Part shown: piece after piece, positions 1-64,000 of the stretch
How positions within the stretch are numbered: position 1 is the first letter of the stretch
How the letters are laid out: each line of letters starts with the position of its first letter
DNA from: Flavobacterium sp. SUN052
GTDB lineage: Bacteria > Bacteroidota > Bacteroidia > Flavobacteriales > Flavobacteriaceae
Direction of reading: 5' to 3'
Assembly (NCBI RefSeq): GCF_028867935.1
Contig: NZ_JAPQNS010000004.1
Span: 310,001 to 374,000, forward strand
DNA: 64,000 nucleotides
The notes under the pieces: generated by a model
The model's database searches: none
What the model saw: the letters and a program-made list of their open reading frames with translations, nothing else
Told to the model about the DNA's origin: nothing
Position numbers and translations under genes: made by a program

Positions 1-2
1 TG

Positions 3-113
3 GTGGTACCATCCATGTACTTAGTGGTTGATCGGGTCATTGCCCGATTCACCAAGAAAAAGGTGATACCGCAAAAACCACAGGAGTTAGAAGTCGCCAA
101 GGCGATGAATTAA
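3..113 (+). CDS. C-terminal end of an RND-family efflux pump permease (partial)
   Basis: Only the last 36 residues lie in the window, read in frame from base 3 to a TAA at 111-113. They run VVPSMYLVVDRVIARFTKKK and then a charged tail. The VVPSMYLVVDR stretch resembles the end of the last transmembrane helix of HAE1/MMPL-type RND inner-membrane permeases, where a 'VVP.lY' motif precedes a basic cytoplasmic tail. The call rests on this short tail alone. A perfect inverted repeat follows 36 bases after the stop. Confidence 0.55.
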   Translation: MVPSMYLVVDRVIARFTKKKVIPQKPQELEVAKAMN

Positions 114-149
114 GTAGATGGTAATTGGGTAATTGATGTAACAAAGTAA

Positions 150-198
150 TTGGGGTAACTGGGTAACTATCAAATAGGTAGTTACCCAGTTACCCCAA
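150..198. terminator. 20-bp perfect inverted repeat between convergent genes
   Basis: The arms at 150-169 and 179-198 (left arm begins TTGGGGTAAC) are perfectly complementary with a 9-base loop. The repeat lies between the RND gene stop on the plus strand and the lipoprotein stop on the minus strand, so it can act as a shared terminator. The arms are made of the iterated word GGTAACT/GGGTAACT, and related imperfect copies (GGTAATTGGG) precede the left arm. Confidence 0.7.
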
Positions 199-216
199 CT
201 ACCTTTTCCCCAATTC

Positions 217-855
217 TTATTTCATATCGGCTAGCTTGTCGAGATCAATGTCGTCGAGGGCTGCCTTGATCTTGTCCATTGATACACCGTTGCCCTTCGC
301 CGTAACCACGAAGCGGTTCTTGATTAAGACCGCAATCTCGCCGTCTTTGTTGCTGTTGTTATATTTTTCGTACGACTTGAAATCACCCATCTTGCCGGTT
401 TTCTCGTAGCCGTCTTCGGTTTCCTTATCCACATCAATCATCGACCAGGCGGCCATGCCCATCATAGCACCAGTGCCCCCCGCATCGACAATAGACAGCT
501 CAATGCGCTCTGAATTGTCCGAATTGGCATATTCGCCGTTGGCCGTAGAAATTTTGAACCCCATAGCTCCTGTTTTCTCTCCGTTTGCCGTTTTACGAGG
601 TAATCCATCGGCATCGGCTGGTAAGAGTTCTTTCAAGGTGCGAAAATCAACTGTCTCGACGGGGCCATTCTTCTGCGATTCTTCGGCTTGCTCAGCCACT
701 TTTTTCATGGCACTCATCGCATCCGAAACAGAGACATTGGCATCATCGGCAATTTTCTCAGCGGCTTCTTCAGCTTTTTCCTCGTCACTCTTACCCCCGC
801 AACCCATCAGCAATGTTGCTGACACAAAAGCTACGGCTATGTAGTGTAGTTTCAT
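217..855 (-). CDS. Hypothetical lipoprotein
   Basis: The 212-residue protein begins with a lipoprotein signal peptide (MKLHYIAVAFVSATLLMGC), with the lipidated Cys at residue 19. An acidic, Ala/Glu-rich helical stretch follows (about residues 22-65). The rest, residues 70-212, is probably a globular periplasmic domain with no motif I recognise. It is likely anchored to the inner leaflet of the outer membrane. It stands alone, converging with the RND gene, and no partner is evident. Confidence 0.75.
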   Translation of the reverse strand: MKLHYIAVAFVSATLLMGCGGKSDEEKAEEAAEKIADDANVSVSDAMSAMKKVAEQAEESQKNGPVETVDFRTLKELLPADADGLPRKTANGEKTGAMGFKISTANGEYANSDNSERIELSIVDAGGTGAMMGMAAWSMIDVDKETEDGYEKTGKMGDFKSYEKYNNSNKDGEIAVLIKNRFVVTAKGNGVSMDKIKAALDDIDLDKLADMK

Positions 856-937
856 CGGTAAATTGGTTTAGAATCAGGCGGTAAGGTAATGAATATATTA
901 ACTGTTGAGCGTGAATTTTGAGTATGTGTAAAAAGAC

Positions 938-977
938 GAAGGGGGCTGATACACCTACTTGTGCATCAGCCCCCTTC
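938..977 (-). terminator. Hairpin terminator after the PurF-like gene
   Basis: The arms 938-954 and 961-977 pair over 17 bp with one mismatch around a 6-base loop. The core is GGGGGCTGAT/ATCAGCCCCC. It lies 20 bases beyond the stop of the minus-strand PurF-like gene. The same GGGGGCTGA core makes the terminator at 5095-5134. Confidence 0.75.
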
Positions 978-996
978 TTATAATACTTCGTTTTGT

Positions 997-2889
997 TTAG
1001 TACGCCCGTACCAATTTGCCTTCCATAAAGTTGACAAAGGCTTTGTTGACCACCTTATTACCACCGGGTGTTGGATAATCACCAGTGAAGTACCAGTCGC
1101 CTGTGTGGTTAGGACAGGCAACGTGCAGGTTTTCAACCGTTTGGTAAACCACAGCAACTTTGGCGTTGAGTTCTGGCGGGGTAACAATTTCGGCTACTTT
1201 GCGCGATAGTTCTTCGTGTGTAAACGGAGTGAATAGCGCCTTCACATAGTTCTGCTCCGAAGCAGTTCCCAGTTCAATAGCAGTAGCGCATTGAGCGTAA
1301 ACCTCATCGAGCAGGTCTTCCATACCGCGTTCCTTCAACAACTCCAGTGCGGCCCGGAAAGCAACAAACTCCTTCGGTTTCGACATGTCGATACCGTAGC
1401 AATCGGGGAAACGTATCTGCGGAGCCGATGAAACAATCACAATTTTCTTGGGTCCTAACCGGTCGAGCATTCGTAGAATACTCTTCTCCAGAGTCGTCCC
1501 CCGAACAATTGAATCATCAACCACAACAACATTGTCTTTACCCTTCTTAATAACCTCAAACGTGGTGTCGTACACGTGCGACACCATGTCGTCGCGTTGG
1601 GAATCGTCGGCAATAAACGTGCGCAGCTTTACATCTTTTGAAACCAGTTTTTCGATGCGTGGCCGGAAGGTCAATACCCGTTCGAGGTCTTTCTCAAACA
1701 AAATTCCTTCCATGATCGCCTTCTTGCGCTGCTTGGCAAGATAATCTTCCAGGCCCTCAACCATACCAAAAAAGGCGGTCTCGGCTGTGTTTGGAATGTA
1801 CGAAAAAACTGTGTTTTCGAGGTCGTAATCAACCTCTTTCAGAATTTGCGGAATGAGCAATTTGCCAAGTGTTTTCCGCTCATTATAAATATCGGGATCG
1901 GTAGCACGGGAGAAATAGATGCGCTCGAAGCTACACGACTTTTTCTCTTCAGGCTCCCGGAACTGGTACTCGTCGTATTCACCATATTTGTCGATGATCA
2001 GCGCGTGACCTGGCTTAACTTCCTGAATTTGGCTGTACTCAACATTGAACGCTGTTTTAATGGCAGGTTTCTCAGAGGCTACCACTACCACTTCATCGTC
2101 GGCATAGTAATACGCTGGTCGAATACCCGCTGGATCACGAGCCACAAACGATGCGCCGTAACCCGTCATGCCCACCATGGCATACCCGCCGTCGAAATCA
2201 CGGCAGGAGCGGTGTAAAACGCGTTGTAAATCGAGGTTGTCTTCAATAATGTCGGAGAGGTCAGGGTTTTCGTAGATACCCTTGAAACGATCAAATACCC
2301 GCTGGTTTTCTTCATCCAGAAAGTGTCCGATCTTTTCCATTACCGTCACCGTATCCACGTGATCTTTGGGGTGCTGCCCCAACGAAACAAGCTTACTAAA
2401 CAGCTCGTCGACGTTGGTCATGTTAAAATTGCCCGCCATAACCAGGTTGCGGCTCCGCCAGTTACTTTGCCGAAGCATGGGGTGGCAATTCTCTATTTCA
2501 TTGGCTCCGTGCGTGCCGTAGCGGAGGTGACCCATCCACACTTCACCCGTAAAAGCAACGTTTTCCTGCAACCATTGAGCATCGTTGGCAAACTCTTTAT
2601 GGCCCTTCAATGACTTGCGAACCTTTTTATTGAGCTTCTCAAAAATATCGGCAACGGGTTGCTGCTCTACTGAACGGTACCGGCTGATATACCGGTGACC
2701 CGCTGGCACATCAATTTTTATATTGGCGACTCCGGCTCCATCCTGCCCTCTATTCACCTGCTTGTTCATGAGCAGATAAAGCTTGTTGGCTGCGTAAAGA
2801 GGGGTTTTGTATTTGTCGATGTAGTACTGATAGGGCTTACGAAGGCGAATGAGGGCAATTCCACATTCGTGTTTAATAGCGTCGCTCAT
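997..2889 (-). CDS. purF: Amidophosphoribosyltransferase-like glutamine amidotransferase (long Bacteroidota form)
   Basis: This enzyme family transfers glutamine amide nitrogen to PRPP, the first step of purine synthesis. The N-terminal class II glutaminase domain begins MSDAIKHECGIA. Cys9 is the expected catalytic nucleophile after removal of an 8-residue propeptide, and the glutaminase motif GHLRYGTHG is present near residue 122. The C-terminal phosphoribosyltransferase domain carries the PRPP loop VVVVDDSIVRGTT (about residues 445-457). At 630 aa it is longer than the usual 470-510 aa PurF. Bacteroidota often carry such a long paralogue beside canonical PurF, so whether this copy is the main biosynthetic enzyme is uncertain. 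The gene is monocistronic, with its own promoter and terminator. Confidence 0.85.
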   Translation of the reverse strand: MSDAIKHECGIALIRLRKPYQYYIDKYKTPLYAANKLYLLMNKQVNRGQDGAGVANIKIDVPAGHRYISRYRSVEQQPVADIFEKLNKKVRKSLKGHKEFANDAQWLQENVAFTGEVWMGHLRYGTHGANEIENCHPMLRQSNWRSRNLVMAGNFNMTNVDELFSKLVSLGQHPKDHVDTVTVMEKIGHFLDEENQRVFDRFKGIYENPDLSDIIEDNLDLQRVLHRSCRDFDGGYAMVGMTGYGASFVARDPAGIRPAYYYADDEVVVVASEKPAIKTAFNVEYSQIQEVKPGHALIIDKYGEYDEYQFREPEEKKSCSFERIYFSRATDPDIYNERKTLGKLLIPQILKEVDYDLENTVFSYIPNTAETAFFGMVEGLEDYLAKQRKKAIMEGILFEKDLERVLTFRPRIEKLVSKDVKLRTFIADDSQRDDMVSHVYDTTFEVIKKGKDNVVVVDDSIVRGTTLEKSILRMLDRLGPKKIVIVSSAPQIRFPDCYGIDMSKPKEFVAFRAALELLKERGMEDLLDEVYAQCATAIELGTASEQNYVKALFTPFTHEELSRKVAEIVTPPELNAKVAVVYQTVENLHVACPNHTGDWYFTGDYPTPGGNKVVNKAFVNFMEGKLVRAY

Positions 2890-2979
2890 AGCAGATTAGC
2901 CGAGGCCAATGAAAAACTTAGTTTGGTGACTTATTTATAAAACGACTCTTCAGGTATAATCGTTCGACGGTAGGCTGAA

Positions 2980-3009
2980 CAAAGTTAGCAAAACTAGAAT
3001 GCCTACAAA
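2980..3009 (-). promoter_or_regulatory. Bacteroidota-type promoter of the PurF-like gene
   Basis: On the minus strand there is a TTTG at 3009-3006, then 18 bases, then TAACTTTG at 2987-2980. This matches the -33 TTG / -7 TAnnTTTG consensus of the Bacteroidota primary sigma factor. The start codon lies about 90 bases downstream. Confidence 0.6.
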
Positions 3010-3013
3010 GGAT

Positions 3014-3048
3014 AACGGCGACATCTTATCGATAAAGATGCCGCCGTT
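3014..3048 (-). terminator. Hairpin terminator after the outer-membrane barrel gene
   Basis: The arms 3014-3027 and 3035-3048 (AACGGCGACATCTT and its partner) pair over 14 bp with one mismatch and a 7-base loop. It begins 5 bases past the stop of the minus-strand barrel gene. Confidence 0.6.
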
Positions 3049-3053
3049 CACGC

Positions 3054-3707
3054 TTAATAAAACCGGTAGGTCAGGCCCGCCGAAAGTAGCAGGCTAGGGC
3101 TACTATTGACTTCATTATAGTTGAAGAAAACGTGTTGGTACTGCGCTTTAATATCACCCCCCAATCCTTTGTCGCGCCCGCCAAACACTTTAAGACCAAT
3201 GGCAGGAGCCACAGCACCACTAAATTTGGCTTTACGATCAATCAGCGTTCCGTAAAAGTTTGAGTAATCGACATAAGCGCCCCCCGCTCCGACTTGCACG
3301 TAGGGTCGGATAGCGGCACCTGCATCGGTAAAGTGATAGGCCAGGGTGGCCAGAGCGGGAATCGTAGTCAGGGTTCGGGTCTGAACAGCCGACACGGTTT
3401 CATCGCCCACCTGCACAACCGAACGGGGTAACCGCTGCTGATTGTATTGATATCCAGATTGAACCCCTACCGACAAGCCGTTGGGGAAATTCCACTGACC
3501 TTCCAGCGCTATGTTAGTGGGCGATGTTTTGTTAATGTAGGCAGCCTGCCCACCGAGTGGGATTGCCACTCCATATTTGGCCGACACCCCATATGTAACA
3601 CCAACACCAAAAGGAGACGAGGATCGCAGATAACTATCGTCGTATGATTGTGCCTGTGCAAAGCCGCTAAAAGCCAGCAAGGCAATTGCTATTTTGAGAA
3701 TCTTCAT
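3054..3707 (-). CDS. Outer-membrane beta-barrel protein
   Basis: A 217-residue protein with a signal peptide (MKILKIAIALLAFSGFAQAQ, cleavage after AQA). Alternating hydrophobic strands rich in Tyr/Gly/Phe follow, and it ends in LTYRFY, an aromatic C-terminus typical of barrels recognised by the BAM complex. Length and pattern fit the OmpA-like/'outer membrane beta-barrel' superfamily with about eight strands. It lies 12 bases downstream of the DUF4136 lipoprotein gene and is probably co-transcribed. Substrate or function is unknown. Confidence 0.75.
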   Translation of the reverse strand: MKILKIAIALLAFSGFAQAQSYDDSYLRSSSPFGVGVTYGVSAKYGVAIPLGGQAAYINKTSPTNIALEGQWNFPNGLSVGVQSGYQYNQQRLPRSVVQVGDETVSAVQTRTLTTIPALATLAYHFTDAGAAIRPYVQVGAGGAYVDYSNFYGTLIDRKAKFSGAVAPAIGLKVFGGRDKGLGGDIKAQYQHVFFNYNEVNSSPSLLLSAGLTYRFY

Positions 3708-3719
3708 GAGTTGAGTTTG

Positions 3720-4397
3720 TTATTGTTGGCTGACCTGCAAATAGGTCGACTGGGCAAAAACGGCCTGAATAGCGCTATCCACGGCCTGAGTACTCGTCAG
3801 ATTATCACCCCGAATGTCGGCCTGAAAAATGACGGGTAATCTGTTTTGTCCATTGTTGCCAGTAGGCTGTGCCCGGAGGTTTACAATCTGTACCTGCCAA
3901 AACTGATCCTGAACAGTATAGAACTGGTAATAGCTGGGATAATACGGGAAATATGGGTCGTACCCAATACCGCCAAATCCGCCACCATACCAGTAGTTCG
4001 TGTAATAACCGGCATACGGGTTGGTTGTAACCCCAGTGTACCGGTTATTTACCCGGATAACGGCCACACCCAGATCGGCAGGTTGTCCAATGCTTACCCG
4101 CTGATAGCCCCGGCCCGCAAGGGTAGATGCCAACTGATCAACAAAGTGATTTTCCACCGAGCTGAGCGATGTTTGCACTCGGTCGTTGGACTCGATGACT
4201 ACTGAATCGGGCAAACTGAACGTGCGAAACTGACTGAAATTGACCGAACGGTCGTAGTTGGTAATATAAACTCGGCTGTCTTCTGAAGAGAGATCACGAA
4301 GAGCCTGATCGCGGCATGAAACCAGACTGGTACTAACGGCCGCAAGTAGCGTAAGGGCTAGCCCTACGCCTAAGCGTGTTGATGCATTCGTTTTCAT
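3720..4397 (-). CDS. DUF4136 lipoprotein
   Basis: The 225-residue protein has a lipoprotein signal peptide ending LVSC (Cys at about residue 28). Its body resembles the DUF4136 family: an early YDRSVNFSQFRTFSLPD segment, then about residues 70-110 (VDQLASTLAGRGYQRV), where family members describe a 'fully-grown' hydrophobic core followed by a Tyr/Gly-rich loop (YYTNYWYGGGFGG). The family is common in Bacteroidota envelopes and has no known activity. It is the first gene of a pair with the barrel protein, suggesting a shared envelope role. Confidence 0.75.
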   Translation of the reverse strand: MKTNASTRLGVGLALTLLAAVSTSLVSCRDQALRDLSSEDSRVYITNYDRSVNFSQFRTFSLPDSVVIESNDRVQTSLSSVENHFVDQLASTLAGRGYQRVSIGQPADLGVAVIRVNNRYTGVTTNPYAGYYTNYWYGGGFGGIGYDPYFPYYPSYYQFYTVQDQFWQVQIVNLRAQPTGNNGQNRLPVIFQADIRGDNLTSTQAVDSAIQAVFAQSTYLQVSQQ

Positions 4398-4504
4398 AGG
4401 TGTTGTTTTACTGTTACCTATAAAACGAATAGACTAATGACTCTGTTCTTTTTGTACCCTTTTTTTATCAATACTCCGGGCTAAATTTTGTGTGGGCGGC
4501 CTAC

Positions 4505-4512
4505 TACCTTTG
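4505..4512 (+). promoter_or_regulatory. -7 promoter element TACCTTTG
   Basis: TACCTTTG at 4505-4512 matches TAnnTTTG exactly and lies 19 bases before the ATG of the lipoprotein gene. The nearest TTTG upstream (4487-4490) is only 14 bases away, closer than the usual spacing. Confidence 0.5.
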
Positions 4513-4531
4513 CACCCGAATACACAATCTC

Positions 4532-5089
4532 ATGAAAAAAATATTTCTTTCTGGTGCTTTGGCTGGCTTATTGTTTATGCAAGCTTGTACGAGCAAGCAG
4601 TCGTCTGAACAGACAAGCACCACCCAAACTTCACCTGTCGAAAGTGCTACGTCTGAAAAGGCTGATGCTGCGCTAACGGAACGTTTAGCAGCCCTTGGCC
4701 TAACTACCGATAGTCATTGGCGGGGAGTAAAACTTGGCGACTCGATTGCTGATGTCCGCGCTGCTGAAAAAGCGACCCTATTTGAAAGTGATGCCAACCA
4801 CCTTGGCTATACGCTTGAATTTCCCAACCTCGAATCGGTTGACATGCTCTACCGCACGGGCAATGGAAAGACAGTGAACGGGATTGATGTCGATCTATAT
4901 CTGAACGATGCTAATTCGGCAACAGCTTACCAGAATGAGTTGAAAAAATACTTTGATGCCCGCTATAAATCGGCTGGAGCGGCAGACACCTGGGTAGGGG
5001 AGAGCCAGGAGACGATAACCCTTAAGAATGTTTCGAAGGGCAAAGATTATGGACTGAAAATAAAGTTTTCACCGGCCCCGGCGATGTAA
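4532..5089 (+). CDS. Hypothetical lipoprotein
   Basis: I chose the ATG at 4532 because it begins a lipoprotein signal peptide (MKKIFLSGALAGLLFMQAC, Cys at residue 19). An upstream in-frame ATG at 4490 would add 14 residues that overlap the promoter. The mature part starts with a Ser/Thr/Glu linker. A folded domain of about 130 residues follows, containing GVKLGDSIADVRAAE near residue 70, which is reminiscent of small periplasmic domains that begin 'G..lGds..dV'. I do not recognise a specific family. Confidence 0.7.
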   Translation: MKKIFLSGALAGLLFMQACTSKQSSEQTSTTQTSPVESATSEKADAALTERLAALGLTTDSHWRGVKLGDSIADVRAAEKATLFESDANHLGYTLEFPNLESVDMLYRTGNGKTVNGIDVDLYLNDANSATAYQNELKKYFDARYKSAGAADTWVGESQETITLKNVSKGKDYGLKIKFSPAPAM

Positions 5090-5094
5090 ACAAA

Positions 5095-5134
5095 AAAGGG
5101 GGCTGACGCTCGTAATGCTGCGTCAGCCCCCTTT
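5095..5134. terminator. Bidirectional hairpin terminator
   Basis: The arms 5095-5109 and 5120-5134 are perfectly complementary over 15 bp (core AAAGGGGGCTGACGC) with a 10-base loop. It lies between the convergent lipoprotein and ilvE genes, so it can serve both. The core is shared with the hairpin at 938-977. Confidence 0.8.
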
Positions 5135-5153
5135 GTCGTTCCTGTTTACTCAA

Positions 5154-6224
5154 CTATACTTTATACACCCAGCCAAACACATCGTCGGTTTTACCCGTGC
5201 GAATGTCGGTCATGTAGTTCTTAATGCGAACGGCAATTGATGTACCCGTTGGGTTTTCGGCCAGCATATAGTCTTTCCCCTGATAGCCGATCACGGAGAA
5301 AGGCGATACTACCACCGCTGTACCAGCCCCGAACGCTTCGGTCAACCGGCCCGACTCAATACCATTAATTACTTCCTCGACGGATACCCGACGCTCTTCT
5401 ACCTCAATATTCATGCTCCGGGCAATTTGCAGAATGCTGTCCCTGGTAATGCCTTTCAAGGTGGTGTCTGACAGGGCGGGCGTTACCAGTTTTCCATCAA
5501 TCACAAACATTACGTTCATCGTACCCGACTCTTCGAAATATTTGTGCTCTTTGGCATCCGTCCACAAAAGTTGATCGTACCCTGCCTGCTGTGCCAGCAT
5601 CGTTGGATACATTGAGCCGGCATAGTTACCAGCGCATTTGGCATAGCCTACTCCGCCTTCGGCCGCCCGGATATATTCGGTCTCTACTTTCACTTTAGGC
5701 GGTTTGCTGTAATAAGTGCCAACCGGGCAGGTGAAAATGCAGAAACGGTACGATTTCGATGGAGCTACACCCAGGAAAACATCTGTAGCAAACATATACG
5801 GACGAATATATAGCGAGCTGCCGGGTGCTGTTGGAACCCAGTCGGCATCAATGCGAAGGAGCGCTTCCAAACCACCCATAAACACCTCCTCAGGAAGGGT
5901 TGCCATGCACATCCGCCGGGCCGACTCGTTCATCCGGTTGAAGTTATCCAGGGGTCTGAACATCAACACCTCACCTGCTTCGTTCTTGTACGCTTTCATA
6001 CCCTCAAAAATCGACTGGCCGTAATGAAGGGACGAAAGGGCTGGGCTTAGAGTAAAATTGTCGAACGGCACGACCTGCTGATTTAGCCATTGTCCGTCCA
6101 CAAAATCGGCCACGAACATGTGGTCGGAAAAGTGCTTGCCGAAAGGCAAGTTATTGAAGTCAACTTCCTGAATCCGGGAGTGCTCTGTCTGCCGAAATTC
6201 AATCTGCATTACATCCGTTGTCAT
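5154..6224 (-). CDS. ilvE: Branched-chain-amino-acid aminotransferase
   Basis: This is a fold-type IV PLP aminotransferase of the 356-aa type II BCAT group. It interconverts Leu/Ile/Val with their 2-oxo acids, using glutamate/2-oxoglutarate in the cytoplasm. Visible motifs include LHYGQSIFEGMKAYK (about residues 66-80) and the PLP-lysine segment GVGYAKCAGNYAGSM near residue 193. EESGTMNVMFV follows, and TLKGITRDSIL lies in the C-terminal half. It stands alone, with a -7-like TATATTTG on the minus strand at 6285-6278. Length and motifs are complete. Confidence 0.92.
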   Translation of the reverse strand: MTTDVMQIEFRQTEHSRIQEVDFNNLPFGKHFSDHMFVADFVDGQWLNQQVVPFDNFTLSPALSSLHYGQSIFEGMKAYKNEAGEVLMFRPLDNFNRMNESARRMCMATLPEEVFMGGLEALLRIDADWVPTAPGSSLYIRPYMFATDVFLGVAPSKSYRFCIFTCPVGTYYSKPPKVKVETEYIRAAEGGVGYAKCAGNYAGSMYPTMLAQQAGYDQLLWTDAKEHKYFEESGTMNVMFVIDGKLVTPALSDTTLKGITRDSILQIARSMNIEVEERRVSVEEVINGIESGRLTEAFGAGTAVVVSPFSVIGYQGKDYMLAENPTGTSIAVRIKNYMTDIRTGKTDDVFGWVYKV

Positions 6225-6277
6225 GTCATACTCAGGTTTGTACCCCGTATTTAAATTCCCAAAAAGAGTGTAGTAGG

Positions 6278-6285
6278 CAAATATA
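6278..6285 (-). promoter_or_regulatory. -7 promoter element of ilvE
   Basis: The minus strand reads TATATTTG at 6285-6278, an exact TAnnTTTG match 53 bases before the start codon. I found no clear -33 TTG at the right distance. Confidence 0.4.
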
Positions 6286-6425
6286 GTAATTTACACTGAA
6301 AGCATGGTCGAAAACCATGACTTACTAATTGTAAAGGACTTGTCGAACACAAACTATGCCAGTAGTTCCGTAACAAGTGGCCCATCAGCATAGTTTGTAG
6401 TCTGATACCACCATTAGTAAGAACA

Positions 6426-7532
6426 ATGTCTAACCAACCACCCAACGATTCGTCAGGTCCGCTCAGCCACCTTACCATGCGTTATCTCCGTCGGGCGTTA
6501 GATGCGCCACACCCGACCGACGAGCCGTATGTATTGAACGAAGTGGAAGCTTGGGTTATTCGCCGAGTTCGCTTGCGCACGCTTTTATTGGCGGCCGGCT
6601 TGGGGTTTATGGTTGTATTGTTCTACTATCTACCACACTATTTTTGGCCCGCCTTTTTTCAGGATTTTGCCCTTACCATTAAGGGAATTAGCTATGCCGT
6701 GCCGGCCATCTCAATTCTGTACGGAGTGCTGTTGATTTATGTAGAGGTTCACGCCCTGATGTACGTTAACCTGAATGCAATTCGTACCATCATGGCTATT
6801 TGCCAGTTTCCCCGAGCTCATGATGCCCAGTATGAGCAACATCTTCGCGCTATTTCACGAGCGGCACTAAACGCTCAATATGGAAATATTTTTTCCTTCG
6901 AATCCGATAGGCACTTTGGCCGTCCGGGTTGGGGCCTGTCGTCATTTTTCTGGATTAATATGGTCAAAGCCCTGCTGAGTTTTAGCGTATTCAAATCGCT
7001 GGTAGGCCGCTTTGTTGGTAGTGTTTTGTTTCGGCAAACGGCTATCATGCTTGGAATGCCTATTTTAGGTTTATGGAATGCGTTTGCTTCGTTTCGTATT
7101 CTTCGCGAAGCTCAGGTTCGGGTAATGGCTCCGCTCACTATCCATAGTTTTGTTGATGAACTATACGAAGAATGGGGCAAGCATGAACAGTTCCGGGAGT
7201 TAGCTCCGGCTGTTTTGTCCTGCATCGGCATTCAGAAAAGACATTATAATTACGCACATCATCTGCTGGCCGAAGCCTTTGAACACCGTTTTGGGCTGAC
7301 GATAGAAAACCCAACTGTGGGCGTATTGAATCAGCCGCCTGCGGTTGCGGCCGAAGTGCGTAATGGCCTTGAACGACTCATTATTTTTTCTGCCCTTGTT
7401 GATGGCCGGTTATCGTCTTCCGAAAAAAAATGCCTTCGATACTTGCGTACCGAAGGCTGGGTAACCTATGCTCTTGCCGATATTCAACAAATCGGTAAGC
7501 AGTATAACGACGGTAAAGGGCTTTGGGTGTAG
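6426..7532 (+). CDS. Hypothetical membrane protein
   Basis: The 368-residue protein has two N-terminal transmembrane segments (about residues 56-76, with LLLAAGLGFMVVLFYYLP, and about 92-115). A further hydrophobic region lies around residues 180-225 (MVKALLSFSVFKSLVGRFVG...). The C-terminal 110 residues are soluble and alpha-helical, ending with GRLSSSEKKCLRYLRTEGW, which resembles a TerB- or EcsC-like helical bundle. I do not recognise the family with confidence; the LBF_2804-type proteins are one possibility. It is monocistronic and converges on the PhyH gene across a stop-to-stop palindrome. Confidence 0.6.
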   Translation: MSNQPPNDSSGPLSHLTMRYLRRALDAPHPTDEPYVLNEVEAWVIRRVRLRTLLLAAGLGFMVVLFYYLPHYFWPAFFQDFALTIKGISYAVPAISILYGVLLIYVEVHALMYVNLNAIRTIMAICQFPRAHDAQYEQHLRAISRAALNAQYGNIFSFESDRHFGRPGWGLSSFFWINMVKALLSFSVFKSLVGRFVGSVLFRQTAIMLGMPILGLWNAFASFRILREAQVRVMAPLTIHSFVDELYEEWGKHEQFRELAPAVLSCIGIQKRHYNYAHHLLAEAFEHRFGLTIENPTVGVLNQPPAVAAEVRNGLERLIIFSALVDGRLSSSEKKCLRYLRTEGWVTYALADIQQIGKQYNDGKGLWV

Positions 7533-7637
7533 AAGGATGTCGGATTGGGGATGTTGGATTTCGGATTTATTACCAAGCGACGGCTACTTGTGCGTCTGAA
7601 AAAATCCAAAATCCTACATTCCCAATCCGACATCCTT
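7533..7637. repeat. 36-bp imperfect inverted repeat filling a convergent gene junction
   Basis: The arms 7533-7568 and 7602-7637 (left arm begins AAGGATGTCGGATTGGG) pair over 36 bases with three mismatches around a 33-base loop. The element starts at the base after one stop codon and ends at the base before the other. It can act as a bidirectional terminator. The arms contain iterations of GGAT and TTGGATTT words. Confidence 0.75.
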
Positions 7638-8666
7638 TTACATTGATTGTCCCGCTTTGAAAATATCTTCGTGATCCTTTAGCACGGGATGAGCGAAAAC
7701 ATCCGCACCATTATAGGTGTGACGTACGGGCGTGTCGTGAGGAGCCTGCCGGTGGTGTTGGTACGCATTGATGGACGAGTAATGGCTCACAAACGATTTA
7801 CGGGTCAGAGCCTGATTACGAATGGCGTCGCCCCCGTGCGCCAAAGCCGCGTGCCATATCAAAACATCTCCTTTTTTAATCAAAAGTGTCTCTCGTTTCT
7901 GACCGAGCCGCTCGCAGTTTGCTTCAATATATTTAGCAAAATCATTTGGGTCATGCTCCGATTCGTGGTTGTAAAACATACCATTGCCGAAATCGAATTT
8001 TTTATTTGTGTGCGACCCTGGATAATAAAACAACGGACCTGAATCTACATGAATATCTTCGAGGGCAATCCACGAAGCGGCCAAATGGCTTGGGTTCTCC
8101 GATACTACGTAGGCAAAGTCTTGGTGGGTAGGTTGCTGACTACCCCATTTGAACAACAGGCTTTGCATGGCTACTACCTTCTCGCCAAACACAGCTTCCA
8201 GAAAACTGATGATGTTGTTGTGAAGCATGATCTTCTTGGCAATCACTGAACTGTTGTGAAAGTCCATGATCTTGATATGCTTCCCATTTAGTACCTCTTT
8301 AGGCAAGTTACAGGCTTCTTGAACTGCTCGGCCTGTGTATTCTGGCAGGTCGACCTGGATCTTGATTTTATACTTTTCGTTGTGCTCAAACAGTTCTTCA
8401 ACTTCGCTCCAGAGTTGATCGAGCCATTGAGTTGCGATAGCTTGTTCAAGAATTACGTAACCGTTTTTACGCCAAAATTCCAGTTTCTCGGTAAGATCAT
8501 ACGAGAGATTCTTCGTACGTGTGTATCGATTGACAAACCCCTTGATGTCGGCATCTTTCTTGTCAATCCAGGGCAGGGTTTTGTAATCGAACTCCGTTAA
8601 TGGTTTAGGTTCAGGCCGGAGAACACGCTTTACGGCGGTTTTAAGGCGATCGGTTAAGCTACTCAT
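7638..8666 (-). CDS. Phytanoyl-CoA dioxygenase (PhyH) family protein
   Basis: A 342-residue Fe(II)/2-oxoglutarate-dependent oxygenase. The metal-binding facial triad is visible: His-x-Asp in QQPTHQDFAYV (about residues 178-188) and the distal His in WHAALAHGGDAI (about residues 272-283). The region between carries SGPLFYYPGSH, typical of PhyH proteins. An N-terminal extension of about 60 residues precedes the fold. Substrate is unknown; related enzymes hydroxylate lipids, amino acids or natural-product intermediates. It lies where gldD would be expected after gldE, with a -7-like TACTTTTG (8699-8692, minus strand) upstream. Confidence 0.8.
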   Translation of the reverse strand: MSSLTDRLKTAVKRVLRPEPKPLTEFDYKTLPWIDKKDADIKGFVNRYTRTKNLSYDLTEKLEFWRKNGYVILEQAIATQWLDQLWSEVEELFEHNEKYKIKIQVDLPEYTGRAVQEACNLPKEVLNGKHIKIMDFHNSSVIAKKIMLHNNIISFLEAVFGEKVVAMQSLLFKWGSQQPTHQDFAYVVSENPSHLAASWIALEDIHVDSGPLFYYPGSHTNKKFDFGNGMFYNHESEHDPNDFAKYIEANCERLGQKRETLLIKKGDVLIWHAALAHGGDAIRNQALTRKSFVSHYSSINAYQHHRQAPHDTPVRHTYNGADVFAHPVLKDHEDIFKAGQSM

Positions 8667-8691
8667 GAATGAAAAGGCTTAGTTATATGAG

Positions 8692-8699
8692 CAAAAGTA
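8692..8699 (-). promoter_or_regulatory. -7 promoter element of the PhyH gene
   Basis: The minus strand reads TACTTTTG, an exact TAnnTTTG match 25 bases before the start codon. The candidate -33 TTTG boxes are closer than the usual 17-20 bases. Confidence 0.4.
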
Positions 8700-8773
8700 T
8701 ATTGTTCAAAGGGCAAAATAAATAAAAAGCTAAAAAGTGTCGATCACCTATTTTATTGCAGGTGAGACATTTA

Positions 8774-10108
8774 TCAAACGGGATTGGGAAGGTCGGTAAT
8801 GCGGACCTCATTAATCCGCTTATTATCAGCTGAAACCACGTGAAAAAGAAACTGACCATAGCGAACTTCTTCTCCTGATTCGGGGAGATGGCTGAACAGT
8901 TCAAGCAGTAAACCGCCTAATGACTCGCTGTCCCCCCGAACATCATCAAAGGTGGTTGCGTCAACATCAAGAACCCTACATACGTCGGTCAGTGGTAATT
9001 TGCCTTCAACTAGTACTGTGTGATCGTCAATCCGCTTGAAGCCAGTAGGTGTTTCATCATCGAACTCGTCGTTGATATCGCCGAAGATCTCTTCAATAAT
9101 ATCTTCCAGCGTTACCAGCCCGCGCGTGCCGCCGTACTCATCGACCACAATAGCCATGTGTACTCGCCGACGCTGGAAATCCTGCATCAGATCGTCTACT
9201 TTTTTGGTTTCTGGAATGAAGAAAGCGGGTCGAAGTAAAGCCTGCCAGGCAAACGAATCATCGTCGTGAAGGTGGGGCAGCAGGTCTTTTATGTATAGAA
9301 TGCCCTCGATCTGATCAATAGTCTCTTTATAAACCGGCACCCGCGAAAATCCTGATGCGTTGATGCGGCTCATCAACTCCGTGAAGGTAAGGTCATCTTC
9401 AAACGCTGTAATATCCACCCGCGATTTCATAACCTGCCGGGCGGTGAGGTTACTGAAGTTTACAATCCCCTTCAATATTTCGCGTTCTTCAACGGTTGTT
9501 TCGGCTCCGGTCAATTCTACGGCCTGATTCAATTCTTCAACTGATAGCTTATAGCCACGTTTAGGAATTCGTTTGTCTAACTGATTGCTGAGCGTAACTA
9601 ATAGGGACGAAAGGGGACGAAAGATAAGCAGGGCAAACTGAGCTAAGGGTGTGGTTTTTCGGGCAACGGAAAGGCTATTCTGGCTGGCAAAAACCTTTGG
9701 GATTACCTCTCCACACAAAACGATCACCAGTGTCAAAGCAAGCGTTGTTCCCGACAGCACAATTGCGGATGAATGTGCCAGTTGAGACAACTCCCAGGAT
9801 AGGTACGTGACCATGACGACGATGGCAATATTGAGCAGGTTGTTGAAAATAACCAGCGAAGCCAGCAACCGGCGTGGACGGTCGAGCAGGGAAATAATGC
9901 GTTGATCGGCAGAGGTGTTACTCTCGCGGCAGGTAGTGCGGTCGTCAGGCGAGAGCGTAAAAAAGGCGACTTCGGTGGCCGATACCAGCGAAGCCAATGT
10001 AACTAGCAAAAGCACCAGGGCCGCTACAGGGCCGTATGAATTAAAATAGGTGCCCCAAACGTCATCCGTCGGGAGCACCTGTCGAGGAAGAGGATCACTA
10101 AGGTCCAT
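8774..10108 (-). CDS. gldE: GldE-like CNNM/CBS-domain/CorC membrane protein
   Basis: The 444-residue protein has an N-terminal CNNM/DUF21 domain with about four membrane segments (residues 28-195). A CBS pair follows (about residues 215-345; RVMKSRVDITAFEDDL, GILYIKDLLPHL and VVDEYGGTRGLVTLEDIIEEI are visible). It ends in a CorC/HlyC-type FAD-binding-like C-terminal domain. Proteins of this family are linked to Mg2+/Co2+ homeostasis. In gliding Bacteroidota, GldE is encoded after mutY and ssb and supports GldD and motility. Gene order mutY-ssb-gldE here supports the name. gldD itself does not follow. The ssb stop is 32 bases upstream, so these genes probably share a transcript. Confidence 0.82.
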   Translation of the reverse strand: MDLSDPLPRQVLPTDDVWGTYFNSYGPVAALVLLLVTLASLVSATEVAFFTLSPDDRTTCRESNTSADQRIISLLDRPRRLLASLVIFNNLLNIAIVVMVTYLSWELSQLAHSSAIVLSGTTLALTLVIVLCGEVIPKVFASQNSLSVARKTTPLAQFALLIFRPLSSLLVTLSNQLDKRIPKRGYKLSVEELNQAVELTGAETTVEEREILKGIVNFSNLTARQVMKSRVDITAFEDDLTFTELMSRINASGFSRVPVYKETIDQIEGILYIKDLLPHLHDDDSFAWQALLRPAFFIPETKKVDDLMQDFQRRRVHMAIVVDEYGGTRGLVTLEDIIEEIFGDINDEFDDETPTGFKRIDDHTVLVEGKLPLTDVCRVLDVDATTFDDVRGDSESLGGLLLELFSHLPESGEEVRYGQFLFHVVSADNKRINEVRITDLPNPV

Positions 10109-10140
10109 TCAGGTCAAATTTGGTCCAACAAAAGGGTGGG

Positions 10141-10674
10141 TTAGAACGGTAAGTCATCGTCACCACCATTGGCCTCAAAGGGTGTTGGCTCAGGTTCACG
10201 GCGAGCCTGTTGCTTGACGGGCGCAGCCTGCGGGGCCGGAGCCTGACGCTGTTGCGGCTGAGCCTGTGGAGCAGGAGCCGGTGCGGCCTGTTGGCGTTGT
10301 TGCGGCTGAGACTCATATGCACCCTCGCTACCATCACGGTCGCCGGGTGAACCCAACAATTGCATTGTGTTAGCGCGCACACGAAGCGAAAAACGCTCCT
10401 TACCTTCTTTGTCCGTCCATGTCTCAGTACGCAAACGACCTTCGATGTAAACGGGGTTACCCTTCTTTAAATATTTTTCGGCGATTTTGGCTTGATCATT
10501 CCATAACTCAACCCGGAACCACTCTGTTTGCTCAACTTTCTCGCCATTACGGTTGGTGAATTTCTCCGTCGTTGCTACGTTAAACTGAGCCACAACGTTT
10601 CCACCGTCTAAGTAACGGACGTCAGGGTCTGCCCCTAAATTGCCAATCAAAGTGACTTTATTCAGACTTGCCAT
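10141..10674 (-). CDS. ssb: Single-stranded DNA-binding protein
   Basis: The 177-residue protein has an OB-fold of about 110 residues beginning MASLNKVTLIGNLGADPDVR. A Gln/Pro/Ala-rich disordered linker follows (about residues 118-160), then the acidic protein-interaction tip DDDLPF. It coats single-stranded DNA as a tetramer and recruits repair and replication proteins through the tip. It lies between mutY (111 bases upstream) and gldE (32 bases downstream), the usual Bacteroidota order. Confidence 0.95.
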   Translation of the reverse strand: MASLNKVTLIGNLGADPDVRYLDGGNVVAQFNVATTEKFTNRNGEKVEQTEWFRVELWNDQAKIAEKYLKKGNPVYIEGRLRTETWTDKEGKERFSLRVRANTMQLLGSPGDRDGSEGAYESQPQQRQQAAPAPAPQAQPQQRQAPAPQAAPVKQQARREPEPTPFEANGGDDDLPF

Positions 10675-10785
10675 TTTTAATTTCGGTTTTATATAATTTT
10701 TCGAATCTGTAAACAGTCCGCTCTTGCGATCTTCAAGACCCTACAGGTTTACGAGGTTTAGCGTACTAAAGATACTGATTATGGC

Positions 10786-11880
10786 TTACTTATCCAAACG
10801 TCCGGCCAAATAATTTACGATCAGAACTGGCTTCGGCAATGCACGAACTTCGTCTGGCAAATACCACGCCAGCCCATCTGGCATTGCTCTTGCCACCCCG
10901 TCGGGAACGTCGAATTCGTAGAATAAAGCTCTGATTCGCTGGTGCGAAAGTAGCTGAGTAGCGGGTATGGGTGCCGCTGTTTGAAGCCCTCGCAATACCC
11001 AGTTTTCCAACGCTCCCGTAAGACCCAAGTCCCGCAGCATCATTTTGGGTTCATCAGTTTCCAGTAAAGCGAAGTCATATAGGTTTTGCCATACATCGCG
11101 ATCTGTGCGTTCGCGAAGAGCTAATTTCCCCTGATTGCGAAAAACAAAATAATGAAAGAAACGCTCCCGAACGGCCGCCTTTTTGGCTTTTACGGGTAAC
11201 GATTGCTGCCGTCCGGTTTGGTAAGCCACACACTGTTGCTGCAACGGGCAAAGCATACAATCGGGAGAAACCGGAGTACACTGAATGGCTCCAAATTCCA
11301 TAATTGCCTGATTGTAGGTTGCCGGATCAGCAGCTTTTTGAATGAGTTGTGAGGCTAAAGTCGCAAATGTTTTTTTGGCTGATGTTGTCGTAATATCTTC
11401 ATCTATTCCAAAGACCCGGGCCAGCACTCGATACACATTCCCGTCAACCACCGGTACACGTTCGCCAAAGGCAAATGAAGCAATTGCAGCGGCTGTATAT
11501 ACACCAATACCCTTCAACTTCAATAAGTTGTGGTATGAATCGGGAAAAATGCCCTTCAGGTCAGTAGCCACCACTTTGGCAGTCTGGTGCAGATTGCGAG
11601 CCCGCGAATAATATCCTAGCCCCTGCCACAACCGGAGTAAGTCACGTTCATCAGCAAGAGCCATATCCGTCACCGTTGGATAAGTAGCTACAAAGCGTTC
11701 GTAGTAGGGAAGGCCCTGGGCAACACGGGTCTGTTGCAGGATTACTTCAGACAGCCAAATACGGTATGGGTCACTGGTGTGCCGCCAGGGCAGATTCCGT
11801 TTGTGGTGGTTGTACCAGTAAATAAGAGTCTGCGCGAAATTGGACTCTTCCGTTGGGTTAAAGTCTGATTGTGAGGACAA
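10786..11880 (-). CDS. mutY: A/G-specific adenine DNA glycosylase
   Basis: MutY removes adenine mispaired with 8-oxoguanine. The 364-residue protein contains the helix-hairpin-helix LLKLKGIGVYTAAAIASFAFG region (about residues 118-138), followed by VVDGNVYRVLAR with the catalytic Asp (about residue 146). The 4Fe-4S ligands read C-x6-C-x2-C-x5-C (CTPVSPDCMLCPLQQQC, about residues 202-218). A NUDIX-like C-terminal domain recognises 8-oxoG. It is divergent from the HU gene, sharing a 140-base intergenic region. Confidence 0.95.
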   Translation of the reverse strand: MSSQSDFNPTEESNFAQTLIYWYNHHKRNLPWRHTSDPYRIWLSEVILQQTRVAQGLPYYERFVATYPTVTDMALADERDLLRLWQGLGYYSRARNLHQTAKVVATDLKGIFPDSYHNLLKLKGIGVYTAAAIASFAFGERVPVVDGNVYRVLARVFGIDEDITTTSAKKTFATLASQLIQKAADPATYNQAIMEFGAIQCTPVSPDCMLCPLQQQCVAYQTGRQQSLPVKAKKAAVRERFFHYFVFRNQGKLALRERTDRDVWQNLYDFALLETDEPKMMLRDLGLTGALENWVLRGLQTAAPIPATQLLSHQRIRALFYEFDVPDGVARAMPDGLAWYLPDEVRALPKPVLIVNYLAGRLDK

Positions 11881-11929
11881 AATAATAAGAGCAATAAGGC
11901 GTTAGGTGGAAAAACAGTAAAGCATACTT

Positions 11930-11959
11930 TTTGATTTTGGAAGGAAAAGCCTACCTTTG
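11930..11959 (+). promoter_or_regulatory. Promoter of the HU gene
   Basis: TTTG at 11930-11933, 18 bases, then TACCTTTG at 11952-11959 give a full Bacteroidota -33/-7 promoter. The start codon lies 62 bases downstream. Confidence 0.65.
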
Positions 11960-12021
11960 TACTCCCATTTTTGACACCTGAATTTTCAACAACATAGTAA
12001 ACGTTAAAGTTTTAAGCAGTC

Positions 12022-12321
12022 GTGACGAAAGCAGACGTAATTTCAGAAATCTCCGATAAGACCGGAATCGACAAGGCCGAAGTAACTTACACTTTGGAGA
12101 CCTTTTTCTCCGTGGTAAAAGATTCGCTGGCAAAAGAGGAACCGATTTATGTGAGAGGGTTTGGCAGCTTCATTAACAAGAAGAGAGCTCAAAAGGTCGC
12201 CCGGAACATTTCCAAAAACACGGCCATGGTAATCGAAGAACACTTTATCCCAAGCTTCAAGCCGGCTAAAGTGTTTGTCGAGCAAGTTAAATCAAGCGTG
12301 AAAAACGCCACAGTTGAGTAA
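12022..12321 (+). CDS. HU/IHF family DNA-binding protein
   Basis: A 99-residue DNA-bending nucleoid protein with a GTG start (MTKADVISEISDKTGID). The arm region GFGSFINKKRAQKVARNISKNT contains the usual GFG-F signature, but lacks the 'RNPRTG' of canonical HU and has ARNISKNT instead. The C-terminal part HFIPSFKPAKVFVEQV matches the 'P.FKP.K.fke.V' pattern. This variant group is common in Bacteroidota and is often named IHF beta-like. A strong terminator follows. Confidence 0.9.
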   Translation: MTKADVISEISDKTGIDKAEVTYTLETFFSVVKDSLAKEEPIYVRGFGSFINKKRAQKVARNISKNTAMVIEEHFIPSFKPAKVFVEQVKSSVKNATVE

Positions 12322-12333
12322 GACCAACTGCAC

Positions 12334-12373
12334 CATTTCATCCGGCGGACGAATTAATCCGCCGGATGAAATG
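12334..12373 (+). terminator. Intrinsic terminator of the HU gene
   Basis: The arms 12334-12349 and 12358-12373 (CATTTCATCCGGCGGA and its complement) pair perfectly over 16 bp. The loop has 8 bases and TTTTT follows. Confidence 0.85.
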
Positions 12374-12402
12374 TTTTTGATGGAAACGACCTCTTTCCTA
12401 CC

Positions 12403-13248
12403 ATGAACAAATCCATTCTGCTTGTTATCGGTCTTGCGGCAACGCTAACAGTTGGCTTATACAGCCTGCCAAAAGGTGTTGTACAAAACGCTGACAAACA
12501 GTTGGGCAATCAAACGTCTGGCGGTAGAACAACTACCCAATCCAACGAAAAACAGCCCGAACAAACATCGTCTGTGGAGCACAATGCCCCCCTGACGGTT
12601 GGACAACAGAAAAAGCGTTCGGCTTTGCTGACCGCTTTTGTTAATTCGGGTGAGGCTGAGAAAGCTAAAACTGCCGGTCCACTTATCGACTTTTTTCGGT
12701 CGGTGAGTCGGTTCGATAGTGCTGCTTACTACGCCGGGCAACTTGCTACAAATCAACCGAGTGAACCAAACCTATTGCGGGCTGGTGATCTGTATTTTGA
12801 AGCGTACGGGTTTGCTGTCGATGACAAAAAATCAACTGATTTAGGCCAGAAAACGAGAGATTTCTACCAGAAAGCGCTCGACAAAAACCCAAATCTGTTG
12901 CTGGCCAAGGCCAACATGGCTATGACCTATGTAAGTACGCAAACGCCAATGCAGGGTATTATGCTTCTGCGCGAAGTGTTGCAGCAAGACCCAACAAACG
13001 AAGTGGCTCTGTTTAACCTGGGGCTACTTTCGATGCGTTCGAATCAGTATGACCGGGCCATTGAACGATTCCGGCAGATTCTGGCCGTCAATCCTAACAG
13101 CCGCAAAGCTCGCTTTTATCTGGGAGTGAGTTTGGTGGAAAAAGGAGAGAAAGCCGAAGCCAAAGAAGTACTTGCCGAGGTGAAAGCCACGGAAAAAGAC
13201 CCGCAAATTCTGGCTGCTGTGAAGGAGCTGGAAGAGCGAATGAAATAA
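12403..13248 (+). CDS. Tetratricopeptide-repeat protein
   Basis: The 281-residue protein starts with an uncleaved or signal-anchor-like hydrophobic segment (residues 4-24, ILLVIGLAATLTVGLYSLP). A Gln/Thr/Ser-rich linker follows, then TPR-type helices. At least three TPR units are visible from about residue 160 onward (LLLAKANMAMTYVS, NEVALFNLGLLSMRSNQYDRAIE, SRKARFYLGVSLVEKGEKAEAKE). It is probably periplasmic or membrane-anchored and mediates protein contacts. It lies between the HU and rng genes, where a TPR gene is commonly found in Bacteroidota. Confidence 0.8.
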   Translation: MNKSILLVIGLAATLTVGLYSLPKGVVQNADKQLGNQTSGGRTTTQSNEKQPEQTSSVEHNAPLTVGQQKKRSALLTAFVNSGEAEKAKTAGPLIDFFRSVSRFDSAAYYAGQLATNQPSEPNLLRAGDLYFEAYGFAVDDKKSTDLGQKTRDFYQKALDKNPNLLLAKANMAMTYVSTQTPMQGIMLLREVLQQDPTNEVALFNLGLLSMRSNQYDRAIERFRQILAVNPNSRKARFYLGVSLVEKGEKAEAKEVLAEVKATEKDPQILAAVKELEERMK

Positions 13249-13306
13249 AACAGGGTTGTCCGGGTGGACAGCCGACAAATTTCTTAATCATCAAAACACG
13301 TTTACT

Positions 13307-13396
13307 ATGCCTTGCGGTAAGAAAAGAAAACGCCATAAGATCGCTACTCACAAACGGAAGAAGCGTCTCCGGAAGAATCGGCATAAGAAGAAGTAG
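13307..13396 (+). CDS. 29-residue very basic ribosomal protein (AURKAIP1/COX24-type)
   Basis: The sequence encodes MPCGKKRKRHKIATHKRKKR followed by LRKNRHKKK, 29 residues with nearly two thirds Lys/Arg/His. This matches the tiny Bacteroidota proteins annotated with the AURKAIP1/COX24 domain. They are related to mitochondrial mS38 and actinobacterial bS22, which bind rRNA in the small subunit. It lies between the TPR gene (58 bases upstream) and rng, a conserved setting. Gene finders often miss it because of its length. Identity is from pattern recognition; exact ribosomal placement is not shown by the sequence. Confidence 0.85.
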   Translation: MPCGKKRKRHKIATHKRKKRLRKNRHKKK

Positions 13397-13400
13397 GTTG

Positions 13401-13483
13401 ACAGTAGACAGTGAACAGCTAACAGCAAGCAGTGAAAAACGCTGTAGTCAACTGTTAGCTGATCATTGCTTACTGTCTACTGT
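13401..13483. repeat. Nested imperfect palindrome of iterated words
   Basis: The outer arms 13401-13412 and 13472-13483 (ACAGTAGACAGT) are perfect. The inner arms 13416-13425 and 13452-13461 (CAGCTAACAG) are also perfect. The words ACAGT, GAACAG and TAACAG recur, as they do at 49984-50109. The position, 5 bases after the small ribosomal gene, fits a terminator. Confidence 0.6.
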
Positions 13484-13553
13484 AAAGGAGCCCGTCGAAA
13501 AACGTGGCTTCTTTTTTATCTACATACGCCATCTCTAACCGTATCTTCATCTG

Positions 13554-15116
13554 GTGAGTAATGAATTAGTTATCAGTTCGACTCAGAAAGGTGATCGGAT
13601 TGCCCTCTTGCAGGACAAGAGGTTGCTCGAATATCACATCGAAGAGTCCGACAGCAGCTTTACGGTTGGCGATCTGTACTTAGGAACAGTAAAGAAATTG
13701 TCATCGGGCCTCAATGCCGCTTTTGTGGATGTGGGGCACGAAAAAGACGGATTTCTGCATTATCAGGATTTGGGACCGAATATTAACTCGTTCCTGAAAT
13801 TTACTAAGGATGTTATCGCCAAGCGCGTTGATACCGGCCGGTTAAACAGCTTTAAGCTGGAGCCGGAAATCGAAAAAATCGGTAAAATCGATAAGGTATT
13901 AACAAAGGGTGCGCCGATCTTGGTGCAAATTGTCAAAGAACCTATTTCCACAAAAGGACCTCGGCTGTCGTGCGATATTTCCATCGCGGGACGCTATTTA
14001 GTACTGGTTCCTTTTGCCAACGGGGTCAACATTTCTAAAAAAATCACCGATCGAGCCGAACGTAATCGTTTGCTCCGATTGATGTCGTCGCTGAAGCCCC
14101 AGAACTTTGGCGTGATTGTTCGGACGGTTGCTGCCGGACGTGAGGTAGAAGAATTAGACCGCGATCTGCAAACGTCTCTTGAAAAATGGGACGTGGCCAT
14201 GAAGGCGCTTCGCGACGCCAAACCCCGGGATCGGGTGTTGGGTGAAATGAACCGGGCTTCATCTATTTTGCGCGACATGCTGAATGAGTCTTTCGACAGC
14301 ATTACAGTAGACACGCGTGAAGCCTTTGACGATATTAAGCACTTTATTCACACGATTGCTCCCGAAAAGGAGAAGATTGTTAAGCTTCACATTGGGAAGA
14401 ACAAGGTTTTTGAAGCCCTGGGGCTTGAAAAACAACTCAAGTCGCTCTTTGGGCGCTCAGTAAGTTTGCCAGGTGGGGGATACCTCATTATCGAACACAC
14501 CGAAGCCTTGCACGTCATCGACGTGAACAGTGGCAACAAGTCTAACTCGGAAGAGGACCAGGAAGCAACGGCAGTGAGCGTGAACCGCGAGGCTGCTAAA
14601 GAAATTGCCCGGCAACTCCGGTTGCGCGATATGGGCGGAATCATTGTGGTGGACTTCATTGATATGAAGCGCGCCGAAAACAAGAAATTGCTATACGATC
14701 AGATGCGCAATGAAATGCACACTGATCGTTCGAAGTACACCATTTTGCCGCTGACTAAGTTTGGTCTGATGCAGATTACCCGGCAACGGGTCCGGCCAGA
14801 AATGAACGTGGCCACTCGCGAAACCTGCCCTACCTGCAACGGTACGGGTACAATTCAGGCCAGCGTGTTGGTAACGGATGTGATCGAGAACAACCTCGAC
14901 TATATTCTGACCAAACAGAACGAACGGGGAATCAGTATTATGCTGCACCCATTCCTGCACGCCTATTTCAGCAAGGGAATGTTCTCGCGTCAGTGGCAAT
15001 GGTACATGAAATACAAGACCTGGGTTAAACTGGTCAAAGATAGTTCGCTGGGTATCATGGAATTTAAATTCCTGACTAAAACCGGCGAGGAGATCGAAGT
15101 GGGATTAGGAGGATAA
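13554..15116 (+). CDS. rng: Ribonuclease G (RNase E/G family)
   Basis: An endoribonuclease for rRNA maturation and mRNA decay. The GTG start gives MSNELVISSTQKGDRIALL, the usual Bacteroidota N-terminus. The 520-residue protein holds an S1 domain (about residues 38-130, GDLYLGTVKKLSSGLNAAFVDVG). An RNase H-like/DNase I-like catalytic core follows, with metal-binding Asp residues in HVIDVNSGN and GIIVVDFIDMK. The zinc-link motif CPTCNGTG lies near residue 424. The length matches RNase G, without an RNase E C-terminal scaffold. A terminator follows. Confidence 0.93.
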   Translation: MSNELVISSTQKGDRIALLQDKRLLEYHIEESDSSFTVGDLYLGTVKKLSSGLNAAFVDVGHEKDGFLHYQDLGPNINSFLKFTKDVIAKRVDTGRLNSFKLEPEIEKIGKIDKVLTKGAPILVQIVKEPISTKGPRLSCDISIAGRYLVLVPFANGVNISKKITDRAERNRLLRLMSSLKPQNFGVIVRTVAAGREVEELDRDLQTSLEKWDVAMKALRDAKPRDRVLGEMNRASSILRDMLNESFDSITVDTREAFDDIKHFIHTIAPEKEKIVKLHIGKNKVFEALGLEKQLKSLFGRSVSLPGGGYLIIEHTEALHVIDVNSGNKSNSEEDQEATAVSVNREAAKEIARQLRLRDMGGIIVVDFIDMKRAENKKLLYDQMRNEMHTDRSKYTILPLTKFGLMQITRQRVRPEMNVATRETCPTCNGTGTIQASVLVTDVIENNLDYILTKQNERGISIMLHPFLHAYFSKGMFSRQWQWYMKYKTWVKLVKDSSLGIMEFKFLTKTGEEIEVGLGG

Positions 15117-15135
15117 AACCTGTTAACCGTTAGTG

Positions 15136-15167
15136 AAAAAGAGAAGCCTTTACCGGCTTCTCTTTTT
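15136..15167. terminator. Terminator between rng and dnaG
   Basis: The arms 15136-15148 and 15155-15167 (AAAAAGAGAAGCC and complement) form a 13-bp stem with a 6-base loop and a T tract on either strand's exit side. It serves the convergent rng and dnaG genes. Confidence 0.85.
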
Positions 15168-15172
15168 TGCTT

Positions 15173-17278
15173 TTACCCACTAATAACAGTCCCCAGCAAC
15201 TTGGCAATTTCAACGTCGATGCGCTTGAAGTGCATGTATTCGGCCATTAGGCGGTCGCTTTCGGCTGGGTCAGAGGTTTCAATAATACCACGCCGAATTT
15301 CGAGCATCTTTTCTTCAGCCAAGGTTTTTTTGATTCGGAGAACGTTACCAAAAGCCGCATCAGCCAGAATCTCAAGATCCTCTTCCGATGGAACAATGAT
15401 CTCGTGTTTCAACCAGCCATCGCTGATTTCGTGGCGGGGTGTAGTCAGGGTAATTGCCTCTTGCTGGGCTTCCGGCTGATCGGATTTATTCAGAAAATCG
15501 TCGGCGGTCAGAATGTCACCGTGGAGAAATGCCTCTCGGTAGAGGGTAAGCATCAAGTCATAAGGCGAGGTCTGAAAGTTAATATCATCCAACTCCGACA
15601 GTACATACTGGCAAAGGGTTATGCCCGGCTCCAACTCGCGAGTACCATAATTAATCAATAGTCGAATACACTCTTCCTCCTGATACGATAGGGTTGTGCG
15701 TTCTGCACGCCGGGAGCGGGACGTTGATGTGGCTGCGGGCTGGGATACTCCCGGCTCATCAGCAAAAAAATCGTCGGGTGGGCCACCTAAATCACTCGAT
15801 GAGTTGATTCCAGCTTCGGCCAACAGTGCATTGATGTCATCCAGGGAACCGGAACTTCCACCGCCTGTTCCACTTGCTCGATTTGCTGTTCCGTTCTGCT
15901 GGCCGTTGCTGGCTCTATCGCGCTGGCGTTGACTGTCCTTTGTTTGTTGCTCCTGCTGTTTACGAATCATGCGGTTGCCTTCGCTGATGAGTGTTTGCTC
16001 ATCCACACGCAACTGCTGGGCAGTGGTTCGGAAAAAGACCTGCCGTTGCAAAGCGTCCGGTATTCGGACAATGCTGCTCACCACTTCGCCGATTACTTCA
16101 GCCCGTTTAAACGGATTGTCGCCTGCATCGCGGAGCAGCGTTTCGGTTTTGAAGCGGATGAAGTCACTGGCCTGGGTTTTAATGTATGTTTTGAAGGCTT
16201 CAGCTCCTACTCGTCGGACATAACTATCAGGATCTTCGCCGTCAGGAAATGTCACGATACTCACATTTAAACCTTCTTCCAATACCATGTCGAGACCACG
16301 TAGCGCGGCTTTGATACCGGCGGCATCGCCATCATACAGAATGGTAACGTTTGGGGTAAACCGGGCAATGAGCCGTATTTGCTCTAACGTGAGCGATGTT
16401 CCCGACGAGGCTACTACGTTTTTAATACCTGCCTGATGTAGCGAGATCACATCGGTATAGCCTTCTGTCAGGTAGCAAACGTCTTCCTGACGAATGGTTT
16501 GTTTGGCCTGATAGATGCCATATAGTACCTGACTTTTGTGATACGCTTCGGTCTCGGGCGAGTTGAGGTATTTAGGCTGATTTTTATCATTAACCAATAT
16601 TCGGGCTCCAAACGCAATGACCCGCCCCGATACGTTGTGGATAGGGAACATCACCCGCCCGCGAAACCGGTCGAACACTTTCCGTTTGGCTCCAGAATCA
16701 TCTTCCTTGTTTAGAATCAGACCTGCTTTTTCAAGAATATCACGATTATAACCGCGTTTTTCGGCTTCCTGTAGTAATCCATCCCACACGTTCAGGCTGT
16801 AACCCAGCTCAAACGCGTTAATAGTAGGCGTAGTAAAACCCCGCTCTCGAAAATAACTGAGCCCAATACTTTGCCCTTCTTCGTGTTTGGTTAGCAGCTC
16901 TTGGAAATACGTTTTAGCGAAGTTGAGTACGATAAATAAACTCTCTCGCTCATTCTGTTTAAGAAGGTCTTCGGGAGTGGGGGCTTGTTCCTCAATTTCG
17001 ATGCCATATTTTTTGGCTAGAAATCGCAACGCTTCACCATAACCAATGTTTTCAACATCCATTACAAACCTTACCGAGTCACCCGCTTTGCCGCAGCCAA
17101 AGCACTTATAAATCTGCCGGGCAGGGTTGACGTTGAAGGATGGTGACTTTTCGTTGTGAAATGGACAACAGGCGATATAATTACTACCCCGTTTTTTGAG
17201 CGACACAAAATCGCCGACCACTTCAACAATGTCGGCGGCTTGTTTTATTCGTTCAATGGTGTCTTCGGGGATGCGCAT
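15173..17278 (-). CDS. dnaG: DNA primase
   Basis: DnaG makes RNA primers for replication. The 701-residue protein starts with a CHC2 zinc domain (ligands Cys38, His41, Cys59, Cys62 in CCPFHNEKSP and KCFGCG). The Toprim catalytic core follows, with YLTEGYTDVISLHQAGI (about residues 269-285) and the acidic ILYDGDAAGIKAA (about residues 315-327). A Gln/Ser/Gly-rich linker (about residues 430-480) leads to the C-terminal DnaB-interacting domain. It has a single-gene layout with a -7-like TATCTTTG upstream at 17327-17320. Confidence 0.95.
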   Translation of the reverse strand: MRIPEDTIERIKQAADIVEVVGDFVSLKKRGSNYIACCPFHNEKSPSFNVNPARQIYKCFGCGKAGDSVRFVMDVENIGYGEALRFLAKKYGIEIEEQAPTPEDLLKQNERESLFIVLNFAKTYFQELLTKHEEGQSIGLSYFRERGFTTPTINAFELGYSLNVWDGLLQEAEKRGYNRDILEKAGLILNKEDDSGAKRKVFDRFRGRVMFPIHNVSGRVIAFGARILVNDKNQPKYLNSPETEAYHKSQVLYGIYQAKQTIRQEDVCYLTEGYTDVISLHQAGIKNVVASSGTSLTLEQIRLIARFTPNVTILYDGDAAGIKAALRGLDMVLEEGLNVSIVTFPDGEDPDSYVRRVGAEAFKTYIKTQASDFIRFKTETLLRDAGDNPFKRAEVIGEVVSSIVRIPDALQRQVFFRTTAQQLRVDEQTLISEGNRMIRKQQEQQTKDSQRQRDRASNGQQNGTANRASGTGGGSSGSLDDINALLAEAGINSSSDLGGPPDDFFADEPGVSQPAATSTSRSRRAERTTLSYQEEECIRLLINYGTRELEPGITLCQYVLSELDDINFQTSPYDLMLTLYREAFLHGDILTADDFLNKSDQPEAQQEAITLTTPRHEISDGWLKHEIIVPSEEDLEILADAAFGNVLRIKKTLAEEKMLEIRRGIIETSDPAESDRLMAEYMHFKRIDVEIAKLLGTVISG

Positions 17279-17319
17279 AGAAAAGAATATGGTTTGTGCC
17301 AGTCGGCTGAGTTGATTAC

Positions 17320-17327
17320 CAAAGATA
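17320..17327 (-). promoter_or_regulatory. -7 promoter element of dnaG
   Basis: The minus strand reads TATCTTTG, an exact TAnnTTTG match, 41 bases before the dnaG start. No clear -33 box is visible. Confidence 0.4.
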
Positions 17328-17405
17328 GTATAAACTTGACTTTTGGGGTATTATATGTCGAAAGCGACGTATACTGGAATAGTAGAGTATTGGCTTGGCA
17401 TCACT

Positions 17406-17435
17406 TTTGCTATCGGTTGAATACTACTAAATTTG
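17406..17435 (+). promoter_or_regulatory. Promoter of the haloperoxidase-type gene
   Basis: TTTG at 17406-17409, 18 bases, then TAAATTTG at 17428-17435 match the full Bacteroidota promoter consensus. The start codon is 32 bases downstream. Confidence 0.65.
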
Positions 17436-17467
17436 TTGTTACCTCAACAGCAGTCAAGTTCTGAAAA

Positions 17468-18880
17468 ATGAAGCAAACTTTATCTCCAACTCGACCAGCC
17501 CAAGCAACTCGCCATTCAGGTCGATTTTCACTGCCTGTTCTGCTTCTGCTGACGGCAATACTCTTCCTGGAATCTTGTCGCCAACAACCACAAGAGGACG
17601 TAATTACACCTGGAACTGAAACCAATACCACAGCTGCATTCGACAATACGGTTGCACTGACATGGTCTGATATGACACTCCGGTTGGTTCGCAACAGTCC
17701 CGGTTTTACGCCCCCTGTAGCTGCTCGTGCCATTGGTTATGCCGGTTTGACTATGTATGAATCGGTGGTGGCAGGTATTCCGACCAAACGATCATTGGTT
17801 GGTCAATTACAAGGGTTAACATCATTACCACTCACCGACACAAAGCAGACGTACAATTGGGCTCTAACGGCGAATGCAGCACAGGCTGTTTTGTTAAAAG
17901 GCTTGTTTGCCAATACTACTGATGCGTATAAAGCAAAAATTGATTCTGTTGAAACGGTTTTGCTGGACAAGTACAAAGTAGCTGATGCAGCTGTAAATGA
18001 CCGTTCAATTGCCTACGGTAAAAGTATTGGGCAGGCCATTTTCGACTGGTCGAAAACCGATGGTGGGCATGAAGGATACAACCGCAATTTTCCGGCAGAT
18101 TATCAGGTCCCAGTAGGGCCTGGTCTGTGGGAACCCACCGAAAATGGTCGTAAAATTCCGATGCAGCCGTATTGGGGCAAAAATCGCACGATGCTGGCTA
18201 GTAATGCAGCCATGGTGGTGCCGGCAATTATTCCTTACTCGACTCAGGTAACGTCTTCGTTTTTCGCTCAGAACTTGGAGGTTTATACGAAGAACAAATC
18301 ATTGACCCAAGAGGAAAAAGAGATCTCGATTTGGTGGGCTGATGATCCGAGCGAAACATTCACACCTCCTGGACACTCTTACAACTTGGCTCGAATTGCT
18401 ATTACCACGGCCAAAGCTGATTTAGCCAAATCGGCTGAAGCGCTGGCTAGAGTAGGTATTGCGGTGAATGATGCGTTTATCTGTTGCTGGAAGTGCAAGT
18501 ATGTGTATAACAATATTCGCCCCTACAACTATGTTCGTCTGGCTATCGATCCAAATTGGATTCCGTTCTGGCCTGCTCCACCATTTCCCGGTTTTATGTC
18601 GGGTCACGCTACTCAATCGGGGGCTACGGCTGTCGTTCTAGCTGATGTGTTTGGGGCCAACTTTGCCTTCACTGACAATTCGCACCTAAGCCGAATAAGA
18701 GATACGAAGCGCAACGTTGATTTTAAAGCTCGTTCGTTTAAATCGTTCTGGGAAACCGCCGAAGAGTCCGCCTACTCACGTTTTCTTGGAGGTATTCATA
18801 CCCGACAGGACAATGATACGGGCCTTCGGGAAGGCCGAAAAATAGGGCAAAATATTAACGGATTGAATTGGGGGAAATAA
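17468..18880 (+). CDS. Vanadium-dependent haloperoxidase / PAP2-family lipoprotein
   Basis: The 470-residue protein has a lipoprotein-type signal (LLLTAILFLESC, Cys at about residue 37). The three active-site motifs of the PAP2/vanadium haloperoxidase superfamily are all present. They are K-x6-RP in KYVYNNIRPY (about residues 342-351), PGFMSGHATQSG (about residues 374-385), and SRFLGGIHTRQDND (about residues 434-447). The sequence cannot decide whether it acts as a haloperoxidase or a phosphatase; the spacing fits the haloperoxidase-like bacterial subgroup. It is probably outer-membrane anchored and faces the periplasm. It is monocistronic. Confidence 0.85.
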   Translation: MKQTLSPTRPAQATRHSGRFSLPVLLLLTAILFLESCRQQPQEDVITPGTETNTTAAFDNTVALTWSDMTLRLVRNSPGFTPPVAARAIGYAGLTMYESVVAGIPTKRSLVGQLQGLTSLPLTDTKQTYNWALTANAAQAVLLKGLFANTTDAYKAKIDSVETVLLDKYKVADAAVNDRSIAYGKSIGQAIFDWSKTDGGHEGYNRNFPADYQVPVGPGLWEPTENGRKIPMQPYWGKNRTMLASNAAMVVPAIIPYSTQVTSSFFAQNLEVYTKNKSLTQEEKEISIWWADDPSETFTPPGHSYNLARIAITTAKADLAKSAEALARVGIAVNDAFICCWKCKYVYNNIRPYNYVRLAIDPNWIPFWPAPPFPGFMSGHATQSGATAVVLADVFGANFAFTDNSHLSRIRDTKRNVDFKARSFKSFWETAEESAYSRFLGGIHTRQDNDTGLREGRKIGQNINGLNWGK

Positions 18881-18884
18881 ACCT

Positions 18885-19030
18885 GAGTCATCCCGAATTC
18901 TAAATTAAGGCAAAAGCGACCATGAGCGCGCTTATGAAAAGACCTCCTTTCTGGCTTTGGCGTCGTAGTGATGCTCAAAACTAAGAAAGGAGGTTCTTTT
19001 GTGTCAAGGCCCTAAAATTTGGGATGACTC
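18885..19030. repeat. Nested inverted repeats between the haloperoxidase-type gene and hpf
   Basis: The outer arms begin GAGTCATCCC (18885) and end GGGATGACTC (19021-19030), with partial pairing continuing inward. Inside it, a strong stem pairs ACCTCCTTTCT (18942-18952) with AGAAAGGAGGT (18984-18994), extended by AAAAG/CTTTT with one bulge. The inner stem followed by CTTTT is a likely terminator for the plus-strand gene. The outer pair suggests a compact mobile or duplicated palindrome. Confidence 0.55.
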
Positions 19031-19048
19031 GCGTCTAATGAGAAGGTA

Positions 19049-19423
19049 TTAATCGTCAAAGTCTTCAACAACTTCTTCCGTTTTCATCCGCTCCTTAGCC
19101 TCTGTAATGGCCGGGCTAGAGAAGTCATTTCGCTTTTCTTTACAGCGAACTAATTTATCTTTGAGCACCTCCATCACACGGTCGGTGGCGCTTTCAAATG
19201 TTTTGTCGTGTTCTTTCACGAAGATCTCTTTGCCTGGAATCATCAGGCGAACCTCCATGATTTTTTCTTTTACCTTGTTGGTATCCGACCCGTCAAGTTT
19301 AAGAAACACCTCGCCACTAATGATGTGGTCGTGGAAGGTGTCGAGTTTGTTGAGCTTGGCCTGAATAAAATCAAGCAGGCTGCGGTCGGCTGCAAAATGG
19401 ACAGCATTGATTTGAATTCTCAT
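19049..19423 (-). CDS. hpf: Ribosome hibernation promoting factor (short HPF/RaiA)
   Basis: I chose the start at 19423 (MRIQINAVHFAADRSLLDFI), which begins the beta strand conserved in the family; an in-frame ATG at 19456 would add 11 unsupported residues. The 124-residue product has the beta-alpha-beta-beta-beta-alpha pattern of HPF/YfiA (EVFLKLDG, EVRLMIPGKEIFVKE, FESATDRVMEVLKDKL). It has an acidic tail instead of the long-HPF dimerisation domain. It binds the 30S decoding region in stationary phase. Confidence 0.9.
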   Translation of the reverse strand: MRIQINAVHFAADRSLLDFIQAKLNKLDTFHDHIISGEVFLKLDGSDTNKVKEKIMEVRLMIPGKEIFVKEHDKTFESATDRVMEVLKDKLVRCKEKRNDFSSPAITEAKERMKTEEVVEDFDD

Positions 19424-19662
19424 AGTGTCACACGGTTTAATTAAAAAATGAAACATAACGCAATGGACTATCTAAGTTTGTCGATTTCGCTATACGTGTC
19501 AAGTTAAAACGATAAATAAGGAGAAATGTCCAACTGTGTTCCACGGCTGACGATTCAAAAACTATTTTAAGCGTATGGCTTATAGGTTTTGGGCGCTTTT
19601 GTGGAACATACCAAAACGAAAGATTCCTTGTAAAGTATAATTTCTTCTTTTCAGCTGTCTCC

Positions 19663-20445
19663 ATGACTGACTTTACCCCCCTATTTTTATTGTGTTTGGC
19701 TGCCCTGATGGCCGGATTTATCGACTCCGTAGTAGGTGGAGGTGGACTGATTCAGATTCCCGTTTTGTTTATTCTGTTCCCGGGCTTTCCAGTACCGCGC
19801 GTTATTGGTACCAATCGGTTTGCGTCGTTTATGGGTACGGGGGTGGCCGCCTGGCAATACATAAAGCGGGTTGCCGTACCGTGGCAGATTGTACTATGGG
19901 CGGGCGTAGCAGCCAGTGTTATGTCGTACCTCGGAGCGCGTGTATCAAGTTTGATGCCTGCCGCCGTACTGAAGCCTATTATGCTGGTGCTGATGACCTG
20001 TATTGCCATTTATACCTACCGTAACAAAACCCTGGGTCATGAAGAAAACCTGCGTTTGTCACCAACACAGCTGCCCTGGCTGGCGGGTTTGCTCGGCGGA
20101 GCTATCGGTTTCTACAACGGCTTTGTTGGGCCCGGAACAGGCAGTCTGCTGGTGTTTGGCTTTGTGAGCCTGCTTGGATTTGATTTTCTACGAGCCTCAG
20201 CTCAGGCCAAAATAATCAACGTAGTGGCCGACGTATCGTCATTAATCTTTTTTGTGCTCAATGGCTACGTCGTTTACGAGCTGGCAGTTCCGATGATGGT
20301 TTGCAACATGGCCGGGTCGTTTATCGGGAGCCGTATGGCAATCGGGCGCGGATCAACGTTTATACGGACGTTGTTTTTGGTTGTTGTATTTGGCCTCATG
20401 ATTCGATTCGGTTACGAGATTGTGATACAATGGACCAAGCCCTGA
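19663..20445 (+). CDS. TauE/SafE (TSUP) family permease
   Basis: The 260-residue inner-membrane protein has about eight hydrophobic segments. It shows the two TSUP half-signatures: AGFIDSVVGGGGLIQIPVLF near residue 18 and GFYNGFVGPGTGSLLVFGF near residue 146. Family members export sulfite, sulfoacetate or related organic anions. The genomic context gives no substrate. The gene is complete and an IS200-type element follows about 50 bases downstream. Confidence 0.88.
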   Translation: MTDFTPLFLLCLAALMAGFIDSVVGGGGLIQIPVLFILFPGFPVPRVIGTNRFASFMGTGVAAWQYIKRVAVPWQIVLWAGVAASVMSYLGARVSSLMPAAVLKPIMLVLMTCIAIYTYRNKTLGHEENLRLSPTQLPWLAGLLGGAIGFYNGFVGPGTGSLLVFGFVSLLGFDFLRASAQAKIINVVADVSSLIFFVLNGYVVYELAVPMMVCNMAGSFIGSRMAIGRGSTFIRTLFLVVVFGLMIRFGYEIVIQWTKP

Positions 20446-20493
20446 GCGCGTAGTCGCTAACAGCCTTTTTTGTATCTTGCCTAAACTAAACGA

Positions 20494-21078
20494 CTATGGA
20501 CTGAAAGTCCATAGGTTTGAAAAGCGAATGAAATTCGCCGTTTCGGTTGAAACCGACTCAAAGCGTACCACTTAAAGTAGTTTACTCCAGAATAAAATTC
20601 TCATCCCCATTGGGGTCTTGTTTATGATGATCCAAATACGCTTGCAACAACTCATCGGTAATCGAGCCCACGCTCCAAGCCCCATAACCGATGCCCCACA
20701 AATGACCTCCCCAGTACCGACGTTTCAATTCAGGATACTCGGCCAACAAGAGCTTCGCGCTCCGCCCTTTGAGCCGTTTAGCAATCTCACTCACGCTTAA
20801 CGAAGGCGTATAAGACAGATGTAGGTGAATGTGATCTTTACTGACCACACCCTTCAAAATCTGAATGTCCAGTGCATTACAGGTCTGGCGGATTAGCTCA
20901 CGACAACGCAGTTGGACATCCCCCTGTAATACGTGATAACGATATTTGGTGACCCATACCAGATGGACTTGTAACTGATGAACGGAATGGCTACTCGAAC
21001 GTTGCTGCTTCATGAAGCAAAACTATCAGATTTGAGTAGCAAATAAATTCTTGCCCTAAAGGGCATAGTTTCAACTAG
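20494..21078 (-). mobile_element. IS200-type (tnpA-only) insertion element with flanking hairpin arrays
   Basis: A single tnpA gene is bracketed by short hairpins and no terminal inverted repeats. On the 3' side of tnpA are CTATGGAC/GTCCATAG (20494-20514), GCGAAT/ATTCGC (20525-20539) and TCGGTT/AACCGA (20544-20557). On the 5' side are TGCCC/GGGCA (21052-21065) and TAGTT/AACTA (21067-21078). Four of the five carry the same centre (TTTCA on the tnpA strand, TGAAA on the other) while their arms differ. The outer boundaries are inferred from the hairpins; I cannot fix the cleavage sites. Confidence 0.7.
20582..21013 (-). CDS. tnpA: IS200/IS605-family TnpA transposase (Y1 HUH)
   Basis: The 143-residue single-strand DNA transposase has the HUH metal site in VSKDHIHLHLSY (about residues 60-71). 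The nucleophile Tyr is in ITDELLQAYLDHH (Tyr near residue 127). RYWGGHLWGIGYGAWSVGSI precedes it, as in the family. No tnpB accompanies it. A perfect 14-base palindrome (TGCTTCATGAAGCA, 21006-21019) covers the start codon, which may limit translation as reported for other IS200 elements. The gene looks intact. Confidence 0.88.
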   Translation of the reverse strand: MKQQRSSSHSVHQLQVHLVWVTKYRYHVLQGDVQLRCRELIRQTCNALDIQILKGVVSKDHIHLHLSYTPSLSVSEIAKRLKGRSAKLLLAEYPELKRRYWGGHLWGIGYGAWSVGSITDELLQAYLDHHKQDPNGDENFILE

Positions 21079-21090
21079 CGTACGTGAAAA

Positions 21091-21747
21091 ATGAACTCAG
21101 CTATGGAGACGATAGAAAAACCCAACCGCAGAAAAGCCGCTCAAGCCCGTCCTAAACAACCCGCTGTTTCGCTGGAGTCGCTGGTGTATGAGGTGCTGGA
21201 TGGGGAGCCGTTATATTACCGGGGCTATAAAGACGTATTAGCAGGCAAGAAAACAGCCGAAGAAATTATGGGGTCAAGTACATTGCTATGGGTATTAGCT
21301 TCCTACTTTATGCACATTATGTTTAGCGGTTTAGATAGAAAAAAATACTGGTTTGCGTCTAACGAAGCTTGTGTTCACATAAACCACCGGAACAACTTGG
21401 CGCACGACGTAGCTATTTATGAGAAGACCGTTTTAACACCGGATAAAATCAATACGAAATACACTGATGTTCCAGCTAAAGTAGCTGTTGGAATCGACGT
21501 AAAAGCTGATCTATCAAACCCAATTTACTACAACTACGTAAATCGGAAAACCCGTAAACTGCTCGATTTTGGCAGTGAAAAGGTAATTTGGGTATTCACC
21601 AGTACCCAACAAGTGATGGTGGCCGAGCGTAATGCAGATGCCTGGCTTACGATGGACTGGAACCGCGATCTGGAACTGACCGACGGACAGTTTTTTAATA
21701 TTGGTCAGTATTTGGCCGACGAGGGCATCACCGTGGAGCCAAGCTGA
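21091..21747 (+). CDS. Uma2-family putative restriction-endonuclease-like protein
   Basis: The 218-residue protein matches the Uma2 (DUF820) group of PD-(D/E)XK nuclease-fold proteins. It contains EVLDGEPLYYRGY (about residues 34-46), a helix with IMGSSTLLWVLASYFM, and LAHDVAIYEK (Asp in the core strand, about residue 105). VAVGIDVKADLSN supplies an acidic/Lys signature, and KVIWVFTSTQQVMV forms the next strand. These proteins expand in cyanobacteria and Bacteroidota, and their function is unclear. The first ATG lies 13 bases past the last hairpin of the IS200 element; an alternative start is at 21103. Confidence 0.75.
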   Translation: MNSAMETIEKPNRRKAAQARPKQPAVSLESLVYEVLDGEPLYYRGYKDVLAGKKTAEEIMGSSTLLWVLASYFMHIMFSGLDRKKYWFASNEACVHINHRNNLAHDVAIYEKTVLTPDKINTKYTDVPAKVAVGIDVKADLSNPIYYNYVNRKTRKLLDFGSEKVIWVFTSTQQVMVAERNADAWLTMDWNRDLELTDGQFFNIGQYLADEGITVEPS

Positions 21748-21751
21748 TACC

Positions 21752-23569
21752 ATGTTTCGCCTTTCCTTTATCTCTACATTCGCTCTGTTCGCATTAGCCG
21801 TTCATGCTCAACAAACGGCTTCCCGACCGGGCGCGGCTTCATCAAAACAGACGTACTGCAACCCGATGGATATTAGCTATCGGTATAATTTTGAGCAGCT
21901 GAATGAACGCATTTCGTACCGCTCCGGGGCCGATCCGGTGATTGTCAATCACAAGAATGAATATTACCTTTTTGTGACGATCCAGGGCGGGTGGTGGCAC
22001 TCCAAAGATATGTCGAACTGGAATTACGTTGTTCCTGATAAATGGCCTATGGAAGATATGTGCGCCCCGGCGGCTATGTCGGTGCGCGATACCCTGTACC
22101 TCTTTCAAAGTACGTTTGAGCAGCGGCCCATTTTCATTTCGACCGAGCCTGAGAAAGGTAAGCTGTTATTTTATAATCGCTGGCTTCCCCGACTACCCAA
22201 AGATATTGGCCCCTGGGACCCGGCTTTGTTTCACGACGACGATACCGACAAATGGTATATGTACTGGGGGTCGTCGAATGTGTATCCGATTTTCGGGGCA
22301 GAACTCGACAAGAGCCGCAATCTGACTTACGCGGGTAATAACCCCGCCGAAGCGTACAAGGCCATGTTCTGGCTCGATCCGTATAACCACGGCTGGGAAC
22401 GCTTCGGCCCCAACCATTCTGATCCATTTAAACCCTTTACCGAAGGGGCTTGGATGACGAAATATAACGGCAAATATTATCTGCAATATGGCGCGCCTGG
22501 CACAGAATACAATGTGTATGGTAACGGTACTTATGTGGGTAAAACCCCGCTGGGACCGTGGGAATACGCACCCTATAACCCCATCGCCTACAAACCGGGC
22601 GGTTATGCTACCGGATGCGGTCACGGAAATACGTTTCAGGACATTTACGGCAACTACTGGAACACCGGCACTAGCTGGATTGGCGTGAACTGGGGGATGG
22701 AACGTCGGATTGTGATGAACCCGGCTGGTTTCGACAAAGACGACCAGATGTATGTCATCACTCGTTTCGGGGATTTTCCGCATCATCTGCCGACCCAAAA
22801 AGGAACGGGTTACAATGAGTTGTTTACGGGTTGGATGTTGCTGAATTACAAAAAGCCAATTGTTGCTTCGTCAACCCTGGCGGTGGCTCCCACCGATACT
22901 GTGACGGCGGATCGGGTGGCCGACGAAAATCCCCGCACCTTCTGGGTAGCAGGTCAGAACCGACCCGGTGAAACGCTCACGACTGACCTCGGTGCCGAAT
23001 ATGATATTCGGGCGGTGCAGGTCAATTACTTTGATTACAAACTGGATATTTTCAACTCGGATTCAACGGTTTATACCCAATTCAAAATTCTGACTTCAAT
23101 GGATGGGAAGAAATTTGAAGTAGTGGCTGACCTCACTAAAGAACCCAAAAAAGATCATGCCTGCGCGTATGTCGAAATACCTGTGCGCGATAATGGAAAG
23201 CCTGTTCGAGCACGGTATGTGCGGTATGAACACGTTTATACGGCAGGGAAGCATTTGAGCATCAATGGATTTCGGGTATTTGGAAACGGATTGGGGAAAG
23301 TGACCGCACCCACAACTATGACGGCTAAGCGCCAGAAAGACCAGCGTAATGCCGATCTGACCTGGAAAAAGGTGCCTGGTGCAACAGGTTACAACATTCG
23401 TTGGGGCATTGCCCCCGACAAACTGTACCAAACGTACCAGTTCTGGAGCGACCACACGGATAAGTTCGAGCTCCGCGCCCTAAACGTTGGCGTACCGTAT
23501 TATTTTGCCATCGAAACCTTCAACGAAAACGGCGTATCGAGCCTGAGCAACGTGGTAAAAGCTCAATAA
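21752..23569 (+). CDS. Glycoside hydrolase family 43 protein with discoidin and fibronectin III domains
   Basis: The start at 21752 gives a signal peptide (MFRLSFISTFALFALAVHAQ); an upstream in-frame ATG overlaps the previous gene. In the 605-residue product, a five-blade propeller (about residues 25-370) shows GH43 features. These are GADPVIVNHKNEYYLFV with the general-base Asp, GPWDPALFHDDDTDKWYMYWG, and TEGAWMTKYNGKYYLQYG with the likely acid Glu. An F5/8-type C carbohydrate-binding region follows (about residues 385-515), then an FN3 domain. It is a secreted or periplasmic polysaccharide hydrolase acting on arabinose-, xylose- or galactose-containing glycans. It starts 4 bases after the Uma2 stop. 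Confidence 0.85.
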   Translation: MFRLSFISTFALFALAVHAQQTASRPGAASSKQTYCNPMDISYRYNFEQLNERISYRSGADPVIVNHKNEYYLFVTIQGGWWHSKDMSNWNYVVPDKWPMEDMCAPAAMSVRDTLYLFQSTFEQRPIFISTEPEKGKLLFYNRWLPRLPKDIGPWDPALFHDDDTDKWYMYWGSSNVYPIFGAELDKSRNLTYAGNNPAEAYKAMFWLDPYNHGWERFGPNHSDPFKPFTEGAWMTKYNGKYYLQYGAPGTEYNVYGNGTYVGKTPLGPWEYAPYNPIAYKPGGYATGCGHGNTFQDIYGNYWNTGTSWIGVNWGMERRIVMNPAGFDKDDQMYVITRFGDFPHHLPTQKGTGYNELFTGWMLLNYKKPIVASSTLAVAPTDTVTADRVADENPRTFWVAGQNRPGETLTTDLGAEYDIRAVQVNYFDYKLDIFNSDSTVYTQFKILTSMDGKKFEVVADLTKEPKKDHACAYVEIPVRDNGKPVRARYVRYEHVYTAGKHLSINGFRVFGNGLGKVTAPTTMTAKRQKDQRNADLTWKKVPGATGYNIRWGIAPDKLYQTYQFWSDHTDKFELRALNVGVPYYFAIETFNENGVSSLSNVVKAQ

Positions 23570-23580
23570 TTCACTACCCA

Positions 23581-24105
23581 ATGACCAACTATACATTCCG
23601 CAACGACCAACCCGGACGCGGGACCGCCGACGATTTTCTGAGTGTTCTCCACGAACTAGGCCAATGGCTGGTGGATGGCGGACACGAAATGTGGGAATTG
23701 AAAACGCTGACGCTCGATAATCTGGTCGATGAATACACCAGAGGTAACTGCTATGTGATGTATGTTGAGGGGCAGGACGGCGCAGAAATACCAGCAGCAA
23801 CTTTCATTTTACAATGGAAAGACCCGTTGTATTATGGCGATGTGCCGGACAATACAGCGGGTTTTATTCACAAGGTAGCTATCAGAAGGGCGTTTGCCGG
23901 TCAGAATCTATTTCAGCCAATGCTCGACTTCTGCAAGGCTGAGTGTCTCAAACGGGGCATTCACGAAATTCAACTAGAAACCGATGCGACCCGGCACGCG
24001 CTCATGCGTTTCTACGAGCGAAACGGGTTTCAGCCAACTTATCAGAAAACCATTCATGAGTTTGGCCAAACGTTTTTGTGCCAATACTACGTGATGAATT
24101 TCTAA
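23581..24105 (+). CDS. GNAT family N-acetyltransferase
   Basis: The 174-residue protein shows the GNAT acetyl-CoA fold. TAGFIHKVAIRRAFAGQNLFQPMLDF (about residues 93-118) carries the pyrophosphate-binding R-x-x-G/A region. HEIQLETDATRHALMRFYERNGF (about residues 132-154) is the family's terminal strand-helix. The substrate is unknown. It lies 11 bases after the GH43 gene and may be co-transcribed. Confidence 0.85.
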   Translation: MTNYTFRNDQPGRGTADDFLSVLHELGQWLVDGGHEMWELKTLTLDNLVDEYTRGNCYVMYVEGQDGAEIPAATFILQWKDPLYYGDVPDNTAGFIHKVAIRRAFAGQNLFQPMLDFCKAECLKRGIHEIQLETDATRHALMRFYERNGFQPTYQKTIHEFGQTFLCQYYVMNF

Positions 24106-24118
24106 TTGGCAGGGCCGC

Positions 24119-24631
24119 TTATTTCCCCCAAAAGTCATTCTCTTGTTTGATGTCGGCTGAGTAGATGGTAGCCTCGGTAATCTGCCCGTTTTTTACGGTG
24201 TACACGTCGATGTTATCGACATCAAGCCGACCGCCGGCTTCCTGAACGGCCTGCCAGTGAACCACGCAAGCTGCGCGTTCGCCATTAACCGAGAGTCGAT
24301 CGAAATTACTTAGCCGAAGACTTTTGGCTGACACCATCGTCATGCCGCCAATCATCTGTACGACTTCATCCCGCGTTTTTTTCTGTCCCGAAAATCGATT
24401 GTCGCCGGGTTGGTTCCAGACCACGTTTGGATGTACAAGGCCAATGGCTGTAGGATGGTCACCGGTTTGTACGGCGGTTAAAAAATTGCGGACGGTTTGT
24501 TCGGTTTGCTGTTCCATTTTGTTTTTTGTTGGTTGAACATGAATTGTTGACTGGTTATTGATAAGGCTGGGTTCAGACGTTGGTCCTATTCCCAAGAAGC
24601 TCACAAAGAGTGCGATGGTGATTGTTTTCAT
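24119..24631 (-). CDS. Exported SnoaL/NTF2-like protein
   Basis: The C-terminal 130 residues fit the NTF2-like cone fold of SnoaL-type proteins (TVRNFLTAVQTGDHPTAIGL, HPNVVWNQPGDNRFSG, NIDVYTVKNGQITEATIY). The first 20 residues are hydrophobic and signal-like. If they are not used, translation could start at the internal ATG at about 24517 (MEQQTEQTVRNF). Such proteins are often annotated as ketosteroid-isomerase-related, but no catalytic residues can be assigned. It is convergent with the GNAT gene. Confidence 0.7.
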   Translation of the reverse strand: MKTITIALFVSFLGIGPTSEPSLINNQSTIHVQPTKNKMEQQTEQTVRNFLTAVQTGDHPTAIGLVHPNVVWNQPGDNRFSGQKKTRDEVVQMIGGMTMVSAKSLRLSNFDRLSVNGERAACVVHWQAVQEAGGRLDVDNIDVYTVKNGQITEATIYSADIKQENDFWGK

Positions 24632-24752
24632 GACCTTTTTTTTGACAAAGGTAGAGCTACTCTATAGCCTGGGGTTTACCCGAACGCGCCAAGCACTTAC
24701 CACTTTGCGACAACCCATGTGTTGCCATGAGACACCATAGTACCTTTACACC

Positions 24753-25772
24753 ATGCAGGATTATCAGAAACTATTGGTGGGTAGCATATTGGGGTATGCG
24801 GCCCAAAAAGACATCAATGTTGAGCAGTTATGTCGGCTGAGCGAAATCAACCTGGTGCAGTTTCAGCAGCAGGCAACGATTCCGTTGACACTCAAACAAC
24901 TGGACGATCTGTGGCTCAATGCAACGCATCTGAGTCGAGATCCCTTGTTTGGATTGCACTTTGGCGAGTCGATGCAACTGACTGCATTGGGTGTTGTTGG
25001 CGGTTTACTACAACACAGTCGAACCATTGGTGAAGCACTCACACATGCAGCTGCATTTACTGGCCTCATTACCGATATGATTGAGATGGACATGACCCGA
25101 AGCCACGAGGTATTCACGATCCAGTTTCTGCCTAATGAGACGCGCCAACAAAATGCGCCAGCAGTTTTTAAACAGCAGATAGATATGTTTATGGCCTTTG
25201 CCCTGCACGAAGTTGATGGCCTGACACTCCGACGGGTACTCCCCCGGTCGGTGGTCTATCCTGTAGATCAAATGTCACATGAGGAACTGGTTCGGGTTTT
25301 TCGGTGCGACACGTTTCGGGACGCTGATGGCTACGCGCTGGAGTTCGACAACACGTTTTGGGAGGAGCCAATTCTGACAGCCAATTACGAGCTTCAAAGT
25401 CTATTGCTCAGGCAGGTAAGTAGAGAGAATCAGGATTTGATCAATTCCAGAACTGTTAGCGAACGCATCTGCACTCTTTTGCAGGCCAACGCCTATTTGG
25501 GTATTCCGTCGCTCGAAGACATTGCTGCCAATCTCAACATGAGCCCGCGCCATCTACAGCGAAAGTTGCAGAAAGAAGGCGTAACGTACCAGCAGTTAGC
25601 CGACTCGATCCGAAAATCGCTGGCGTTGCATTACCTCGAATCCGGGCGGCATCCAGTAAAAGAAATATCGTATATACTGGGGTACAATGAGTTGAGTGCC
25701 TTTAGCCGGGCATTCAAACGCTGGACTGGGACGGCTCCAATGGATTACCAACGCCAGGAGAAACGATTATAA
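24753..25772 (+). CDS. AraC family transcriptional regulator
   Basis: The 339-residue regulator has an N-terminal effector domain of the 'arabinose-binding domain of AraC, N-term' type (about residues 15-210; DPLFGLHFGESMQLTALGVVG is characteristic). The C-terminal AraC DNA-binding domain spans about residues 235-335 (LEDIAANLNMSPRHLQRKLQKEG, EISYILGYNELSAFSRAFKRWTG), giving two helix-turn-helix units. TACCTTTA, a one-mismatch -7 element, lies just upstream. The effector and targets are unknown; the divergent NTF2-like gene is a candidate. Its stop overlaps the bestrophin stop by 6 bases, tail to tail. Confidence 0.88.
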   Translation: MQDYQKLLVGSILGYAAQKDINVEQLCRLSEINLVQFQQQATIPLTLKQLDDLWLNATHLSRDPLFGLHFGESMQLTALGVVGGLLQHSRTIGEALTHAAAFTGLITDMIEMDMTRSHEVFTIQFLPNETRQQNAPAVFKQQIDMFMAFALHEVDGLTLRRVLPRSVVYPVDQMSHEELVRVFRCDTFRDADGYALEFDNTFWEEPILTANYELQSLLLRQVSRENQDLINSRTVSERICTLLQANAYLGIPSLEDIAANLNMSPRHLQRKLQKEGVTYQQLADSIRKSLALHYLESGRHPVKEISYILGYNELSAFSRAFKRWTGTAPMDYQRQEKRL

Positions 25773-26645
25773 CAAATCTCCCACAGCCTTCTGAATATTG
25801 GTGGCCATGCGTTCAGTGGGCAAGTCATTAGCATCGGTGCCGAATGGGTCTTCAATTTCCTCGGCAATCAGTTCCAGACTGGCCAGCACATAAAAGACGA
25901 TCATTACCACCGGAATAACCCAGTAGTGAAGCGAAAGTACGTATCCCAGCGGCAGCGTCAGGCAGTAGATGGTAACGAATTTCTTCAGAAATGATGAGTA
26001 CGAGAACGGAATCGGGGTTGTGTGAATCCGTTCACAGATACCGCAGATATCAGTGAAGGTGCTAAACTCGTCGTTGAGAACCAGTAAGTGCTCGGGTCGG
26101 AGGGTGCCCCGCTGGTACAGTTCGTCCATTTTGCCAAACAGCCGCATCGCCATCTGGTTAGGCTGGTGTTTGGTGAGGTCAAGGCTTTGAGGATCGAAAC
26201 CGGGGCAGGGAGTTAATTCATCGAGTTTAGCTACACCCCGCAGGTGATTTTTCAGCGCAAAGGCATAATTGGGAATCATAGCCCGAAAAAATTGACGCGA
26301 TTCGTCGTCGTCAGGTTCCAGAATATGTGCCAGTTTGAGGGCAAGGTTGCGCGAATTATTGGTCAGGCTTCCCCATGCTTTGCGACCTTCCCACCAGCGA
26401 TCGTAAGCGGTATTAGTTCTGAAAACCAGCAGGAGCGAAATCACAAACCCTAACAGGGAATGCATGATCGCAATGTTTCTTAGGTCTGAGTCTGGCCCTG
26501 GGTAGAAGTATTCGATAACGACGTAAGCCACCAGAAAACAGTACCCACCCATACCGCACAGAACGGGAGCCAGTTTGCGAACAGTGTCGGACTTGTGAAT
26601 AGAAAAGATAAACCGAAGCCAGTCTTTTGGGTCGTATTCGATCAT
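25767..26645 (-). CDS. Bestrophin-family (YneE-type) channel protein
   Basis: The 292-residue membrane protein matches bacterial bestrophins. The N-terminus runs DPKDWLRFIFSIHKSDTVRK. The first helix and loop read SLLGFVISLLLVFRTNTAYDRWWEGRKAWG (about residues 45-75), the family hallmark, and EEIEDPFGTDANDLPTE near the C-terminus is the conserved acidic/Pro motif. Bacterial homologues form pentameric ion channels. The physiological ion is not shown by the sequence. Confidence 0.9.
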   Translation of the reverse strand: MIEYDPKDWLRFIFSIHKSDTVRKLAPVLCGMGGYCFLVAYVVIEYFYPGPDSDLRNIAIMHSLLGFVISLLLVFRTNTAYDRWWEGRKAWGSLTNNSRNLALKLAHILEPDDDESRQFFRAMIPNYAFALKNHLRGVAKLDELTPCPGFDPQSLDLTKHQPNQMAMRLFGKMDELYQRGTLRPEHLLVLNDEFSTFTDICGICERIHTTPIPFSYSSFLKKFVTIYCLTLPLGYVLSLHYWVIPVVMIVFYVLASLELIAEEIEDPFGTDANDLPTERMATNIQKAVGDLL

Positions 26646-26739
26646 AGTGATGCTGAGTTTGGCACAAAAATAAGGTATTTATGCCTTATGGCGCGAGCCG
26701 GTTCGCCGGAGCAGCCCCAGCCCCACTTTCATCCAATTC

Positions 26740-28104
26740 TTACAAACTCCCCTGCGCCTTTCGGACCTGCAACTGGCCCAGTAACACGTCGTACACGGCG
26801 CGGAGGTAGTTGTTCTCGGCCTGTTGCAGGCTATATTCGCTATTGCGGAAGTCGGCCAGGAGCAACGTGCCGGCGTCGAAACGGACTCGGTCAATAGCCA
26901 GAATGTTCTGGGCCTGCGTGATATTTTTCTGCGTTTCGGCGAGGTTTTCGCGAGCTTGGTCGAGGGTGTTGCGAGCTGCCCGGCTTTCGTAAGCGAAGTC
27001 GTTTTTGAGCTGTTGGATCGTATTTTGATTAATCTGCGCTCGTCGCACGTAATCTTGCCGGTTGAGCCGGGTTTGCCGACCGTCAAAGAGCGGAACGTTG
27101 ACTTTTACACCTACATAGTTATAGGGAAACCACGTGCCAGAGGCAAACGGATTAAATGTATCGGCAAGCTGCTGGGCAAAATAAGCGCCGTAGGCCGAGA
27201 CCGTAGGCGATAATCGAGCTTGCTCTCGTTGTTGGTTTAATTCGTTTACCTGCCTGCTTAGGTCTTCCTGCCGCAACTCGATCCGCTCGCCATTTGCTGT
27301 TTCCTGCATCTGAAACTGCTGAAATAAGGTACTCAATGAATCGGCGGGTTCAACGGCTTGAGTTGTGTTAATGCGGTAGCGGAGATTATCGAGACTCAAC
27401 GCATAATCACGCTGATCGTTGCGGTAGGTGAGTTCGGCATTGCTCAGGTCGAGCGCAAACCGATCGAAATCCGATTGCAACAAAGTGCCAGCGTCGAAAC
27501 GCGTTTTGGCCTGATCGAGATAACCCTGTGCGCGAGTGCGAGCTCGATCCGAGAGTCGTATTTTCTCCCGATTGAACACTGCCTGATAGTAAGCTTCCGT
27601 AACCTGTTGCCGCACATCAACGCTCAGTTTCTCAACGCTTGCCTGCTGACTGGCTACGTTGATGCGATTAATATCGCGGTCCACCCGCGACTGGGCGTCG
27701 TAAATTTTCTGCTCGGCTTGTACGTTCAGCACATTGTTGATAGGCGTACCAAAGCGCAAGACAACATCCTGATTATTGGCAAACGGTGCGTTTTTAATTA
27801 CACTCCGCTGAATCTGCGTGTTCCAGCGGAAATCGGCTCCGGCATTGACTTTTGGTTGCCAGTTCGCCCGCCGACGCGCTTCGTCGCTTCCCGCAATCTG
27901 CACCTGTAACTGTCCGTTTTTCAGTTCCAGTCGGTTTTCCTGCGCCTGCTGGAGCGCCTGAGCAAGGGAAATCGGTGTTTGTGCAAAGAGCGAAAGCGAG
28001 CTAAAAAGCGAAAGGATTAAAGAATGAAAGAACGCCCGCAGGATTCTGTCCCAAGTAAGAGGGCCACGTGTCGGTAAGGGCTTCACATTAACTGGTAAGT
28101 CCAT
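26740..28104 (-). CDS. TolC family outer-membrane efflux protein
   Basis: The 454-residue protein is the outer-membrane channel of a tripartite exporter. A signal-like segment (about residues 23-42, ending SLFAQ) is followed by two internally repeated OEP domains rich in long coiled-coil helices. The repeats are recognisable by RFDAGTLLQSDFDRFALDLSNAELTYRN and RFDAGTLLLADFRNSEYSLQQAENNYL. It is the last gene of the operon SDR-ATPase-adaptor-permease-TolC. The ATPase at the head gives the energy source. Confidence 0.88.
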   Translation of the reverse strand: MDLPVNVKPLPTRGPLTWDRILRAFFHSLILSLFSSLSLFAQTPISLAQALQQAQENRLELKNGQLQVQIAGSDEARRRANWQPKVNAGADFRWNTQIQRSVIKNAPFANNQDVVLRFGTPINNVLNVQAEQKIYDAQSRVDRDINRINVASQQASVEKLSVDVRQQVTEAYYQAVFNREKIRLSDRARTRAQGYLDQAKTRFDAGTLLQSDFDRFALDLSNAELTYRNDQRDYALSLDNLRYRINTTQAVEPADSLSTLFQQFQMQETANGERIELRQEDLSRQVNELNQQREQARLSPTVSAYGAYFAQQLADTFNPFASGTWFPYNYVGVKVNVPLFDGRQTRLNRQDYVRRAQINQNTIQQLKNDFAYESRAARNTLDQARENLAETQKNITQAQNILAIDRVRFDAGTLLLADFRNSEYSLQQAENNYLRAVYDVLLGQLQVRKAQGSL

Positions 28105-28163
28105 TTCATGTATATTTTTGTTGTTTGAAGCGAACAGAGCAGGTTGAGCAGATCACGGTTACC

Positions 28164-28195
28164 GCTCTTTCTCTCATTCACTCTTTCGCTCTTTG
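28164..28195. repeat. CTCTTTC/ACTCTTTCGC word repeat
   Basis: A 32-base run of CTCTTTCTCTCATTCACTCT followed by TTCGCTCTTTGA lies between the permease stop and the TolC start. Near-identical words recur at 56275-56380 and 61071-61141. Here only one arm is evident. Confidence 0.45.
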
Positions 28196-28197
28196 AG

Positions 28198-29322
28198 TTA
28201 TCCTCTAAATACCGTTGCAGGCTCCAGCGAGTTGATGCGCCGGATCGCAAATACACAGCCGCCGAGAGAAATCAGCAATGTGACCACGAATAGGGTGTAT
28301 TCAAACCAAATGGGGAAGTAAAACAGTGTTCCCGACTGCGCTATACCCAGTCGGAACCCCTCGACTAACAACCGCCCAACGGCGTAGCCCACAATAGCGA
28401 ACAGCAAGGCCTGCGTCAAAATCAACCGACTTACATACCCGTTTGTGGCCCCTATGGCTTTCAGCGTACCGTAGTCTTTAATGCGATCAATGGCCGCCGA
28501 GTATAAGGTTAACCCAATGATTACCAGTCCCGAAATAATGGCGAACCCGATAAGGCTCCCAAACGAAGCCGCAATGCCATTGGTCGCCAGCACGGTTTTG
28601 ACGGTGGTTTGCGACAGGTCGTCGGCGTTCCAGGCCCGGACACCGTTGATACTCTGGTTGATCTGCTGAATCACGGCAGATTCGGGTACTCCCGCTTTGG
28701 GCTTTACCAGATAAAAACTGACTTTATCAGTCGGAACGTTAGCCAGGTAACGAGCGCGTTCAATGGTTGTGAACGCCAACAAGCCTCCGCCAAACGACCG
28801 AGCGCCCCGCGTCAGGCCAGCGTTGTACACTTTTTTGCCGTTTATCTCAAAATAGTCGCCCGGTTTCAGGCCGCCAAGTGCTTTGGCATCGTAGAAATCA
28901 GTGACCAACGCGCCTTCGGGCAGCATATCAACGGGTTTGGCTGTGTAGAGTCGCCACGGACCACCCACAAAATCGGGTGCCTGAGAGCCAATGAGCGAAA
29001 AGCCACTGGTTTTGCCGTTGGCAAACTTGGCGCCTGCGCTGGCAATGACTACCGGGTGAACCCGGTCTACACCCGGCAGCGATGCGATCTCGTTACCGGT
29101 GCGAATGTCGAGTAAACTGAGTTGATTCGCGTTGGTAGTGGTTTCGTCGGTGACCCAGATATAGCCCTTGTTGTTGTCGACAACGCTCCGCATAGCATCA
29201 GTCAGAAAGATAAAAACCCCCGCCTGCTGCCCCACCAGAAACACCGAAATGATGATGCCCGCCAACGCTCCCAGCGACTTGGCCACATCGTAACGAATGA
29301 ATTTGAACGCGGTTCGAAGCAT
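28198..29322 (-). CDS. ABC exporter permease (MacB/FtsX/DevC type)
   Basis: I took the start at 29322 (MLRTAFKFIRYDVAKSLGAL), which overlaps the adaptor's TAA as TAATG; an in-frame ATG at 29343 is less likely. The 374-residue permease has one N-terminal membrane helix, a periplasmic MacB-like domain (about residues 45-230) and three C-terminal helices with the FtsX signature KDYGTLKAIGATNGYVSRLI. The overall arrangement resembles DevC of the cyanobacterial DevBCA exporter. It works with the ATPase, adaptor and TolC encoded around it. Confidence 0.87.
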   Translation of the reverse strand: MLRTAFKFIRYDVAKSLGALAGIIISVFLVGQQAGVFIFLTDAMRSVVDNNKGYIWVTDETTTNANQLSLLDIRTGNEIASLPGVDRVHPVVIASAGAKFANGKTSGFSLIGSQAPDFVGGPWRLYTAKPVDMLPEGALVTDFYDAKALGGLKPGDYFEINGKKVYNAGLTRGARSFGGGLLAFTTIERARYLANVPTDKVSFYLVKPKAGVPESAVIQQINQSINGVRAWNADDLSQTTVKTVLATNGIAASFGSLIGFAIISGLVIIGLTLYSAAIDRIKDYGTLKAIGATNGYVSRLILTQALLFAIVGYAVGRLLVEGFRLGIAQSGTLFYFPIWFEYTLFVVTLLISLGGCVFAIRRINSLEPATVFRG

Positions 29323-30320
29323 TATTTTACAGTTATTAAACACTCTACCCGAGCGCCGATAATCACTTTCGAAGGGTCGTCGAGCTGAACGCGTATTTCG
29401 CGGACGCGCCGGTCTTCAAGGTTAGCTGCGTTGTCGGAAAACAGCGATTTTTTGCGGAGATAGGGCGACGATAGTACGACTGTACCATTGGTTAACCGTT
29501 CGCTACTACCCTGCGGACGAACATAAGCTCGTTGCCCAACTTTCACGTTGAGGGCAAATAATTCGTCCACCTCTGTAACCGCTACGAGTGGCCCCGCCGG
29601 AGCAAAATCACCGATGGACTGGTTGCTGCTGAGAAACTGCCCTACTTTAGCGTCGAGGCTCAAAAGGGTGCCGTCGGTGGGGGCTTTTACCGTTTTCAGA
29701 CCAGCCACGGTGCTGGCGTATCGGATATCAGCGCGCAGTTCGGCTACACGTCCCTGGGCCTGCTTTACCTGCGCTTCCGACGCTCTAATCTGTTGTTGCA
29801 GGTTCTGCACATCGTAACGGGAATCGTCGAGCTCTTTGCGCGTTAGGGCTTTACCGGCAAAGAGTGTTTCGTTACGTTTCAAGTCAGCTTCGGCTTTCTG
29901 GAGTTGAACCTGAAGGGTTTGCACGTTCTGGCGGGCTGTTTCGATAGCGTCCTGCTGGGTACCAATCTTAACATTGGCCTGCCGTAGCTGTGCAGATTCG
30001 ACGGCATTGTCCATCGTCAGAATCACCTGCCCTTTGCGCACTTGCTGCCCGATCTGTACAGTAATACTTTTTACAAGCCCACCCGTTTCGGCCGAAAGCT
30101 GACTAATGCGGGCAGCGGGTTCGATAACGGCGACTCCTAGCACTTCGTTGACCTGTTTGGGCGTTTGCACGGTGTGAACCGAGTCTTTCTGATCGACGGT
30201 TTTGTCTTTCTTGTCTCCACAGGCTGTGAGGGTCAGGCTGACCGCAAAGACGCAAAGTAGTCGCCAGGAGCGCAAAGGATCTTTGGTGGTCTTTGTTGTT
30301 AAAAATGATACAGTTGTCAT
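29322..30320 (-). CDS. HlyD/RND-type periplasmic adaptor lipoprotein
   Basis: Starting at 30320 (MTTVSFLTTKTTKD) places the gene 4 bases after the ATPase stop; an ATG at 30341 is possible and would overlap it. The signal peptide ends SLTLTAC, giving a lipidated Cys near residue 34. Barrel-sandwich (lipoyl) halves flank a long alpha-helical hairpin (about residues 90-180, Gln/Ala-rich). A beta-barrel domain follows (VGQFLSSNQSIGDFAPAGPL and beyond). The DNA encoding the signal peptide is a CGCAAAG-word repeat, so this signal seems to have been built from repeat DNA. The adaptor bridges permease and TolC. Confidence 0.87.
   Translation of the reverse strand: MTTVSFLTTKTTKDPLRSWRLLCVFAVSLTLTACGDKKDKTVDQKDSVHTVQTPKQVNEVLGVAVIEPAARISQLSAETGGLVKSITVQIGQQVRKGQVILTMDNAVESAQLRQANVKIGTQQDAIETARQNVQTLQVQLQKAEADLKRNETLFAGKALTRKELDDSRYDVQNLQQQIRASEAQVKQAQGRVAELRADIRYASTVAGLKTVKAPTDGTLLSLDAKVGQFLSSNQSIGDFAPAGPLVAVTEVDELFALNVKVGQRAYVRPQGSSERLTNGTVVLSSPYLRKKSLFSDNAANLEDRRVREIRVQLDDPSKVIIGARVECLITVK
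30239..30300. repeat. CGCAAAG/CTTTG word repeat inside the adaptor signal-peptide region
   Basis: ACCGCAAAGACGCAAAG at 30241-30257 is followed by AGCGCAAAGGATC and then CTTTGGTGGTCTTTGTTG, so CAAAG words face CTTTG words in an imperfect inverted repeat. Similar CGCAAAGACGCAAAG runs are a familiar intergenic repeat of many bacteria. Here it is read in frame as TTKTTKDPLRSWRLLCVFAV. Confidence 0.55.
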
Positions 30321-30324
30321 TTTA

Positions 30325-31008
30325 TTAATCGTTAAATCCATTGATCTCCTTTACCGCTCCGTTGTCTACCTCTACAATTCGGTGAGCGTATTGCTTTAAT
30401 CGAGGGTCATGCGTAACCACTGCCACCGACTTGCCACCATCGGCCAGATTGCGCAATTCGTTCATGACAATACCCAGTGAATCTTTGTCTAAAGAGGCCG
30501 TTGGTTCATCGCACAGCACCAGTTTAGGGTTCGTAACCAGGGCGCGGGCAATGGCGATGCGCTGTTGTTGACCGCCCGAAAGCTGTTTCGGTAGGTTGCG
30601 TCGTCGGTCGGTCATGCCCACAGTTTTGAGCGCCTGTTCGGTTCGGTCACGCGCTTCGGACGACCGAACACCCTGAAGTTGCAGGGGCATCATCACGTTC
30701 TCCTCTGCCGTAAGCGGAGCCAGCAGGTTGAAATTCTGAAACACGAAACCGATGGTGTTGAGCCGAAGTTTGGCCAGTGCTTTCTGATTCAGTTCATTAA
30801 TATGCTGGCCACCAACCCACAAATCGCCGTAGCTGGGGTAGATCACACAGCCCAACAACGACAGCAACGTGGTTTTTCCTGAACCCGATGGACCGATAAT
30901 GAGGAGCAGCTCACCTTCGTTCAGTTGTAATGTGGTTGGTTGGAGCGCCACAATGGTCTGGTCTCCTGTTTTGTATTCCTTGCCAACCCCTTTCAATTCA
31001 GCTATCAT
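30325..31008 (-). CDS. ABC transporter ATP-binding protein (LolD/MacB/DevA type)
   Basis: The 227-residue ATPase has a complete set of motifs: Walker A GPSGSGKTT (about residues 39-47), the Q-loop in GFVFQNFNLL, the signature LSGGQQQRIAIARAL (about residues 143-157), Walker B LVLCDEPTASLD, and the switch His in VAVVTHD. It powers the exporter formed with the downstream permease, adaptor and TolC genes. Its start overlaps the SDR stop by 4 bases (ATGA), indicating translational coupling. Confidence 0.93.
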   Translation of the reverse strand: MIAELKGVGKEYKTGDQTIVALQPTTLQLNEGELLLIIGPSGSGKTTLLSLLGCVIYPSYGDLWVGGQHINELNQKALAKLRLNTIGFVFQNFNLLAPLTAEENVMMPLQLQGVRSSEARDRTEQALKTVGMTDRRRNLPKQLSGGQQQRIAIARALVTNPKLVLCDEPTASLDKDSLGIVMNELRNLADGGKSVAVVTHDPRLKQYAHRIVEVDNGAVKEINGFND

Positions 31009-31676
31009 ACATGTTGGGAAGCTATGTGTTCAATTGCATCGACATCGAGAATCTCGCCAAGGTATTTTGTACAGGCGAGCAGGGCGACTTTGGCTACCGA
31101 TTCAACGGGAAGTGGGCGGTTTGGGCGAATATGGACTCCAATGTGTGGGTCGTTGAGCAGGTGTTGAATCTGTTCGTTTTCCAGAATAGTTTCTGGTTTG
31201 TCGGGACCATAAATAAGCCCCGGCCGCAGAATGCTGAGATGGAAGCCCAACGTGCGCAGGAAATTCTCCGAAGCCACCTTGTTTTCCATATAAGTCACTG
31301 GCGTTTCGGGGGCACCTGCACCTGCCGATAAGTACACAAATCGGCTAACTCCCGCCTGCTTTGCGGCCAATCCCACCGTACGAGCCGATTCAAAAATGAT
31401 CCGCTCGAAGGTCTGGTTCAGTTCGGGCTTTTCCTCAATGATACCGATACAGTGAATTACAGCGTGGCAATCTATTAAGTGTTGTTTCCACGAATCCAGA
31501 TCAAACACATCAGCATTAACCCACTCAACATAAGGTAGCGAATCGTTAATCAAATCTTTCGGCTGACCCGTGCGTGACAGACTTATGGTGTGAATCTCTT
31601 GCCGATTGGCCAGTTGGCATATTTGTCGTCCTACAAATCCATTGCCACCAGTTACAAGTATTTTCAGCGGTTGCAT
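31005..31676 (-). CDS. NAD(P)-binding epimerase-like protein (atypical SDR)
   Basis: The 223-residue Rossmann protein starts with the nucleotide-binding motif ILVTGGNGFVGRQI (about residues 6-19). VIHCIGII, SRFVYLSAGAG and a possible YMENK active-site element near residue 129 follow. It resembles the atypical SDRs related to complex I NDUFA9. It is the first gene of the exporter operon, overlapping the ATPase gene by 4 bases. This suggests that the exported compound is modified by, or related to, this enzyme, but the substrate is unknown. Confidence 0.8.
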   Translation of the reverse strand: MQPLKILVTGGNGFVGRQICQLANRQEIHTISLSRTGQPKDLINDSLPYVEWVNADVFDLDSWKQHLIDCHAVIHCIGIIEEKPELNQTFERIIFESARTVGLAAKQAGVSRFVYLSAGAGAPETPVTYMENKVASENFLRTLGFHLSILRPGLIYGPDKPETILENEQIQHLLNDPHIGVHIRPNRPLPVESVAKVALLACTKYLGEILDVDAIEHIASQHV

Positions 31677-31696
31677 GCGTATCGTAAAGTGTGTTC

Positions 31697-31735
31697 TCGT
31701 AGTTACTTTTGGTTTGATGTGTAATATTACTACGA
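31697..31735. promoter_or_regulatory. Operator-like dyad around a -7 element upstream of the MarR gene
   Basis: TCGTAGT (31697-31703) and ACTACGA (31729-31735) form a perfect dyad. An exact -7 element TACTTTTG (31704-31711) lies just inside its left arm, oriented toward the MarR gene. The region separates the divergent exporter operon and the MarR gene. A MarR dimer binding here could control both; this is inference. Confidence 0.45.
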
Positions 31736-31829
31736 AACCATACTAAATGTTTGTTGTAGAGGAAAATTATTTTATTTTCGTAATGAAAAGCTATTCATCT
31801 TGCGTTAATCAGTACGAAAGCATAGCATT

Positions 31830-32537
31830 ATGGATCAAGGGGAACAAAACGTAATCGATTTAGTAAACTATTGGGCTACCTACAGTGCCAATCACCCCGA
31901 TGCTGATCTGACCGGGTTTTGTCTACACTACTTAACTGAACACGCCCAACCTGCTGGCGTCAACAAATACCGACCTGTTGCCTCACCAGATGGCCTCTAC
32001 GATGAAAAATGGGTGGAGAGTTTGAGCGGAAAAGCCAATCGATCACTAGTGGAGATTCGGCCCGAAGCACGACTGGGGGCGTTGGTTGGCCGCCTGTCGA
32101 AATACGCTTATTTCTATTCGAAGAAGGCGATGCAGCCGCTCGACTTTAAGAGTATCGACGATCCTGTGTACCTGATTGTTTTAGTACAAATGGGTACGCC
32201 TAAAAAGAGTGAGCTTATTTATGAAATGATGGCTGAGTTCGCGTCGGGAATTGATGTAATTAACCGGCTGATTAAAATGGATTTGATCGAAGAGTTTCCT
32301 GATGAGCAGGACCGCCGATCGAAACGGTTGCGCATTACTCCCCAGGGTTTGTCGGTGATGCAGCAGTGCTTTCCCGTAATGAATAAAGTGGCCGATGTAG
32401 CCTACAGTTCGCTGACCGACGGTGAAAAAACGTTGTTGGTTACTATTCTGGATAAACTTGACCGATACCATGCTGATCATTACCGGCAGAGTAGGAATAG
32501 TGATTTCGACGAGGTGTATGATCGGATGGTGGGGTAA
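31830..32537 (+). CDS. MarR family transcriptional regulator
   Basis: The 235-residue regulator has a winged-helix domain in its C-terminal two thirds (about residues 85-215). MGTPKKSELIYEMMAEFASGIDVINRLIKMDLIEEFPDEQDRRSKRLRITPQG includes the recognition helix and the wing D-x-R-S-K-R. The N-terminal 80 residues are an extra helical region. It is divergent from the exporter operon and 27 bases upstream of an MFS gene, so it may control one or both. The likely ligand is a small exported compound. Confidence 0.85.
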   Translation: MDQGEQNVIDLVNYWATYSANHPDADLTGFCLHYLTEHAQPAGVNKYRPVASPDGLYDEKWVESLSGKANRSLVEIRPEARLGALVGRLSKYAYFYSKKAMQPLDFKSIDDPVYLIVLVQMGTPKKSELIYEMMAEFASGIDVINRLIKMDLIEEFPDEQDRRSKRLRITPQGLSVMQQCFPVMNKVADVAYSSLTDGEKTLLVTILDKLDRYHADHYRQSRNSDFDEVYDRMVG

Positions 32538-32564
32538 CTTTGCGTCATACTGAATCAACATCCT

Positions 32565-33793
32565 GTGCGCAATCGCCGACTGTATCACATTTATGCCATC
32601 ATTTTTATCGACGTTGTTGTCGGTTCAGCTATTGGACCGATCCTGCCCGAATTCGTAAAAGGCTATACCAATCCGCAATTATGGCTGGCATTAGGTACGG
32701 GCTTGTTTCTGGGTATGCAATTATTCTCGGCTCCGTTGCTTGGCAAACTGTCTGATGGATACGGGCGTCGTCCGATTTTCATCGTCTCATCCATCGGTAC
32801 CTTCCTGGCCGACTGCCTGTTGTTGCCCGTTCGGTTGGGCACCCAACTGGCCAACCGCTTTAGTGATGGCTTAACCAACGGCATGTATGCCACGGTTCGT
32901 TCGGCCATCACCGATATTTCACCCAAAGAAGACCTGTTCAAAAACCTGGGTATTGAAGGTGCTATTCTATCACTTGGGTTTGTGATTGGCCCGGCTGTTT
33001 CGGGCTTGCTACTAACTATTGTCGATGCCGCCAACAACGGCGTGGCGTCAAATGCCGAACAGGCGAGGGTAGTGGTGATTATGGCCGTTATATTATCGTC
33101 GGTGAACATCCTTTTAAGCTGGACTCTTCCGAAACGCACCCAAATCCACCCGGCATATCGACGCAGGAGTTAAAAGCAGAACTGGTCAACTCGATTAACG
33201 TACATACGCTTTGGTCGCGCTTGTCTGAAAAAGACCGTCAATACCGGACCGAAGGGAAAGTTAGCCTGAAAAAACTGGTAATGATGCAGTTGTTTCTGAC
33301 ACTCAGTACGGGCTATTATTTCTACTTCGTCACGTTCGCCAGCTTTGGAGAACTGCACATGGATGCCAAGTCGATCTCGTACTTCTTTATGTACTTTGGG
33401 GCGCTCAGTGTTGTGATCAATTTTGTGTTTTACACCTACCTGGCCGACCGCATCAACCAACGTCGGGGCATTCTGTGGTTAGCTGCCTTAGGCGCACCGG
33501 TGCTAGCCGGTTACGGGCTGGTGGGTACATCGGTAGTGAGTCTGTACATACTGGTCACCATCGACTGCCTGACACTCTCTCTTATTCAGGGATTGATCGA
33601 GGGCTTGATGGCGCAGCAAACCTCCGACGATGACCGGGGCGAAATATTCGGAATCAATCAGGCGTTGCAGGGAGTTGCCAGCTTTGGCACAACGCTGGTA
33701 TTTGGGGCACTCTCGTTATTGGATTTACGATTGCCTTTCGGCTGGTTTGGCGTTTGCCTGGCCGTAGTGGCGGTTTTGGCAGGCAGGAGGTAA
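32565..33793 (+). pseudogene. MFS transporter broken by a -1 frameshift
   Basis: The first half (GTG start at 32565, MRNRRLYHIYAIIFIDVVVG, to a stop at 33171-33173) holds the first six helices of an MFS drug-type transporter, including the loop signature GKLSDGYGRRP. The second half (helices 7-12) continues in the -1 frame. Read backwards from 33221, that frame is open through SSETHPNPPGISTQELKAEL, so the break is at about 33124-33132, where WTLP would join ETHPNPP. One missing base in CTTCC-GAA explains it. It may be a real pseudogene or a sequencing error. It was the likely partner of the MarR gene. Confidence 0.85.
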
Positions 33794-33795
33794 TG

Positions 33796-34284
33796 CTACG
33801 GGTGGGGCTTTCGTTGAGAAAGTAAACCGGTTACAGCGAGAAAATCTTGTACGAGATTGTACGAATCTGGTCCATGCTGGACGATTACAGACAAAAGGTA
33901 ATGTCGGGTGGGAGACATAATTTCAGCATCATATTTTAGAAAGCTACCATCATTGTAGCGGGAGAACCATCGGTTGAATTTTCGAAAGCGAGCTTTTTCT
34001 CGGTTATCAGTAGTTTCGCAACTGTATACAATCGCTATATTATTTGGGGCGATTACCTGCTGTACAAGCAGAGATAAGGATTCTCCAATTGATCCATCTT
34101 CGGCCGGTAAGCCATTCCAGGGCACGCTGAGCGGGTGTATGTCTAGCAGATAGAAACGTTTAGGATCGCGTAAATCCGGGAATGTTGTTTCGTCAAGCTC
34201 AATGAATTCAACCTCATACGTAATAAGGGATGCCGTAGTAAAGTAGTATACATTTGGAGTTGATCCTTCGTGTATACTATACAT
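33796..34284 (-). CDS. Hypothetical protein, possibly DUF6169
   Basis: The 162-residue protein opens with a strand pattern PNVYYFTTASLITYEVEFIELD. The middle part has IAIVYSCETTDNREKARFRKFNRWF (about residues 90-115), which recalls the Bacteroidota family DUF6169, and I offer that name with moderate doubt. There is no signal peptide. Its start codon lies inside the end of a 57-residue upstream gene (8-base overlap), so translation is probably coupled. It converges with the broken MFS gene with a 2-base gap. Confidence 0.6.
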   Translation of the reverse strand: MYSIHEGSTPNVYYFTTASLITYEVEFIELDETTFPDLRDPKRFYLLDIHPLSVPWNGLPAEDGSIGESLSLLVQQVIAPNNIAIVYSCETTDNREKARFRKFNRWFSRYNDGSFLKYDAEIMSPTRHYLLSVIVQHGPDSYNLVQDFLAVTGLLSQRKPHP

Positions 34285-34450
34285 TCGCCCGGTTCAACTT
34301 GAATGTAGCAGGCTTCATCTCGCTAGTATTAGCTGGGCTATCTGCTTGCCGAGCTTGTGACGCCTTACGCCGATCGGATTTGAGTTGAACAAGACGCTCC
34401 GCAAATTCGATGGCTTCTGGGTTACTAACGGAACTGACTTTAAGTTTCAT
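34277..34450 (-). CDS. 57-residue hypothetical protein overlapping the DUF6169-like gene
   Basis: An ATG at 34450 opens a 57-codon frame (MKLKVSSVSNPEAIEFAERL and onward) ending in TAG at 34279-34277. It is basic and helical at its centre (VQLKSDRRKASQARQA) with no membrane segment. The 8-base overlap with the next start (ATGTATAG) supports real translation. The small-first, larger-second layout resembles toxin-antitoxin or chaperone-client pairs, but no family is recognised. Confidence 0.55.
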   Translation of the reverse strand: MKLKVSSVSNPEAIEFAERLVQLKSDRRKASQARQADSPANTSEMKPATFKLNRANV

Positions 34451-34583
34451 GGCTAGGCTTCTTTAGACATTCGAAGTTAAAACGACTTTGGTTAAAGAAA
34501 AACTATTTGATGTTCTCTCTAAGGTAAAATGACTGTTGTGTCTCCTGTTGAGTAAGACGTAACTCAGTCGTACTTTTCTCGTT

Positions 34584-35117
34584 ATGCGCCCAACTGTTAC
34601 GTTGTTATTGCTACTCGCTATACTGAGTTGCAAGTCAAGCCCGCAAATTGAACCAGAACCGAAACAATACAACGTTCCTACTGACGTAGAACCTTTTGTG
34701 CAGTCGTTTCGGGAAATTGCCCAGCAGCGAGGGCAGACCATTCCGTCTGATAACCTGATTATTACGTTTGGCGAACCCCAAAGTCAAGGTACGTGCGGGC
34801 AATGCAATCGCGATGCCGGAAAAGTCCCTCGCATTACGCTCAAGGTAGATGACTTTTGCTGGAAAAACGCCAGCCAGCAGGAGCGCGAAGCCCTGGTTTT
34901 TCATGAACTGGGCCATTGCTGGCTCAATCGCGATCACCGCAATGACCGGTTTCCAAATGGCATCTATGTCAGCCTGATGAACATCGATAACGTGGGTGTG
35001 TATGCTACCTGCCGGTATCCGATTGGCGACGATGTTTGCGACAAACGCCCCCGTCGTCAGTATTACCACGACGAACTGTTCGATCCGAAGACGCCGGCTC
35101 CAAGTTGGGGGAAATAG
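34584..35117 (+). CDS. Zincin-type lipoprotein (putative metallopeptidase)
   Basis: The 177-residue protein has a lipoprotein signal (TLLLLLAILSC, Cys at about residue 16). The zinc-binding motif HELGHCWLNRDH (about residues 108-119) gives two His ligands and the catalytic Glu, with a third His downstream as in metzincin-like HExxHxxxxxxH arrangements. Several Cys residues (CGQC, FCW, HCW, TCR, VCD) could form disulfides. A substrate is not evident. It stands alone between opposite-strand genes. Confidence 0.75.
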   Translation: MRPTVTLLLLLAILSCKSSPQIEPEPKQYNVPTDVEPFVQSFREIAQQRGQTIPSDNLIITFGEPQSQGTCGQCNRDAGKVPRITLKVDDFCWKNASQQEREALVFHELGHCWLNRDHRNDRFPNGIYVSLMNIDNVGVYATCRYPIGDDVCDKRPRRQYYHDELFDPKTPAPSWGK

Positions 35118-35156
35118 CAGCTGCCAGCAATCAGATCAGTTCATTCAATGATGCCT

Positions 35157-35471
35157 CTAGTAGGCGCCTAATCCATTTTCACGCGATATGATCACGTCCC
35201 TCAACTCGATGTATGGCTTACTGAACAACTCGGTATCGCGCAGGGCCTCCATAAACGAATAGTAGGCATTAAGATCGTCGCACGAAATGGCCATAACAGC
35301 CGTGACCTGAGCGTGAAAAGCTTCGGCGTCGAATAGGCGCACCTTGACCTCTTTTTCGAAGCGGGCAAAAATTGGCGATGCTTTACGGGCGAAAAAAGCT
35401 TCGCGCTGAGGTCTGGATAGGGTTAACCAGGCTGGGAGGGCCTGATACAGCACAAAAACAGTGTATTTCAT
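35157..35471 (-). CDS. Darcynin family protein
   Basis: Starting at 35471 gives MKYTVFVLYQALPAWLTLSR, which matches the N-terminus of darcynin-type proteins; an upstream ATG at 35495 adds 8 unsupported residues. The 104-residue product has the expected alpha/beta ferredoxin-like pattern (KVRLFDAEAFHAQVTAVMAISCDDLNAYYSFMEALRDTELF). The cellular role of the family is not established. It lies downstream of the exosortase N genes on the same strand. Confidence 0.72.
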   Translation of the reverse strand: MKYTVFVLYQALPAWLTLSRPQREAFFARKASPIFARFEKEVKVRLFDAEAFHAQVTAVMAISCDDLNAYYSFMEALRDTELFSKPYIELRDVIISRENGLGAY

Positions 35472-35540
35472 TCGGTCAGTGGTTTCACACTGCAAATAAA
35501 CCCTGTTGCTGAACCAGTTCTATTGAGAAAGGTAAGATAA

Positions 35541-36353
35541 TCAGTACAAGCGCCCGGTTTTGCCCCGGTCTGTGCGTAGCCCTGCCCCAATTCGTAGCCC
35601 CACATACCAGCCCGACGAGGTGAAGCCAACCTGCTGAATGGGATTGGTCTCGGTAAGAAACTCGGCCCTTGACCCAATTCGGTAGCCCCCATCAAAAGCC
35701 AGCACCAATGATCGTTCGCTATTTGTACAGTCGTCGTAGAGTCGCTGCACACTAAAGCGATAATTAGCGGTCAAGCCAAGGTCGATGGCTCCGGCGGTGG
35801 TGTTTAACTGCGTGGTTTGCGAGATGCCGGGGTTGTCTAAAGCCGACGATAGGGAGGGAGTCGTTTGCACACTATTAGCAATACGGAGTTTTATAGGCAT
35901 CGACATCACACCCAGATGGGGTATCACCTGAAATCCCCCCTTCTGATACACGCGGTAGCCCATTCCTAACCGAAACGTAGACATCGACATGTTGACGTTG
36001 TTGGTGCCGTTGGTCGAAGCACGGGTGCCCAGGCCCATATTAATTTCGGTATGTAGAAAAATTGGTTTCCGCGAAATCTTCATCTGTGTTCCAATGCCAA
36101 TCGTTCGGAACCGACCCGAAAGGGGCGAAAAACCATTGCGGGCTAACTCGTTGTTAAGCAGGTCAACGGGCAGGTTTTGCCAGCCAAGTCGGTAGTACGT
36201 GGTAATATCGCGGGTCCAGGCTCTACGCACGGGAGGACGGGTCTCGGTGTCGTTGGCTACCGGGCCTAGAGGAACGGGAATGGGCTGTGCCAGCGTCGGA
36301 AAACCAGTTACTAATAACAGCCCAATGAATAGTTTCGTAGTTGTTTTGGTCAT
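35541..36353 (-). CDS. Hypothetical outer-membrane protein
   Basis: The start at 36353 (MTKTTTKLFIGLLLVTGFPT) gives a signal peptide ending TLAQP; the longer frame from 36410 would begin in a word repeat. The 270-residue product has alternating strands with many Gly and aromatic residues (FRTIGIGTQMKISRKPIFLHTEINMGLG, WYVGLRIGAGLRTDRGKTGRLY), as in beta-barrels of Bacteroidota. It lies 63 bases after the exosortase gene on the same strand, so co-transcription is possible. Confidence 0.65.
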   Translation of the reverse strand: MTKTTTKLFIGLLLVTGFPTLAQPIPVPLGPVANDTETRPPVRRAWTRDITTYYRLGWQNLPVDLLNNELARNGFSPLSGRFRTIGIGTQMKISRKPIFLHTEINMGLGTRASTNGTNNVNMSMSTFRLGMGYRVYQKGGFQVIPHLGVMSMPIKLRIANSVQTTPSLSSALDNPGISQTTQLNTTAGAIDLGLTANYRFSVQRLYDDCTNSERSLVLAFDGGYRIGSRAEFLTETNPIQQVGFTSSGWYVGLRIGAGLRTDRGKTGRLY

Positions 36354-36416
36354 GGCTTGTTCGAAGATGTCATGTCGTTGACCGTGACACCTTCGAAAAC
36401 AAGATGTCATGTCTGG

Positions 36417-37517
36417 TCAACGAAGCAGCATCGCTAACTGGTGTGTTGTCAGCGGTTTTTCTGCGGTGATATTTACGAGCGAAAAGCCATTCTCGCCCCG
36501 CACCATTCGCCAGCGGAAATCAAGCTGTCCAATAGTCTGGTAAGTGCCATTCGTGAACCACCAGGCGGTATAAAGCGATGGTCGATTTGTGTGCTGTAAT
36601 TCGGCCGTATAAACGGGTTTGCCAGCTATTCGTTGCTCCCGAACGCGCCGTAGTTCATAGCCCCCGCCACGCCAGCAAACCGCCGGACTATGCTCTGCGC
36701 TCCACCAGTCGGGGAGGGGTTTGAGATAAAGTAATAAGCCTGGTTTAGTGAGTTGGTAAAAGCCGTCTTTGGTAATTTTTCGAACGATAAATCCCTGTTG
36801 AGCGAAGGCCGAAACGGTTTTCTGCTGAGTGATTGAATTGGCTGAGTTAGGTTGGGCGGTAAAGGCCATCAACCCAGCTCCCAGGGCCAGGCCTGTCATG
36901 CCCAGCGAAACGCTGACCCATCTGCCAGTGCCTAACACGGCTTGTTTCTCTTCTTGTACGTTTCCAAAACGGGCTACCGTGAAACGTGCCAGCCACCACG
37001 CGGGTAACCAAGCATATACCACCACGCAAACCAGCCCGACAAGCTCGTGCAAAGGTGAGTCGGGCCCCACCCCAAAGGCCACCAGCAACATAATCCGAAC
37101 CAGATTACACAGAATGGTCAAGCCAAAAGCCACCGCTGCATAAACTAGGACCCAGCCAAATGGCACCTCAGAATTGGCCTGTCGCTCGTGCCACATGAGC
37201 CAGAAAACAGCTACCACCACCGACAAACCTGTCATGTGCAGCCCCATGCAGGCAGGGTCAACGGCTATATCGACAGGGCCAATGCCGGGTACTTGCCGCA
37301 CCAGCACATTGCCTTCGGTTTGTACGTTGAACCCACCTGACCGCAACAGGATACCCGCCCATTCGCTCAGGCATAGTCGGATGGCAAACCCGAAAATAGC
37401 CAGACCATACCGTAACACTGGCGACAGTAGTAACAACACTAATAGCCTGCCCGTCCAGTGGCTTCGCATGCCCGCAAACAGGAGCAGGGCAAGGGTCAAG
37501 AGAAGGGTTGAATCCAT
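36417..37517 (-). CDS. xrtN: Exosortase N with an EpsI-like C-terminal region
   Basis: Exosortases are membrane transpeptidase-like enzymes that process PEP-CTERM-type tails. The 366-residue protein has about eight membrane helices and the full catalytic set: Cys90 in DPACMGLH, Arg141 in CNLVRIMLL and His157 in SPLHELVG. After residue 215, a periplasmic part of about 145 residues contains HSPAVCWRGGGYELR (residues 276-290), close to the HSP-x-x-C-x-x-G pattern of EpsI/DUF3485 proteins that are usually separate genes. The preceding gene encodes a protein with a PEP-CTERM-like tail, its presumed single substrate, 13 bases upstream. Confidence 0.85.
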   Translation of the reverse strand: MDSTLLLTLALLLFAGMRSHWTGRLLVLLLLSPVLRYGLAIFGFAIRLCLSEWAGILLRSGGFNVQTEGNVLVRQVPGIGPVDIAVDPACMGLHMTGLSVVVAVFWLMWHERQANSEVPFGWVLVYAAVAFGLTILCNLVRIMLLVAFGVGPDSPLHELVGLVCVVVYAWLPAWWLARFTVARFGNVQEEKQAVLGTGRWVSVSLGMTGLALGAGLMAFTAQPNSANSITQQKTVSAFAQQGFIVRKITKDGFYQLTKPGLLLYLKPLPDWWSAEHSPAVCWRGGGYELRRVREQRIAGKPVYTAELQHTNRPSLYTAWWFTNGTYQTIGQLDFRWRMVRGENGFSLVNITAEKPLTTHQLAMLLR

Positions 37518-37530
37518 ATTTTTAAGTCAT

Positions 37531-40212
37531 TTAATGATGCGAGGCCAATGACCATTTATGACGGCGAAGCCAGATGACTACTAATCCCATTAGCCCAATC
37601 ATTACCCATTCGTGAGGTTCGGGTACGGCTCCTTCTTCTTTAAGTGTAGCATTTTCGAGGCCATTGTTGTCCTTTTTGATACCAAAACGGTCGTAATCTG
37701 CCTCACTTTCCAACACGATAAGGCTCGACAGGGGGGAAAGAACGTGGGCATATTGAGCCTCGGCCAGGAGGGCGTCGTTTTTGCGATAGGACTGATCGAA
37801 ATACTGCCGACCAATACTGGCTACGAAATGGTTATAGCCATACAGCCGCGCCAAATGATCCGGCGCTTTTGTCGCACTGCCGCTGGCTGGGCTGGCGTTC
37901 CAGTGGGGCGAAGCGGAACAGACAACGCCAGCCGTTGGAATGGCTATTGTGTTCGGTTGAGTTTCCAATATTGGAAACGTTTTCAAACCCAGGCCAGCTT
38001 CTATGGCTTCCGCAGAGGCCGAGGTAAGGTTGAGAGCACGGAGTTCGGTGAGGGTTTTGAGGTAACCCGCTGTTTCAGTACTGATGTTGACCGTGCGGAG
38101 TGGCGCATTTTTAGTAGCACTTTGGGTCAGGCTTTCGGCAAAACGGCTTCCTGTTAGATCGTTTAGAAACACCGAACGGTTGGTAGATTGGGTGATAAAC
38201 AGTGCCTGATTCGAGTTTTCGATGCGGTAGAGGGGGAACAGCGAAAACTGTTGTGCATTTAGTCGTTTAAAATAACCTGCCCGGTTTGCATCGGTGAGTT
38301 GCATCATACCGTCGTCATACACAAATACCGGCTTGTGTTTTACGGCTCGCCAAACGGTTTCGAACTCCGCCAGCGACCAGGCTGCGTTAAGATCCAGATA
38401 CACTGTCTCGGGGGTGAATGGGGCCATTTTAGGCTGGTAAGGCGCTAACTGATACCCTACACTGTCCAGCACAAACGGTTCTGTTAACAAGGCTGGAGTC
38501 CGCATCCGTAGTACCCAGTCCGGTTTATAATCTCCCCGGTGGGTGAGTTGACTACCCGGCCCTTTCTCAAATGAAAACGGAGCCGACAAACCGACTGGCT
38601 GCTGATCGAAATCAATTTGTACTGTTTCGGTAGCTCCGCTTGCCGTTGGGCCGTCGAACCACGGGTTTTCATACACCAGCTCGGTACCTTCCAGTCGAAG
38701 GGGCGAGGTAATGCCGAGTTTTACCTGTCGTTCCTGACCGGCTGGGCAGGGAAACACCCTCACCGTTACGCGCCCGCCTTCCTGCCAGTACACTACCGCC
38801 GGGTCGCGCTCACGAAATCTAGATTCCACATTCACCACCTGCCGATAGGCGGAGTCTGCTTTTGCTACTGTAGTAAGCCGGGCTTTCTCTTCTTTGCCAT
38901 TGATCCACAGCGACATACTCGTCGCTACGGAGCCAGTGGGGAGGTAGAACGTATAAAGCGCTTCGCCTGTTCGCTGTTCGGCAGCGTTACGAACACGAAT
39001 TGTTTTTTCAGTGTAAGCTAGCCGAAACTGCGGCCAGATTCGAGCCTGGGTCACCACACTTTGGGTGGTCAGGTGCCGCCCCGACCAGAATTTTTCTTCG
39101 GTCTGGTGGCGAGCATTGTTGATTGCTTTCAGCAGGCTAATTTTTTCGGCTTGAGACAGCGTTGCGGGTGGCAATAAGCGATTGGCCATTACCACCAGAG
39201 GGTCGTGTTCTTTCACGTCGTCCATAGCCGTGAGACCATCTAAGCCACCACCCCAGTTATCGCTGAAGGGACCTTCATCGTAATGCATTCCTACACCCAG
39301 CATCCGGTTCATGATCCAGTGCGTTACGGGGTTGTTGGCATCAATACGTTGCGCCATCAACACCCATTCGGGCAGGTCTTCAGTTCGGCGGAGTACCGCT
39401 TCATTTCGCACCGTTTCAATGCGGGTAAGGTTCTGGCTCCAGGCTACAAAAAACAGGAACGTGACTAGTACAGGAAGCGATAACCCCACCCAGATTGGGG
39501 TACGCAATTCCTTGTTGGCTCGGAAATCGGCTGTTAATCGCCGACTCAGCGCAATGGTAATCAGCAAGGGGATAAACGTGTGAACCGTCATCCCGAGTGA
39601 CAGCAAGCCAACGATACTAATAGGATATAGCTCGGCCACGAAGACCGTCGCATAGGTGAATAACCATACTGATCCGGCCAGTAGAAAGTAAATTACCTGC
39701 CGTATCCGAATGCCAAGAAAGGGTGTCCAGGCATAGGCTGTCATGGCCGCACCCGCTGCTACCAGGGCCACACAAAGCCAGTCAGTCGATTGCTGAAACA
39801 CGGCTACGTCGCGGTTCAGGGCAAAGGCACTAATCAGAAACAACACCAAGTTCACCCAGCGCGACGCTCGTTTCGATACGGATGATGCTCTCTTGAATTT
39901 CCATAATCCGTTGTTCATTAATAAAATAGCGTAGCAGATGGCAATTCCATAGTGTAGGAAAAACAACATCATGTCGGGAGCCGTCGGCTGCGTGCGTAAG
40001 ACGAATGCATACACACCGAATAGGCCAGCTGAGATGGCTAGCAGCATCAGACCCGTTGTCAGAATGGAATCCCGAAAGGGCATAAGCCAGGGCGGGCTCG
40101 GTAGGGCGTGGGGCGTTTCGTGCCACTCAGCAGAGGGCAGAGTGGAGTTGTGGGGTTCTCCCAGGGTTGGAGCCTCTTCGGGTCGATCAACGAATTTAGA
40201 ATCCTTGTTCAT
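37531..40212 (-). CDS. XrtN-system VIT domain protein (exosortase N substrate)
   Basis: This 893-residue protein is unusual for a sorted protein. It begins with about seven membrane helices (residues 48-262). A periplasmic part follows, with a VIT domain at about residues 395-515 (TIRVRNAAEQRTGEALYTFYL). Further on is a region resembling a degenerate von Willebrand A domain (TVYLDLNAAWSLAEFETVWR). The tail is a sorting signal: VPEPHEW (about residues 863-869), one hydrophobic helix and RRHKW. It is directly upstream of the exosortase gene. A palindrome, TACTTTG-N5-CAAAGTA, sits 5 bases before its start codon. Confidence 0.85.
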   Translation of the reverse strand: MNKDSKFVDRPEEAPTLGEPHNSTLPSAEWHETPHALPSPPWLMPFRDSILTTGLMLLAISAGLFGVYAFVLRTQPTAPDMMLFFLHYGIAICYAILLMNNGLWKFKRASSVSKRASRWVNLVLFLISAFALNRDVAVFQQSTDWLCVALVAAGAAMTAYAWTPFLGIRIRQVIYFLLAGSVWLFTYATVFVAELYPISIVGLLSLGMTVHTFIPLLITIALSRRLTADFRANKELRTPIWVGLSLPVLVTFLFFVAWSQNLTRIETVRNEAVLRRTEDLPEWVLMAQRIDANNPVTHWIMNRMLGVGMHYDEGPFSDNWGGGLDGLTAMDDVKEHDPLVVMANRLLPPATLSQAEKISLLKAINNARHQTEEKFWSGRHLTTQSVVTQARIWPQFRLAYTEKTIRVRNAAEQRTGEALYTFYLPTGSVATSMSLWINGKEEKARLTTVAKADSAYRQVVNVESRFRERDPAVVYWQEGGRVTVRVFPCPAGQERQVKLGITSPLRLEGTELVYENPWFDGPTASGATETVQIDFDQQPVGLSAPFSFEKGPGSQLTHRGDYKPDWVLRMRTPALLTEPFVLDSVGYQLAPYQPKMAPFTPETVYLDLNAAWSLAEFETVWRAVKHKPVFVYDDGMMQLTDANRAGYFKRLNAQQFSLFPLYRIENSNQALFITQSTNRSVFLNDLTGSRFAESLTQSATKNAPLRTVNISTETAGYLKTLTELRALNLTSASAEAIEAGLGLKTFPILETQPNTIAIPTAGVVCSASPHWNASPASGSATKAPDHLARLYGYNHFVASIGRQYFDQSYRKNDALLAEAQYAHVLSPLSSLIVLESEADYDRFGIKKDNNGLENATLKEEGAVPEPHEWVMIGLMGLVVIWLRRHKWSLASHH

Positions 40213-40217
40213 GAAAG

Positions 40218-40236
40218 TACTTTGTTTTTCAAAGTA
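40218..40236. promoter_or_regulatory. Palindromic operator candidate TACTTTG-N5-CAAAGTA
   Basis: The 7-bp arms at 40218-40224 and 40230-40236 are perfect around TTTTT. An identical pair of arms lies at 42663-42681 before the DUF1361 gene. Both sit within 10 bases of a start codon. A winged-helix regulator is encoded between the two sites, making it the natural candidate to bind them. Confidence 0.6.
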
Positions 40237-40320
40237 AAAAGATAAAAAAAGAGAGCGAAACGGTTTTCCTGTAGGGATGGAGTGAAATAAGCTTGTAATT
40301 GATTAGCAATTCTACCTTGA

Positions 40321-40416
40321 TTGCTGTCGCATAGGCCTTCGACTCCGCTCAGGCTGACAACCATGTTGAGAGTTTCCTGTCAGCCTGAGCGGAGTCGAAG
40401 GCCTATGCGACAGCAA
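40321..40416. repeat. 39-bp perfect palindrome (CCTTCGACTCCGCTCAGG family)
   Basis: The arms 40321-40359 and 40378-40416 (left arm begins TTGCTGTCGCATAGGCCTTC) are exact reverse complements, with an 18-base loop. The core CCTTCGACTCCGCTCAGGCT belongs to a repeat seen between genes in many bacterial genomes. It lies after the winged-helix gene and before the VIT gene, where it could end transcription. It looks like a mobile palindromic unit. Confidence 0.8.
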
Positions 40417-40463
40417 ACCGAACAGCATTTTTTAAGCTTGTCCTATACCGGCTAGCTAATTGT

Positions 40464-40760
40464 CTACAACGTTTTAATGAACTCTTCCAGAGCGTTCAGG
40501 TGGTCGGTAAAGGCGGTTTTGCCCGCATCAGTGGCCTGGTAAGTGGTATTGGGTTTACGGCCGACGAACTGTTTCATTACCAACACATAACCAGCTTCTT
40601 CGAGGGCACGAAGGTGCGTAGCGAGGTTACCGTCGGTGAGGGCCAGCAGTTCTTTGAGTCCGTTGAAATTCATTGACTCGTTGACCACCAGCACCGACAT
40701 GATACTCAGCCGCGCTTTACTCTCAAATGCCTTGTTGAAGTGGGCCAGCAGGTCTTTCAT
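40464..40760 (-). CDS. Winged-helix transcriptional regulator (HTH_34 type)
   Basis: The 98-residue regulator is almost entirely a winged helix: NKAFESKARLSIMSVLVVNE, then FNGLKELLALTDGNLATHLRALEEAGYVLVMKQF with the recognition helix, then the wing VGRKPNTTYQATDAGKTAF. It fits the 'winged helix DNA-binding' (PF13601) group, which often pairs with a membrane protein gene. Here it overlaps the upstream membrane protein gene by 4 bases (ATGA). The palindromes at 40218 and 42663 are its likely targets. Confidence 0.85.
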   Translation of the reverse strand: MKDLLAHFNKAFESKARLSIMSVLVVNESMNFNGLKELLALTDGNLATHLRALEEAGYVLVMKQFVGRKPNTTYQATDAGKTAFTDHLNALEEFIKTL

Positions 40761-41422
40761 GAGGTGGGTTTAACGCCCATTTTTTGAGCGGAGTTTCGAT
40801 CGTATTTCCAGTACATGGCTGTTCCGTAGATAATGTGCAGCACTCCGAAACCAATGGTCCAGAACAGCAGGTTGTAGCCCGACAGGAACAGCGCAAGCAA
40901 ACCGAGCGCAATTTCGGAATAGCCGAGGTATTCTACATCCCGTACGGTGTATTTACTTCCATTGAGCAGCGCCAGACCGTAAAAAACGAGCGTAGCGGGA
41001 GCCGTTAGAAACAAAAGCCGGTAGTGAATCAGGGCCAGACAAAAGATTCCTCCCGTAACGAGCGGCACTGCCATTGCCCACAGCAACCGACGCGATGCCT
41101 GATTCCAGACCCGTTGTCCCTGCAAACGGGCTTTCCGAACCGTAAAAAACGTACCAAGAATCAGCGCTGCCACCAGCACGGCAATAGCCGTTTTGATCAA
41201 AAACTGATTGGCTTCCAGAAAGCGTGACGCACCATATGGCGCCAGGCGGTTATAACTCAGCACCGTGAGCCAATCGGTGCGGAGCCGCATATAGACGACT
41301 GCCGATCCGATCATGGCGACAATACCCGCCGAAACGCCTGATAAGCCGCTCAGGGAGAGGAACTTGGAGGACCGCTCCATCAGGCTTCGGATTTCGGTCA
41401 GGGTTTGCAGGTGTTCGTTCAT
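40757..41422 (-). CDS. Membrane protein paired with a winged-helix regulator
   Basis: The 221-residue protein has five or six membrane helices (SGVSAGIVAMIGSAVVYMRL, TAIAVLVAALILGTFFTV, LLWAMAVPLVTGGIFCLAL, and later pairs). It starts with a helical cytoplasmic segment, MNEHLQTLTEIRSLMERSSK. This type often precedes PF13601 regulators in Bacteroidota and may sense membrane state for the regulator. No enzyme motif is visible. The gene is translationally coupled to the regulator. Confidence 0.7.
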   Translation of the reverse strand: MNEHLQTLTEIRSLMERSSKFLSLSGLSGVSAGIVAMIGSAVVYMRLRTDWLTVLSYNRLAPYGASRFLEANQFLIKTAIAVLVAALILGTFFTVRKARLQGQRVWNQASRRLLWAMAVPLVTGGIFCLALIHYRLLFLTAPATLVFYGLALLNGSKYTVRDVEYLGYSEIALGLLALFLSGYNLLFWTIGFGVLHIIYGTAMYWKYDRNSAQKMGVKPTS

Positions 41423-41439
41423 AAAGGTTTGCTACGCTG

Positions 41440-41625
41440 TCAGTTGTGGTCATTAGTTGTCATTCGCTGCGCTGTCGTTTGGTAGTCATTTGCTACGCGT
41501 CATTAATGTCATTTGCTATGCGTCATTAATTGTCATTCGCTACGCTGTCATTTGGTGGGCATTTACTGGCAATGACTATCAATGACGACTAATGACTATC
41601 AATGACCATAAATGACTACCAATGA
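41440..41625. repeat. Quasi-palindrome of iterated TCATT/AATGAC words
   Basis: The left part repeats GTCATT, TTGTCATTCGCT, ACGCGTCATTAAT and TTGCTACGC words. The right part repeats AATGACTATC, AATGACGACT, AATGACCATA and AATGACTACC. The two parts are complementary in many registers, so alternative hairpins can form. The right part enters the 3' end of the diacylglycerol kinase gene and encodes its last residues (GSHLWSLIVISRH). Confidence 0.7.
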
Positions 41626-41959
41626 CCAAAACTCCAATCACTACCGCTACGATGCTGACGATTAGAACAGCACCGGCGGCCATGTCTTTTATGTTGCCAA
41701 TAGTTGGGTTATGGCCAGGCGATACCACGTCGCACAGTTTTTCGATGGCCGTGTTTACAGCTTCGGCGGCCCACACCAGTCCAATTTGGGTCAGAATAAT
41801 GGCCCATTCCGTTACCGAAAATTGAAGCCAAAATCCTACGCTAATCACCACAATAGCAACCAGCAGATGCACTTTAGCGTTGTTTTCGTACCGAAACAGG
41901 TCGATAATTCCCTGGCCAGCAAACCGAAAACTGCGCAATACTTTAGGAATGTTGATCAT
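41579..41959 (-). CDS. dgkA: Diacylglycerol/undecaprenol kinase family protein
   Basis: The start at 41959 (MINIPKVLRSFRFAGQGIID) suits the family; the longer frame adds residues that overlap DUF1361. The 126-residue product has the DgkA three-helix layout. It shows the hallmark EAVNTAIEKLCDVVSPGHNP (about residues 69-88) and KDMAAGAVLIVSIVAVVIG. The last residues, GSHLWSLIVISRH, are encoded by the TCATT word repeat, so the normal C-terminus has been replaced or extended by repeat DNA. It lies 17 bases inside the end of the DUF1361 gene on the same strand. Confidence 0.85.
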   Translation of the reverse strand: MINIPKVLRSFRFAGQGIIDLFRYENNAKVHLLVAIVVISVGFWLQFSVTEWAIILTQIGLVWAAEAVNTAIEKLCDVVSPGHNPTIGNIKDMAAGAVLIVSIVAVVIGVLVIGSHLWSLIVISRH

Positions 41960-42653
41960 TAGTTCGTTTCTCGTCGCGAACAAATAACCAAAAAGCGACG
42001 TATAATCCAAACAACACCAACCCATACACTAACGTCAGCTTAATAGCTAGATGGTCGTGCGCCGATTGCCAGACCGCCTGACCCAGCATCCAGGGCTTGC
42101 TCACCAGGTGCCAACTGTTCCACCGGCCCCACCGACCAAGGTAGATCCCGAAACCCGCTAGCATCTGGCACGCGGCCATCAGTCCCCAGGCATTCCAGCG
42201 CCTTACTAACTGATCGAACAGGTCATGCGCCAAATAGCTGGAATACATGCCCGACAGGAGGCCCGTCATCGCAAACAGGAAGATCGTCATGGTATCAAAC
42301 CAAAGCAACGGCGCCTGAAGGCTCTGGATATGAAACAGATCGGTGATAATGTAGGGGGCATTAGGCATAAACAGCAGCCATAAAGCCAAGCCAGCCCACA
42401 CACCCACACGACCCACTACCCGGCTCTGAATCAGGTCGCGGATCACCAATTGAACACCCAGCGGAAACCACGCCAGAAAGACGTTCCAGGAGAGCATGAC
42501 GAAAAACCACCAATTGGCCGTGAGCAGGCCTCGGCCCGTAGCCATCAGAATACCAACGGCCGTGAGACAGGCTAGAGCCCGACTTCCCCGGCCCGACGTA
42601 TTTTCGACATGAAGGGCAGGAAGGGGGGAGACAGAAAGAAAAGGATGTTGCAT
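41943..42653 (-). CDS. DUF1361 membrane protein
   Basis: The start at 42653 (MQHPFLSVSPLPALHVENTS) follows the palindrome at 42663; a longer frame from 42701 would run through it. The 236-residue integral membrane protein has about six helices. It shows the DUF1361 signatures WNVFLAWFPLGVQLV and WLLFMPNAPYIITDLFHI, then YSSYLAHDLFDQL and a late WGRWNSWHL. The family function is unknown. The shared palindrome with the exosortase substrate gene suggests joint regulation. Confidence 0.85.
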   Translation of the reverse strand: MQHPFLSVSPLPALHVENTSGRGSRALACLTAVGILMATGRGLLTANWWFFVMLSWNVFLAWFPLGVQLVIRDLIQSRVVGRVGVWAGLALWLLFMPNAPYIITDLFHIQSLQAPLLWFDTMTIFLFAMTGLLSGMYSSYLAHDLFDQLVRRWNAWGLMAACQMLAGFGIYLGRWGRWNSWHLVSKPWMLGQAVWQSAHDHLAIKLTLVYGLVLFGLYVAFWLFVRDEKRTNDQHS

Positions 42654-42662
42654 GGATAAAAG

Positions 42663-42681
42663 TACTTTGTTTTGCAAAGTA
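42663..42681. promoter_or_regulatory. Palindromic operator candidate, second copy
   Basis: The arms TACTTTG (42663-42669) and CAAAGTA (42675-42681) surround TTTTG, identical to the copy at 40218-40236 except for one loop base. It lies 9 bases before the DUF1361 start codon and 55 bases before the divergent reductase gene. Confidence 0.6.
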
Positions 42682-42736
42682 AAGGGCACGAATAGATACA
42701 ATGCAACTTTTGAGTTGATTATTTTTTTAGGCTACT

Positions 42737-43288
42737 ATGAATATTCTAGCCATTTCCGGGAGCCTGCGCGTTGGCTCAACCAATACATTAATTATCAAAG
42801 CTGTGGCCGACCGATTGCCCAGCAACGTAAGCTTGACGCTTTTTGATGGCTTGGATGATTTACCGCACTTCAGCCCGGAACGCGATACTGACCCTAGCTT
42901 GCCCGCTGTTGTCCATCTTCGTCAGGCGATTCAGAAGGCCGATGCCGTGTTGATTTGTACACCGGAATATGCTTTTGGTATTCCCGGTGTGTTGAAAAAT
43001 GCGCTCGACTGGACTGTTTCGACGGTGCTGTTCAACCATAAACCCGTGGGTGTGATGAGTGCCTCGCCGGGGTACGCGGGTGGCGAGCGGGCAATGGCGT
43101 CGTTGCTACCTACGCTACAGGCACTGGACACGCGAATCCCCGAAGGTGGTGCACTGGTGGTTTCGGCTGTGAAGGGCAAGATGGCCCCCGACGGTACGAT
43201 CACGGATGCCGTTACCGATGCTGCTTTGAAAAGATTGATTGCGGGCCTTGTAGAGTTGATGGGAGCGCAGGAACGCGGTTCTGTTTAG
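42737..43288 (+). CDS. NADPH-dependent FMN reductase family protein
   Basis: The 183-residue flavodoxin-like protein begins MNILAISGSLRVGSTNTLII, with the phosphate-binding SGS-x-R-x-x-S/T loop. It continues with DAVLICTPEYAFGIPGVLKNALDWT (about residues 73-97), the FMN-contact loop typical of ArsH/YieF-type quinone or chromate reductases. The exact acceptor is unknown. It starts a run of small plus-strand metabolic genes and is divergent from DUF1361. Confidence 0.88.
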   Translation: MNILAISGSLRVGSTNTLIIKAVADRLPSNVSLTLFDGLDDLPHFSPERDTDPSLPAVVHLRQAIQKADAVLICTPEYAFGIPGVLKNALDWTVSTVLFNHKPVGVMSASPGYAGGERAMASLLPTLQALDTRIPEGGALVVSAVKGKMAPDGTITDAVTDAALKRLIAGLVELMGAQERGSV

Positions 43289-43327
43289 CGGGATGCTCTA
43301 TATTTGCTCCACATAAATTGTACACAC

Positions 43328-43729
43328 ATGACTGCACACGAAACCGTCTCAACGTATTACGACGCCTTTAACCGCAAAGACTGGCCCGCCATGCTGGCTC
43401 TACTTCACGATGACGTTCGGCACGATCCCAACCAGGGGAGTCCTCGCCACGGTAAAGCGCTGTTTACGGAATTTTTACAGCACATGGACACTTGCTACGA
43501 CGAGCAGCTTACCGATATGGTCATTCTGACTGAGCCAATGAATACCCGGGTTGCCTGTGAGTTTGTTGTGAATGGAACATACCAGCAAACCGATGGTGAT
43601 TTGCCGGTTGCTACTGGTCAAAAATACGTGCTTCCAGCGGGTTCGTTTCTGGATGTGCAGGATGGACTGATTACTCGAATCACAACCTATTACAACCTGC
43701 CTCTTTGGGAGTCGCTGGTACTGGGCTAA
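43328..43729 (+). CDS. SnoaL-like/ketosteroid-isomerase-related protein
   Basis: The start at 43328 (MTAHETVSTYYDAFNRKDWP) gives a 133-residue NTF2-fold protein; an upstream ATG at 43304 adds 8 residues. Typical elements are YYDAFNRKDWPAMLALLHDDVRHDPNQG and the late SFLDVQDGLITRITTYYNLPLW. Such proteins are often annotated as ketosteroid-isomerase-related, but the substrate is unknown. The next GNAT gene begins 3 bases after its stop. Confidence 0.82.
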   Translation: MTAHETVSTYYDAFNRKDWPAMLALLHDDVRHDPNQGSPRHGKALFTEFLQHMDTCYDEQLTDMVILTEPMNTRVACEFVVNGTYQQTDGDLPVATGQKYVLPAGSFLDVQDGLITRITTYYNLPLWESLVLG

Positions 43730-43732
43730 GCG

Positions 43733-44359
43733 ATGGAAATACAGCTTAAGCACGTTACTTGCTCCCAGTTTACCACTGTTTTCGACGATTTGGCCGCTTT
43801 ACGAATCACTGTATTTCGTGAGTTTCCGTATCTGTACGAAGGGTCTGTCGAATACGAAAAAGCTTATCTAGAAACTTACGCCCGTTCGGAACGGTCACTG
43901 GGAGTGTTGGTATACGACGAAGGCCGGTTGGTGGGCGCCACAACCTGTTTGCCCCTGACCGACGAAACCGATGAGGTGCAGGCTCCGTTTCGGGCAGCCA
44001 GATTTGACCTTGCTACAGTATTCTATTTCGGCGAGAGTTTGCTGTTGCCTGCTTACCGGGGGCAGGGGTGGGGAAACCGGTTTTTCGTCGAACGTGAAGC
44101 GCATGCCCGCTCGTTTGGCACTTATACGCTAGCCTGTTTTTGTGCGGTCAAACGACCTGTCGAACATCCGCTACGCCCGGCCAACTATCGCCCTCTCGAC
44201 TTGTTCTGGAGTGGACACAGGTATCAGAAAGCTCCCGAACTAATCACCTCTTTCAGTTGGCCCGACCTCGGCGCAAGCGAATCGACGCCCAAGCCCATGG
44301 TGTTCTGGACAAAAACTCTTTCGGCAGGATTACAGGATAAAACAGGATTTGTAAAATGA
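43733..44359 (+). CDS. GNAT family N-acetyltransferase
   Basis: The 208-residue protein has the acetyl-CoA-binding segment FGESLLLPAYRGQGWGNRFFVEREAHARSFG (about residues 101-131), with the R-G-x-G-x-G/A loop. The strand TYTLACFCAV follows. The long N-terminal part and the RPANYRPLDLFWSGHRYQ segment match a subgroup seen near PhzF genes. The acceptor is unknown. It overlaps the PhzF gene by 4 bases (ATGA). Confidence 0.8.
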   Translation: MEIQLKHVTCSQFTTVFDDLAALRITVFREFPYLYEGSVEYEKAYLETYARSERSLGVLVYDEGRLVGATTCLPLTDETDEVQAPFRAARFDLATVFYFGESLLLPAYRGQGWGNRFFVEREAHARSFGTYTLACFCAVKRPVEHPLRPANYRPLDLFWSGHRYQKAPELITSFSWPDLGASESTPKPMVFWTKTLSAGLQDKTGFVK

Positions 44360-45273
44360 CTACTATTCCATTTTATATTGTCGATGTGTTTGCTACGCAG
44401 CGTTATCAGGGCAATCAGCTGGCGGTTTTTGATGCGCGGGGAATACCCGCCGACAGCCTGACAGCGGAGCAGATGCAGGCAATGGCCCGTGAAATCAATT
44501 TTCAGGAAACCACTTTTGTGCTGGGAGGCTCACTCGAAACAGGCTTCGACGTGCGCATTTTCACGCCCGAATACGAGATTCCATTTGCCGGGCACCCCAC
44601 TCTGGGTACGGCCTGGGTACTGGCCCACCATATCGACAATACGGGAGCAGCTCCGCTAACGCTGAACCTTGGCGTGGGTCCGATTTTCATACGCTGGGAA
44701 GGAAGTACTCCTTGGCTCACAGCCGCTCAGCCCAAATTTGGCCCCATGTTTGATGCTACCGATCTGGCGCAACTGCTCCACCTCTCGCCCGACGACATTG
44801 ATACGACTGTGCCAATTGAGCGGGTCAGTACTGGATTGTTGTACGTGATCGTACCAGTGAAATCGCTGGATGCCATGCGCCGAATCCGTCTTGATGTTGG
44901 CGAATTGGAAGCCTGGCTGTTGTGGCATCAGCAACATAAAACCAACAGTCCCGACCAGTTGCACACCTCGCTTTACGTATTTTGCCGGGAGACATACCAG
45001 ACCGATAATCAATTGAACGCCCGAATGTTTTGCTTTGAACAAGGCAAAGTGGCTGAAGATCCTGCCACCGGAAGCGCGGGCTCGTGTTTGCTGGCCTACC
45101 TGCTTAAAAACCGGGTATTCGGTGCAGATGCAGTACAACTTCGGGTAGAGCAGGGGTACGAAGTAGGTCGTCCGTCATTGCTGGAACTGGATGGAACTGT
45201 GAGCGAAGAGGGTATCTATTCGTTGAACATTGGCGGCCAGGTACAGTATATTGCAAACGGTACGTGGAACTGA
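44356..45273 (+). CDS. PhzF family isomerase
   Basis: The 305-residue protein has the double hot-dog-like fold of diaminopimelate epimerase relatives. The catalytic Glu lies in REINFQETTFVL (about residue 51), with FTPEYEIPFAGHPTLGTAWVL (about residues 73-93) and EDPATGSAGSCLLAYLL (about residues 235-251). PhzF itself acts in phenazine synthesis, but most homologues such as this isolated one act on other substrates. It is coupled to the GNAT gene by overlap. Confidence 0.9.
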   Translation: MTTIPFYIVDVFATQRYQGNQLAVFDARGIPADSLTAEQMQAMAREINFQETTFVLGGSLETGFDVRIFTPEYEIPFAGHPTLGTAWVLAHHIDNTGAAPLTLNLGVGPIFIRWEGSTPWLTAAQPKFGPMFDATDLAQLLHLSPDDIDTTVPIERVSTGLLYVIVPVKSLDAMRRIRLDVGELEAWLLWHQQHKTNSPDQLHTSLYVFCRETYQTDNQLNARMFCFEQGKVAEDPATGSAGSCLLAYLLKNRVFGADAVQLRVEQGYEVGRPSLLELDGTVSEEGIYSLNIGGQVQYIANGTWN

Positions 45274-45286
45274 CTTACTTTTTATC

Positions 45287-45868
45287 ATGCAAGTACCCAA
45301 CGCCTGTGCGTATATCCTGAGCCGATTAGAAACGGAACTCGACCCTCGGCTAACCTACCATAATTTGGCCCACACAACCGACGTTAGGACCGAAACACTG
45401 CGTATTGCCCATGCCGAGGGAATTGTCAATCCCGTTGAGTTAGCTTTGCTGGAAACGGCAGCCTGCTACCACGATGCTGGCTTCTTGCATGTATACGACG
45501 AACACGAAGAGGAGGGATGCGTGATTGCCAGCGAAATACTACCCTCCTTCGATTACACCCCCGATCAAATAGATACTGTTTGCCGACTGATTCGGGCAAC
45601 CCGCCTGCCACAAACACCCACCGATCTGCTGAGTCAAATTATATGTGATGCTGACCTCGACTATCTGGGTCGCGACGATTACGCCCCAATCAGCCATACT
45701 CTGTTTACGGAATGGGTAGCCTTCGGACGCTTGCCTGATGTGGCGCGTTGGCCAGTTATTCAGCAGGGGTTTTTAGAGCAGCACCGCTATTTTACAGCCA
45801 CTAACCGACAATTGCGAGAGGCCAGGAAACAGAAGACACTGGCAGAACTGATAGTAAATAAGCGTTGA
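45287..45868 (+). CDS. HD domain protein (putative metal-dependent phosphohydrolase)
   Basis: The start at 45287 (MQVPNACAYILSRLETELDP) avoids overlap with PhzF; a longer frame from 45230 exists. The 193-residue product has the HD metal ligands: His in TYHNLAHT, His-Asp in ACYHDAGFLHVYDEHEEEG and Asp in ICDADLDYLGRDDY. The layout fits small cytoplasmic HD phosphohydrolases of nucleotides. The physiological substrate is not evident. Confidence 0.82.
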   Translation: MQVPNACAYILSRLETELDPRLTYHNLAHTTDVRTETLRIAHAEGIVNPVELALLETAACYHDAGFLHVYDEHEEEGCVIASEILPSFDYTPDQIDTVCRLIRATRLPQTPTDLLSQIICDADLDYLGRDDYAPISHTLFTEWVAFGRLPDVARWPVIQQGFLEQHRYFTATNRQLREARKQKTLAELIVNKR

Positions 45869-45940
45869 CAAGTTCTTGGGAATACAATAGTTTTAAATAC
45901 ATTCACAGTTCATAACAAATCAGCTAAACCCCTTACTATC

Positions 45941-46270
45941 ATGGGAAAATTTGTGGTTTCAGTTCGCAAGAATGGCGAGTACCAGTTCAATTTGAAAGCC
46001 ACCAACGGGCAGATCATTTTAAGCAGCGAAGGCTATTCGTCGGAAAGCGGCTGTATGAATGGTATCGAGTCGGTTAAAAAGAACGCACTGGACGATGGTC
46101 GTTTTGATCGCATTACCACAGCAGCCGGTAAGTTCCGGTTCAACCTCAAAGCCGGTAACGGACAAATAATTGGCTCAAGTGAAACCTACGAAAGCGAAAG
46201 TGGGCGCGATAATGGAATTGAATCGGTCAAGAAGAATGCCCCAGATGCCGAGGTCGTGACAGAGGAGTAG
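45941..46270 (+). CDS. YegP family protein (DUF1508, two repeats)
   Basis: The 109-residue protein consists of two copies of the YegP unit. The first is FVVSVRKNGEYQFNLKATNG and GIESVKKNA; the second is AAGKFRFNLKAGNGQIIGSSETY and GIESVKKNAPDA. The tandem beta-beta-alpha repeat matches DUF1508. The function is unknown; members are small cytosolic proteins seen in stress-related contexts. It is followed by the palindrome that covers the LytTR start. Confidence 0.92.
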   Translation: MGKFVVSVRKNGEYQFNLKATNGQIILSSEGYSSESGCMNGIESVKKNALDDGRFDRITTAAGKFRFNLKAGNGQIIGSSETYESESGRDNGIESVKKNAPDAEVVTEE

Positions 46271-46300
46271 CCGCCCGACCATACATATCGACCAATTATA

Positions 46301-46349
46301 ACAAGCCAGCATACCGTAAAAAGCCTATTTTTGCGGTATGCTGGCTTGT
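46301..46349. promoter_or_regulatory. 22-bp palindrome covering promoter and start codon of the LytTR gene
   Basis: The arms 46301-46322 and 46328-46349 (left arm begins ACAAGCCAGCATACCG) pair over 22 bp with one mismatch. The -7 element TATTTTTG lies at 46326-46333, and the LytTR ATG is at 46338 in the right arm. The transcript would start near the ATG and be almost leaderless. It may be an operator for autoregulation, a terminator for yegP, or both. Confidence 0.6.
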
Positions 46350-47234
46350 CTTCAACGTTTTCTTAATCGTCCCCTTGCCGAAGATTTCAGCTTTCGAAAT
46401 CAGCTTTTTTCGTCGTTGCGGGGCGGGGTATACGTTTTTCTGTTTATATCCTTCTTTATAACAGCCCGGTTCGTCCCGACTCTGTCCCGTACCCAGATGC
46501 TGGTTCTGCTGGCGGTTGGGGTGGTCATAGCTACCCTGTTTGCCAACGTTGCGATTCCTCGTTTATTCCCCCAGTTGTACGACGAAGACCGCTGGACGGT
46601 CTGGAAACACAGCCTGCATACGGTATTGGTGCTTTTTTGCGTCAGCCTCAGTAATCATCTGCTTCTTGTCCTGACCGATAACCAAACGCCTTCGTTCGGG
46701 GGCATGTTTCTGAGCGTTACCATAATCGGATTCTTTCCGATAACATTGTCAGTTTTGCTGGCGCAGCAACGTCAACTCAAACGTAACCTTAAACAGGCGC
46801 AGGTGCTAAACGAGGGTTTACTCTCCCGACATATGGCACCGGTTTTGGCACCCGTTTCCGAGTCAGCTGAGGTTCCGGTACCCACACCACAGGCGCTCAT
46901 ATCGCTGGTTTCCTCTGTGGGAAAAGATCGGCTAACGCTGCAACCAGCGCAGCTACTGGTCATTGAATCGGTTGGGAACTACGCCGACGTGTATTGGCTC
47001 CACGAAGACACGTTGCAGAAAACTACGTTGCGCCTGACCCTGAAAGAAGCCGAAACCACTCTGGCCAGCCACCCTCAGTTTTTTCGATGCCATCGGGCCT
47101 TTATCGTCAACGTGCAGGCCATTCACCATACTGCCGGCAATACCCGTGGCTACCAGCTTACGGTGAGCAAGCTCCCCCAGGAAATTCCCGTAGCAAGGGG
47201 CTATGTGGAGGCATTCGACCAGAAAATCCGGTAG
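46338..47234 (+). CDS. LytTR-domain membrane transcriptional regulator
   Basis: The 298-residue protein has four membrane helices in its N-terminal half (SLRGGVYVFLFISFFITARF, MLVLLAVGVVIATLFANVAI, TVLVLFCVSLSNHLLLVLT and FLSVTIIGFFPITLSVLLA). A linker follows, then a C-terminal LytTR DNA-binding domain (about residues 190-298; LLVIESVGNYADVYWLHED, SHPQFFRCHRAFIVNVQAI, EIPVARGYVEAF). It lacks a receiver domain, so it may sense membrane conditions directly. Direct repeats of about 20-bp period follow it, before a putative target gene. Confidence 0.9.
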   Translation: MLACLQRFLNRPLAEDFSFRNQLFSSLRGGVYVFLFISFFITARFVPTLSRTQMLVLLAVGVVIATLFANVAIPRLFPQLYDEDRWTVWKHSLHTVLVLFCVSLSNHLLLVLTDNQTPSFGGMFLSVTIIGFFPITLSVLLAQQRQLKRNLKQAQVLNEGLLSRHMAPVLAPVSESAEVPVPTPQALISLVSSVGKDRLTLQPAQLLVIESVGNYADVYWLHEDTLQKTTLRLTLKEAETTLASHPQFFRCHRAFIVNVQAIHHTAGNTRGYQLTVSKLPQEIPVARGYVEAFDQKIR

Positions 47235-47244
47235 GAATTTGCAG

Positions 47245-47316
47245 CCCATTCATCCCAGAGATGGCCTGAATATCCCAGAAACGCCCATTTGTCCCATAAG
47301 TGGGTGTCTCATCCCC
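47245..47316. promoter_or_regulatory. Direct repeats of about 20-bp period upstream of the esterase-like gene
   Basis: TCCCA or TCCCC occurs at 47253, 47273, 47292 and 47312, spacings of 20, 19 and 20 bases. CCCATTCATCCCAGA (47245) and CCCATTTGTCCCATA (47284) are longer matches. LytTR proteins bind pairs of direct repeats about 21 bp apart. A -7-like CAGTTTTG lies at 47345-47352. I infer this is a LytTR regulatory region. Confidence 0.5.
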
Positions 47317-47397
47317 GCTCCTTGCAAGCCCCGCATCGATGCCCCAGTTTTGCCTCAGTCAAACACGACAACGAACCCGCAAAATCAACACATCGCC

Positions 47398-48786
47398 ATG
47401 AAAACTGCGCTGCTCATTACCCGAATCATTTTGTTTAGTTTAACCCCCATCGTGCAGGTCTTTGCACTCAGGGGGGCTTTACTGCAGACCTGTAGCCGCC
47501 CTATAACCTGGCGGTTGAGTCGTGTTGCTTTACTGCTTGCGTTTTTAGCTGGAAACGGGCTGTATGGGGCTCTGGCACAGAGTAAGCCCAATTCAGCGAG
47601 CGCGGCTATTCCGCATCAGGAGATTGTGATGGGGAAACCCAACGCCTTCGCGCTGTTCGACGAAGCCTTCTATCAACATCAGTTGTTTTTGCTGGGTGAG
47701 TCGCACGGGGTGCAGAAACCGCAGGAACTGGATTATGAACTGCTGAAACACCTCAACGAGCGGGTTGGCGTTCGATATTATATTGCCGAAGTTGACCAGT
47801 CGAAAGCATATTTCCTGAACCAGTACCTGCAAACGGGTCAGGACAGCACCCTGATGAAGGTGTTTAGGAACTGGGTAGTCACCAAAGAACAGTGGGGCAA
47901 TCGGGATTTTTATGCCAAAATCGGCCGGATTCGCGCCCTGAACCAAACCCTGCCCAAAGAGCGGCAGATTCAGTTTGTGGGTATCGATAAGATTCAGGAA
48001 CGGAAACTGGTGGGAGAACACCTAACCGAACTGCTTACTGGTCGCAAATTGACATCTACGGCCCGCGTACTGGCCGACACCTTGCTGGCTCGTTTGCTGA
48101 AACAAACCCCCGACAGTCTGCGGGCTGAGGCTGCCCAACGCTGGCTGACCGATATAACTGCCCATGAGAAGAACTATTCAAAACAACTTGGCACTGCGCT
48201 TACTGACCTGAAACACATAATAACCAATGTAGTGTACCTGAAAACGATGAAGCGGGAGGCCGCTATTTTTGCCAACTTCCGTGCCATGGTCGAAATGCTG
48301 AATCTGCACCAGCAAAAACTGTACGGGTTTTGGGGCTTCTACCATGTATTGCAGGCTCCCGTTTCGACGGGGGCTAAACCCTTCGCGGCTCTTGTCCGTG
48401 AGTCGGCTCTGCCCATGCACGACAAAATCGTGAGCATCACCTGCTCATACGTCGACAGTTATATGATGCTGCCGTCGGCTTACTTACCACCGATGTGGCA
48501 AACACCCGGCAAGAACTTTTCGCGGGTCGACAAGTTCAACAACAATGGGGAAATGATGTATTCGGAAGGGATTGACAACCTGATTGCCCAGTCGAAACCC
48601 AATTCGCTCACCTTGTTTAAACTGACTGGGTCAGCGGCAGCAGAGCAGTTGGGGCGGGTGCGTTACTCGCCGTTTATGCCCAAGGAACAGCGCTTATCGC
48701 TGGACGACACGCGACCAGTAACAGACTATTTTCAATACATTGTGTTGGTTCGCAACTCCGATATGACGCAGCCGCTGGTCGATTAA
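47398..48786 (+). CDS. Erythromycin-esterase-like (EreA/ChaN-type) protein
   Basis: The start at 47398 (MKTALLITRIILFSLTPIVQ) gives a signal or membrane-anchor region ending near GALAQ (residue 61); a longer frame from 47203 would run through the direct repeats. The 462-residue product has the esterase-family motif LLGESHGVQKPQEL (about residues 98-111) and later catalytic-type His/Glu positions. FYAKIGRIRALNQTLPKERQIQFVGIDK is characteristic of the Ere-like alpha/beta fold. Macrolide hydrolysis is not implied. It follows a LytTR gene, its candidate regulator. Confidence 0.72.
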   Translation: MKTALLITRIILFSLTPIVQVFALRGALLQTCSRPITWRLSRVALLLAFLAGNGLYGALAQSKPNSASAAIPHQEIVMGKPNAFALFDEAFYQHQLFLLGESHGVQKPQELDYELLKHLNERVGVRYYIAEVDQSKAYFLNQYLQTGQDSTLMKVFRNWVVTKEQWGNRDFYAKIGRIRALNQTLPKERQIQFVGIDKIQERKLVGEHLTELLTGRKLTSTARVLADTLLARLLKQTPDSLRAEAAQRWLTDITAHEKNYSKQLGTALTDLKHIITNVVYLKTMKREAAIFANFRAMVEMLNLHQQKLYGFWGFYHVLQAPVSTGAKPFAALVRESALPMHDKIVSITCSYVDSYMMLPSAYLPPMWQTPGKNFSRVDKFNNNGEMMYSEGIDNLIAQSKPNSLTLFKLTGSAAAEQLGRVRYSPFMPKEQRLSLDDTRPVTDYFQYIVLVRNSDMTQPLVD

Positions 48787-49977
48787 TCATTGTCCGCTCG
48801 TCACCGTCGCCTGCTTATTGCCAATCAACCCACCCATCATCACTATTGCCGACAGTACAACGGTCAACATCAACACACCTTCGCGAAACCCCGTAAGTCG
48901 GAGCGATTCGGGAATGTTGAGGTAAAGTAAAATAGTGATAAGTCCACGGGGAGCTACCCAAATCAGCGGAATGATTGGGCCGCGAAACGCCAACTTTAGT
49001 GAAATATACCGTACCCCCAGAATAACGCCGATAAACAGCGTACTGACAATAATGGCGTCCACATCAATAAGGGTGCTAAGGTTTGCCGCATATCCGAAGA
49101 GTAAAAAGAAAAATGTACGTATTACAAAGCCACCTTCGGCCGTCAGGTTTTTGAGTTGGTCAAGCTCCTTTTCAAACAGATCATTCTTGAAAATCTGGTC
49201 GAGTCGCCCTCGAATAATTAGCTCGGTATTATTCAAAAACAGACCAAAAACGAGGATAATTAAGAGCGACGACATCTGGTAAATCTGAGCAATGGCATAG
49301 ACCAGAAATAGTACCGAAATGATGGGCAGAAACTTAACCGTGTGGTTAATGCGGCTAATCAGGTACAATAGGCCAAAACAGCAAATAATGGCCAATAAGG
49401 AAACGACAACGGTGTCTCGCGCAAACAAAAGGGTTGCTCCCAACACCGTTGACGATTGAGCCAGCAGCACAAAATTAAATAGCATAACACCCATGATGTC
49501 CGAAAAAGTGGACTCATAAAGGGCAAATTCCCGTTGATCGTCTGTTAAACTTTGGGCCGCCGGTACAGCAACTGTTCGGCTAATCACGCCGAAAGGGAGG
49601 GCGTTGATGAGGCAGCGATAAAACGTTTCTTCAAGTAATAGAAAAAGCACCCCAGCGATTAGAAGCGTGGTTAAAAGCAGAGAGCCTAAAGCGGTGAGCG
49701 CCGTTCGGCGAAGGAGCCCATATTTTGACGATTCAATTTCGAGATCAAGGCCGCCTTCCAGCACGATTAGAATTAACCCCAGGGTGCCAAGTGTGGCTAG
49801 GGTAGGGGCAACATAAGGAATAGTGATGCCAAAATAAGCCGTAACCTGCTGGGCAATCATTCCCAAGGCCAGCAGCAAAATCACCGAGGGTGTTTTGAAT
49901 CGACTGCTGAACAGGTCGAACGCGTATGAAACCAGCACCGATACACTCAGCGCGATAATTAAGTAAGAGGAATTCAT
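48787..49977 (-). CDS. Cation:proton antiporter (CPA family)
   Basis: The 396-residue integral membrane protein has 11-13 hydrophobic helices. Family features include FSSRFKTPSVILLLALGMI, LILIVLEGGLDLE (about residues 68-80) and YESTFSDIMGVMLFN (about residues 152-166) with the conserved acidic helix. A late WVAPRGLITILLYLNIPESLRL also fits. It stops after the membrane domain, with no TrkA-type cytoplasmic domain. It exchanges Na+ or K+ for H+. The gene ends immediately beside the esterase-like gene (no gap, tail to tail). Confidence 0.88.
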   Translation of the reverse strand: MNSSYLIIALSVSVLVSYAFDLFSSRFKTPSVILLLALGMIAQQVTAYFGITIPYVAPTLATLGTLGLILIVLEGGLDLEIESSKYGLLRRTALTALGSLLLTTLLIAGVLFLLLEETFYRCLINALPFGVISRTVAVPAAQSLTDDQREFALYESTFSDIMGVMLFNFVLLAQSSTVLGATLLFARDTVVVSLLAIICCFGLLYLISRINHTVKFLPIISVLFLVYAIAQIYQMSSLLIILVFGLFLNNTELIIRGRLDQIFKNDLFEKELDQLKNLTAEGGFVIRTFFFLLFGYAANLSTLIDVDAIIVSTLFIGVILGVRYISLKLAFRGPIIPLIWVAPRGLITILLYLNIPESLRLTGFREGVLMLTVVLSAIVMMGGLIGNKQATVTSGQ

Positions 49978-49983
49978 GTATTC

Positions 49984-50109
49984 AACGAACAGGTAACAGC
50001 GAGCAACTAACAGTTAAAAGACCTGGTGTGGTACAATCACAAAAGTAGTTATAAACTGTTGGCTGCTCATCGTTAACTGTTCACTGCTGGTTGTTCGCTG
50101 CTAACTGTA
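49984..50109. repeat. Quasi-palindrome of GAACAG/CAACTAACAG words
   Basis: The left part has AACGAACAGGTAACAGCGAG and CAACTAACAGTT; the right part has AACTGTTGGCTGCTC, AACTGTTCACTGCTGG and GTTCGCTGCTAACTGT. The words pair in several registers and are shared with 13401-13483. The right part runs into the 3' end of the desaturase gene and encodes its last residues (AANNQQ). Confidence 0.6.
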
Positions 50110-51574
50110 CTGCAATCTTGGCCGATAATAAACACAACGGAATACCTCCGCCCGGATGCACACTGCCCCCCACAAAATACAGATTTTTGATTTTGGAGGA
50201 GAAATTGGGATGCCGCATAAAGGCCGCAAACCGATTGTTGGAAGCTGTTCCATACAAAGCCCCTTGCGCCGATGATGTACGGGCTTCGATGGTACGCGGG
50301 TCCAGAATCGCTTCGCACTCAATCAGCGGAGCCACATCGACGCCGAGGTTGTGGCTTAGTTTGCGAATCACATCCTGCCGCGTTTGCGCGATAATTGCGT
50401 CCCAATCCTGCCCTTCGTTGGCGGGGGCGTTAAGCAAAATAAACCAGTTTTCGCAACCGGGGGGCGCATCGTCGGGCTTGGTTTTCGACGTGATATTTAT
50501 GTAACTCGTCGGGTCTTCATAAATCCGGTCTCGCCGTTGAAACAGATGCTCAAACTCTGTTCGGTAGTCGTTGGAGAAGAAAATATTGTGCATGTCTAGC
50601 TCCGGAAACTGCCGCCGAATACCCCAGTAAAAAATAAGGCCCGACGAAGATCGGGGTTGGCTCAACGTCTGTTCCGGTGCGCGCTGAGTGGGCATCAACC
50701 GCCGATATGTAGGGGTGACATCCATGTTAGAAACTACAATTGAATAGCAGCTCAACTGGCCGGTCGCTACTTGAACTCCCACTGCTTTCCCATTCTCCAC
50801 CACAATCTCCTGCACGGGCGTATTGTAATGAAACACAACACCCAGCCGTTGCGCCAGCGCTACCAGTGAGTTGGTAATGCTAACCATGCCTTTTTTGGGA
50901 AAGAACGCTCCGATGTTATACTCCAAATGCGGAATGATGTTGAGCAGGGCGGGCGTCTGGTAAGGGTCGGAACCGTTGTAGGTGGCGTAGCGATTGAAAA
51001 GTTGTACCGCTTTGGGATTGCTGAACGTTCGGGAATTGGCGGCATTCATGGTGCCAAACACCCCCAGTTTAGGCAAGTTCAGGTAGCCACGCATGGCTTT
51101 CTTGCTGAGCCACGTACTGACCTTATGCAGGGAATTGTGCAGGAATAGCTGATCGGTAATCTCGTATTTGAAGGCGCTGTCGGCCAGAAAGCTGCGAATA
51201 CGGTCGGCGGGTTCACCGAGTTGGGTTTCTACTTCACGGGCAAAGGCGTCCGTATCAGCCCAGGCGGTCAGTCGGGTTTGGTCATCCCAGAAATACCGAC
51301 AAATTTCAGGAAGCCTGACGTACTCAAAATGGTTGGAAGTATTCTCTCCGGCCAGCTGGAAAAGTTCTTCTACAAGCTGCGGTAAGGTAAACAGCGATGG
51401 CCCCGCATCGAAGCGATACGTACCTGATTCTCCCTGCACATCAAACGTCGACAGTTTACCGCCCGGATAGGCATTTGCCTCGAACACATCAACCTGGTAC
51501 CCTTTCACTGCCAGCCGGATAGCCGACGCAATACCACCAATTCCAGCCCCGATAATAGCCGCTTTTTTTGTCAT
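50081..51574 (-). CDS. Phytoene desaturase-family carotenoid oxidoreductase (CrtI/CrtD type)
   Basis: The start at 51574 (MTKKAAIIGAGIGGIASAIR) puts the FAD dinucleotide-binding GxGxxG at residues 9-14; a longer frame from 51643 adds 23 unsupported residues. The 497-residue flavoprotein shows DVFEANAYPGGKL, RFDAGPSLFTLP and the C-terminal FVGGSVHPGGGIPLCLLSAK, all hallmarks of the CrtI group. I cannot separate phytoene desaturase from 1-hydroxycarotenoid 3,4-desaturase (CrtD). No other carotenoid gene adjoins. The last residues come from a word repeat. Confidence 0.88.
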   Translation of the reverse strand: MTKKAAIIGAGIGGIASAIRLAVKGYQVDVFEANAYPGGKLSTFDVQGESGTYRFDAGPSLFTLPQLVEELFQLAGENTSNHFEYVRLPEICRYFWDDQTRLTAWADTDAFAREVETQLGEPADRIRSFLADSAFKYEITDQLFLHNSLHKVSTWLSKKAMRGYLNLPKLGVFGTMNAANSRTFSNPKAVQLFNRYATYNGSDPYQTPALLNIIPHLEYNIGAFFPKKGMVSITNSLVALAQRLGVVFHYNTPVQEIVVENGKAVGVQVATGQLSCYSIVVSNMDVTPTYRRLMPTQRAPEQTLSQPRSSSGLIFYWGIRRQFPELDMHNIFFSNDYRTEFEHLFQRRDRIYEDPTSYINITSKTKPDDAPPGCENWFILLNAPANEGQDWDAIIAQTRQDVIRKLSHNLGVDVAPLIECEAILDPRTIEARTSSAQGALYGTASNNRFAAFMRHPNFSSKIKNLYFVGGSVHPGGGIPLCLLSAKIAVQLAANNQQ

Positions 51575-51896
51575 CTCAATAGCATAAACACGAAGGTACG
51601 GTATGTTGTTGACCTGCTTTATGCAATTGAAAGTTGATGGCACTGATTTTATGAAATGCCTTACGTCAGAAGTTTGAAATAACGGTTAACTGATTGTAGC
51701 GTTTTCACTAAACAAATGCAGCCTGATAAGTATATTTTTAGTTTATAAACGGCATTGAAAATATATTTTCAATGCCAAATTTTATTAAATAATGGCCCTG
51801 CACTTGAATTATTTATTCCATGTAATAGTCTAATTTATAATATATCACCGTTGTTCTGTAAGTTTGCGGCATGTTCTACATATTAACCCCGTTGAA
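51575..51896. other. AT-rich intergenic region with a promoter
   Basis: This 322-base stretch between divergent genes is A/T-rich with no credible gene. It contains a small dyad GAAAATATATTTTC (about 51758-51771). It also holds the -7 element TAAGTTTG (51859-51866) that serves the next plus-strand gene. I see no RNA structure in it. Confidence 0.6.
51859..51866 (+). promoter_or_regulatory. -7 promoter element TAAGTTTG
   Basis: An exact TAnnTTTG match, 30 bases before the ATG at 51897. No good -33 box is visible in the A/T-rich upstream DNA. Confidence 0.5.
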
Positions 51897-52388
51897 ATGA
51901 AATCTGTTGACATTCGTTTTTTCTCAGTCGAAGAAAATAGCCAACCAAAAGAGAAGAAAGAAAAAGCACCCAAGGCAAAGAAAGTAATTCTAAAAGGATA
52001 CATTTCTAATGCTGGTAAAGTGGTATTTCCTGCCAAAACTGTTGCTGATTTAGGCGTTGACGTTGAGAATACCGCTTTCAAAATTGGTATGCAGGATGGC
52101 AAACGGAAGGCCAAATCTCTGTATATGGTTCCTGCCGGTGATGATCAAACAGATGCATTCCAATTAGAGAAAGCTGCCAAAAGTTATACATTGTCTTTGC
52201 CCTTTATCCTGAAAAAAAGTGGCATTGATTTTAAAGAAAATAAATACGATTTTATCGTTAATCTGTTTGATTATGAGGGGTCTACGGCCCTTGAGCTCCA
52301 ATTGAGCCAGGCTGAAACTGCTCCCAAAGCACCGTATACGGGTAAGCCACGTGGTCGTAAGCCTAAAGCGAAAGAAGGCGTGGAATAG
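51897..52388 (+). CDS. Small protein with a basic AT-hook-like tail
   Basis: I chose the ATG at 51897 (MKSVDIRFFSVEENSQPKEK); the frame is open 33 bases further but that region is the promoter. The 163-residue protein has a Lys-rich segment (about residues 17-32), a folded middle (GYISNAGKVVFPAKTVADLGVDVEN, FQLEKAAKSYTLSLPFILKK) and a tail GKPRGRKPKAKEG similar to an AT-hook core. DNA binding is therefore plausible but unproven. I do not recognise the family. It has its own promoter and a strong terminator. Confidence 0.7.
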   Translation: MKSVDIRFFSVEENSQPKEKKEKAPKAKKVILKGYISNAGKVVFPAKTVADLGVDVENTAFKIGMQDGKRKAKSLYMVPAGDDQTDAFQLEKAAKSYTLSLPFILKKSGIDFKENKYDFIVNLFDYEGSTALELQLSQAETAPKAPYTGKPRGRKPKAKEGVE

Positions 52389-52403
52389 TGTTTTGCCAAT
52401 TCG

Positions 52404-52439
52404 AAAAGAGCCTCGCTTTTATAAAAGCGAGGCTCTTTT
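52404..52439 (+). terminator. Intrinsic terminator
   Basis: The arms 52404-52420 and 52423-52439 (AAAAGAGCCTCGCTTTT and complement) form a perfect 17-bp stem with a T tract at the end. Confidence 0.9.
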
Positions 52440-52693
52440 TATTTTAAGACGTCCGTTGTTCAACGTTGACAAAGTATTACACGTTCATCTAATCCGGTTT
52501 GTGCGTCAGGCACTGAAAATTTGTAATCACCGTAAGATCTTGCAGACCAAACAGCGAAATGTAATTGGTATTATCTGGAAGATTATGAGGGTGCTTCTCG
52601 GCTCAATAAAACCGTGTTATATACGGAAAAAGAAATTAGCCGTGAACAAGGCTTGTAGTCAAATTTATCTTGTTACGGTATTAGAATGCACAC
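52440..52693. other. Intergenic region without recognisable gene
   Basis: About 250 bases between a terminator and a convergent gene. A frame of 128 codons passes through it from inside the previous gene, but its composition and overlap argue against coding. I see no repeat or RNA signature. Confidence 0.5.
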
Positions 52694-53569
52694 TTATTTC
52701 CGGGCGTAATAGTATAAAGAAACTGCCGGGCTGTTGAATCGCTCGCTGAGTGTGTAGAATCCTTTTGCCTCTTTGGCGAAGCAAACCGCTTCGCCTTGTG
52801 GTTCGAGCCGATAGGGAAGCGTGCGACCCTCCTGAAGCTGGAGCGCATCGGGCAACGACTGGCCATCTTTCCGTTTGTAATAATAAACGTTGGTGTACGT
52901 CCGAAGCAGAATTTCTGTGCCATCCGGTGAGATTCCTGCCCCCGTCACAACCGATAGTGGGATTTCGCCCAAGGCTTCGGCAACAGTTACTTCATTAATG
53001 TTCTGAGGGTATTTCAATCGATACAGCCGAACCCGGGTTTCGCGTTTGGACACAATATAAATGTCACGGGTCAGCGGGTCGACCAGCAAGGCTTCGGCAT
53101 CGCGGGGGCCGTCGGGATAGCGGTAATTGATGCGCTCTACCTGCTGAATGGGTGTCGTGAGGCTGGCGGGCTCCGGGAACCGATAAACGGTCCGGCTGGC
53201 GTATTCAGCGTTGTTATCGCCAATGTCGCCCAGATAGATGTAGTTAACGTTGGCTTGTGGGCCAGGGCCGCTACTCATATCTTCCATGTCAATATTCTGG
53301 GCATTGGGAATACCCAGTTTACCTTTTACTTTTCCGTCGTAACCCAGCAAGGCTAGTTCGGCGGGGCTGCCACCATCCTGTTGCACCCACAAATTCCCCG
53401 ACATACTCCGACTATCGACCATTCCCGAAGCCTCATCAATTTGCCCCGGAACAATTCCCACCGATGTGGGATCCGAAGAAAATTGAGCTGTGCTAACGGG
53501 CGTAACACCGGGGCGTTTACAACCTGTTAACATCAATAAAAAGGCAACACTGAAGAGTCGGATCGACAT
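52694..53569 (-). CDS. Hypothetical propeller-type lipoprotein
   Basis: The 291-residue protein has a lipoprotein signal (SVAFLLMLTGC, Cys at about residue 17). The mature part has repeated strand blocks (GNLWVQQDGGSPAELALLGYDGKV, NYIYLGDIGDNNAEYASRTVYRF, RDIYIVSKRETRVRLYRLKYP, EILLRTYTNVYYYKRKDG), like a beta-propeller. The GDIGDN motif and many acidic turns suggest metal binding. I do not recognise a family with certainty. It is probably exported to the outer membrane. Confidence 0.68.
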   Translation of the reverse strand: MSIRLFSVAFLLMLTGCKRPGVTPVSTAQFSSDPTSVGIVPGQIDEASGMVDSRSMSGNLWVQQDGGSPAELALLGYDGKVKGKLGIPNAQNIDMEDMSSGPGPQANVNYIYLGDIGDNNAEYASRTVYRFPEPASLTTPIQQVERINYRYPDGPRDAEALLVDPLTRDIYIVSKRETRVRLYRLKYPQNINEVTVAEALGEIPLSVVTGAGISPDGTEILLRTYTNVYYYKRKDGQSLPDALQLQEGRTLPYRLEPQGEAVCFAKEAKGFYTLSERFNSPAVSLYYYARK

Positions 53570-53722
53570 AGTAATTAAGTGAATGATTCGAGAACGTAAC
53601 GACGAAAGGACCGATTGCGTTTAAAGGAAAATTATCAACGGGTGTATTTTGAGCCATTATTGGTGAAAAACGTGAAATACTGACTATTACCGATTATTTT
53701 TAAGCTTAAATACACCCTAATT

Positions 53723-56215
53723 ATGCGATATACACATCTTCCTACCTTTTGTTTGCTGGTCACCTTGCTAGTGCAAGTGCCCGACTCGCTGCGCGCTCAG
53801 TCGTATCAGACTCCGCCCAAACCCCTCGCCGATCTGGTAACGGTGGCACCCACACCCACGGTGAGCGTATCGGGTAAGGGCGATTACCTGCTGATTCTGG
53901 AACGGGCAGCCAACCCAACCATCGCCGAACTGGCTCAACCAGAATTTAAGTTGGCAGGTCTCCGCTTGAACCCAGCTACCAACGGGCCCAGCCGCACGAT
54001 TCACCTGACAGGCTTGCGGCTCAAGAAATTGCCAACTGGGGCTGAGGTTGCCATCAGCGGATTGCCTTCGCCAGCTCAGTTGAGCAACGTGCAGTGGTCG
54101 CCCGATGAAACCAAAATTGCGTTTACCAATACAACCAGTAACCGGATTGAGTTGTACGTGGCCGACCTTGCTTCTGCCACTGCCAAGCGCGTGGGTGACA
54201 TGGCTTTAAACGGGGTGTTGGGTGTACCATTTCAGTGGTTGTCCGATAGCCAAAGCCTGATCGTAAAAGCCATTCCAGCAAACCGGGGAGCGGCTCCGGC
54301 AGATAATCGTGTGCCCGAAGGACCAACCACGCAAGAGAACGTTGGTGGACGGCGGGGACAGGCCCCTACCTACCAGGACTTGCTCAAGAACCCCTCTGAC
54401 GAACAACAGTTTGCCTATTATGCAACCGCTCAGGTGATGCGTGTTGGACTAGACGGACAGGCGCGCCCCCTTGGAGAGCCGGGTTTAGTGATGACCGCTA
54501 TTCCCTCACCCGACGGTCGGTATGTGATGACCGAAACGGCCCACAAACCATTCTCGTACCTGGTGCCTGTCCGTCGGTTTCCAACCAAAACCGACGTGTT
54601 TAGCATCGACGGAACGCTGGTAAAAACGCTTGCCGACACACCATTGCAGGAAAGTGTGCCCTATAGCCCTGATGGTGCGCCAACGGGTCCTCGAAATTAC
54701 ACCTGGCGCGATGATGTGCCTGCTTCGGTTTATTACACGGAAGCTCAGGACAAAGGTGATCCAAAAGTGAAAGCCGAGATTCGCGACAAAGTGTTCCTGA
54801 TTGATGCACCATTTACGGCGCAACCCAAAGAAATTTATGCCGCTGCGTACCGATTCCGCGGTTTCGAATGGGGTAACGAGAATACCGCGCTGGCTCAGGA
54901 GTTCTGGTGGCAGTCGCGCAAATCGGTTACCAAAGTGGTGAACCCAACCAACTGGCAGGCAACTGTTTTATTTGATCGCTCTAACGAAGACCGCTACGGT
55001 GACCCCGGTGATCCCGATACCAAGCATAATCAGTATGGTCGCACCGTGCTGAACTTGTTGCCCAACAATGAGGTGATGATGATTAACAACCAGGGGGCCT
55101 CGCCCAAAGGCGATCAGCCGTTTGTGAGCTTGCTGAACCTCACCACCAAACAAAGCCGCATTCTGTGGCGGTCGGGCGGTGCGGGCCCTGATGCTACTGT
55201 TTTCGAGCGGCCAATCAACGTGCTCGATGCTACTAAAGGGTTGATTCTGACTACCCGCGAAACGCCCGACGAGAATCCGAACTATTACATTCGCAACCTG
55301 TATCCAAAGGGTAAAAAGGCGGTGGCCCTTACCCAGGTAACTACGTTTCCACACCCCTATCCTCAGTTGAAAGGCGTTCAGAAACAACAGCTTCGCTACA
55401 AACGTGCCGATGGGGTAGAACTTTCGGCAACGCTTTACTTGCCAGCAGGGTATAAGAAGGAGCAGGGGCCGCTACCCACGTTTTTATGGGCTTATCCGGC
55501 AGAATTTAAGGACAAGGAAGCAGCAGGACAGCTGTCAGGGTCACCGTATCAGTTCAACCGGATCAACTACTGGGGTGCCGCTGCTTTTGTGACGATGGGA
55601 TACGCAATTCTCGACAATGCCAGCATCCCTATCGTGGGTGAGGGCGACAAAGAACCCAACGATACATACGTAGAACAACTGGTATCGAGCGCTAAAGCCG
55701 CCATTGACGAAGGTGTTCGGCTGGGCGTAGTTGATGCTACTCGTGTTGGTGTGGGTGGCCACTCATACGGCGCGTTTATGACGGCTAACCTATTGTCCCA
55801 CAGTAACCTGTTCCGGGGTGGTATTGCCCGCAGCGGTGCGTATAACCGGACGCTTACACCCTTTGGTTTCCAGAACGAACAACGCTCATACTGGCAGGCA
55901 CCCGAAGTGTATAACGCGATGTCGCCCTTTATGAACGCTGACAAAATGAAGACGCCCCTGTTGCTCGTTCACGGTGAGGCCGACAATAACACCGGTACTT
56001 TCCCGATTCAGTCGGAGCGGTACTACAATGCCCTGAAAGGTTTCGGTGCTACAACTCGCTTAGTGTTGTTGCCTTACGAAAGCCACGGCTATACGGCAAA
56101 AGAGTCGCTGTTGCACATGCTTTGGGAAATGAACGGCTGGTTAGATGCTTACGTGAAAAACCCCAAGCCAACAACGGCTGGTCAAACTCCATCGAAGGTC
56201 GGGGGCGGAAAGTAA
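53723..56215 (+). CDS. S9 family (prolyl oligopeptidase-type) peptidase
   Basis: The 830-residue exported enzyme starts with a signal peptide (LLVTLLVQVPDSLRAQS). An N-terminal beta-propeller follows (about residues 40-540), then an alpha/beta hydrolase domain. The catalytic Ser is in VGGHSYGAFMTANLL (about residue 677), the Asp in LLVHGEADNNTG (about residue 759) and the His in YESHGYTAKES (about residue 793). It cleaves peptides or glutamyl/acyl-peptide bonds in the periplasm. The C-terminal tail (GQTPSKVGGGK) shows no sorting domain. No neighbour explains its substrate. Confidence 0.9.
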   Translation: MRYTHLPTFCLLVTLLVQVPDSLRAQSYQTPPKPLADLVTVAPTPTVSVSGKGDYLLILERAANPTIAELAQPEFKLAGLRLNPATNGPSRTIHLTGLRLKKLPTGAEVAISGLPSPAQLSNVQWSPDETKIAFTNTTSNRIELYVADLASATAKRVGDMALNGVLGVPFQWLSDSQSLIVKAIPANRGAAPADNRVPEGPTTQENVGGRRGQAPTYQDLLKNPSDEQQFAYYATAQVMRVGLDGQARPLGEPGLVMTAIPSPDGRYVMTETAHKPFSYLVPVRRFPTKTDVFSIDGTLVKTLADTPLQESVPYSPDGAPTGPRNYTWRDDVPASVYYTEAQDKGDPKVKAEIRDKVFLIDAPFTAQPKEIYAAAYRFRGFEWGNENTALAQEFWWQSRKSVTKVVNPTNWQATVLFDRSNEDRYGDPGDPDTKHNQYGRTVLNLLPNNEVMMINNQGASPKGDQPFVSLLNLTTKQSRILWRSGGAGPDATVFERPINVLDATKGLILTTRETPDENPNYYIRNLYPKGKKAVALTQVTTFPHPYPQLKGVQKQQLRYKRADGVELSATLYLPAGYKKEQGPLPTFLWAYPAEFKDKEAAGQLSGSPYQFNRINYWGAAAFVTMGYAILDNASIPIVGEGDKEPNDTYVEQLVSSAKAAIDEGVRLGVVDATRVGVGGHSYGAFMTANLLSHSNLFRGGIARSGAYNRTLTPFGFQNEQRSYWQAPEVYNAMSPFMNADKMKTPLLLVHGEADNNTGTFPIQSERYYNALKGFGATTRLVLLPYESHGYTAKESLLHMLWEMNGWLDAYVKNPKPTTAGQTPSKVGGGK

Positions 56216-56229
56216 CAGTAAAACCATTC

Positions 56230-56260
56230 TTGCCCATTGTAGCGTAAGTCCCTACCTTTG
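56230..56260 (+). promoter_or_regulatory. Promoter of aspS
   Basis: TTG at 56230-56232, 20 bases, then TACCTTTG at 56253-56260 match the Bacteroidota consensus. The start codon is 126 bases downstream, with a long hairpin between. Confidence 0.55.
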
Positions 56261-56274
56261 CGGCCAGAAATAAA

Positions 56275-56369
56275 GAGTGACGGTCCGACGTTTCGGAGGG
56301 CGGAAGAGTGAGAGAGCGTTATTGCTTCTCGGACTTTCTTTCGCTCTCCGAAACGTCGGACCGTCACTC
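56275..56369. repeat. 24-bp perfect palindrome in the aspS 5' region
   Basis: The arms 56275-56298 and 56346-56369 (left begins GAGTGACGGTCCGACGTTTC) are exact reverse complements with a 47-base loop containing CTCTTTC-like words. If the promoter at 56230-56260 is used, this hairpin would be transcribed in the aspS leader. It shares CGGTCCGRCGYTTCGGAG with 61056-61073. Confidence 0.75.
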
Positions 56370-56385
56370 ATTCGCTCTTTAGAAA

Positions 56386-58143
56386 ATGCTCCGATCTCAT
56401 ACTTGTGGCGAACTTCGCCTGACTGATGCTTCTAAAACCGTAACACTCTCCGGCTGGGTCCAAACTGTCCGCGACAAAGGCGGAGTGCTTTGGATTGACC
56501 TACGCGACCGCTACGGAATTACTCAACTTATTCTGGAAGAGGGTGTTTCATCGCCCGAACTGTTCACAATGGCCCGTACCCTGGGCCGCGAGTTTGTAGT
56601 ACAGGCAACGGGTGAGGTTGTGGAGCGGAACTCAAAAAATCCGAATATTCCGACCGGCGAAATTGAAATTCGGCCTACAAGTCTGAGCGTTCTGAATCCG
56701 GCTAAAGTGCCGCCATTCAAGATTGAAGATGAAACCGACGGGGGCGACGACCTCCGCATGAAGTACCGGTATCTGGACCTTCGCCGGAATCCCGTGCGCC
56801 GGAACCTTGAGCTCCGCCACCGGGTAGCGCAGGAAACGCGCCGGTATATGGATGGGCAAGATTTTATTGAGGTTGAAACGCCGGTGTTGATTAAGTCAAC
56901 GCCCGAAGGTGCCCGCGACTTTGTGGTGCCAAGCCGCATGAACCCCGGCGAATTTTATGCCCTGCCTCAATCGCCCCAAACGTTTAAGCAGTTGCTGATG
57001 GTGTCGGGTTTTGACCGGTATTTTCAGATTGTGAAGTGTTTCCGCGATGAAGATTTGCGCGCCGACCGCCAACCCGAATTTACCCAGATCGACTGCGAAA
57101 TGTCGTTTGTGGAGCAGGAGGATATCCTGGTGATGTTCGAAGGTCTGGTTCGCCATCTGTTCAAAACGGTGAAGGGTATTGACCTCTCAGAGGTACCCCG
57201 TATGACCTACGCTGAGGCCATGCGGCTCTACGGTTCCGACAAACCTGACATCCGTTTCGGGATGGAGTTTGTAGAACTAACTGATATTGCCAAAGGCAAA
57301 GGTTTCCCCGTTTTCGACGCGGCCGAACTGGTTGTTGGTATCAACGTAACAGGTGCTGCCGAATACACCCGCAAGCAACTCGACGAACTGACCGAATGGC
57401 TCAAACGTCCGCAGATTGGTGCGAAAGGCATGATTTACGCCCGCGTCAACGCCGACGGAAGCGTGAAATCATCCGTTGATAAGTTCTACAGCCCCGACAA
57501 TCTGGCAGGTTGGGCCGCTAAACTGGGCTCAAAACCTGGTGACCTGATCCTGGTACTGTCGGGTGAGGCTGATAAAGCCCGTAAGCAACTTAACGAGCTT
57601 CGGCTCGAAATGGGTACTCGTATGGGACTCCGCAAGCCCGACGATTACAAAGTACTGTGGGTGCTCGACTTCCCGCTGTTGGAATACGGCGAAGAAGAAC
57701 AACGCTGGTTTGCTATGCACCACCCCTTTACGTCGCCCAAACCCGAAGATATTCCGCTGCTGGACACCAATCCCGGCGCGGTGCGGGCCAATGCCTACGA
57801 CATGGTGATCAACGGCACCGAAGTGGGCGGTGGATCAATTCGTATTTTTAACAAGGAGCTTCAGGCCCGGATGTTCAGCCTGCTCGGCTTCACCGACGAA
57901 GAAGCTAAAGCGCAATTCGGGTTCCTGATGGATGCGTTTGAGTTTGGGGCACCTCCGCATGGTGGTATCGCTTTCGGGTTCGACCGCCTGTGTTCACTCT
58001 TCGGTGGCGCCGACTCCATCCGCGACTTTATCGCGTTCCCCAAAAACAACTCTGGGCGCGACATCATGATCGATTCACCCTCAATCATTTCGGATAAGCA
58101 ATTGGATGAGTTGAAAATCAAGACGGTAGTCGAAGCGAAATAA
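56386..58143 (+). CDS. aspS: Aspartate--tRNA ligase
   Basis: The 585-residue class II synthetase charges tRNA-Asp. An N-terminal OB-fold anticodon-binding domain ([27 protein letters not shown]) precedes the catalytic domain. Motif 2 is [23 protein letters not shown] (about residues 216-238) and motif 3 is [15 protein letters not shown] (about residues 530-544). A GAD-like insertion (about residues 290-400) fits the bacterial type. The length is normal. A terminator follows. Confidence 0.96.
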
Positions 58144-58164
58144 TAAAGTATAGTAAGCCAATTG

Positions 58165-58212
58165 GTTAAGCCTGAGAAACGCCTTATTTTGGCCCGTTTT
58201 CTCAGGCTTAAC
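58165..58212 (+). terminator. Terminator after aspS
   Basis: The arms 58165-58179 and 58198-58212 (GTTAAGCCTGAGAAA and complement) form a perfect 15-bp stem with an 18-base loop. An A/T-rich run follows. Confidence 0.7.
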
Positions 58213-58214
58213 TA

Positions 58215-58246
58215 TTTTTATATGCTTCTTTTTTTATATGCTTCTT
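58215..58246 (+). repeat. 16-bp tandem duplication at the start of the beta-helix gene
   Basis: TTTTTATATGCTTCTT occurs twice in succession (58215-58230 and 58231-58246). Each copy carries an ATG (58222 and 58238), and the two ATGs are in different frames. Only the second opens the signal peptide of the surface protein. Confidence 0.8.
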
Positions 58247-61024
58247 TCTACACACAAACTTTTAATTGTTTTATTTCTTGCGTTTTGGTTTGGATTGTCA
58301 GCCGCTTTTGGGCAGACGGTGGTGTATGTGACACCGTCCGGGGCAGGTGATCAAACCGGCTCGTCGTGGGGGAACGCGTTATCCGGAACCCAACTCCAAC
58401 CTCGATTAGCTGTGGCTACGACAGGAACTCAATTTTGGGTGGCCGGGGGACTATACAAAACCACTGCTGGTTTGTCGAACGATCGTTCGTTGAGCTTCCT
58501 TATTCCGTCGGCGGTTCAGGTGTACGGTGGATTTGGAGGCTTCGAGGGAAGCGTATCTGAGCGAGAGCTTACTCAGCCGTCAAGTACTACGTTCTCTGGC
58601 GAATTGGGCAATTCCAGTGATCAGGAGGATAACGCGTTTCACGTAGTTACATTCAAAAACGTATCATCCGTTACCCGGATCGACGGAATAGTTGTCACCC
58701 GTGGAAGGGGAGGTGACGGAGCCGGAATTTTTAATGATGGGGCTGGGACTGGAAATCGAAGTGATCCGACTATCACGAACTGCTATATTACTGAAAATGT
58801 GGCAAGTTACGGAGGTGGAATATATAACGGAGGTTATCAAGGGAGTGCTAATCCAATTATTATCAATTGCGTTATTAGCCGCAACACGGCTTACACAAAC
58901 GGGGGCGGAGTTTACAATAATGGCTATCAGGGGCAGTGCAATCCAACGTTTACCAATTGCCTATCCGTCGGCAATCAGGGGAGGGATGGAGGAGCTTATT
59001 ACAACGAAGCCTATTCGGGTGTCTGCAATCCTGTTTTCAGGAATTGCACGATTATTGAAAATCAGTCAACCCACTACTACCCCAGCGATGGTAGCGGTAC
59101 AATGTATAACGACGTGCCGGGTAATCAAGGCAACTGTTCGCCTACCTTAGTTAATTGCATTGTCTGGGGTAACTCCTCTATGTACGCGCCCAGCTCAAAC
59201 GCCAGCGTTTTCAATAATGGCACTGTTAATCTGACAATAACCTATTCCAGTGTTCAGGGCGGATACGCTGGTACAGGAAACGACGGCACAAATCCAAACC
59301 TACAAGCCGATTTTCGGCTCCCGACTAATTCGTCGGCTATTAATTCTGGCGATCCCAACAGCACGACGGCAACGATCTCGGAACTTGATTTAGCCCTAAA
59401 ACCCCGCATTCGCGATGGCCGAATCGACCGGGGAGCCTACGAGTATTGGCTTCGATACGGACCTGGCTTTCGGGTTCACGTTACACCAAATGGAGCGGGC
59501 GACCGTTCGGGTGAGGGGTGGAGCAATGCCCTGTCAGCGACGCAGTTAGCTGGAGTTTTAGTAGATGCTCTTGCAGGGACGGAGTTTTGGGTAGCTGCCG
59601 GTTTATACAGACCCACGCAGTCAAGAAATCGTGCGATGAGCTTTCAGATTAATTCGGGGGTAAAAATCTATGGAGGTTTTGCTGGAAACGAAACCGATCT
59701 AAACCAACGAAATATCAACACTAACCAAACAGTCCTAACTGGAAATATTGGCTCTCAATCGGATTATGGCGACAATGTGTTTCAGGTTGTGAAACTCAAA
59801 AATACCTCGCCAAGTACGCGATTGGATGGCCTTATAATCCGGGATGGTTATGAAAGTCGGGATTATGCAACATCAAGGTATCCTAAAGGGGGAGCCGGTA
59901 TTTATGCCGATGGAAGAGGATTTGGGAATCGGTGCGAAGCCGTAATTGTCAATTGTACGATCACCAGCAATAGAAGTTCCAATGTCGGTGGTGGCATATA
60001 TATCGATGCCGACGACGGTGGCTACTGCTGGCTCACCATCGAAAGCACCGGTGTTACATCGAATATAGCTTCCAATTATGGGGGTGGCATCTACTGTTTA
60101 GGTAATCTAGGCGTGGGTGGTGCCACGCTCTCAAAATGTTCTTTTGTAAGTAATACCGTATTTGGCTTTGGAGGAGCCATCAATTGCTTTGCTCCTAATT
60201 CAACTAATTCGCGAAGTACCGTAAATGCAGACCAGTGTGTATTTTTTAATAATTTGTCTTCTTATATAGGGGGTGTGATGCACTTACAGGTAAATACAGG
60301 AGGAAAATCGTTGCCCACTTTTAAAAACTGTTTATTCAATGACAACTTCGCGTCGCAGTCTGGAAGTGTTGTAGCTGTTCAGGCAAGTTTTTACGCGGAA
60401 GTCAGTCCTACATTCATCAATTCGACATTTGTCAACAATAGAGTAACCCGTGTCGGGACAGGAACCACGCTGAACAGTATGATTGAGAGTACCTGTACCA
60501 GCACGTATCGTTTCCAGAATAGCATCATCCGGGATTTCGGGTATGTTTATCACGCTTCTCAAAACTACATTGCCCCCAATTATAACATCACCTACTCCAA
60601 CATTCAAGGTGGCTTTGCCGGCACGGGAAATATCGACGCAGATCCGCTGTTTGTCGACCCGGCCAATGGTAATTACAGGTTGCAATCAGGTAGCCCATCC
60701 ATCAATACGGGCGATCCCGCCAGCACAACAACCAGCGTTTCGGCAACTGACTTAGCGGGCAATCCACGTATCGACAACTCGCGCGTTGATATGGGGGCTT
60801 ACGAGCGCCAGACCGTTACCGGTCCCATTTTAACCCTGAAAGAAGGCAGCTGGAATGATCCGCTAACCTGGCTCTATCAGCAACTCCCCGGATCGGATGA
60901 CACCATTCTGATTCGTCATCGCGTAGGCTTGCCTGCTAGCTACGTAGGCAAAGCACGCACGGTGCAGTACGAAGCCAACGGGCAACTCGTGTTCTCGCCA
61001 GAGGCACGGCTCAACCTGAACTAA
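58238..61024 (+). CDS. Exported right-handed beta-helix (choice-of-anchor Q) surface protein
   Basis: The 928-residue protein has a signal peptide (LLIVLFLAFWFGLSAAFGQ). It contains two homologous modules: VYVTPSGAGDQTGSSWGNAL (about residue 29) and VHVTPNGAGDRSGEGWSNAL (about residue 412). Each has an FWVAGGLY/FWVAAGLY strand, then Asn-rich rungs with repeated INCVISRNTAYTNGGGVYNN and similar units typical of pectate-lyase-like beta-helices. Each ends with the NPRIDNSRVDMGAYER type of 'choice-of-anchor Q' motif. The C-terminus (WNDPLTWLYQ..., FSPEARLNLN) may be another small domain and not a standard T9SS tail. Ligand is unknown, probably a polysaccharide. Confidence 0.82.
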   Translation: MLLSTHKLLIVLFLAFWFGLSAAFGQTVVYVTPSGAGDQTGSSWGNALSGTQLQPRLAVATTGTQFWVAGGLYKTTAGLSNDRSLSFLIPSAVQVYGGFGGFEGSVSERELTQPSSTTFSGELGNSSDQEDNAFHVVTFKNVSSVTRIDGIVVTRGRGGDGAGIFNDGAGTGNRSDPTITNCYITENVASYGGGIYNGGYQGSANPIIINCVISRNTAYTNGGGVYNNGYQGQCNPTFTNCLSVGNQGRDGGAYYNEAYSGVCNPVFRNCTIIENQSTHYYPSDGSGTMYNDVPGNQGNCSPTLVNCIVWGNSSMYAPSSNASVFNNGTVNLTITYSSVQGGYAGTGNDGTNPNLQADFRLPTNSSAINSGDPNSTTATISELDLALKPRIRDGRIDRGAYEYWLRYGPGFRVHVTPNGAGDRSGEGWSNALSATQLAGVLVDALAGTEFWVAAGLYRPTQSRNRAMSFQINSGVKIYGGFAGNETDLNQRNINTNQTVLTGNIGSQSDYGDNVFQVVKLKNTSPSTRLDGLIIRDGYESRDYATSRYPKGGAGIYADGRGFGNRCEAVIVNCTITSNRSSNVGGGIYIDADDGGYCWLTIESTGVTSNIASNYGGGIYCLGNLGVGGATLSKCSFVSNTVFGFGGAINCFAPNSTNSRSTVNADQCVFFNNLSSYIGGVMHLQVNTGGKSLPTFKNCLFNDNFASQSGSVVAVQASFYAEVSPTFINSTFVNNRVTRVGTGTTLNSMIESTCTSTYRFQNSIIRDFGYVYHASQNYIAPNYNITYSNIQGGFAGTGNIDADPLFVDPANGNYRLQSGSPSINTGDPASTTTSVSATDLAGNPRIDNSRVDMGAYERQTVTGPILTLKEGSWNDPLTWLYQQLPGSDDTILIRHRVGLPASYVGKARTVQYEANGQLVFSPEARLNLN

Positions 61025-61050
61025 AAACTGAGCTGGCGTTTCTGTGAAAG

Positions 61051-61141
61051 CGTAGCGGTCCGGCGCTTCGGAGAGTGAAAGAACGAGAGAAAGTTTGAGA
61101 AGCTACGGCCGCTCTTTCACTCTTTCGTTCTTTCGCTCTTT
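61051..61141. repeat. Imperfect palindrome of CTCTTTC/GAAAGAG words
   Basis: CGGTCCGGCGCTTCGGAG at 61056-61073 matches the core of the aspS palindrome. GAGAGTGAAAGAACGAGAG (from 61071) pairs loosely with CTCTTTCACTCTTTCGTTC (from 61112). It lies between the surface-protein gene and the PDH E2 gene and may act as a terminator. Confidence 0.55.
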
Positions 61142-61160
61142 ATTTTTCACGCCTTTACCT

Positions 61161-61168
61161 TAATTTTG
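61161..61168 (+). promoter_or_regulatory. -7 promoter element of the PDH E2 gene
   Basis: TAATTTTG at 61161-61168 matches TAnnTTTG exactly. The start codon is 70 bases downstream. No clear -33 TTG is found. Confidence 0.4.
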
Positions 61169-61238
61169 ACCGCAGATACGTATACTCCCATTACCCCAAC
61201 CAATTTAAGGGTAATCCAATCCGATATAAAACCTGACT

Positions 61239-62939
61239 ATGGCTGAATTAATCCGAATGCCCAAAATGAGCGACACCATGACCGAAGGAGTCATCGCGGA
61301 GTGGCATAAAAAGGTGGGCGATAAAGTGAAATCGGGCGATGTGCTGGCCGAAGTCGAGACCGACAAGGCGACCATGGATCTCGAATCATACGAAGAAGGT
61401 ACGCTGTTGTACATCGGCGTTGAAAAAGGGGCATCGGTGCCTGTCGATGGTGTTCTGGCCATAATTGGTGCCGAAGGCGAAGACTATAAAGCCCTGCTCG
61501 ACGGTGGTGCAGATGCTGCGCCAGCTCCTGAAGCTGCCGCGACAAAGGCTGAAGTTGCTCCGGCTGGGGATATTAAGAAAGATCAGGTAAACACGAACAT
61601 GCCTGATCAGAATACCGTTTCGTCGGCACCAGCCGAAAACGTAAATGCTTCCGTAATTCGGATGCCTAAAATGTCGGATACAATGACCGAAGGGGTTATT
61701 GTGGCTTGGCACAAGAAAGAAGGAGATACCGTAAAATCGGGTGATGTGTTGGCCGAAGTCGAAACTGACAAGGCTACCATGGATCTCGAAGCCTACGAAG
61801 AAGGTACGCTGCTGTACATCGGCGTTAAAGAAGGTGATTCAGTTGCGGTAGATGCCGTGATCGCTGTTGTGGGTGAAAAAGGAGCCAACTTCAAAGTACT
61901 AATTGAAGGCGGTGGCACAGCCGCTCCTGCTCCGGCACAACCCGCTGCTGAGGCTGCTCCTGCTGCTCAGCCAGCCGCGCCAGCAACCAATGGACAAGCT
62001 GCTCCAGCCGATAATGGTCGTGTGAAAGCGTCGCCTTTGGCCAAAGCCATTGCCGAGGAACGTGGTATCGACATCCGGCAGGTGCATGGTACTGGGCCCG
62101 AAGGTCGTGTGGTTAAAGCTGATGTAGAGTCGTTTGCTCCTGGAACAGCGCCTGCGTCGAAACCAGCAGCGCCACAGCCTGCTGCTGCACCAGCGCCCGC
62201 TCCGGCAAAAGAAGCAACTCCTGCGCCTGCCGCTCAGCCAGCCGCACCAGCACCAGCAGGCGAGTTCGAAGACTTGCCAATTAGCCAGATGCGCAAAACG
62301 ATTGCCCGTCGGTTGAGCGAAAGTCTGTTTACGGCTCCGCACTTCTACCTGACCATGGAAATAAACATGGACAAGGCAATGGCGTTGCGTGGACAGGTCA
62401 ATGGCCTGAGCCCGGTGAAAATTTCATTCAACGATTTTGTAATCAAAGCGGCTGCGTTGTCGCTGAAACAACACCCCGATGTGAACTCATCGTGGCTCGG
62501 CGACAAAATCAGAAAGTACAAATACGTCAACATTGGCGTGGCTGTAGCCATTCCTGATGGCCTGCTGGTACCGGTAGTTCGCAATGCCGATCAGAAAACA
62601 CTTTCGACTATTGCCTCTGAGGTGAAAGATCTGGCTGGTAAAGCCAAAGACAAAAAGCTCCAACCCAAAGATTGGGAAGGTAGCACGTTCTCGATCTCGA
62701 ACCTCGGTATGTTCGGCATCGATGAGTTTACCGCCATTATTAACCCACCCGATTCGTGTATCATGGCCGTGGGAGCTATTAAGGAGTCGGTGAAGTTTGT
62801 TGATGGTGTAGCCCAGCCAACCAACGTGATGAAGGTAACGCTCTCGTGCGATCACCGGTCAGTCGATGGAGCCGTAGGGTCAGCATTCCTGCAAACGTTT
62901 AAGCAATTGCTCGAAGATCCAATGCGGATGTTAGTATAA
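61239..62939 (+). CDS. pdhC: Pyruvate dehydrogenase complex dihydrolipoamide acetyltransferase (E2) with two lipoyl domains
   Basis: E2 transfers acetyl groups from E1 to CoA. The 566-residue protein has two near-identical lipoyl domains (residues 1-90 and about 138-228), each with the lipoylation motif EVETDKATMDLE. Ala/Pro-rich linkers join them to the peripheral-subunit-binding domain (SPLAKAIAEERGIDIRQVHG, about residues 265-284). The catalytic core ends with DHRSVDGAVGSAFLQTF, holding the catalytic His and Asp. E1 and E3 genes are not adjacent. The lipoyl domains look like an internal duplication. A terminator follows. Confidence 0.94.
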   Translation: MAELIRMPKMSDTMTEGVIAEWHKKVGDKVKSGDVLAEVETDKATMDLESYEEGTLLYIGVEKGASVPVDGVLAIIGAEGEDYKALLDGGADAAPAPEAAATKAEVAPAGDIKKDQVNTNMPDQNTVSSAPAENVNASVIRMPKMSDTMTEGVIVAWHKKEGDTVKSGDVLAEVETDKATMDLEAYEEGTLLYIGVKEGDSVAVDAVIAVVGEKGANFKVLIEGGGTAAPAPAQPAAEAAPAAQPAAPATNGQAAPADNGRVKASPLAKAIAEERGIDIRQVHGTGPEGRVVKADVESFAPGTAPASKPAAPQPAAAPAPAPAKEATPAPAAQPAAPAPAGEFEDLPISQMRKTIARRLSESLFTAPHFYLTMEINMDKAMALRGQVNGLSPVKISFNDFVIKAAALSLKQHPDVNSSWLGDKIRKYKYVNIGVAVAIPDGLLVPVVRNADQKTLSTIASEVKDLAGKAKDKKLQPKDWEGSTFSISNLGMFGIDEFTAIINPPDSCIMAVGAIKESVKFVDGVAQPTNVMKVTLSCDHRSVDGAVGSAFLQTFKQLLEDPMRMLV

Positions 62940-62966
62940 GCCGGCCGGGGGACCTGCCAGCACATC

Positions 62967-62995
62967 AACGGCAAAGTCGCATAGACTTTGCCGTT
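62967..62995 (+). terminator. Intrinsic terminator of the PDH E2 gene
   Basis: The arms 62967-62978 and 62984-62995 (AACGGCAAAGTC and complement) form a perfect 12-bp stem with a 5-base loop and a T tract. Confidence 0.9.
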
Positions 62996-63026
62996 TTTTG
63001 TTGCCTTTTTTCTACCTTGTTAGTCT

Positions 63027-63926
63027 ATGAAACGTCCAGCCCTTATACTAATCCTTCTGTTAGCTACAAGCCACTTTTCAATTCTATTGGCTCAAACAGA
63101 CTCACTCTCGGCAGGCGATACAATTTCATTAACACGGCAACGATTTCTGCTTAGTTCCAGACGAACGTATCGATACAATCTGGCAAGTGGATTATTGGCG
63201 AGGCAGTTGTTACCGCTCTTAAAACAGTCAACAGACGAAGAAGTTCATACCTATATTCAGAAGTATAGACGCCAACGGACCCTTTCAGGAGTTACGTCAC
63301 TTTTGCCCTTCCCATTGCTGATCAGCGGTCTTCTCATCAGTCCGCGAAGCTCGGAAGTAGGGGGCGCATTGACCCTCACTAGCGTAGTAATGTCGTTTAT
63401 CCCTCCGTTTTTTCGCGTGGAGCATAACATGGAGCGGGCTGTTCAGAGTCACAATCTTTCCATTCGTACGCAATCCGGCGACTACTACCGCCCAATGTTT
63501 GACCTACGCCCAAAATCAGAGCGCCTTACGCTAGCCGATACCATACGTATAAGAGGCAATTTTCTCCAACCAAAATTCTTGTACCGTGGCCTTCGTGTTG
63601 ACCCAGCTACTAATCTCAACACGGCGTTCGAGTACCTCAATAGCGGACGCATAAGTGGTAATATTCGTTACGTTAGAACCGTTCGGACGGTGGCGGGCTA
63701 CGTATCTGGTTTTGCATTTGGCGTCCTGAGCGCCACCTTGTTATCCTACGCAGTGCGCAATGCAACAGGATCTTATCCACTCAATAAGGGTATTATTTAT
63801 CCGGCTTTGGGTACTATCGGTGTAACCGTTTTAGCCAGCTGGCATGCGAACCAGGTACAGTTGGGAACCATGAAGGAGTATAACCTGAAAATAAAGGAGC
63901 GGGCAGATAGGAGAGAGGAGCCATAG
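63027..63926 (+). CDS. Hypothetical exported/membrane protein
   Basis: The 299-residue protein starts with a signal peptide (ALILILLLATSHFSILLAQ). Two hydrophobic segments follow (about residues 90-108, SGVTSLLPFPLLISGLLI, and about 112-130), with another pair near residues 225-270 (TVAGYVSGFAFGVLSATLLS, GIIYPALGTIGVTVLAS). It is basic overall with no recognised motif. It may belong to a lineage-specific family. It lies before hslV on the same strand. Confidence 0.6.
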   Translation: MKRPALILILLLATSHFSILLAQTDSLSAGDTISLTRQRFLLSSRRTYRYNLASGLLARQLLPLLKQSTDEEVHTYIQKYRRQRTLSGVTSLLPFPLLISGLLISPRSSEVGGALTLTSVVMSFIPPFFRVEHNMERAVQSHNLSIRTQSGDYYRPMFDLRPKSERLTLADTIRIRGNFLQPKFLYRGLRVDPATNLNTAFEYLNSGRISGNIRYVRTVRTVAGYVSGFAFGVLSATLLSYAVRNATGSYPLNKGIIYPALGTIGVTVLASWHANQVQLGTMKEYNLKIKERADRREEP

Positions 63927-63962
63927 GAACCAACCAGCGCTCAAATCTGTAATTTGTACACG

Positions 63963-64000
63963 ATGCAAGAGAAAATTCACGCTACAACCGTTATCGGAAT
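63963..64000 (+). CDS. hslV: Start of ATP-dependent protease subunit HslV (partial)
   Basis: The last 38 bases encode MQEKIHATTVIG, matching the N-terminus of HslV. The mature peptidase begins at the Thr in TTV, which provides the catalytic N-terminal threonine after processing. The rest lies outside the window, so the call rests on this short stretch. Confidence 0.65.
   Translation, partial: MQEKIHATTVIG

Follow-up and report, generated by a model that had tools for sequence, protein, structure and literature searches.

Exosortase N (XrtN) and its VIT-domain partner are already a named pair in the databases (NCBIfam TIGR04476 / TIGR04477), while among open-licence papers we recognised none that describes exosortase N or XrtN in this sense, nor any that describes this system under MSEP-CTERM, XrtK, EpsI-fusion or VIT headings. 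A related arrangement is that of exosortase K and the MSEP-CTERM proteins (TIGR04287 / TIGR04286). There too the substrate is polytopic, VIT-related and tailed at its C-terminus, and it sits beside a single exosortase (L014, L015). The tail carries MSEP rather than PEP, however, the XrtK gene lies upstream of its substrate whereas xrtN lies downstream, and the XrtK open frames are short, at 183 and 210 aa, the one in L014 lacking the EpsI motif. Archaeosortase A (ArtA) of Haloferax, a member of the wider family, resembles XrtN in having an active-site cysteine and in acting on proteins whose C-terminal signal is tripartite, but these are diverse and carry PGF tails, whereas XrtN apparently serves a single polytopic protein, with a PEP tail; excerpts of the ArtA paper identify the residue as Cys173 and couple cleavage to lipid attachment, the chemistry there being a proposal (PMC7157517). 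For EpsI, a 2006 paper states in its accessible part that no function is known (PMC1569441), and two later papers on exosortase/EpsI report, in the portions available, mutant phenotypes rather than reactions. The XrtN pair, two genes that encode one enzyme with an integral EpsI part and one substrate that is large and distinctive, is close to the simplest setting in which the cut, the attachment and the role of EpsI could be measured.

The window analysed here, a stretch of 64,000 nucleotides from Flavobacterium sp. SUN052, contains both genes as confirmed open reading frames: xrtN (366 aa, 36417..37517) and the gene of the VIT protein (893 aa, 37531..40212), which, with all of their parts described below, lie on the (-) strand. 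The substrate gene is the upstream neighbor of the exosortase gene, as the earlier note had read it, with 13 nt between its stop codon and the exosortase ATG. The assignment to exosortase N is likewise confirmed, with 236.8 bits against TIGR04476 (curated cut-off 200) and 36.7 bits against PF09721 (cut-off 25.7), and the substrate belongs to TIGR04477 at 795.1 bits (cut-off 250), such that the pair differs in nothing essential from the curated families. Both proteins gave confident AF2 models (pLDDT 91.1 and pTM 0.86 for XrtN; pLDDT 90.5 and pTM 0.85 for the substrate). Sequence searches of the PDB with either protein returned nothing convincing (weak matches at E 0.27, 0.34 and 0.6), and tblastn with XrtN found no match in plasmids and a single chance match of 31 residues in phages (E 7).

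Conservation of XrtN was assessed over 121 aligned rows, namely the window and 120 listed relatives, and that of the substrate over 121 aligned rows. The residues singled out in the earlier note, Cys90 (37248..37250), Arg141 (37095..37097) and His157 (37047..37049), are all present and are kept in 119 (with one D and one gap), 119 and 120 of the 121 rows, respectively, the exceptions being P0076 and P0113. We take the conserved Cys, Arg and His to be the exosortase catalytic residues, with Arg141 and His157 presumably catalytic and Cys90 proposed as the nucleophile by analogy with ArtA Cys173. The enzyme of the window is a short form: 88 of the 121 rows, some of which are fragments, have no more than 30 residues before the column of its Met1, while 26 have more than 60 and seven lie in between. 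The idea that extra substrate helices replace N-terminal helices missing from short XrtN was rejected, as substrate residues 1-48 are hydrophilic.

Downstream of the catalytic region, XrtN continues into a presumably periplasmic domain (residues 228-366, 36420..36836) that is fused to the enzyme, unlike stand-alone EpsI, with which it shares the motif HxPxxCxxGxGW/Y, here HSPAVCWRGGGYELR (residues 276-290, 36648..36692). His276 and Cys281 occur in 120 of the 121 XrtN rows (the exception being P0110), Gly284 and Gly286 in all 121, and the matching H, P, C, G and G of stand-alone EpsI are kept in 119-120 of 120 proteins. Profile-profile comparison with hhalign placed the XrtN C-terminal region at 96.4% against the 120 EpsI-family proteins, at 95.2% against six of 23 EpsI loci and at 88.8% against all 23, compared with 3.6% against the other 17 loci alone (L016-L031, L036), which is chance level given that 30 shuffles against the combined EpsI set reached 4.6%. 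The likeness is clear only once EpsI proteins of the HDPxYC type are included. The homology to EpsI suggested in the earlier note is supported by the profile comparison and the shared motif. XrtN scores 11.1 bits against PF11984, below the Pfam gathering cut-off of 26.1, and we accordingly file this part as an EpsI-homologous region and not as a DUF3485 member. No match of XrtN to TIGR02914 is listed at E <= 1. Nor is the view that the fusion itself is noteworthy supported, since a number of EpsH proteins have a C-terminal region homologous to EpsI, as stated in the accessible part of PMC1569441, and the NCBIfam title of TIGR02914 reads 'exosortase C-terminal domain/associated protein EpsI'. 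A stand-alone EpsI (L032) also matches the XrtN, XrtO and XrtD models, below their cut-offs and in their C-terminal parts.

The substrate ends in the sorting tail noted previously, VPEPHEW, 13 hydrophobic residues and RRHKW (residues 863-887, 37552..37626), followed by six more residues. G861, P864, E865, P866 and W869 are invariant in the 121 substrate rows, and H867 is kept in 113. A profile of 17 XrtN-type tails, searched against the 8.1 Mb genome, found one place at 3.7e-17 and a second at just 6.83, and the PEP-CTERM model TIGR02595 (cut-off 16 bits) passes its cut-off once in this genome, at the substrate tail, with 17.2 bits in the genome search but 10.7 bits, below the cut-off, in the whole-protein scan; neither search revealed a further PEP-CTERM-like tail. 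PF09721 finds one exosortase in the genome. The same gene order and the same tail recur in all seven relative loci, and in each of these seven relatives the XrtN-type tail is unique and PF09721 matches a single place at E <= 0.001, adjoining the tail. This agrees with the suggestion of a dedicated one-enzyme, one-substrate system, and the VIT protein as apparent sole substrate of XrtN holds as far as tested by these sequence searches. We note, however, that in the seven relatives even the XrtN tail scores below the TIGR02595 cut-off and is listed in one genome only, and that this general model could therefore also overlook other unusual tails; its single match above cut-off there is at a place other than the XrtN tail (G462). 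In a sample of 395 genomes, TIGR04477 occurs in four others, and in each of them the gene is immediately followed by an ORF that resembles XrtN and contains the EpsI motif. XrtN was found in one of 149 genomes of the family sample, the window's own, a count that says little about real relatives, as sequence comparison casts doubt on the kinship labels given to this genome: AspRS identity is 67-70% for 'same genus' and 63-70% for 'same order' genomes.

The substrate is, as described earlier, a multi-helix membrane protein with a VIT domain (residues 397-499, 38716..39024; PF08487 35.8 bits, cut-off 26.5). Its N-terminal membrane domain comprises about seven helices (residues 49-262, 39427..40068, with approximate borders); AF2 places seven between residues 49 and 274, and hydropathy gives seven hydrophobic segments at somewhat different positions. 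The polytopic build is not unique to this substrate, as MSEP-CTERM proteins are polytopic too, and the XrtN and XrtK substrates look homologous by sequence, the window substrate scoring 45.1 bits (E 3.6e-12) against TIGR04286, below the cut-off of 150. The view that a VIT domain is odd on a sorted surface protein is not supported either. YPNP motifs, which are typical of T9SS sorting tails, occur in seven of the 25 loci with weak TIGR04477 matches (L064-L088). Among these 25, two encode MSEP-CTERM proteins, the match in L087 falls outside VIT, and the ORFs are mostly cut at the locus end. Furthermore, LPXTG, GlyGly-CTERM or PEP-CTERM tails have been described on VIT/vWA-type proteins, according to the accessible text of PMC3237569.

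The modelled ectodomain (residues 378-843, 37684..39081) shares its fold, including the VIT domain, with the human matrix protein inter-alpha-inhibitor heavy chain 1 (PDB 6fpy), which it matches over 401 residues at 10% identity and an rmsd of 7.9. This offers the concrete, testable idea that the product is an envelope adhesin. The human heavy chain also undergoes C-terminal processing: as given in excerpts of PMC7170535, a pro-domain is removed from the C-terminal side of heavy chains, whose C termini are ester-linked to polysaccharide. In contrast to heavy chain 1, the substrate is bacterial, has about seven N-terminal helices, has no convincing PDB match by sequence and is without the canonical MIDAS DxSxS, having N, not S, at residue 609 in 119 of the 121 rows. 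At what, judged by eye in the model, may be the MIDAS position of a vWA domain, there is instead DxNxxW (residues 607-612, 38377..38394), where a predicted strand ends, with D607 and W612 in all 121 rows and N609 in 119; at residue 611, A and S occur in 44 rows each.

This is a two-gene system in which a membrane enzyme probably cuts and re-attaches the tail of an apparently single partner protein. We favor, with moderate confidence, a dedicated exosortase N that matures or anchors one adhesin-like membrane protein, rather than exporting many to the surface. The N-terminal helices of the substrate would span the inner membrane, its ectodomain would lie in the periplasm, and its C-terminal helix would present PEP on the periplasmic side, where Cys90, aided by Arg141 and His157, would attack a bond at or near PEP. 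The tail peptide would be released and the substrate held on XrtN as a thioester, to be resolved by an acceptor, for which the likeliest candidate is an amine-bearing lipid of the kind proposed for ArtA, with the fused EpsI domain probably binding tail or acceptor; both the thioester and the lipid step are modelled on Cys173 and lipid attachment in this archaeal relative, as excerpted from PMC7157517. As the N-terminal helices remain, the product would stay in the inner membrane, now fixed by its C-terminus too, and a membrane-retained product is, judging from the predicted architecture, likely. We note, however, that the 13-residue C-terminal hydrophobic stretch is short and falls below a simple hydropathy threshold, that the cytoplasmic end of the tail has few basic residues in some rows, and that loop charges fit the proposed topology only partly (residues 1-48, placed inside, have four K+R and eight D+E).

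The same Cys, Arg and His are as compatible with a cysteine protease as with a transferase, and the N-terminal helices would hold the product without a new anchor, such that XrtN could be a plain protease, with water resolving the intermediate and only the N-terminal anchor left on the substrate. We consider this unlikely but credible: in ArtA, the characterized relative, cleavage goes together with attachment of a lipid (PMC7157517, in part), and a conserved EpsI domain with its own His and Cys suggests more than hydrolysis. Retention of Cys, Arg and His in 119-120 of 121 rows speaks against an uncut tail, for which they would be unneeded if it were purely a docking helix in a stable substrate-XrtN complex acting as a sensor or signalling unit; one substrate per enzyme, the adjacency of the genes, and conservation that extends past PEP to GxxPEPxEW, as in a fixed interface, would fit such a complex, which we nevertheless regard as very improbable.

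It is also conceivable, if quite improbable, that the acceptor is a polysaccharide or glycolipid, with the substrate welded to the envelope matrix as heavy chains are to chondroitin sulfate or hyaluronan. The 401-residue match to heavy chain 1, the loss of the heavy-chain pro-domain and the ester linkage of heavy chains (PMC7170535, in part) and the company that exosortases keep with exopolysaccharide genes (PMC1569441, likewise in part) all point this way. However, a common fold at 10% identity and rmsd 7.9 shows no common chemistry, and no clear polysaccharide gene was seen among the 22 other window ORFs and the five neighbors in relatives that were scanned, the nearest to one being a generic NAD-dependent epimerase-family protein (31005-31676). 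Extended further, XrtN systems would be a bacterial inter-alpha-inhibitor-like pathway, in which an integrin-like protein of heavy-chain fold loses its tail and has its new C-terminus covalently joined to a lipid-linked sugar or matrix polysaccharide. The enzyme would combine two sites in a single polypeptide, with Cys90/Arg141/His157 cutting in the membrane and EpsI His276/Cys281 handling the acceptor in the periplasm. This is a long shot; if true, the substrate, which keeps its roughly seven N-terminal helices, would be a strap with one end clamped to the inner membrane and the other to the envelope matrix.

Finally, a possible third operon gene on the (-) strand (35541..36410) starts 6 nt after the xrtN stop codon and perhaps encodes an outer-membrane beta-barrel, with just 14.4 bits against PF13505 (cut-off 28.7). 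It was rejected as a conserved third gene, with a relative at the same place in one of the seven loci (L007); the genes of a 221-aa membrane protein and of a lipid kinase each have a relative in one of the seven, within the printed stretch of each locus.

The earlier note placed an exosortase N with an EpsI-like C-terminal region next to a polytopic VIT protein as its apparent sole substrate, and both open reading frames are indeed found where it had put them, with xrtN (366 aa) at 36417–37517 and the substrate gene (893 aa) directly upstream at 37531–40212, both on the reverse strand and with 13 nt between the substrate stop codon and the exosortase ATG. The exosortase contains Cys90, Arg141 and His157, its residues 276–290 read HSPAVCWRGGGYELR, and the substrate ends in VPEPHEW, 13 hydrophobic residues, RRHKW and SLASHH. 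The enzyme matches TIGR04476 exosortase N (NCBIfam, 236.8 bits, cut-off 200) and the substrate TIGR04477 "XrtN system VIT domain-containing protein" (795.1 bits, cut-off 250), with Exosortase_EpsH and VIT both above cut-off in a Pfam scan. Protein searches scoring ~8,000 candidates per protein gave the relatives used here (120 listed of 170 for the enzyme, 120 of 356 for the substrate), and many of those listed carry NCBI or JGI names for exosortase N or the XrtN system VIT protein. Based on these matches and names, the pair belongs to a curated system; the observation is correct, and the system is already known and named. Our literature searches found no experimental study of it among open-licence papers.

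In the alignment of the enzyme with its 120 listed relatives (121 rows), Cys90 and Arg141 are each retained in 119 rows and His157 in 120, all exceptions coming from relatives P0076 and P0113, and His276 and Cys281 of the EpsI motif are retained in 120, the exception being P0110. In the substrate alignment (likewise 121 rows), G861, P864, E865, P866 and W869 are invariant, with E868 present in 120 rows and H867 in 113. Conservation of the tail extends past PEP, which would fit an enzyme with a single protein to recognise.

Searching the window's own genome (8,106,526 bases, 38 contigs) with PF09721 gives one place at E ≤ 1, and the general PEP-CTERM model exceeds its cut-off once, at the substrate tail. 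With a profile built from 17 XrtN-type tails, this tail comes out at 3.7e-17 and a single other place at 6.83. Neither of the two remaining weak PEP-CTERM places makes a convincing tail: in a 650-codon frame, the first is still 477 residues from the end, and the second falls within a frame of 62 codons that lies opposite one of 355. As far as these models reach, the genome-wide tail search that the earlier note had proposed leaves no further convincing PEP-CTERM-like tail in this genome. In each of the seven relatives' genomes searched (four Larkinella, one Cytophagales MAG, two Emticicia), the tail profile finds one XrtN-type tail, with an E-value of at most 3.8e-13 and any other place at 0.37 or above, and PF09721 occurs once at E ≤ 0.001, adjoining the tail. 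The general PEP-CTERM model performs weakly in these genomes: it lists the XrtN tail in only one of the seven, under cut-off, and its single above-cut-off match among them is not at the XrtN tail. A set of PEP-CTERM proteins was seen in no searched genome, with the proviso that an unusual tail could escape the models.

TIGR04477 is above cut-off in 5 of 395 sampled genomes of the phylum, the window's own among them, and in all four others an XrtN-like frame with the EpsI motif lies directly downstream (TIGR04476, 337 bits, in L061, the locus checked). PF09721 occurs at E ≤ 1e-4 in 103 of the 395; in genomes G253 and G317, an additional weak exosortase match lies elsewhere, below cut-off, and the XrtN of G317 itself misses 1e-4 with PF09721. 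In the family sample, XrtN is found in 1 of 149 genomes, the window's own, for which the sample's kinship labels look wrong: its AspRS identity is only 67–70% to "same genus" genomes and 63–70% to same-order genomes, so its label may be wrong.

The earlier note regarded a multi-helix VIT substrate as odd; such a substrate is not unique to XrtN. The four MSEP-CTERM proteins examined (loci L014, L015, L076, L077) score 42–59 bits against TIGR04477 and are likewise rich in hydrophobic segments at the N-terminus, and exosortase K adjoins them in L014 and L015, the two loci inspected for it. A polytopic VIT-related substrate is thus common to both systems, which points to a wider group served by dedicated exosortases; the L014 exosortase K is without the EpsI motif, so that EpsI is probably not required throughout this group. 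VIT-type proteins are also known that have GlyGly-CTERM tails or that combine an LPXTG tail with a dedicated sortase (PMC3237569). YPNP motifs occur in 7 of 25 loci (L064–L088) retrieved through weak TIGR04477 matches.

In our best reading, Cys90 would cut the substrate at or near PEP, hold it as a thioester, and pass it to an acceptor. A lipid acceptor would be borrowed by analogy from ArtA, the Haloferax archaeosortase A, for which lipid attachment is demonstrated and thioester–amine chemistry is its authors' proposal (PMC7157517). Barring an additional N-terminal cut, the inner membrane should retain the product, making surface export a poor fit for this substrate. Since His276 and Cys281 are near-invariant, a second site in the EpsI region is plausible. 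The system is of interest as a place where exosortase chemistry could be tested cleanly, and for the heavy-chain-like ectodomain of its substrate.

Elsewhere in the window, GldE, a gliding motility-associated protein (8774–10108, reverse, 510.2 bits), and the 1-hydroxycarotenoid 3,4-desaturase CrtD (50081–51643, reverse, 658.2 bits) exceed their cut-offs, a lasso peptide isopeptidase model matches below cut-off (53723–56215, forward, 78 bits of 400), and a Darcynin-family protein, a domain of unknown function, lies at 35157–35495 (reverse, PF17074, 54.6 bits). Upstream of the substrate gene, a winged-helix regulator and a 221-aa protein overlap by four bases (40464–41422, reverse), and a diacylglycerol kinase gene is at 41579–42025; within the stretch covered for seven loci from other genomes, the 221-aa protein and the kinase gene have relatives in L007 only. 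By eye, two adjacent forward frames (32565–33173 and 33221–33793) resemble halves of one major-facilitator-type transporter, possibly a split gene, next to a frame resembling a MarR-type regulator (31830–32537).
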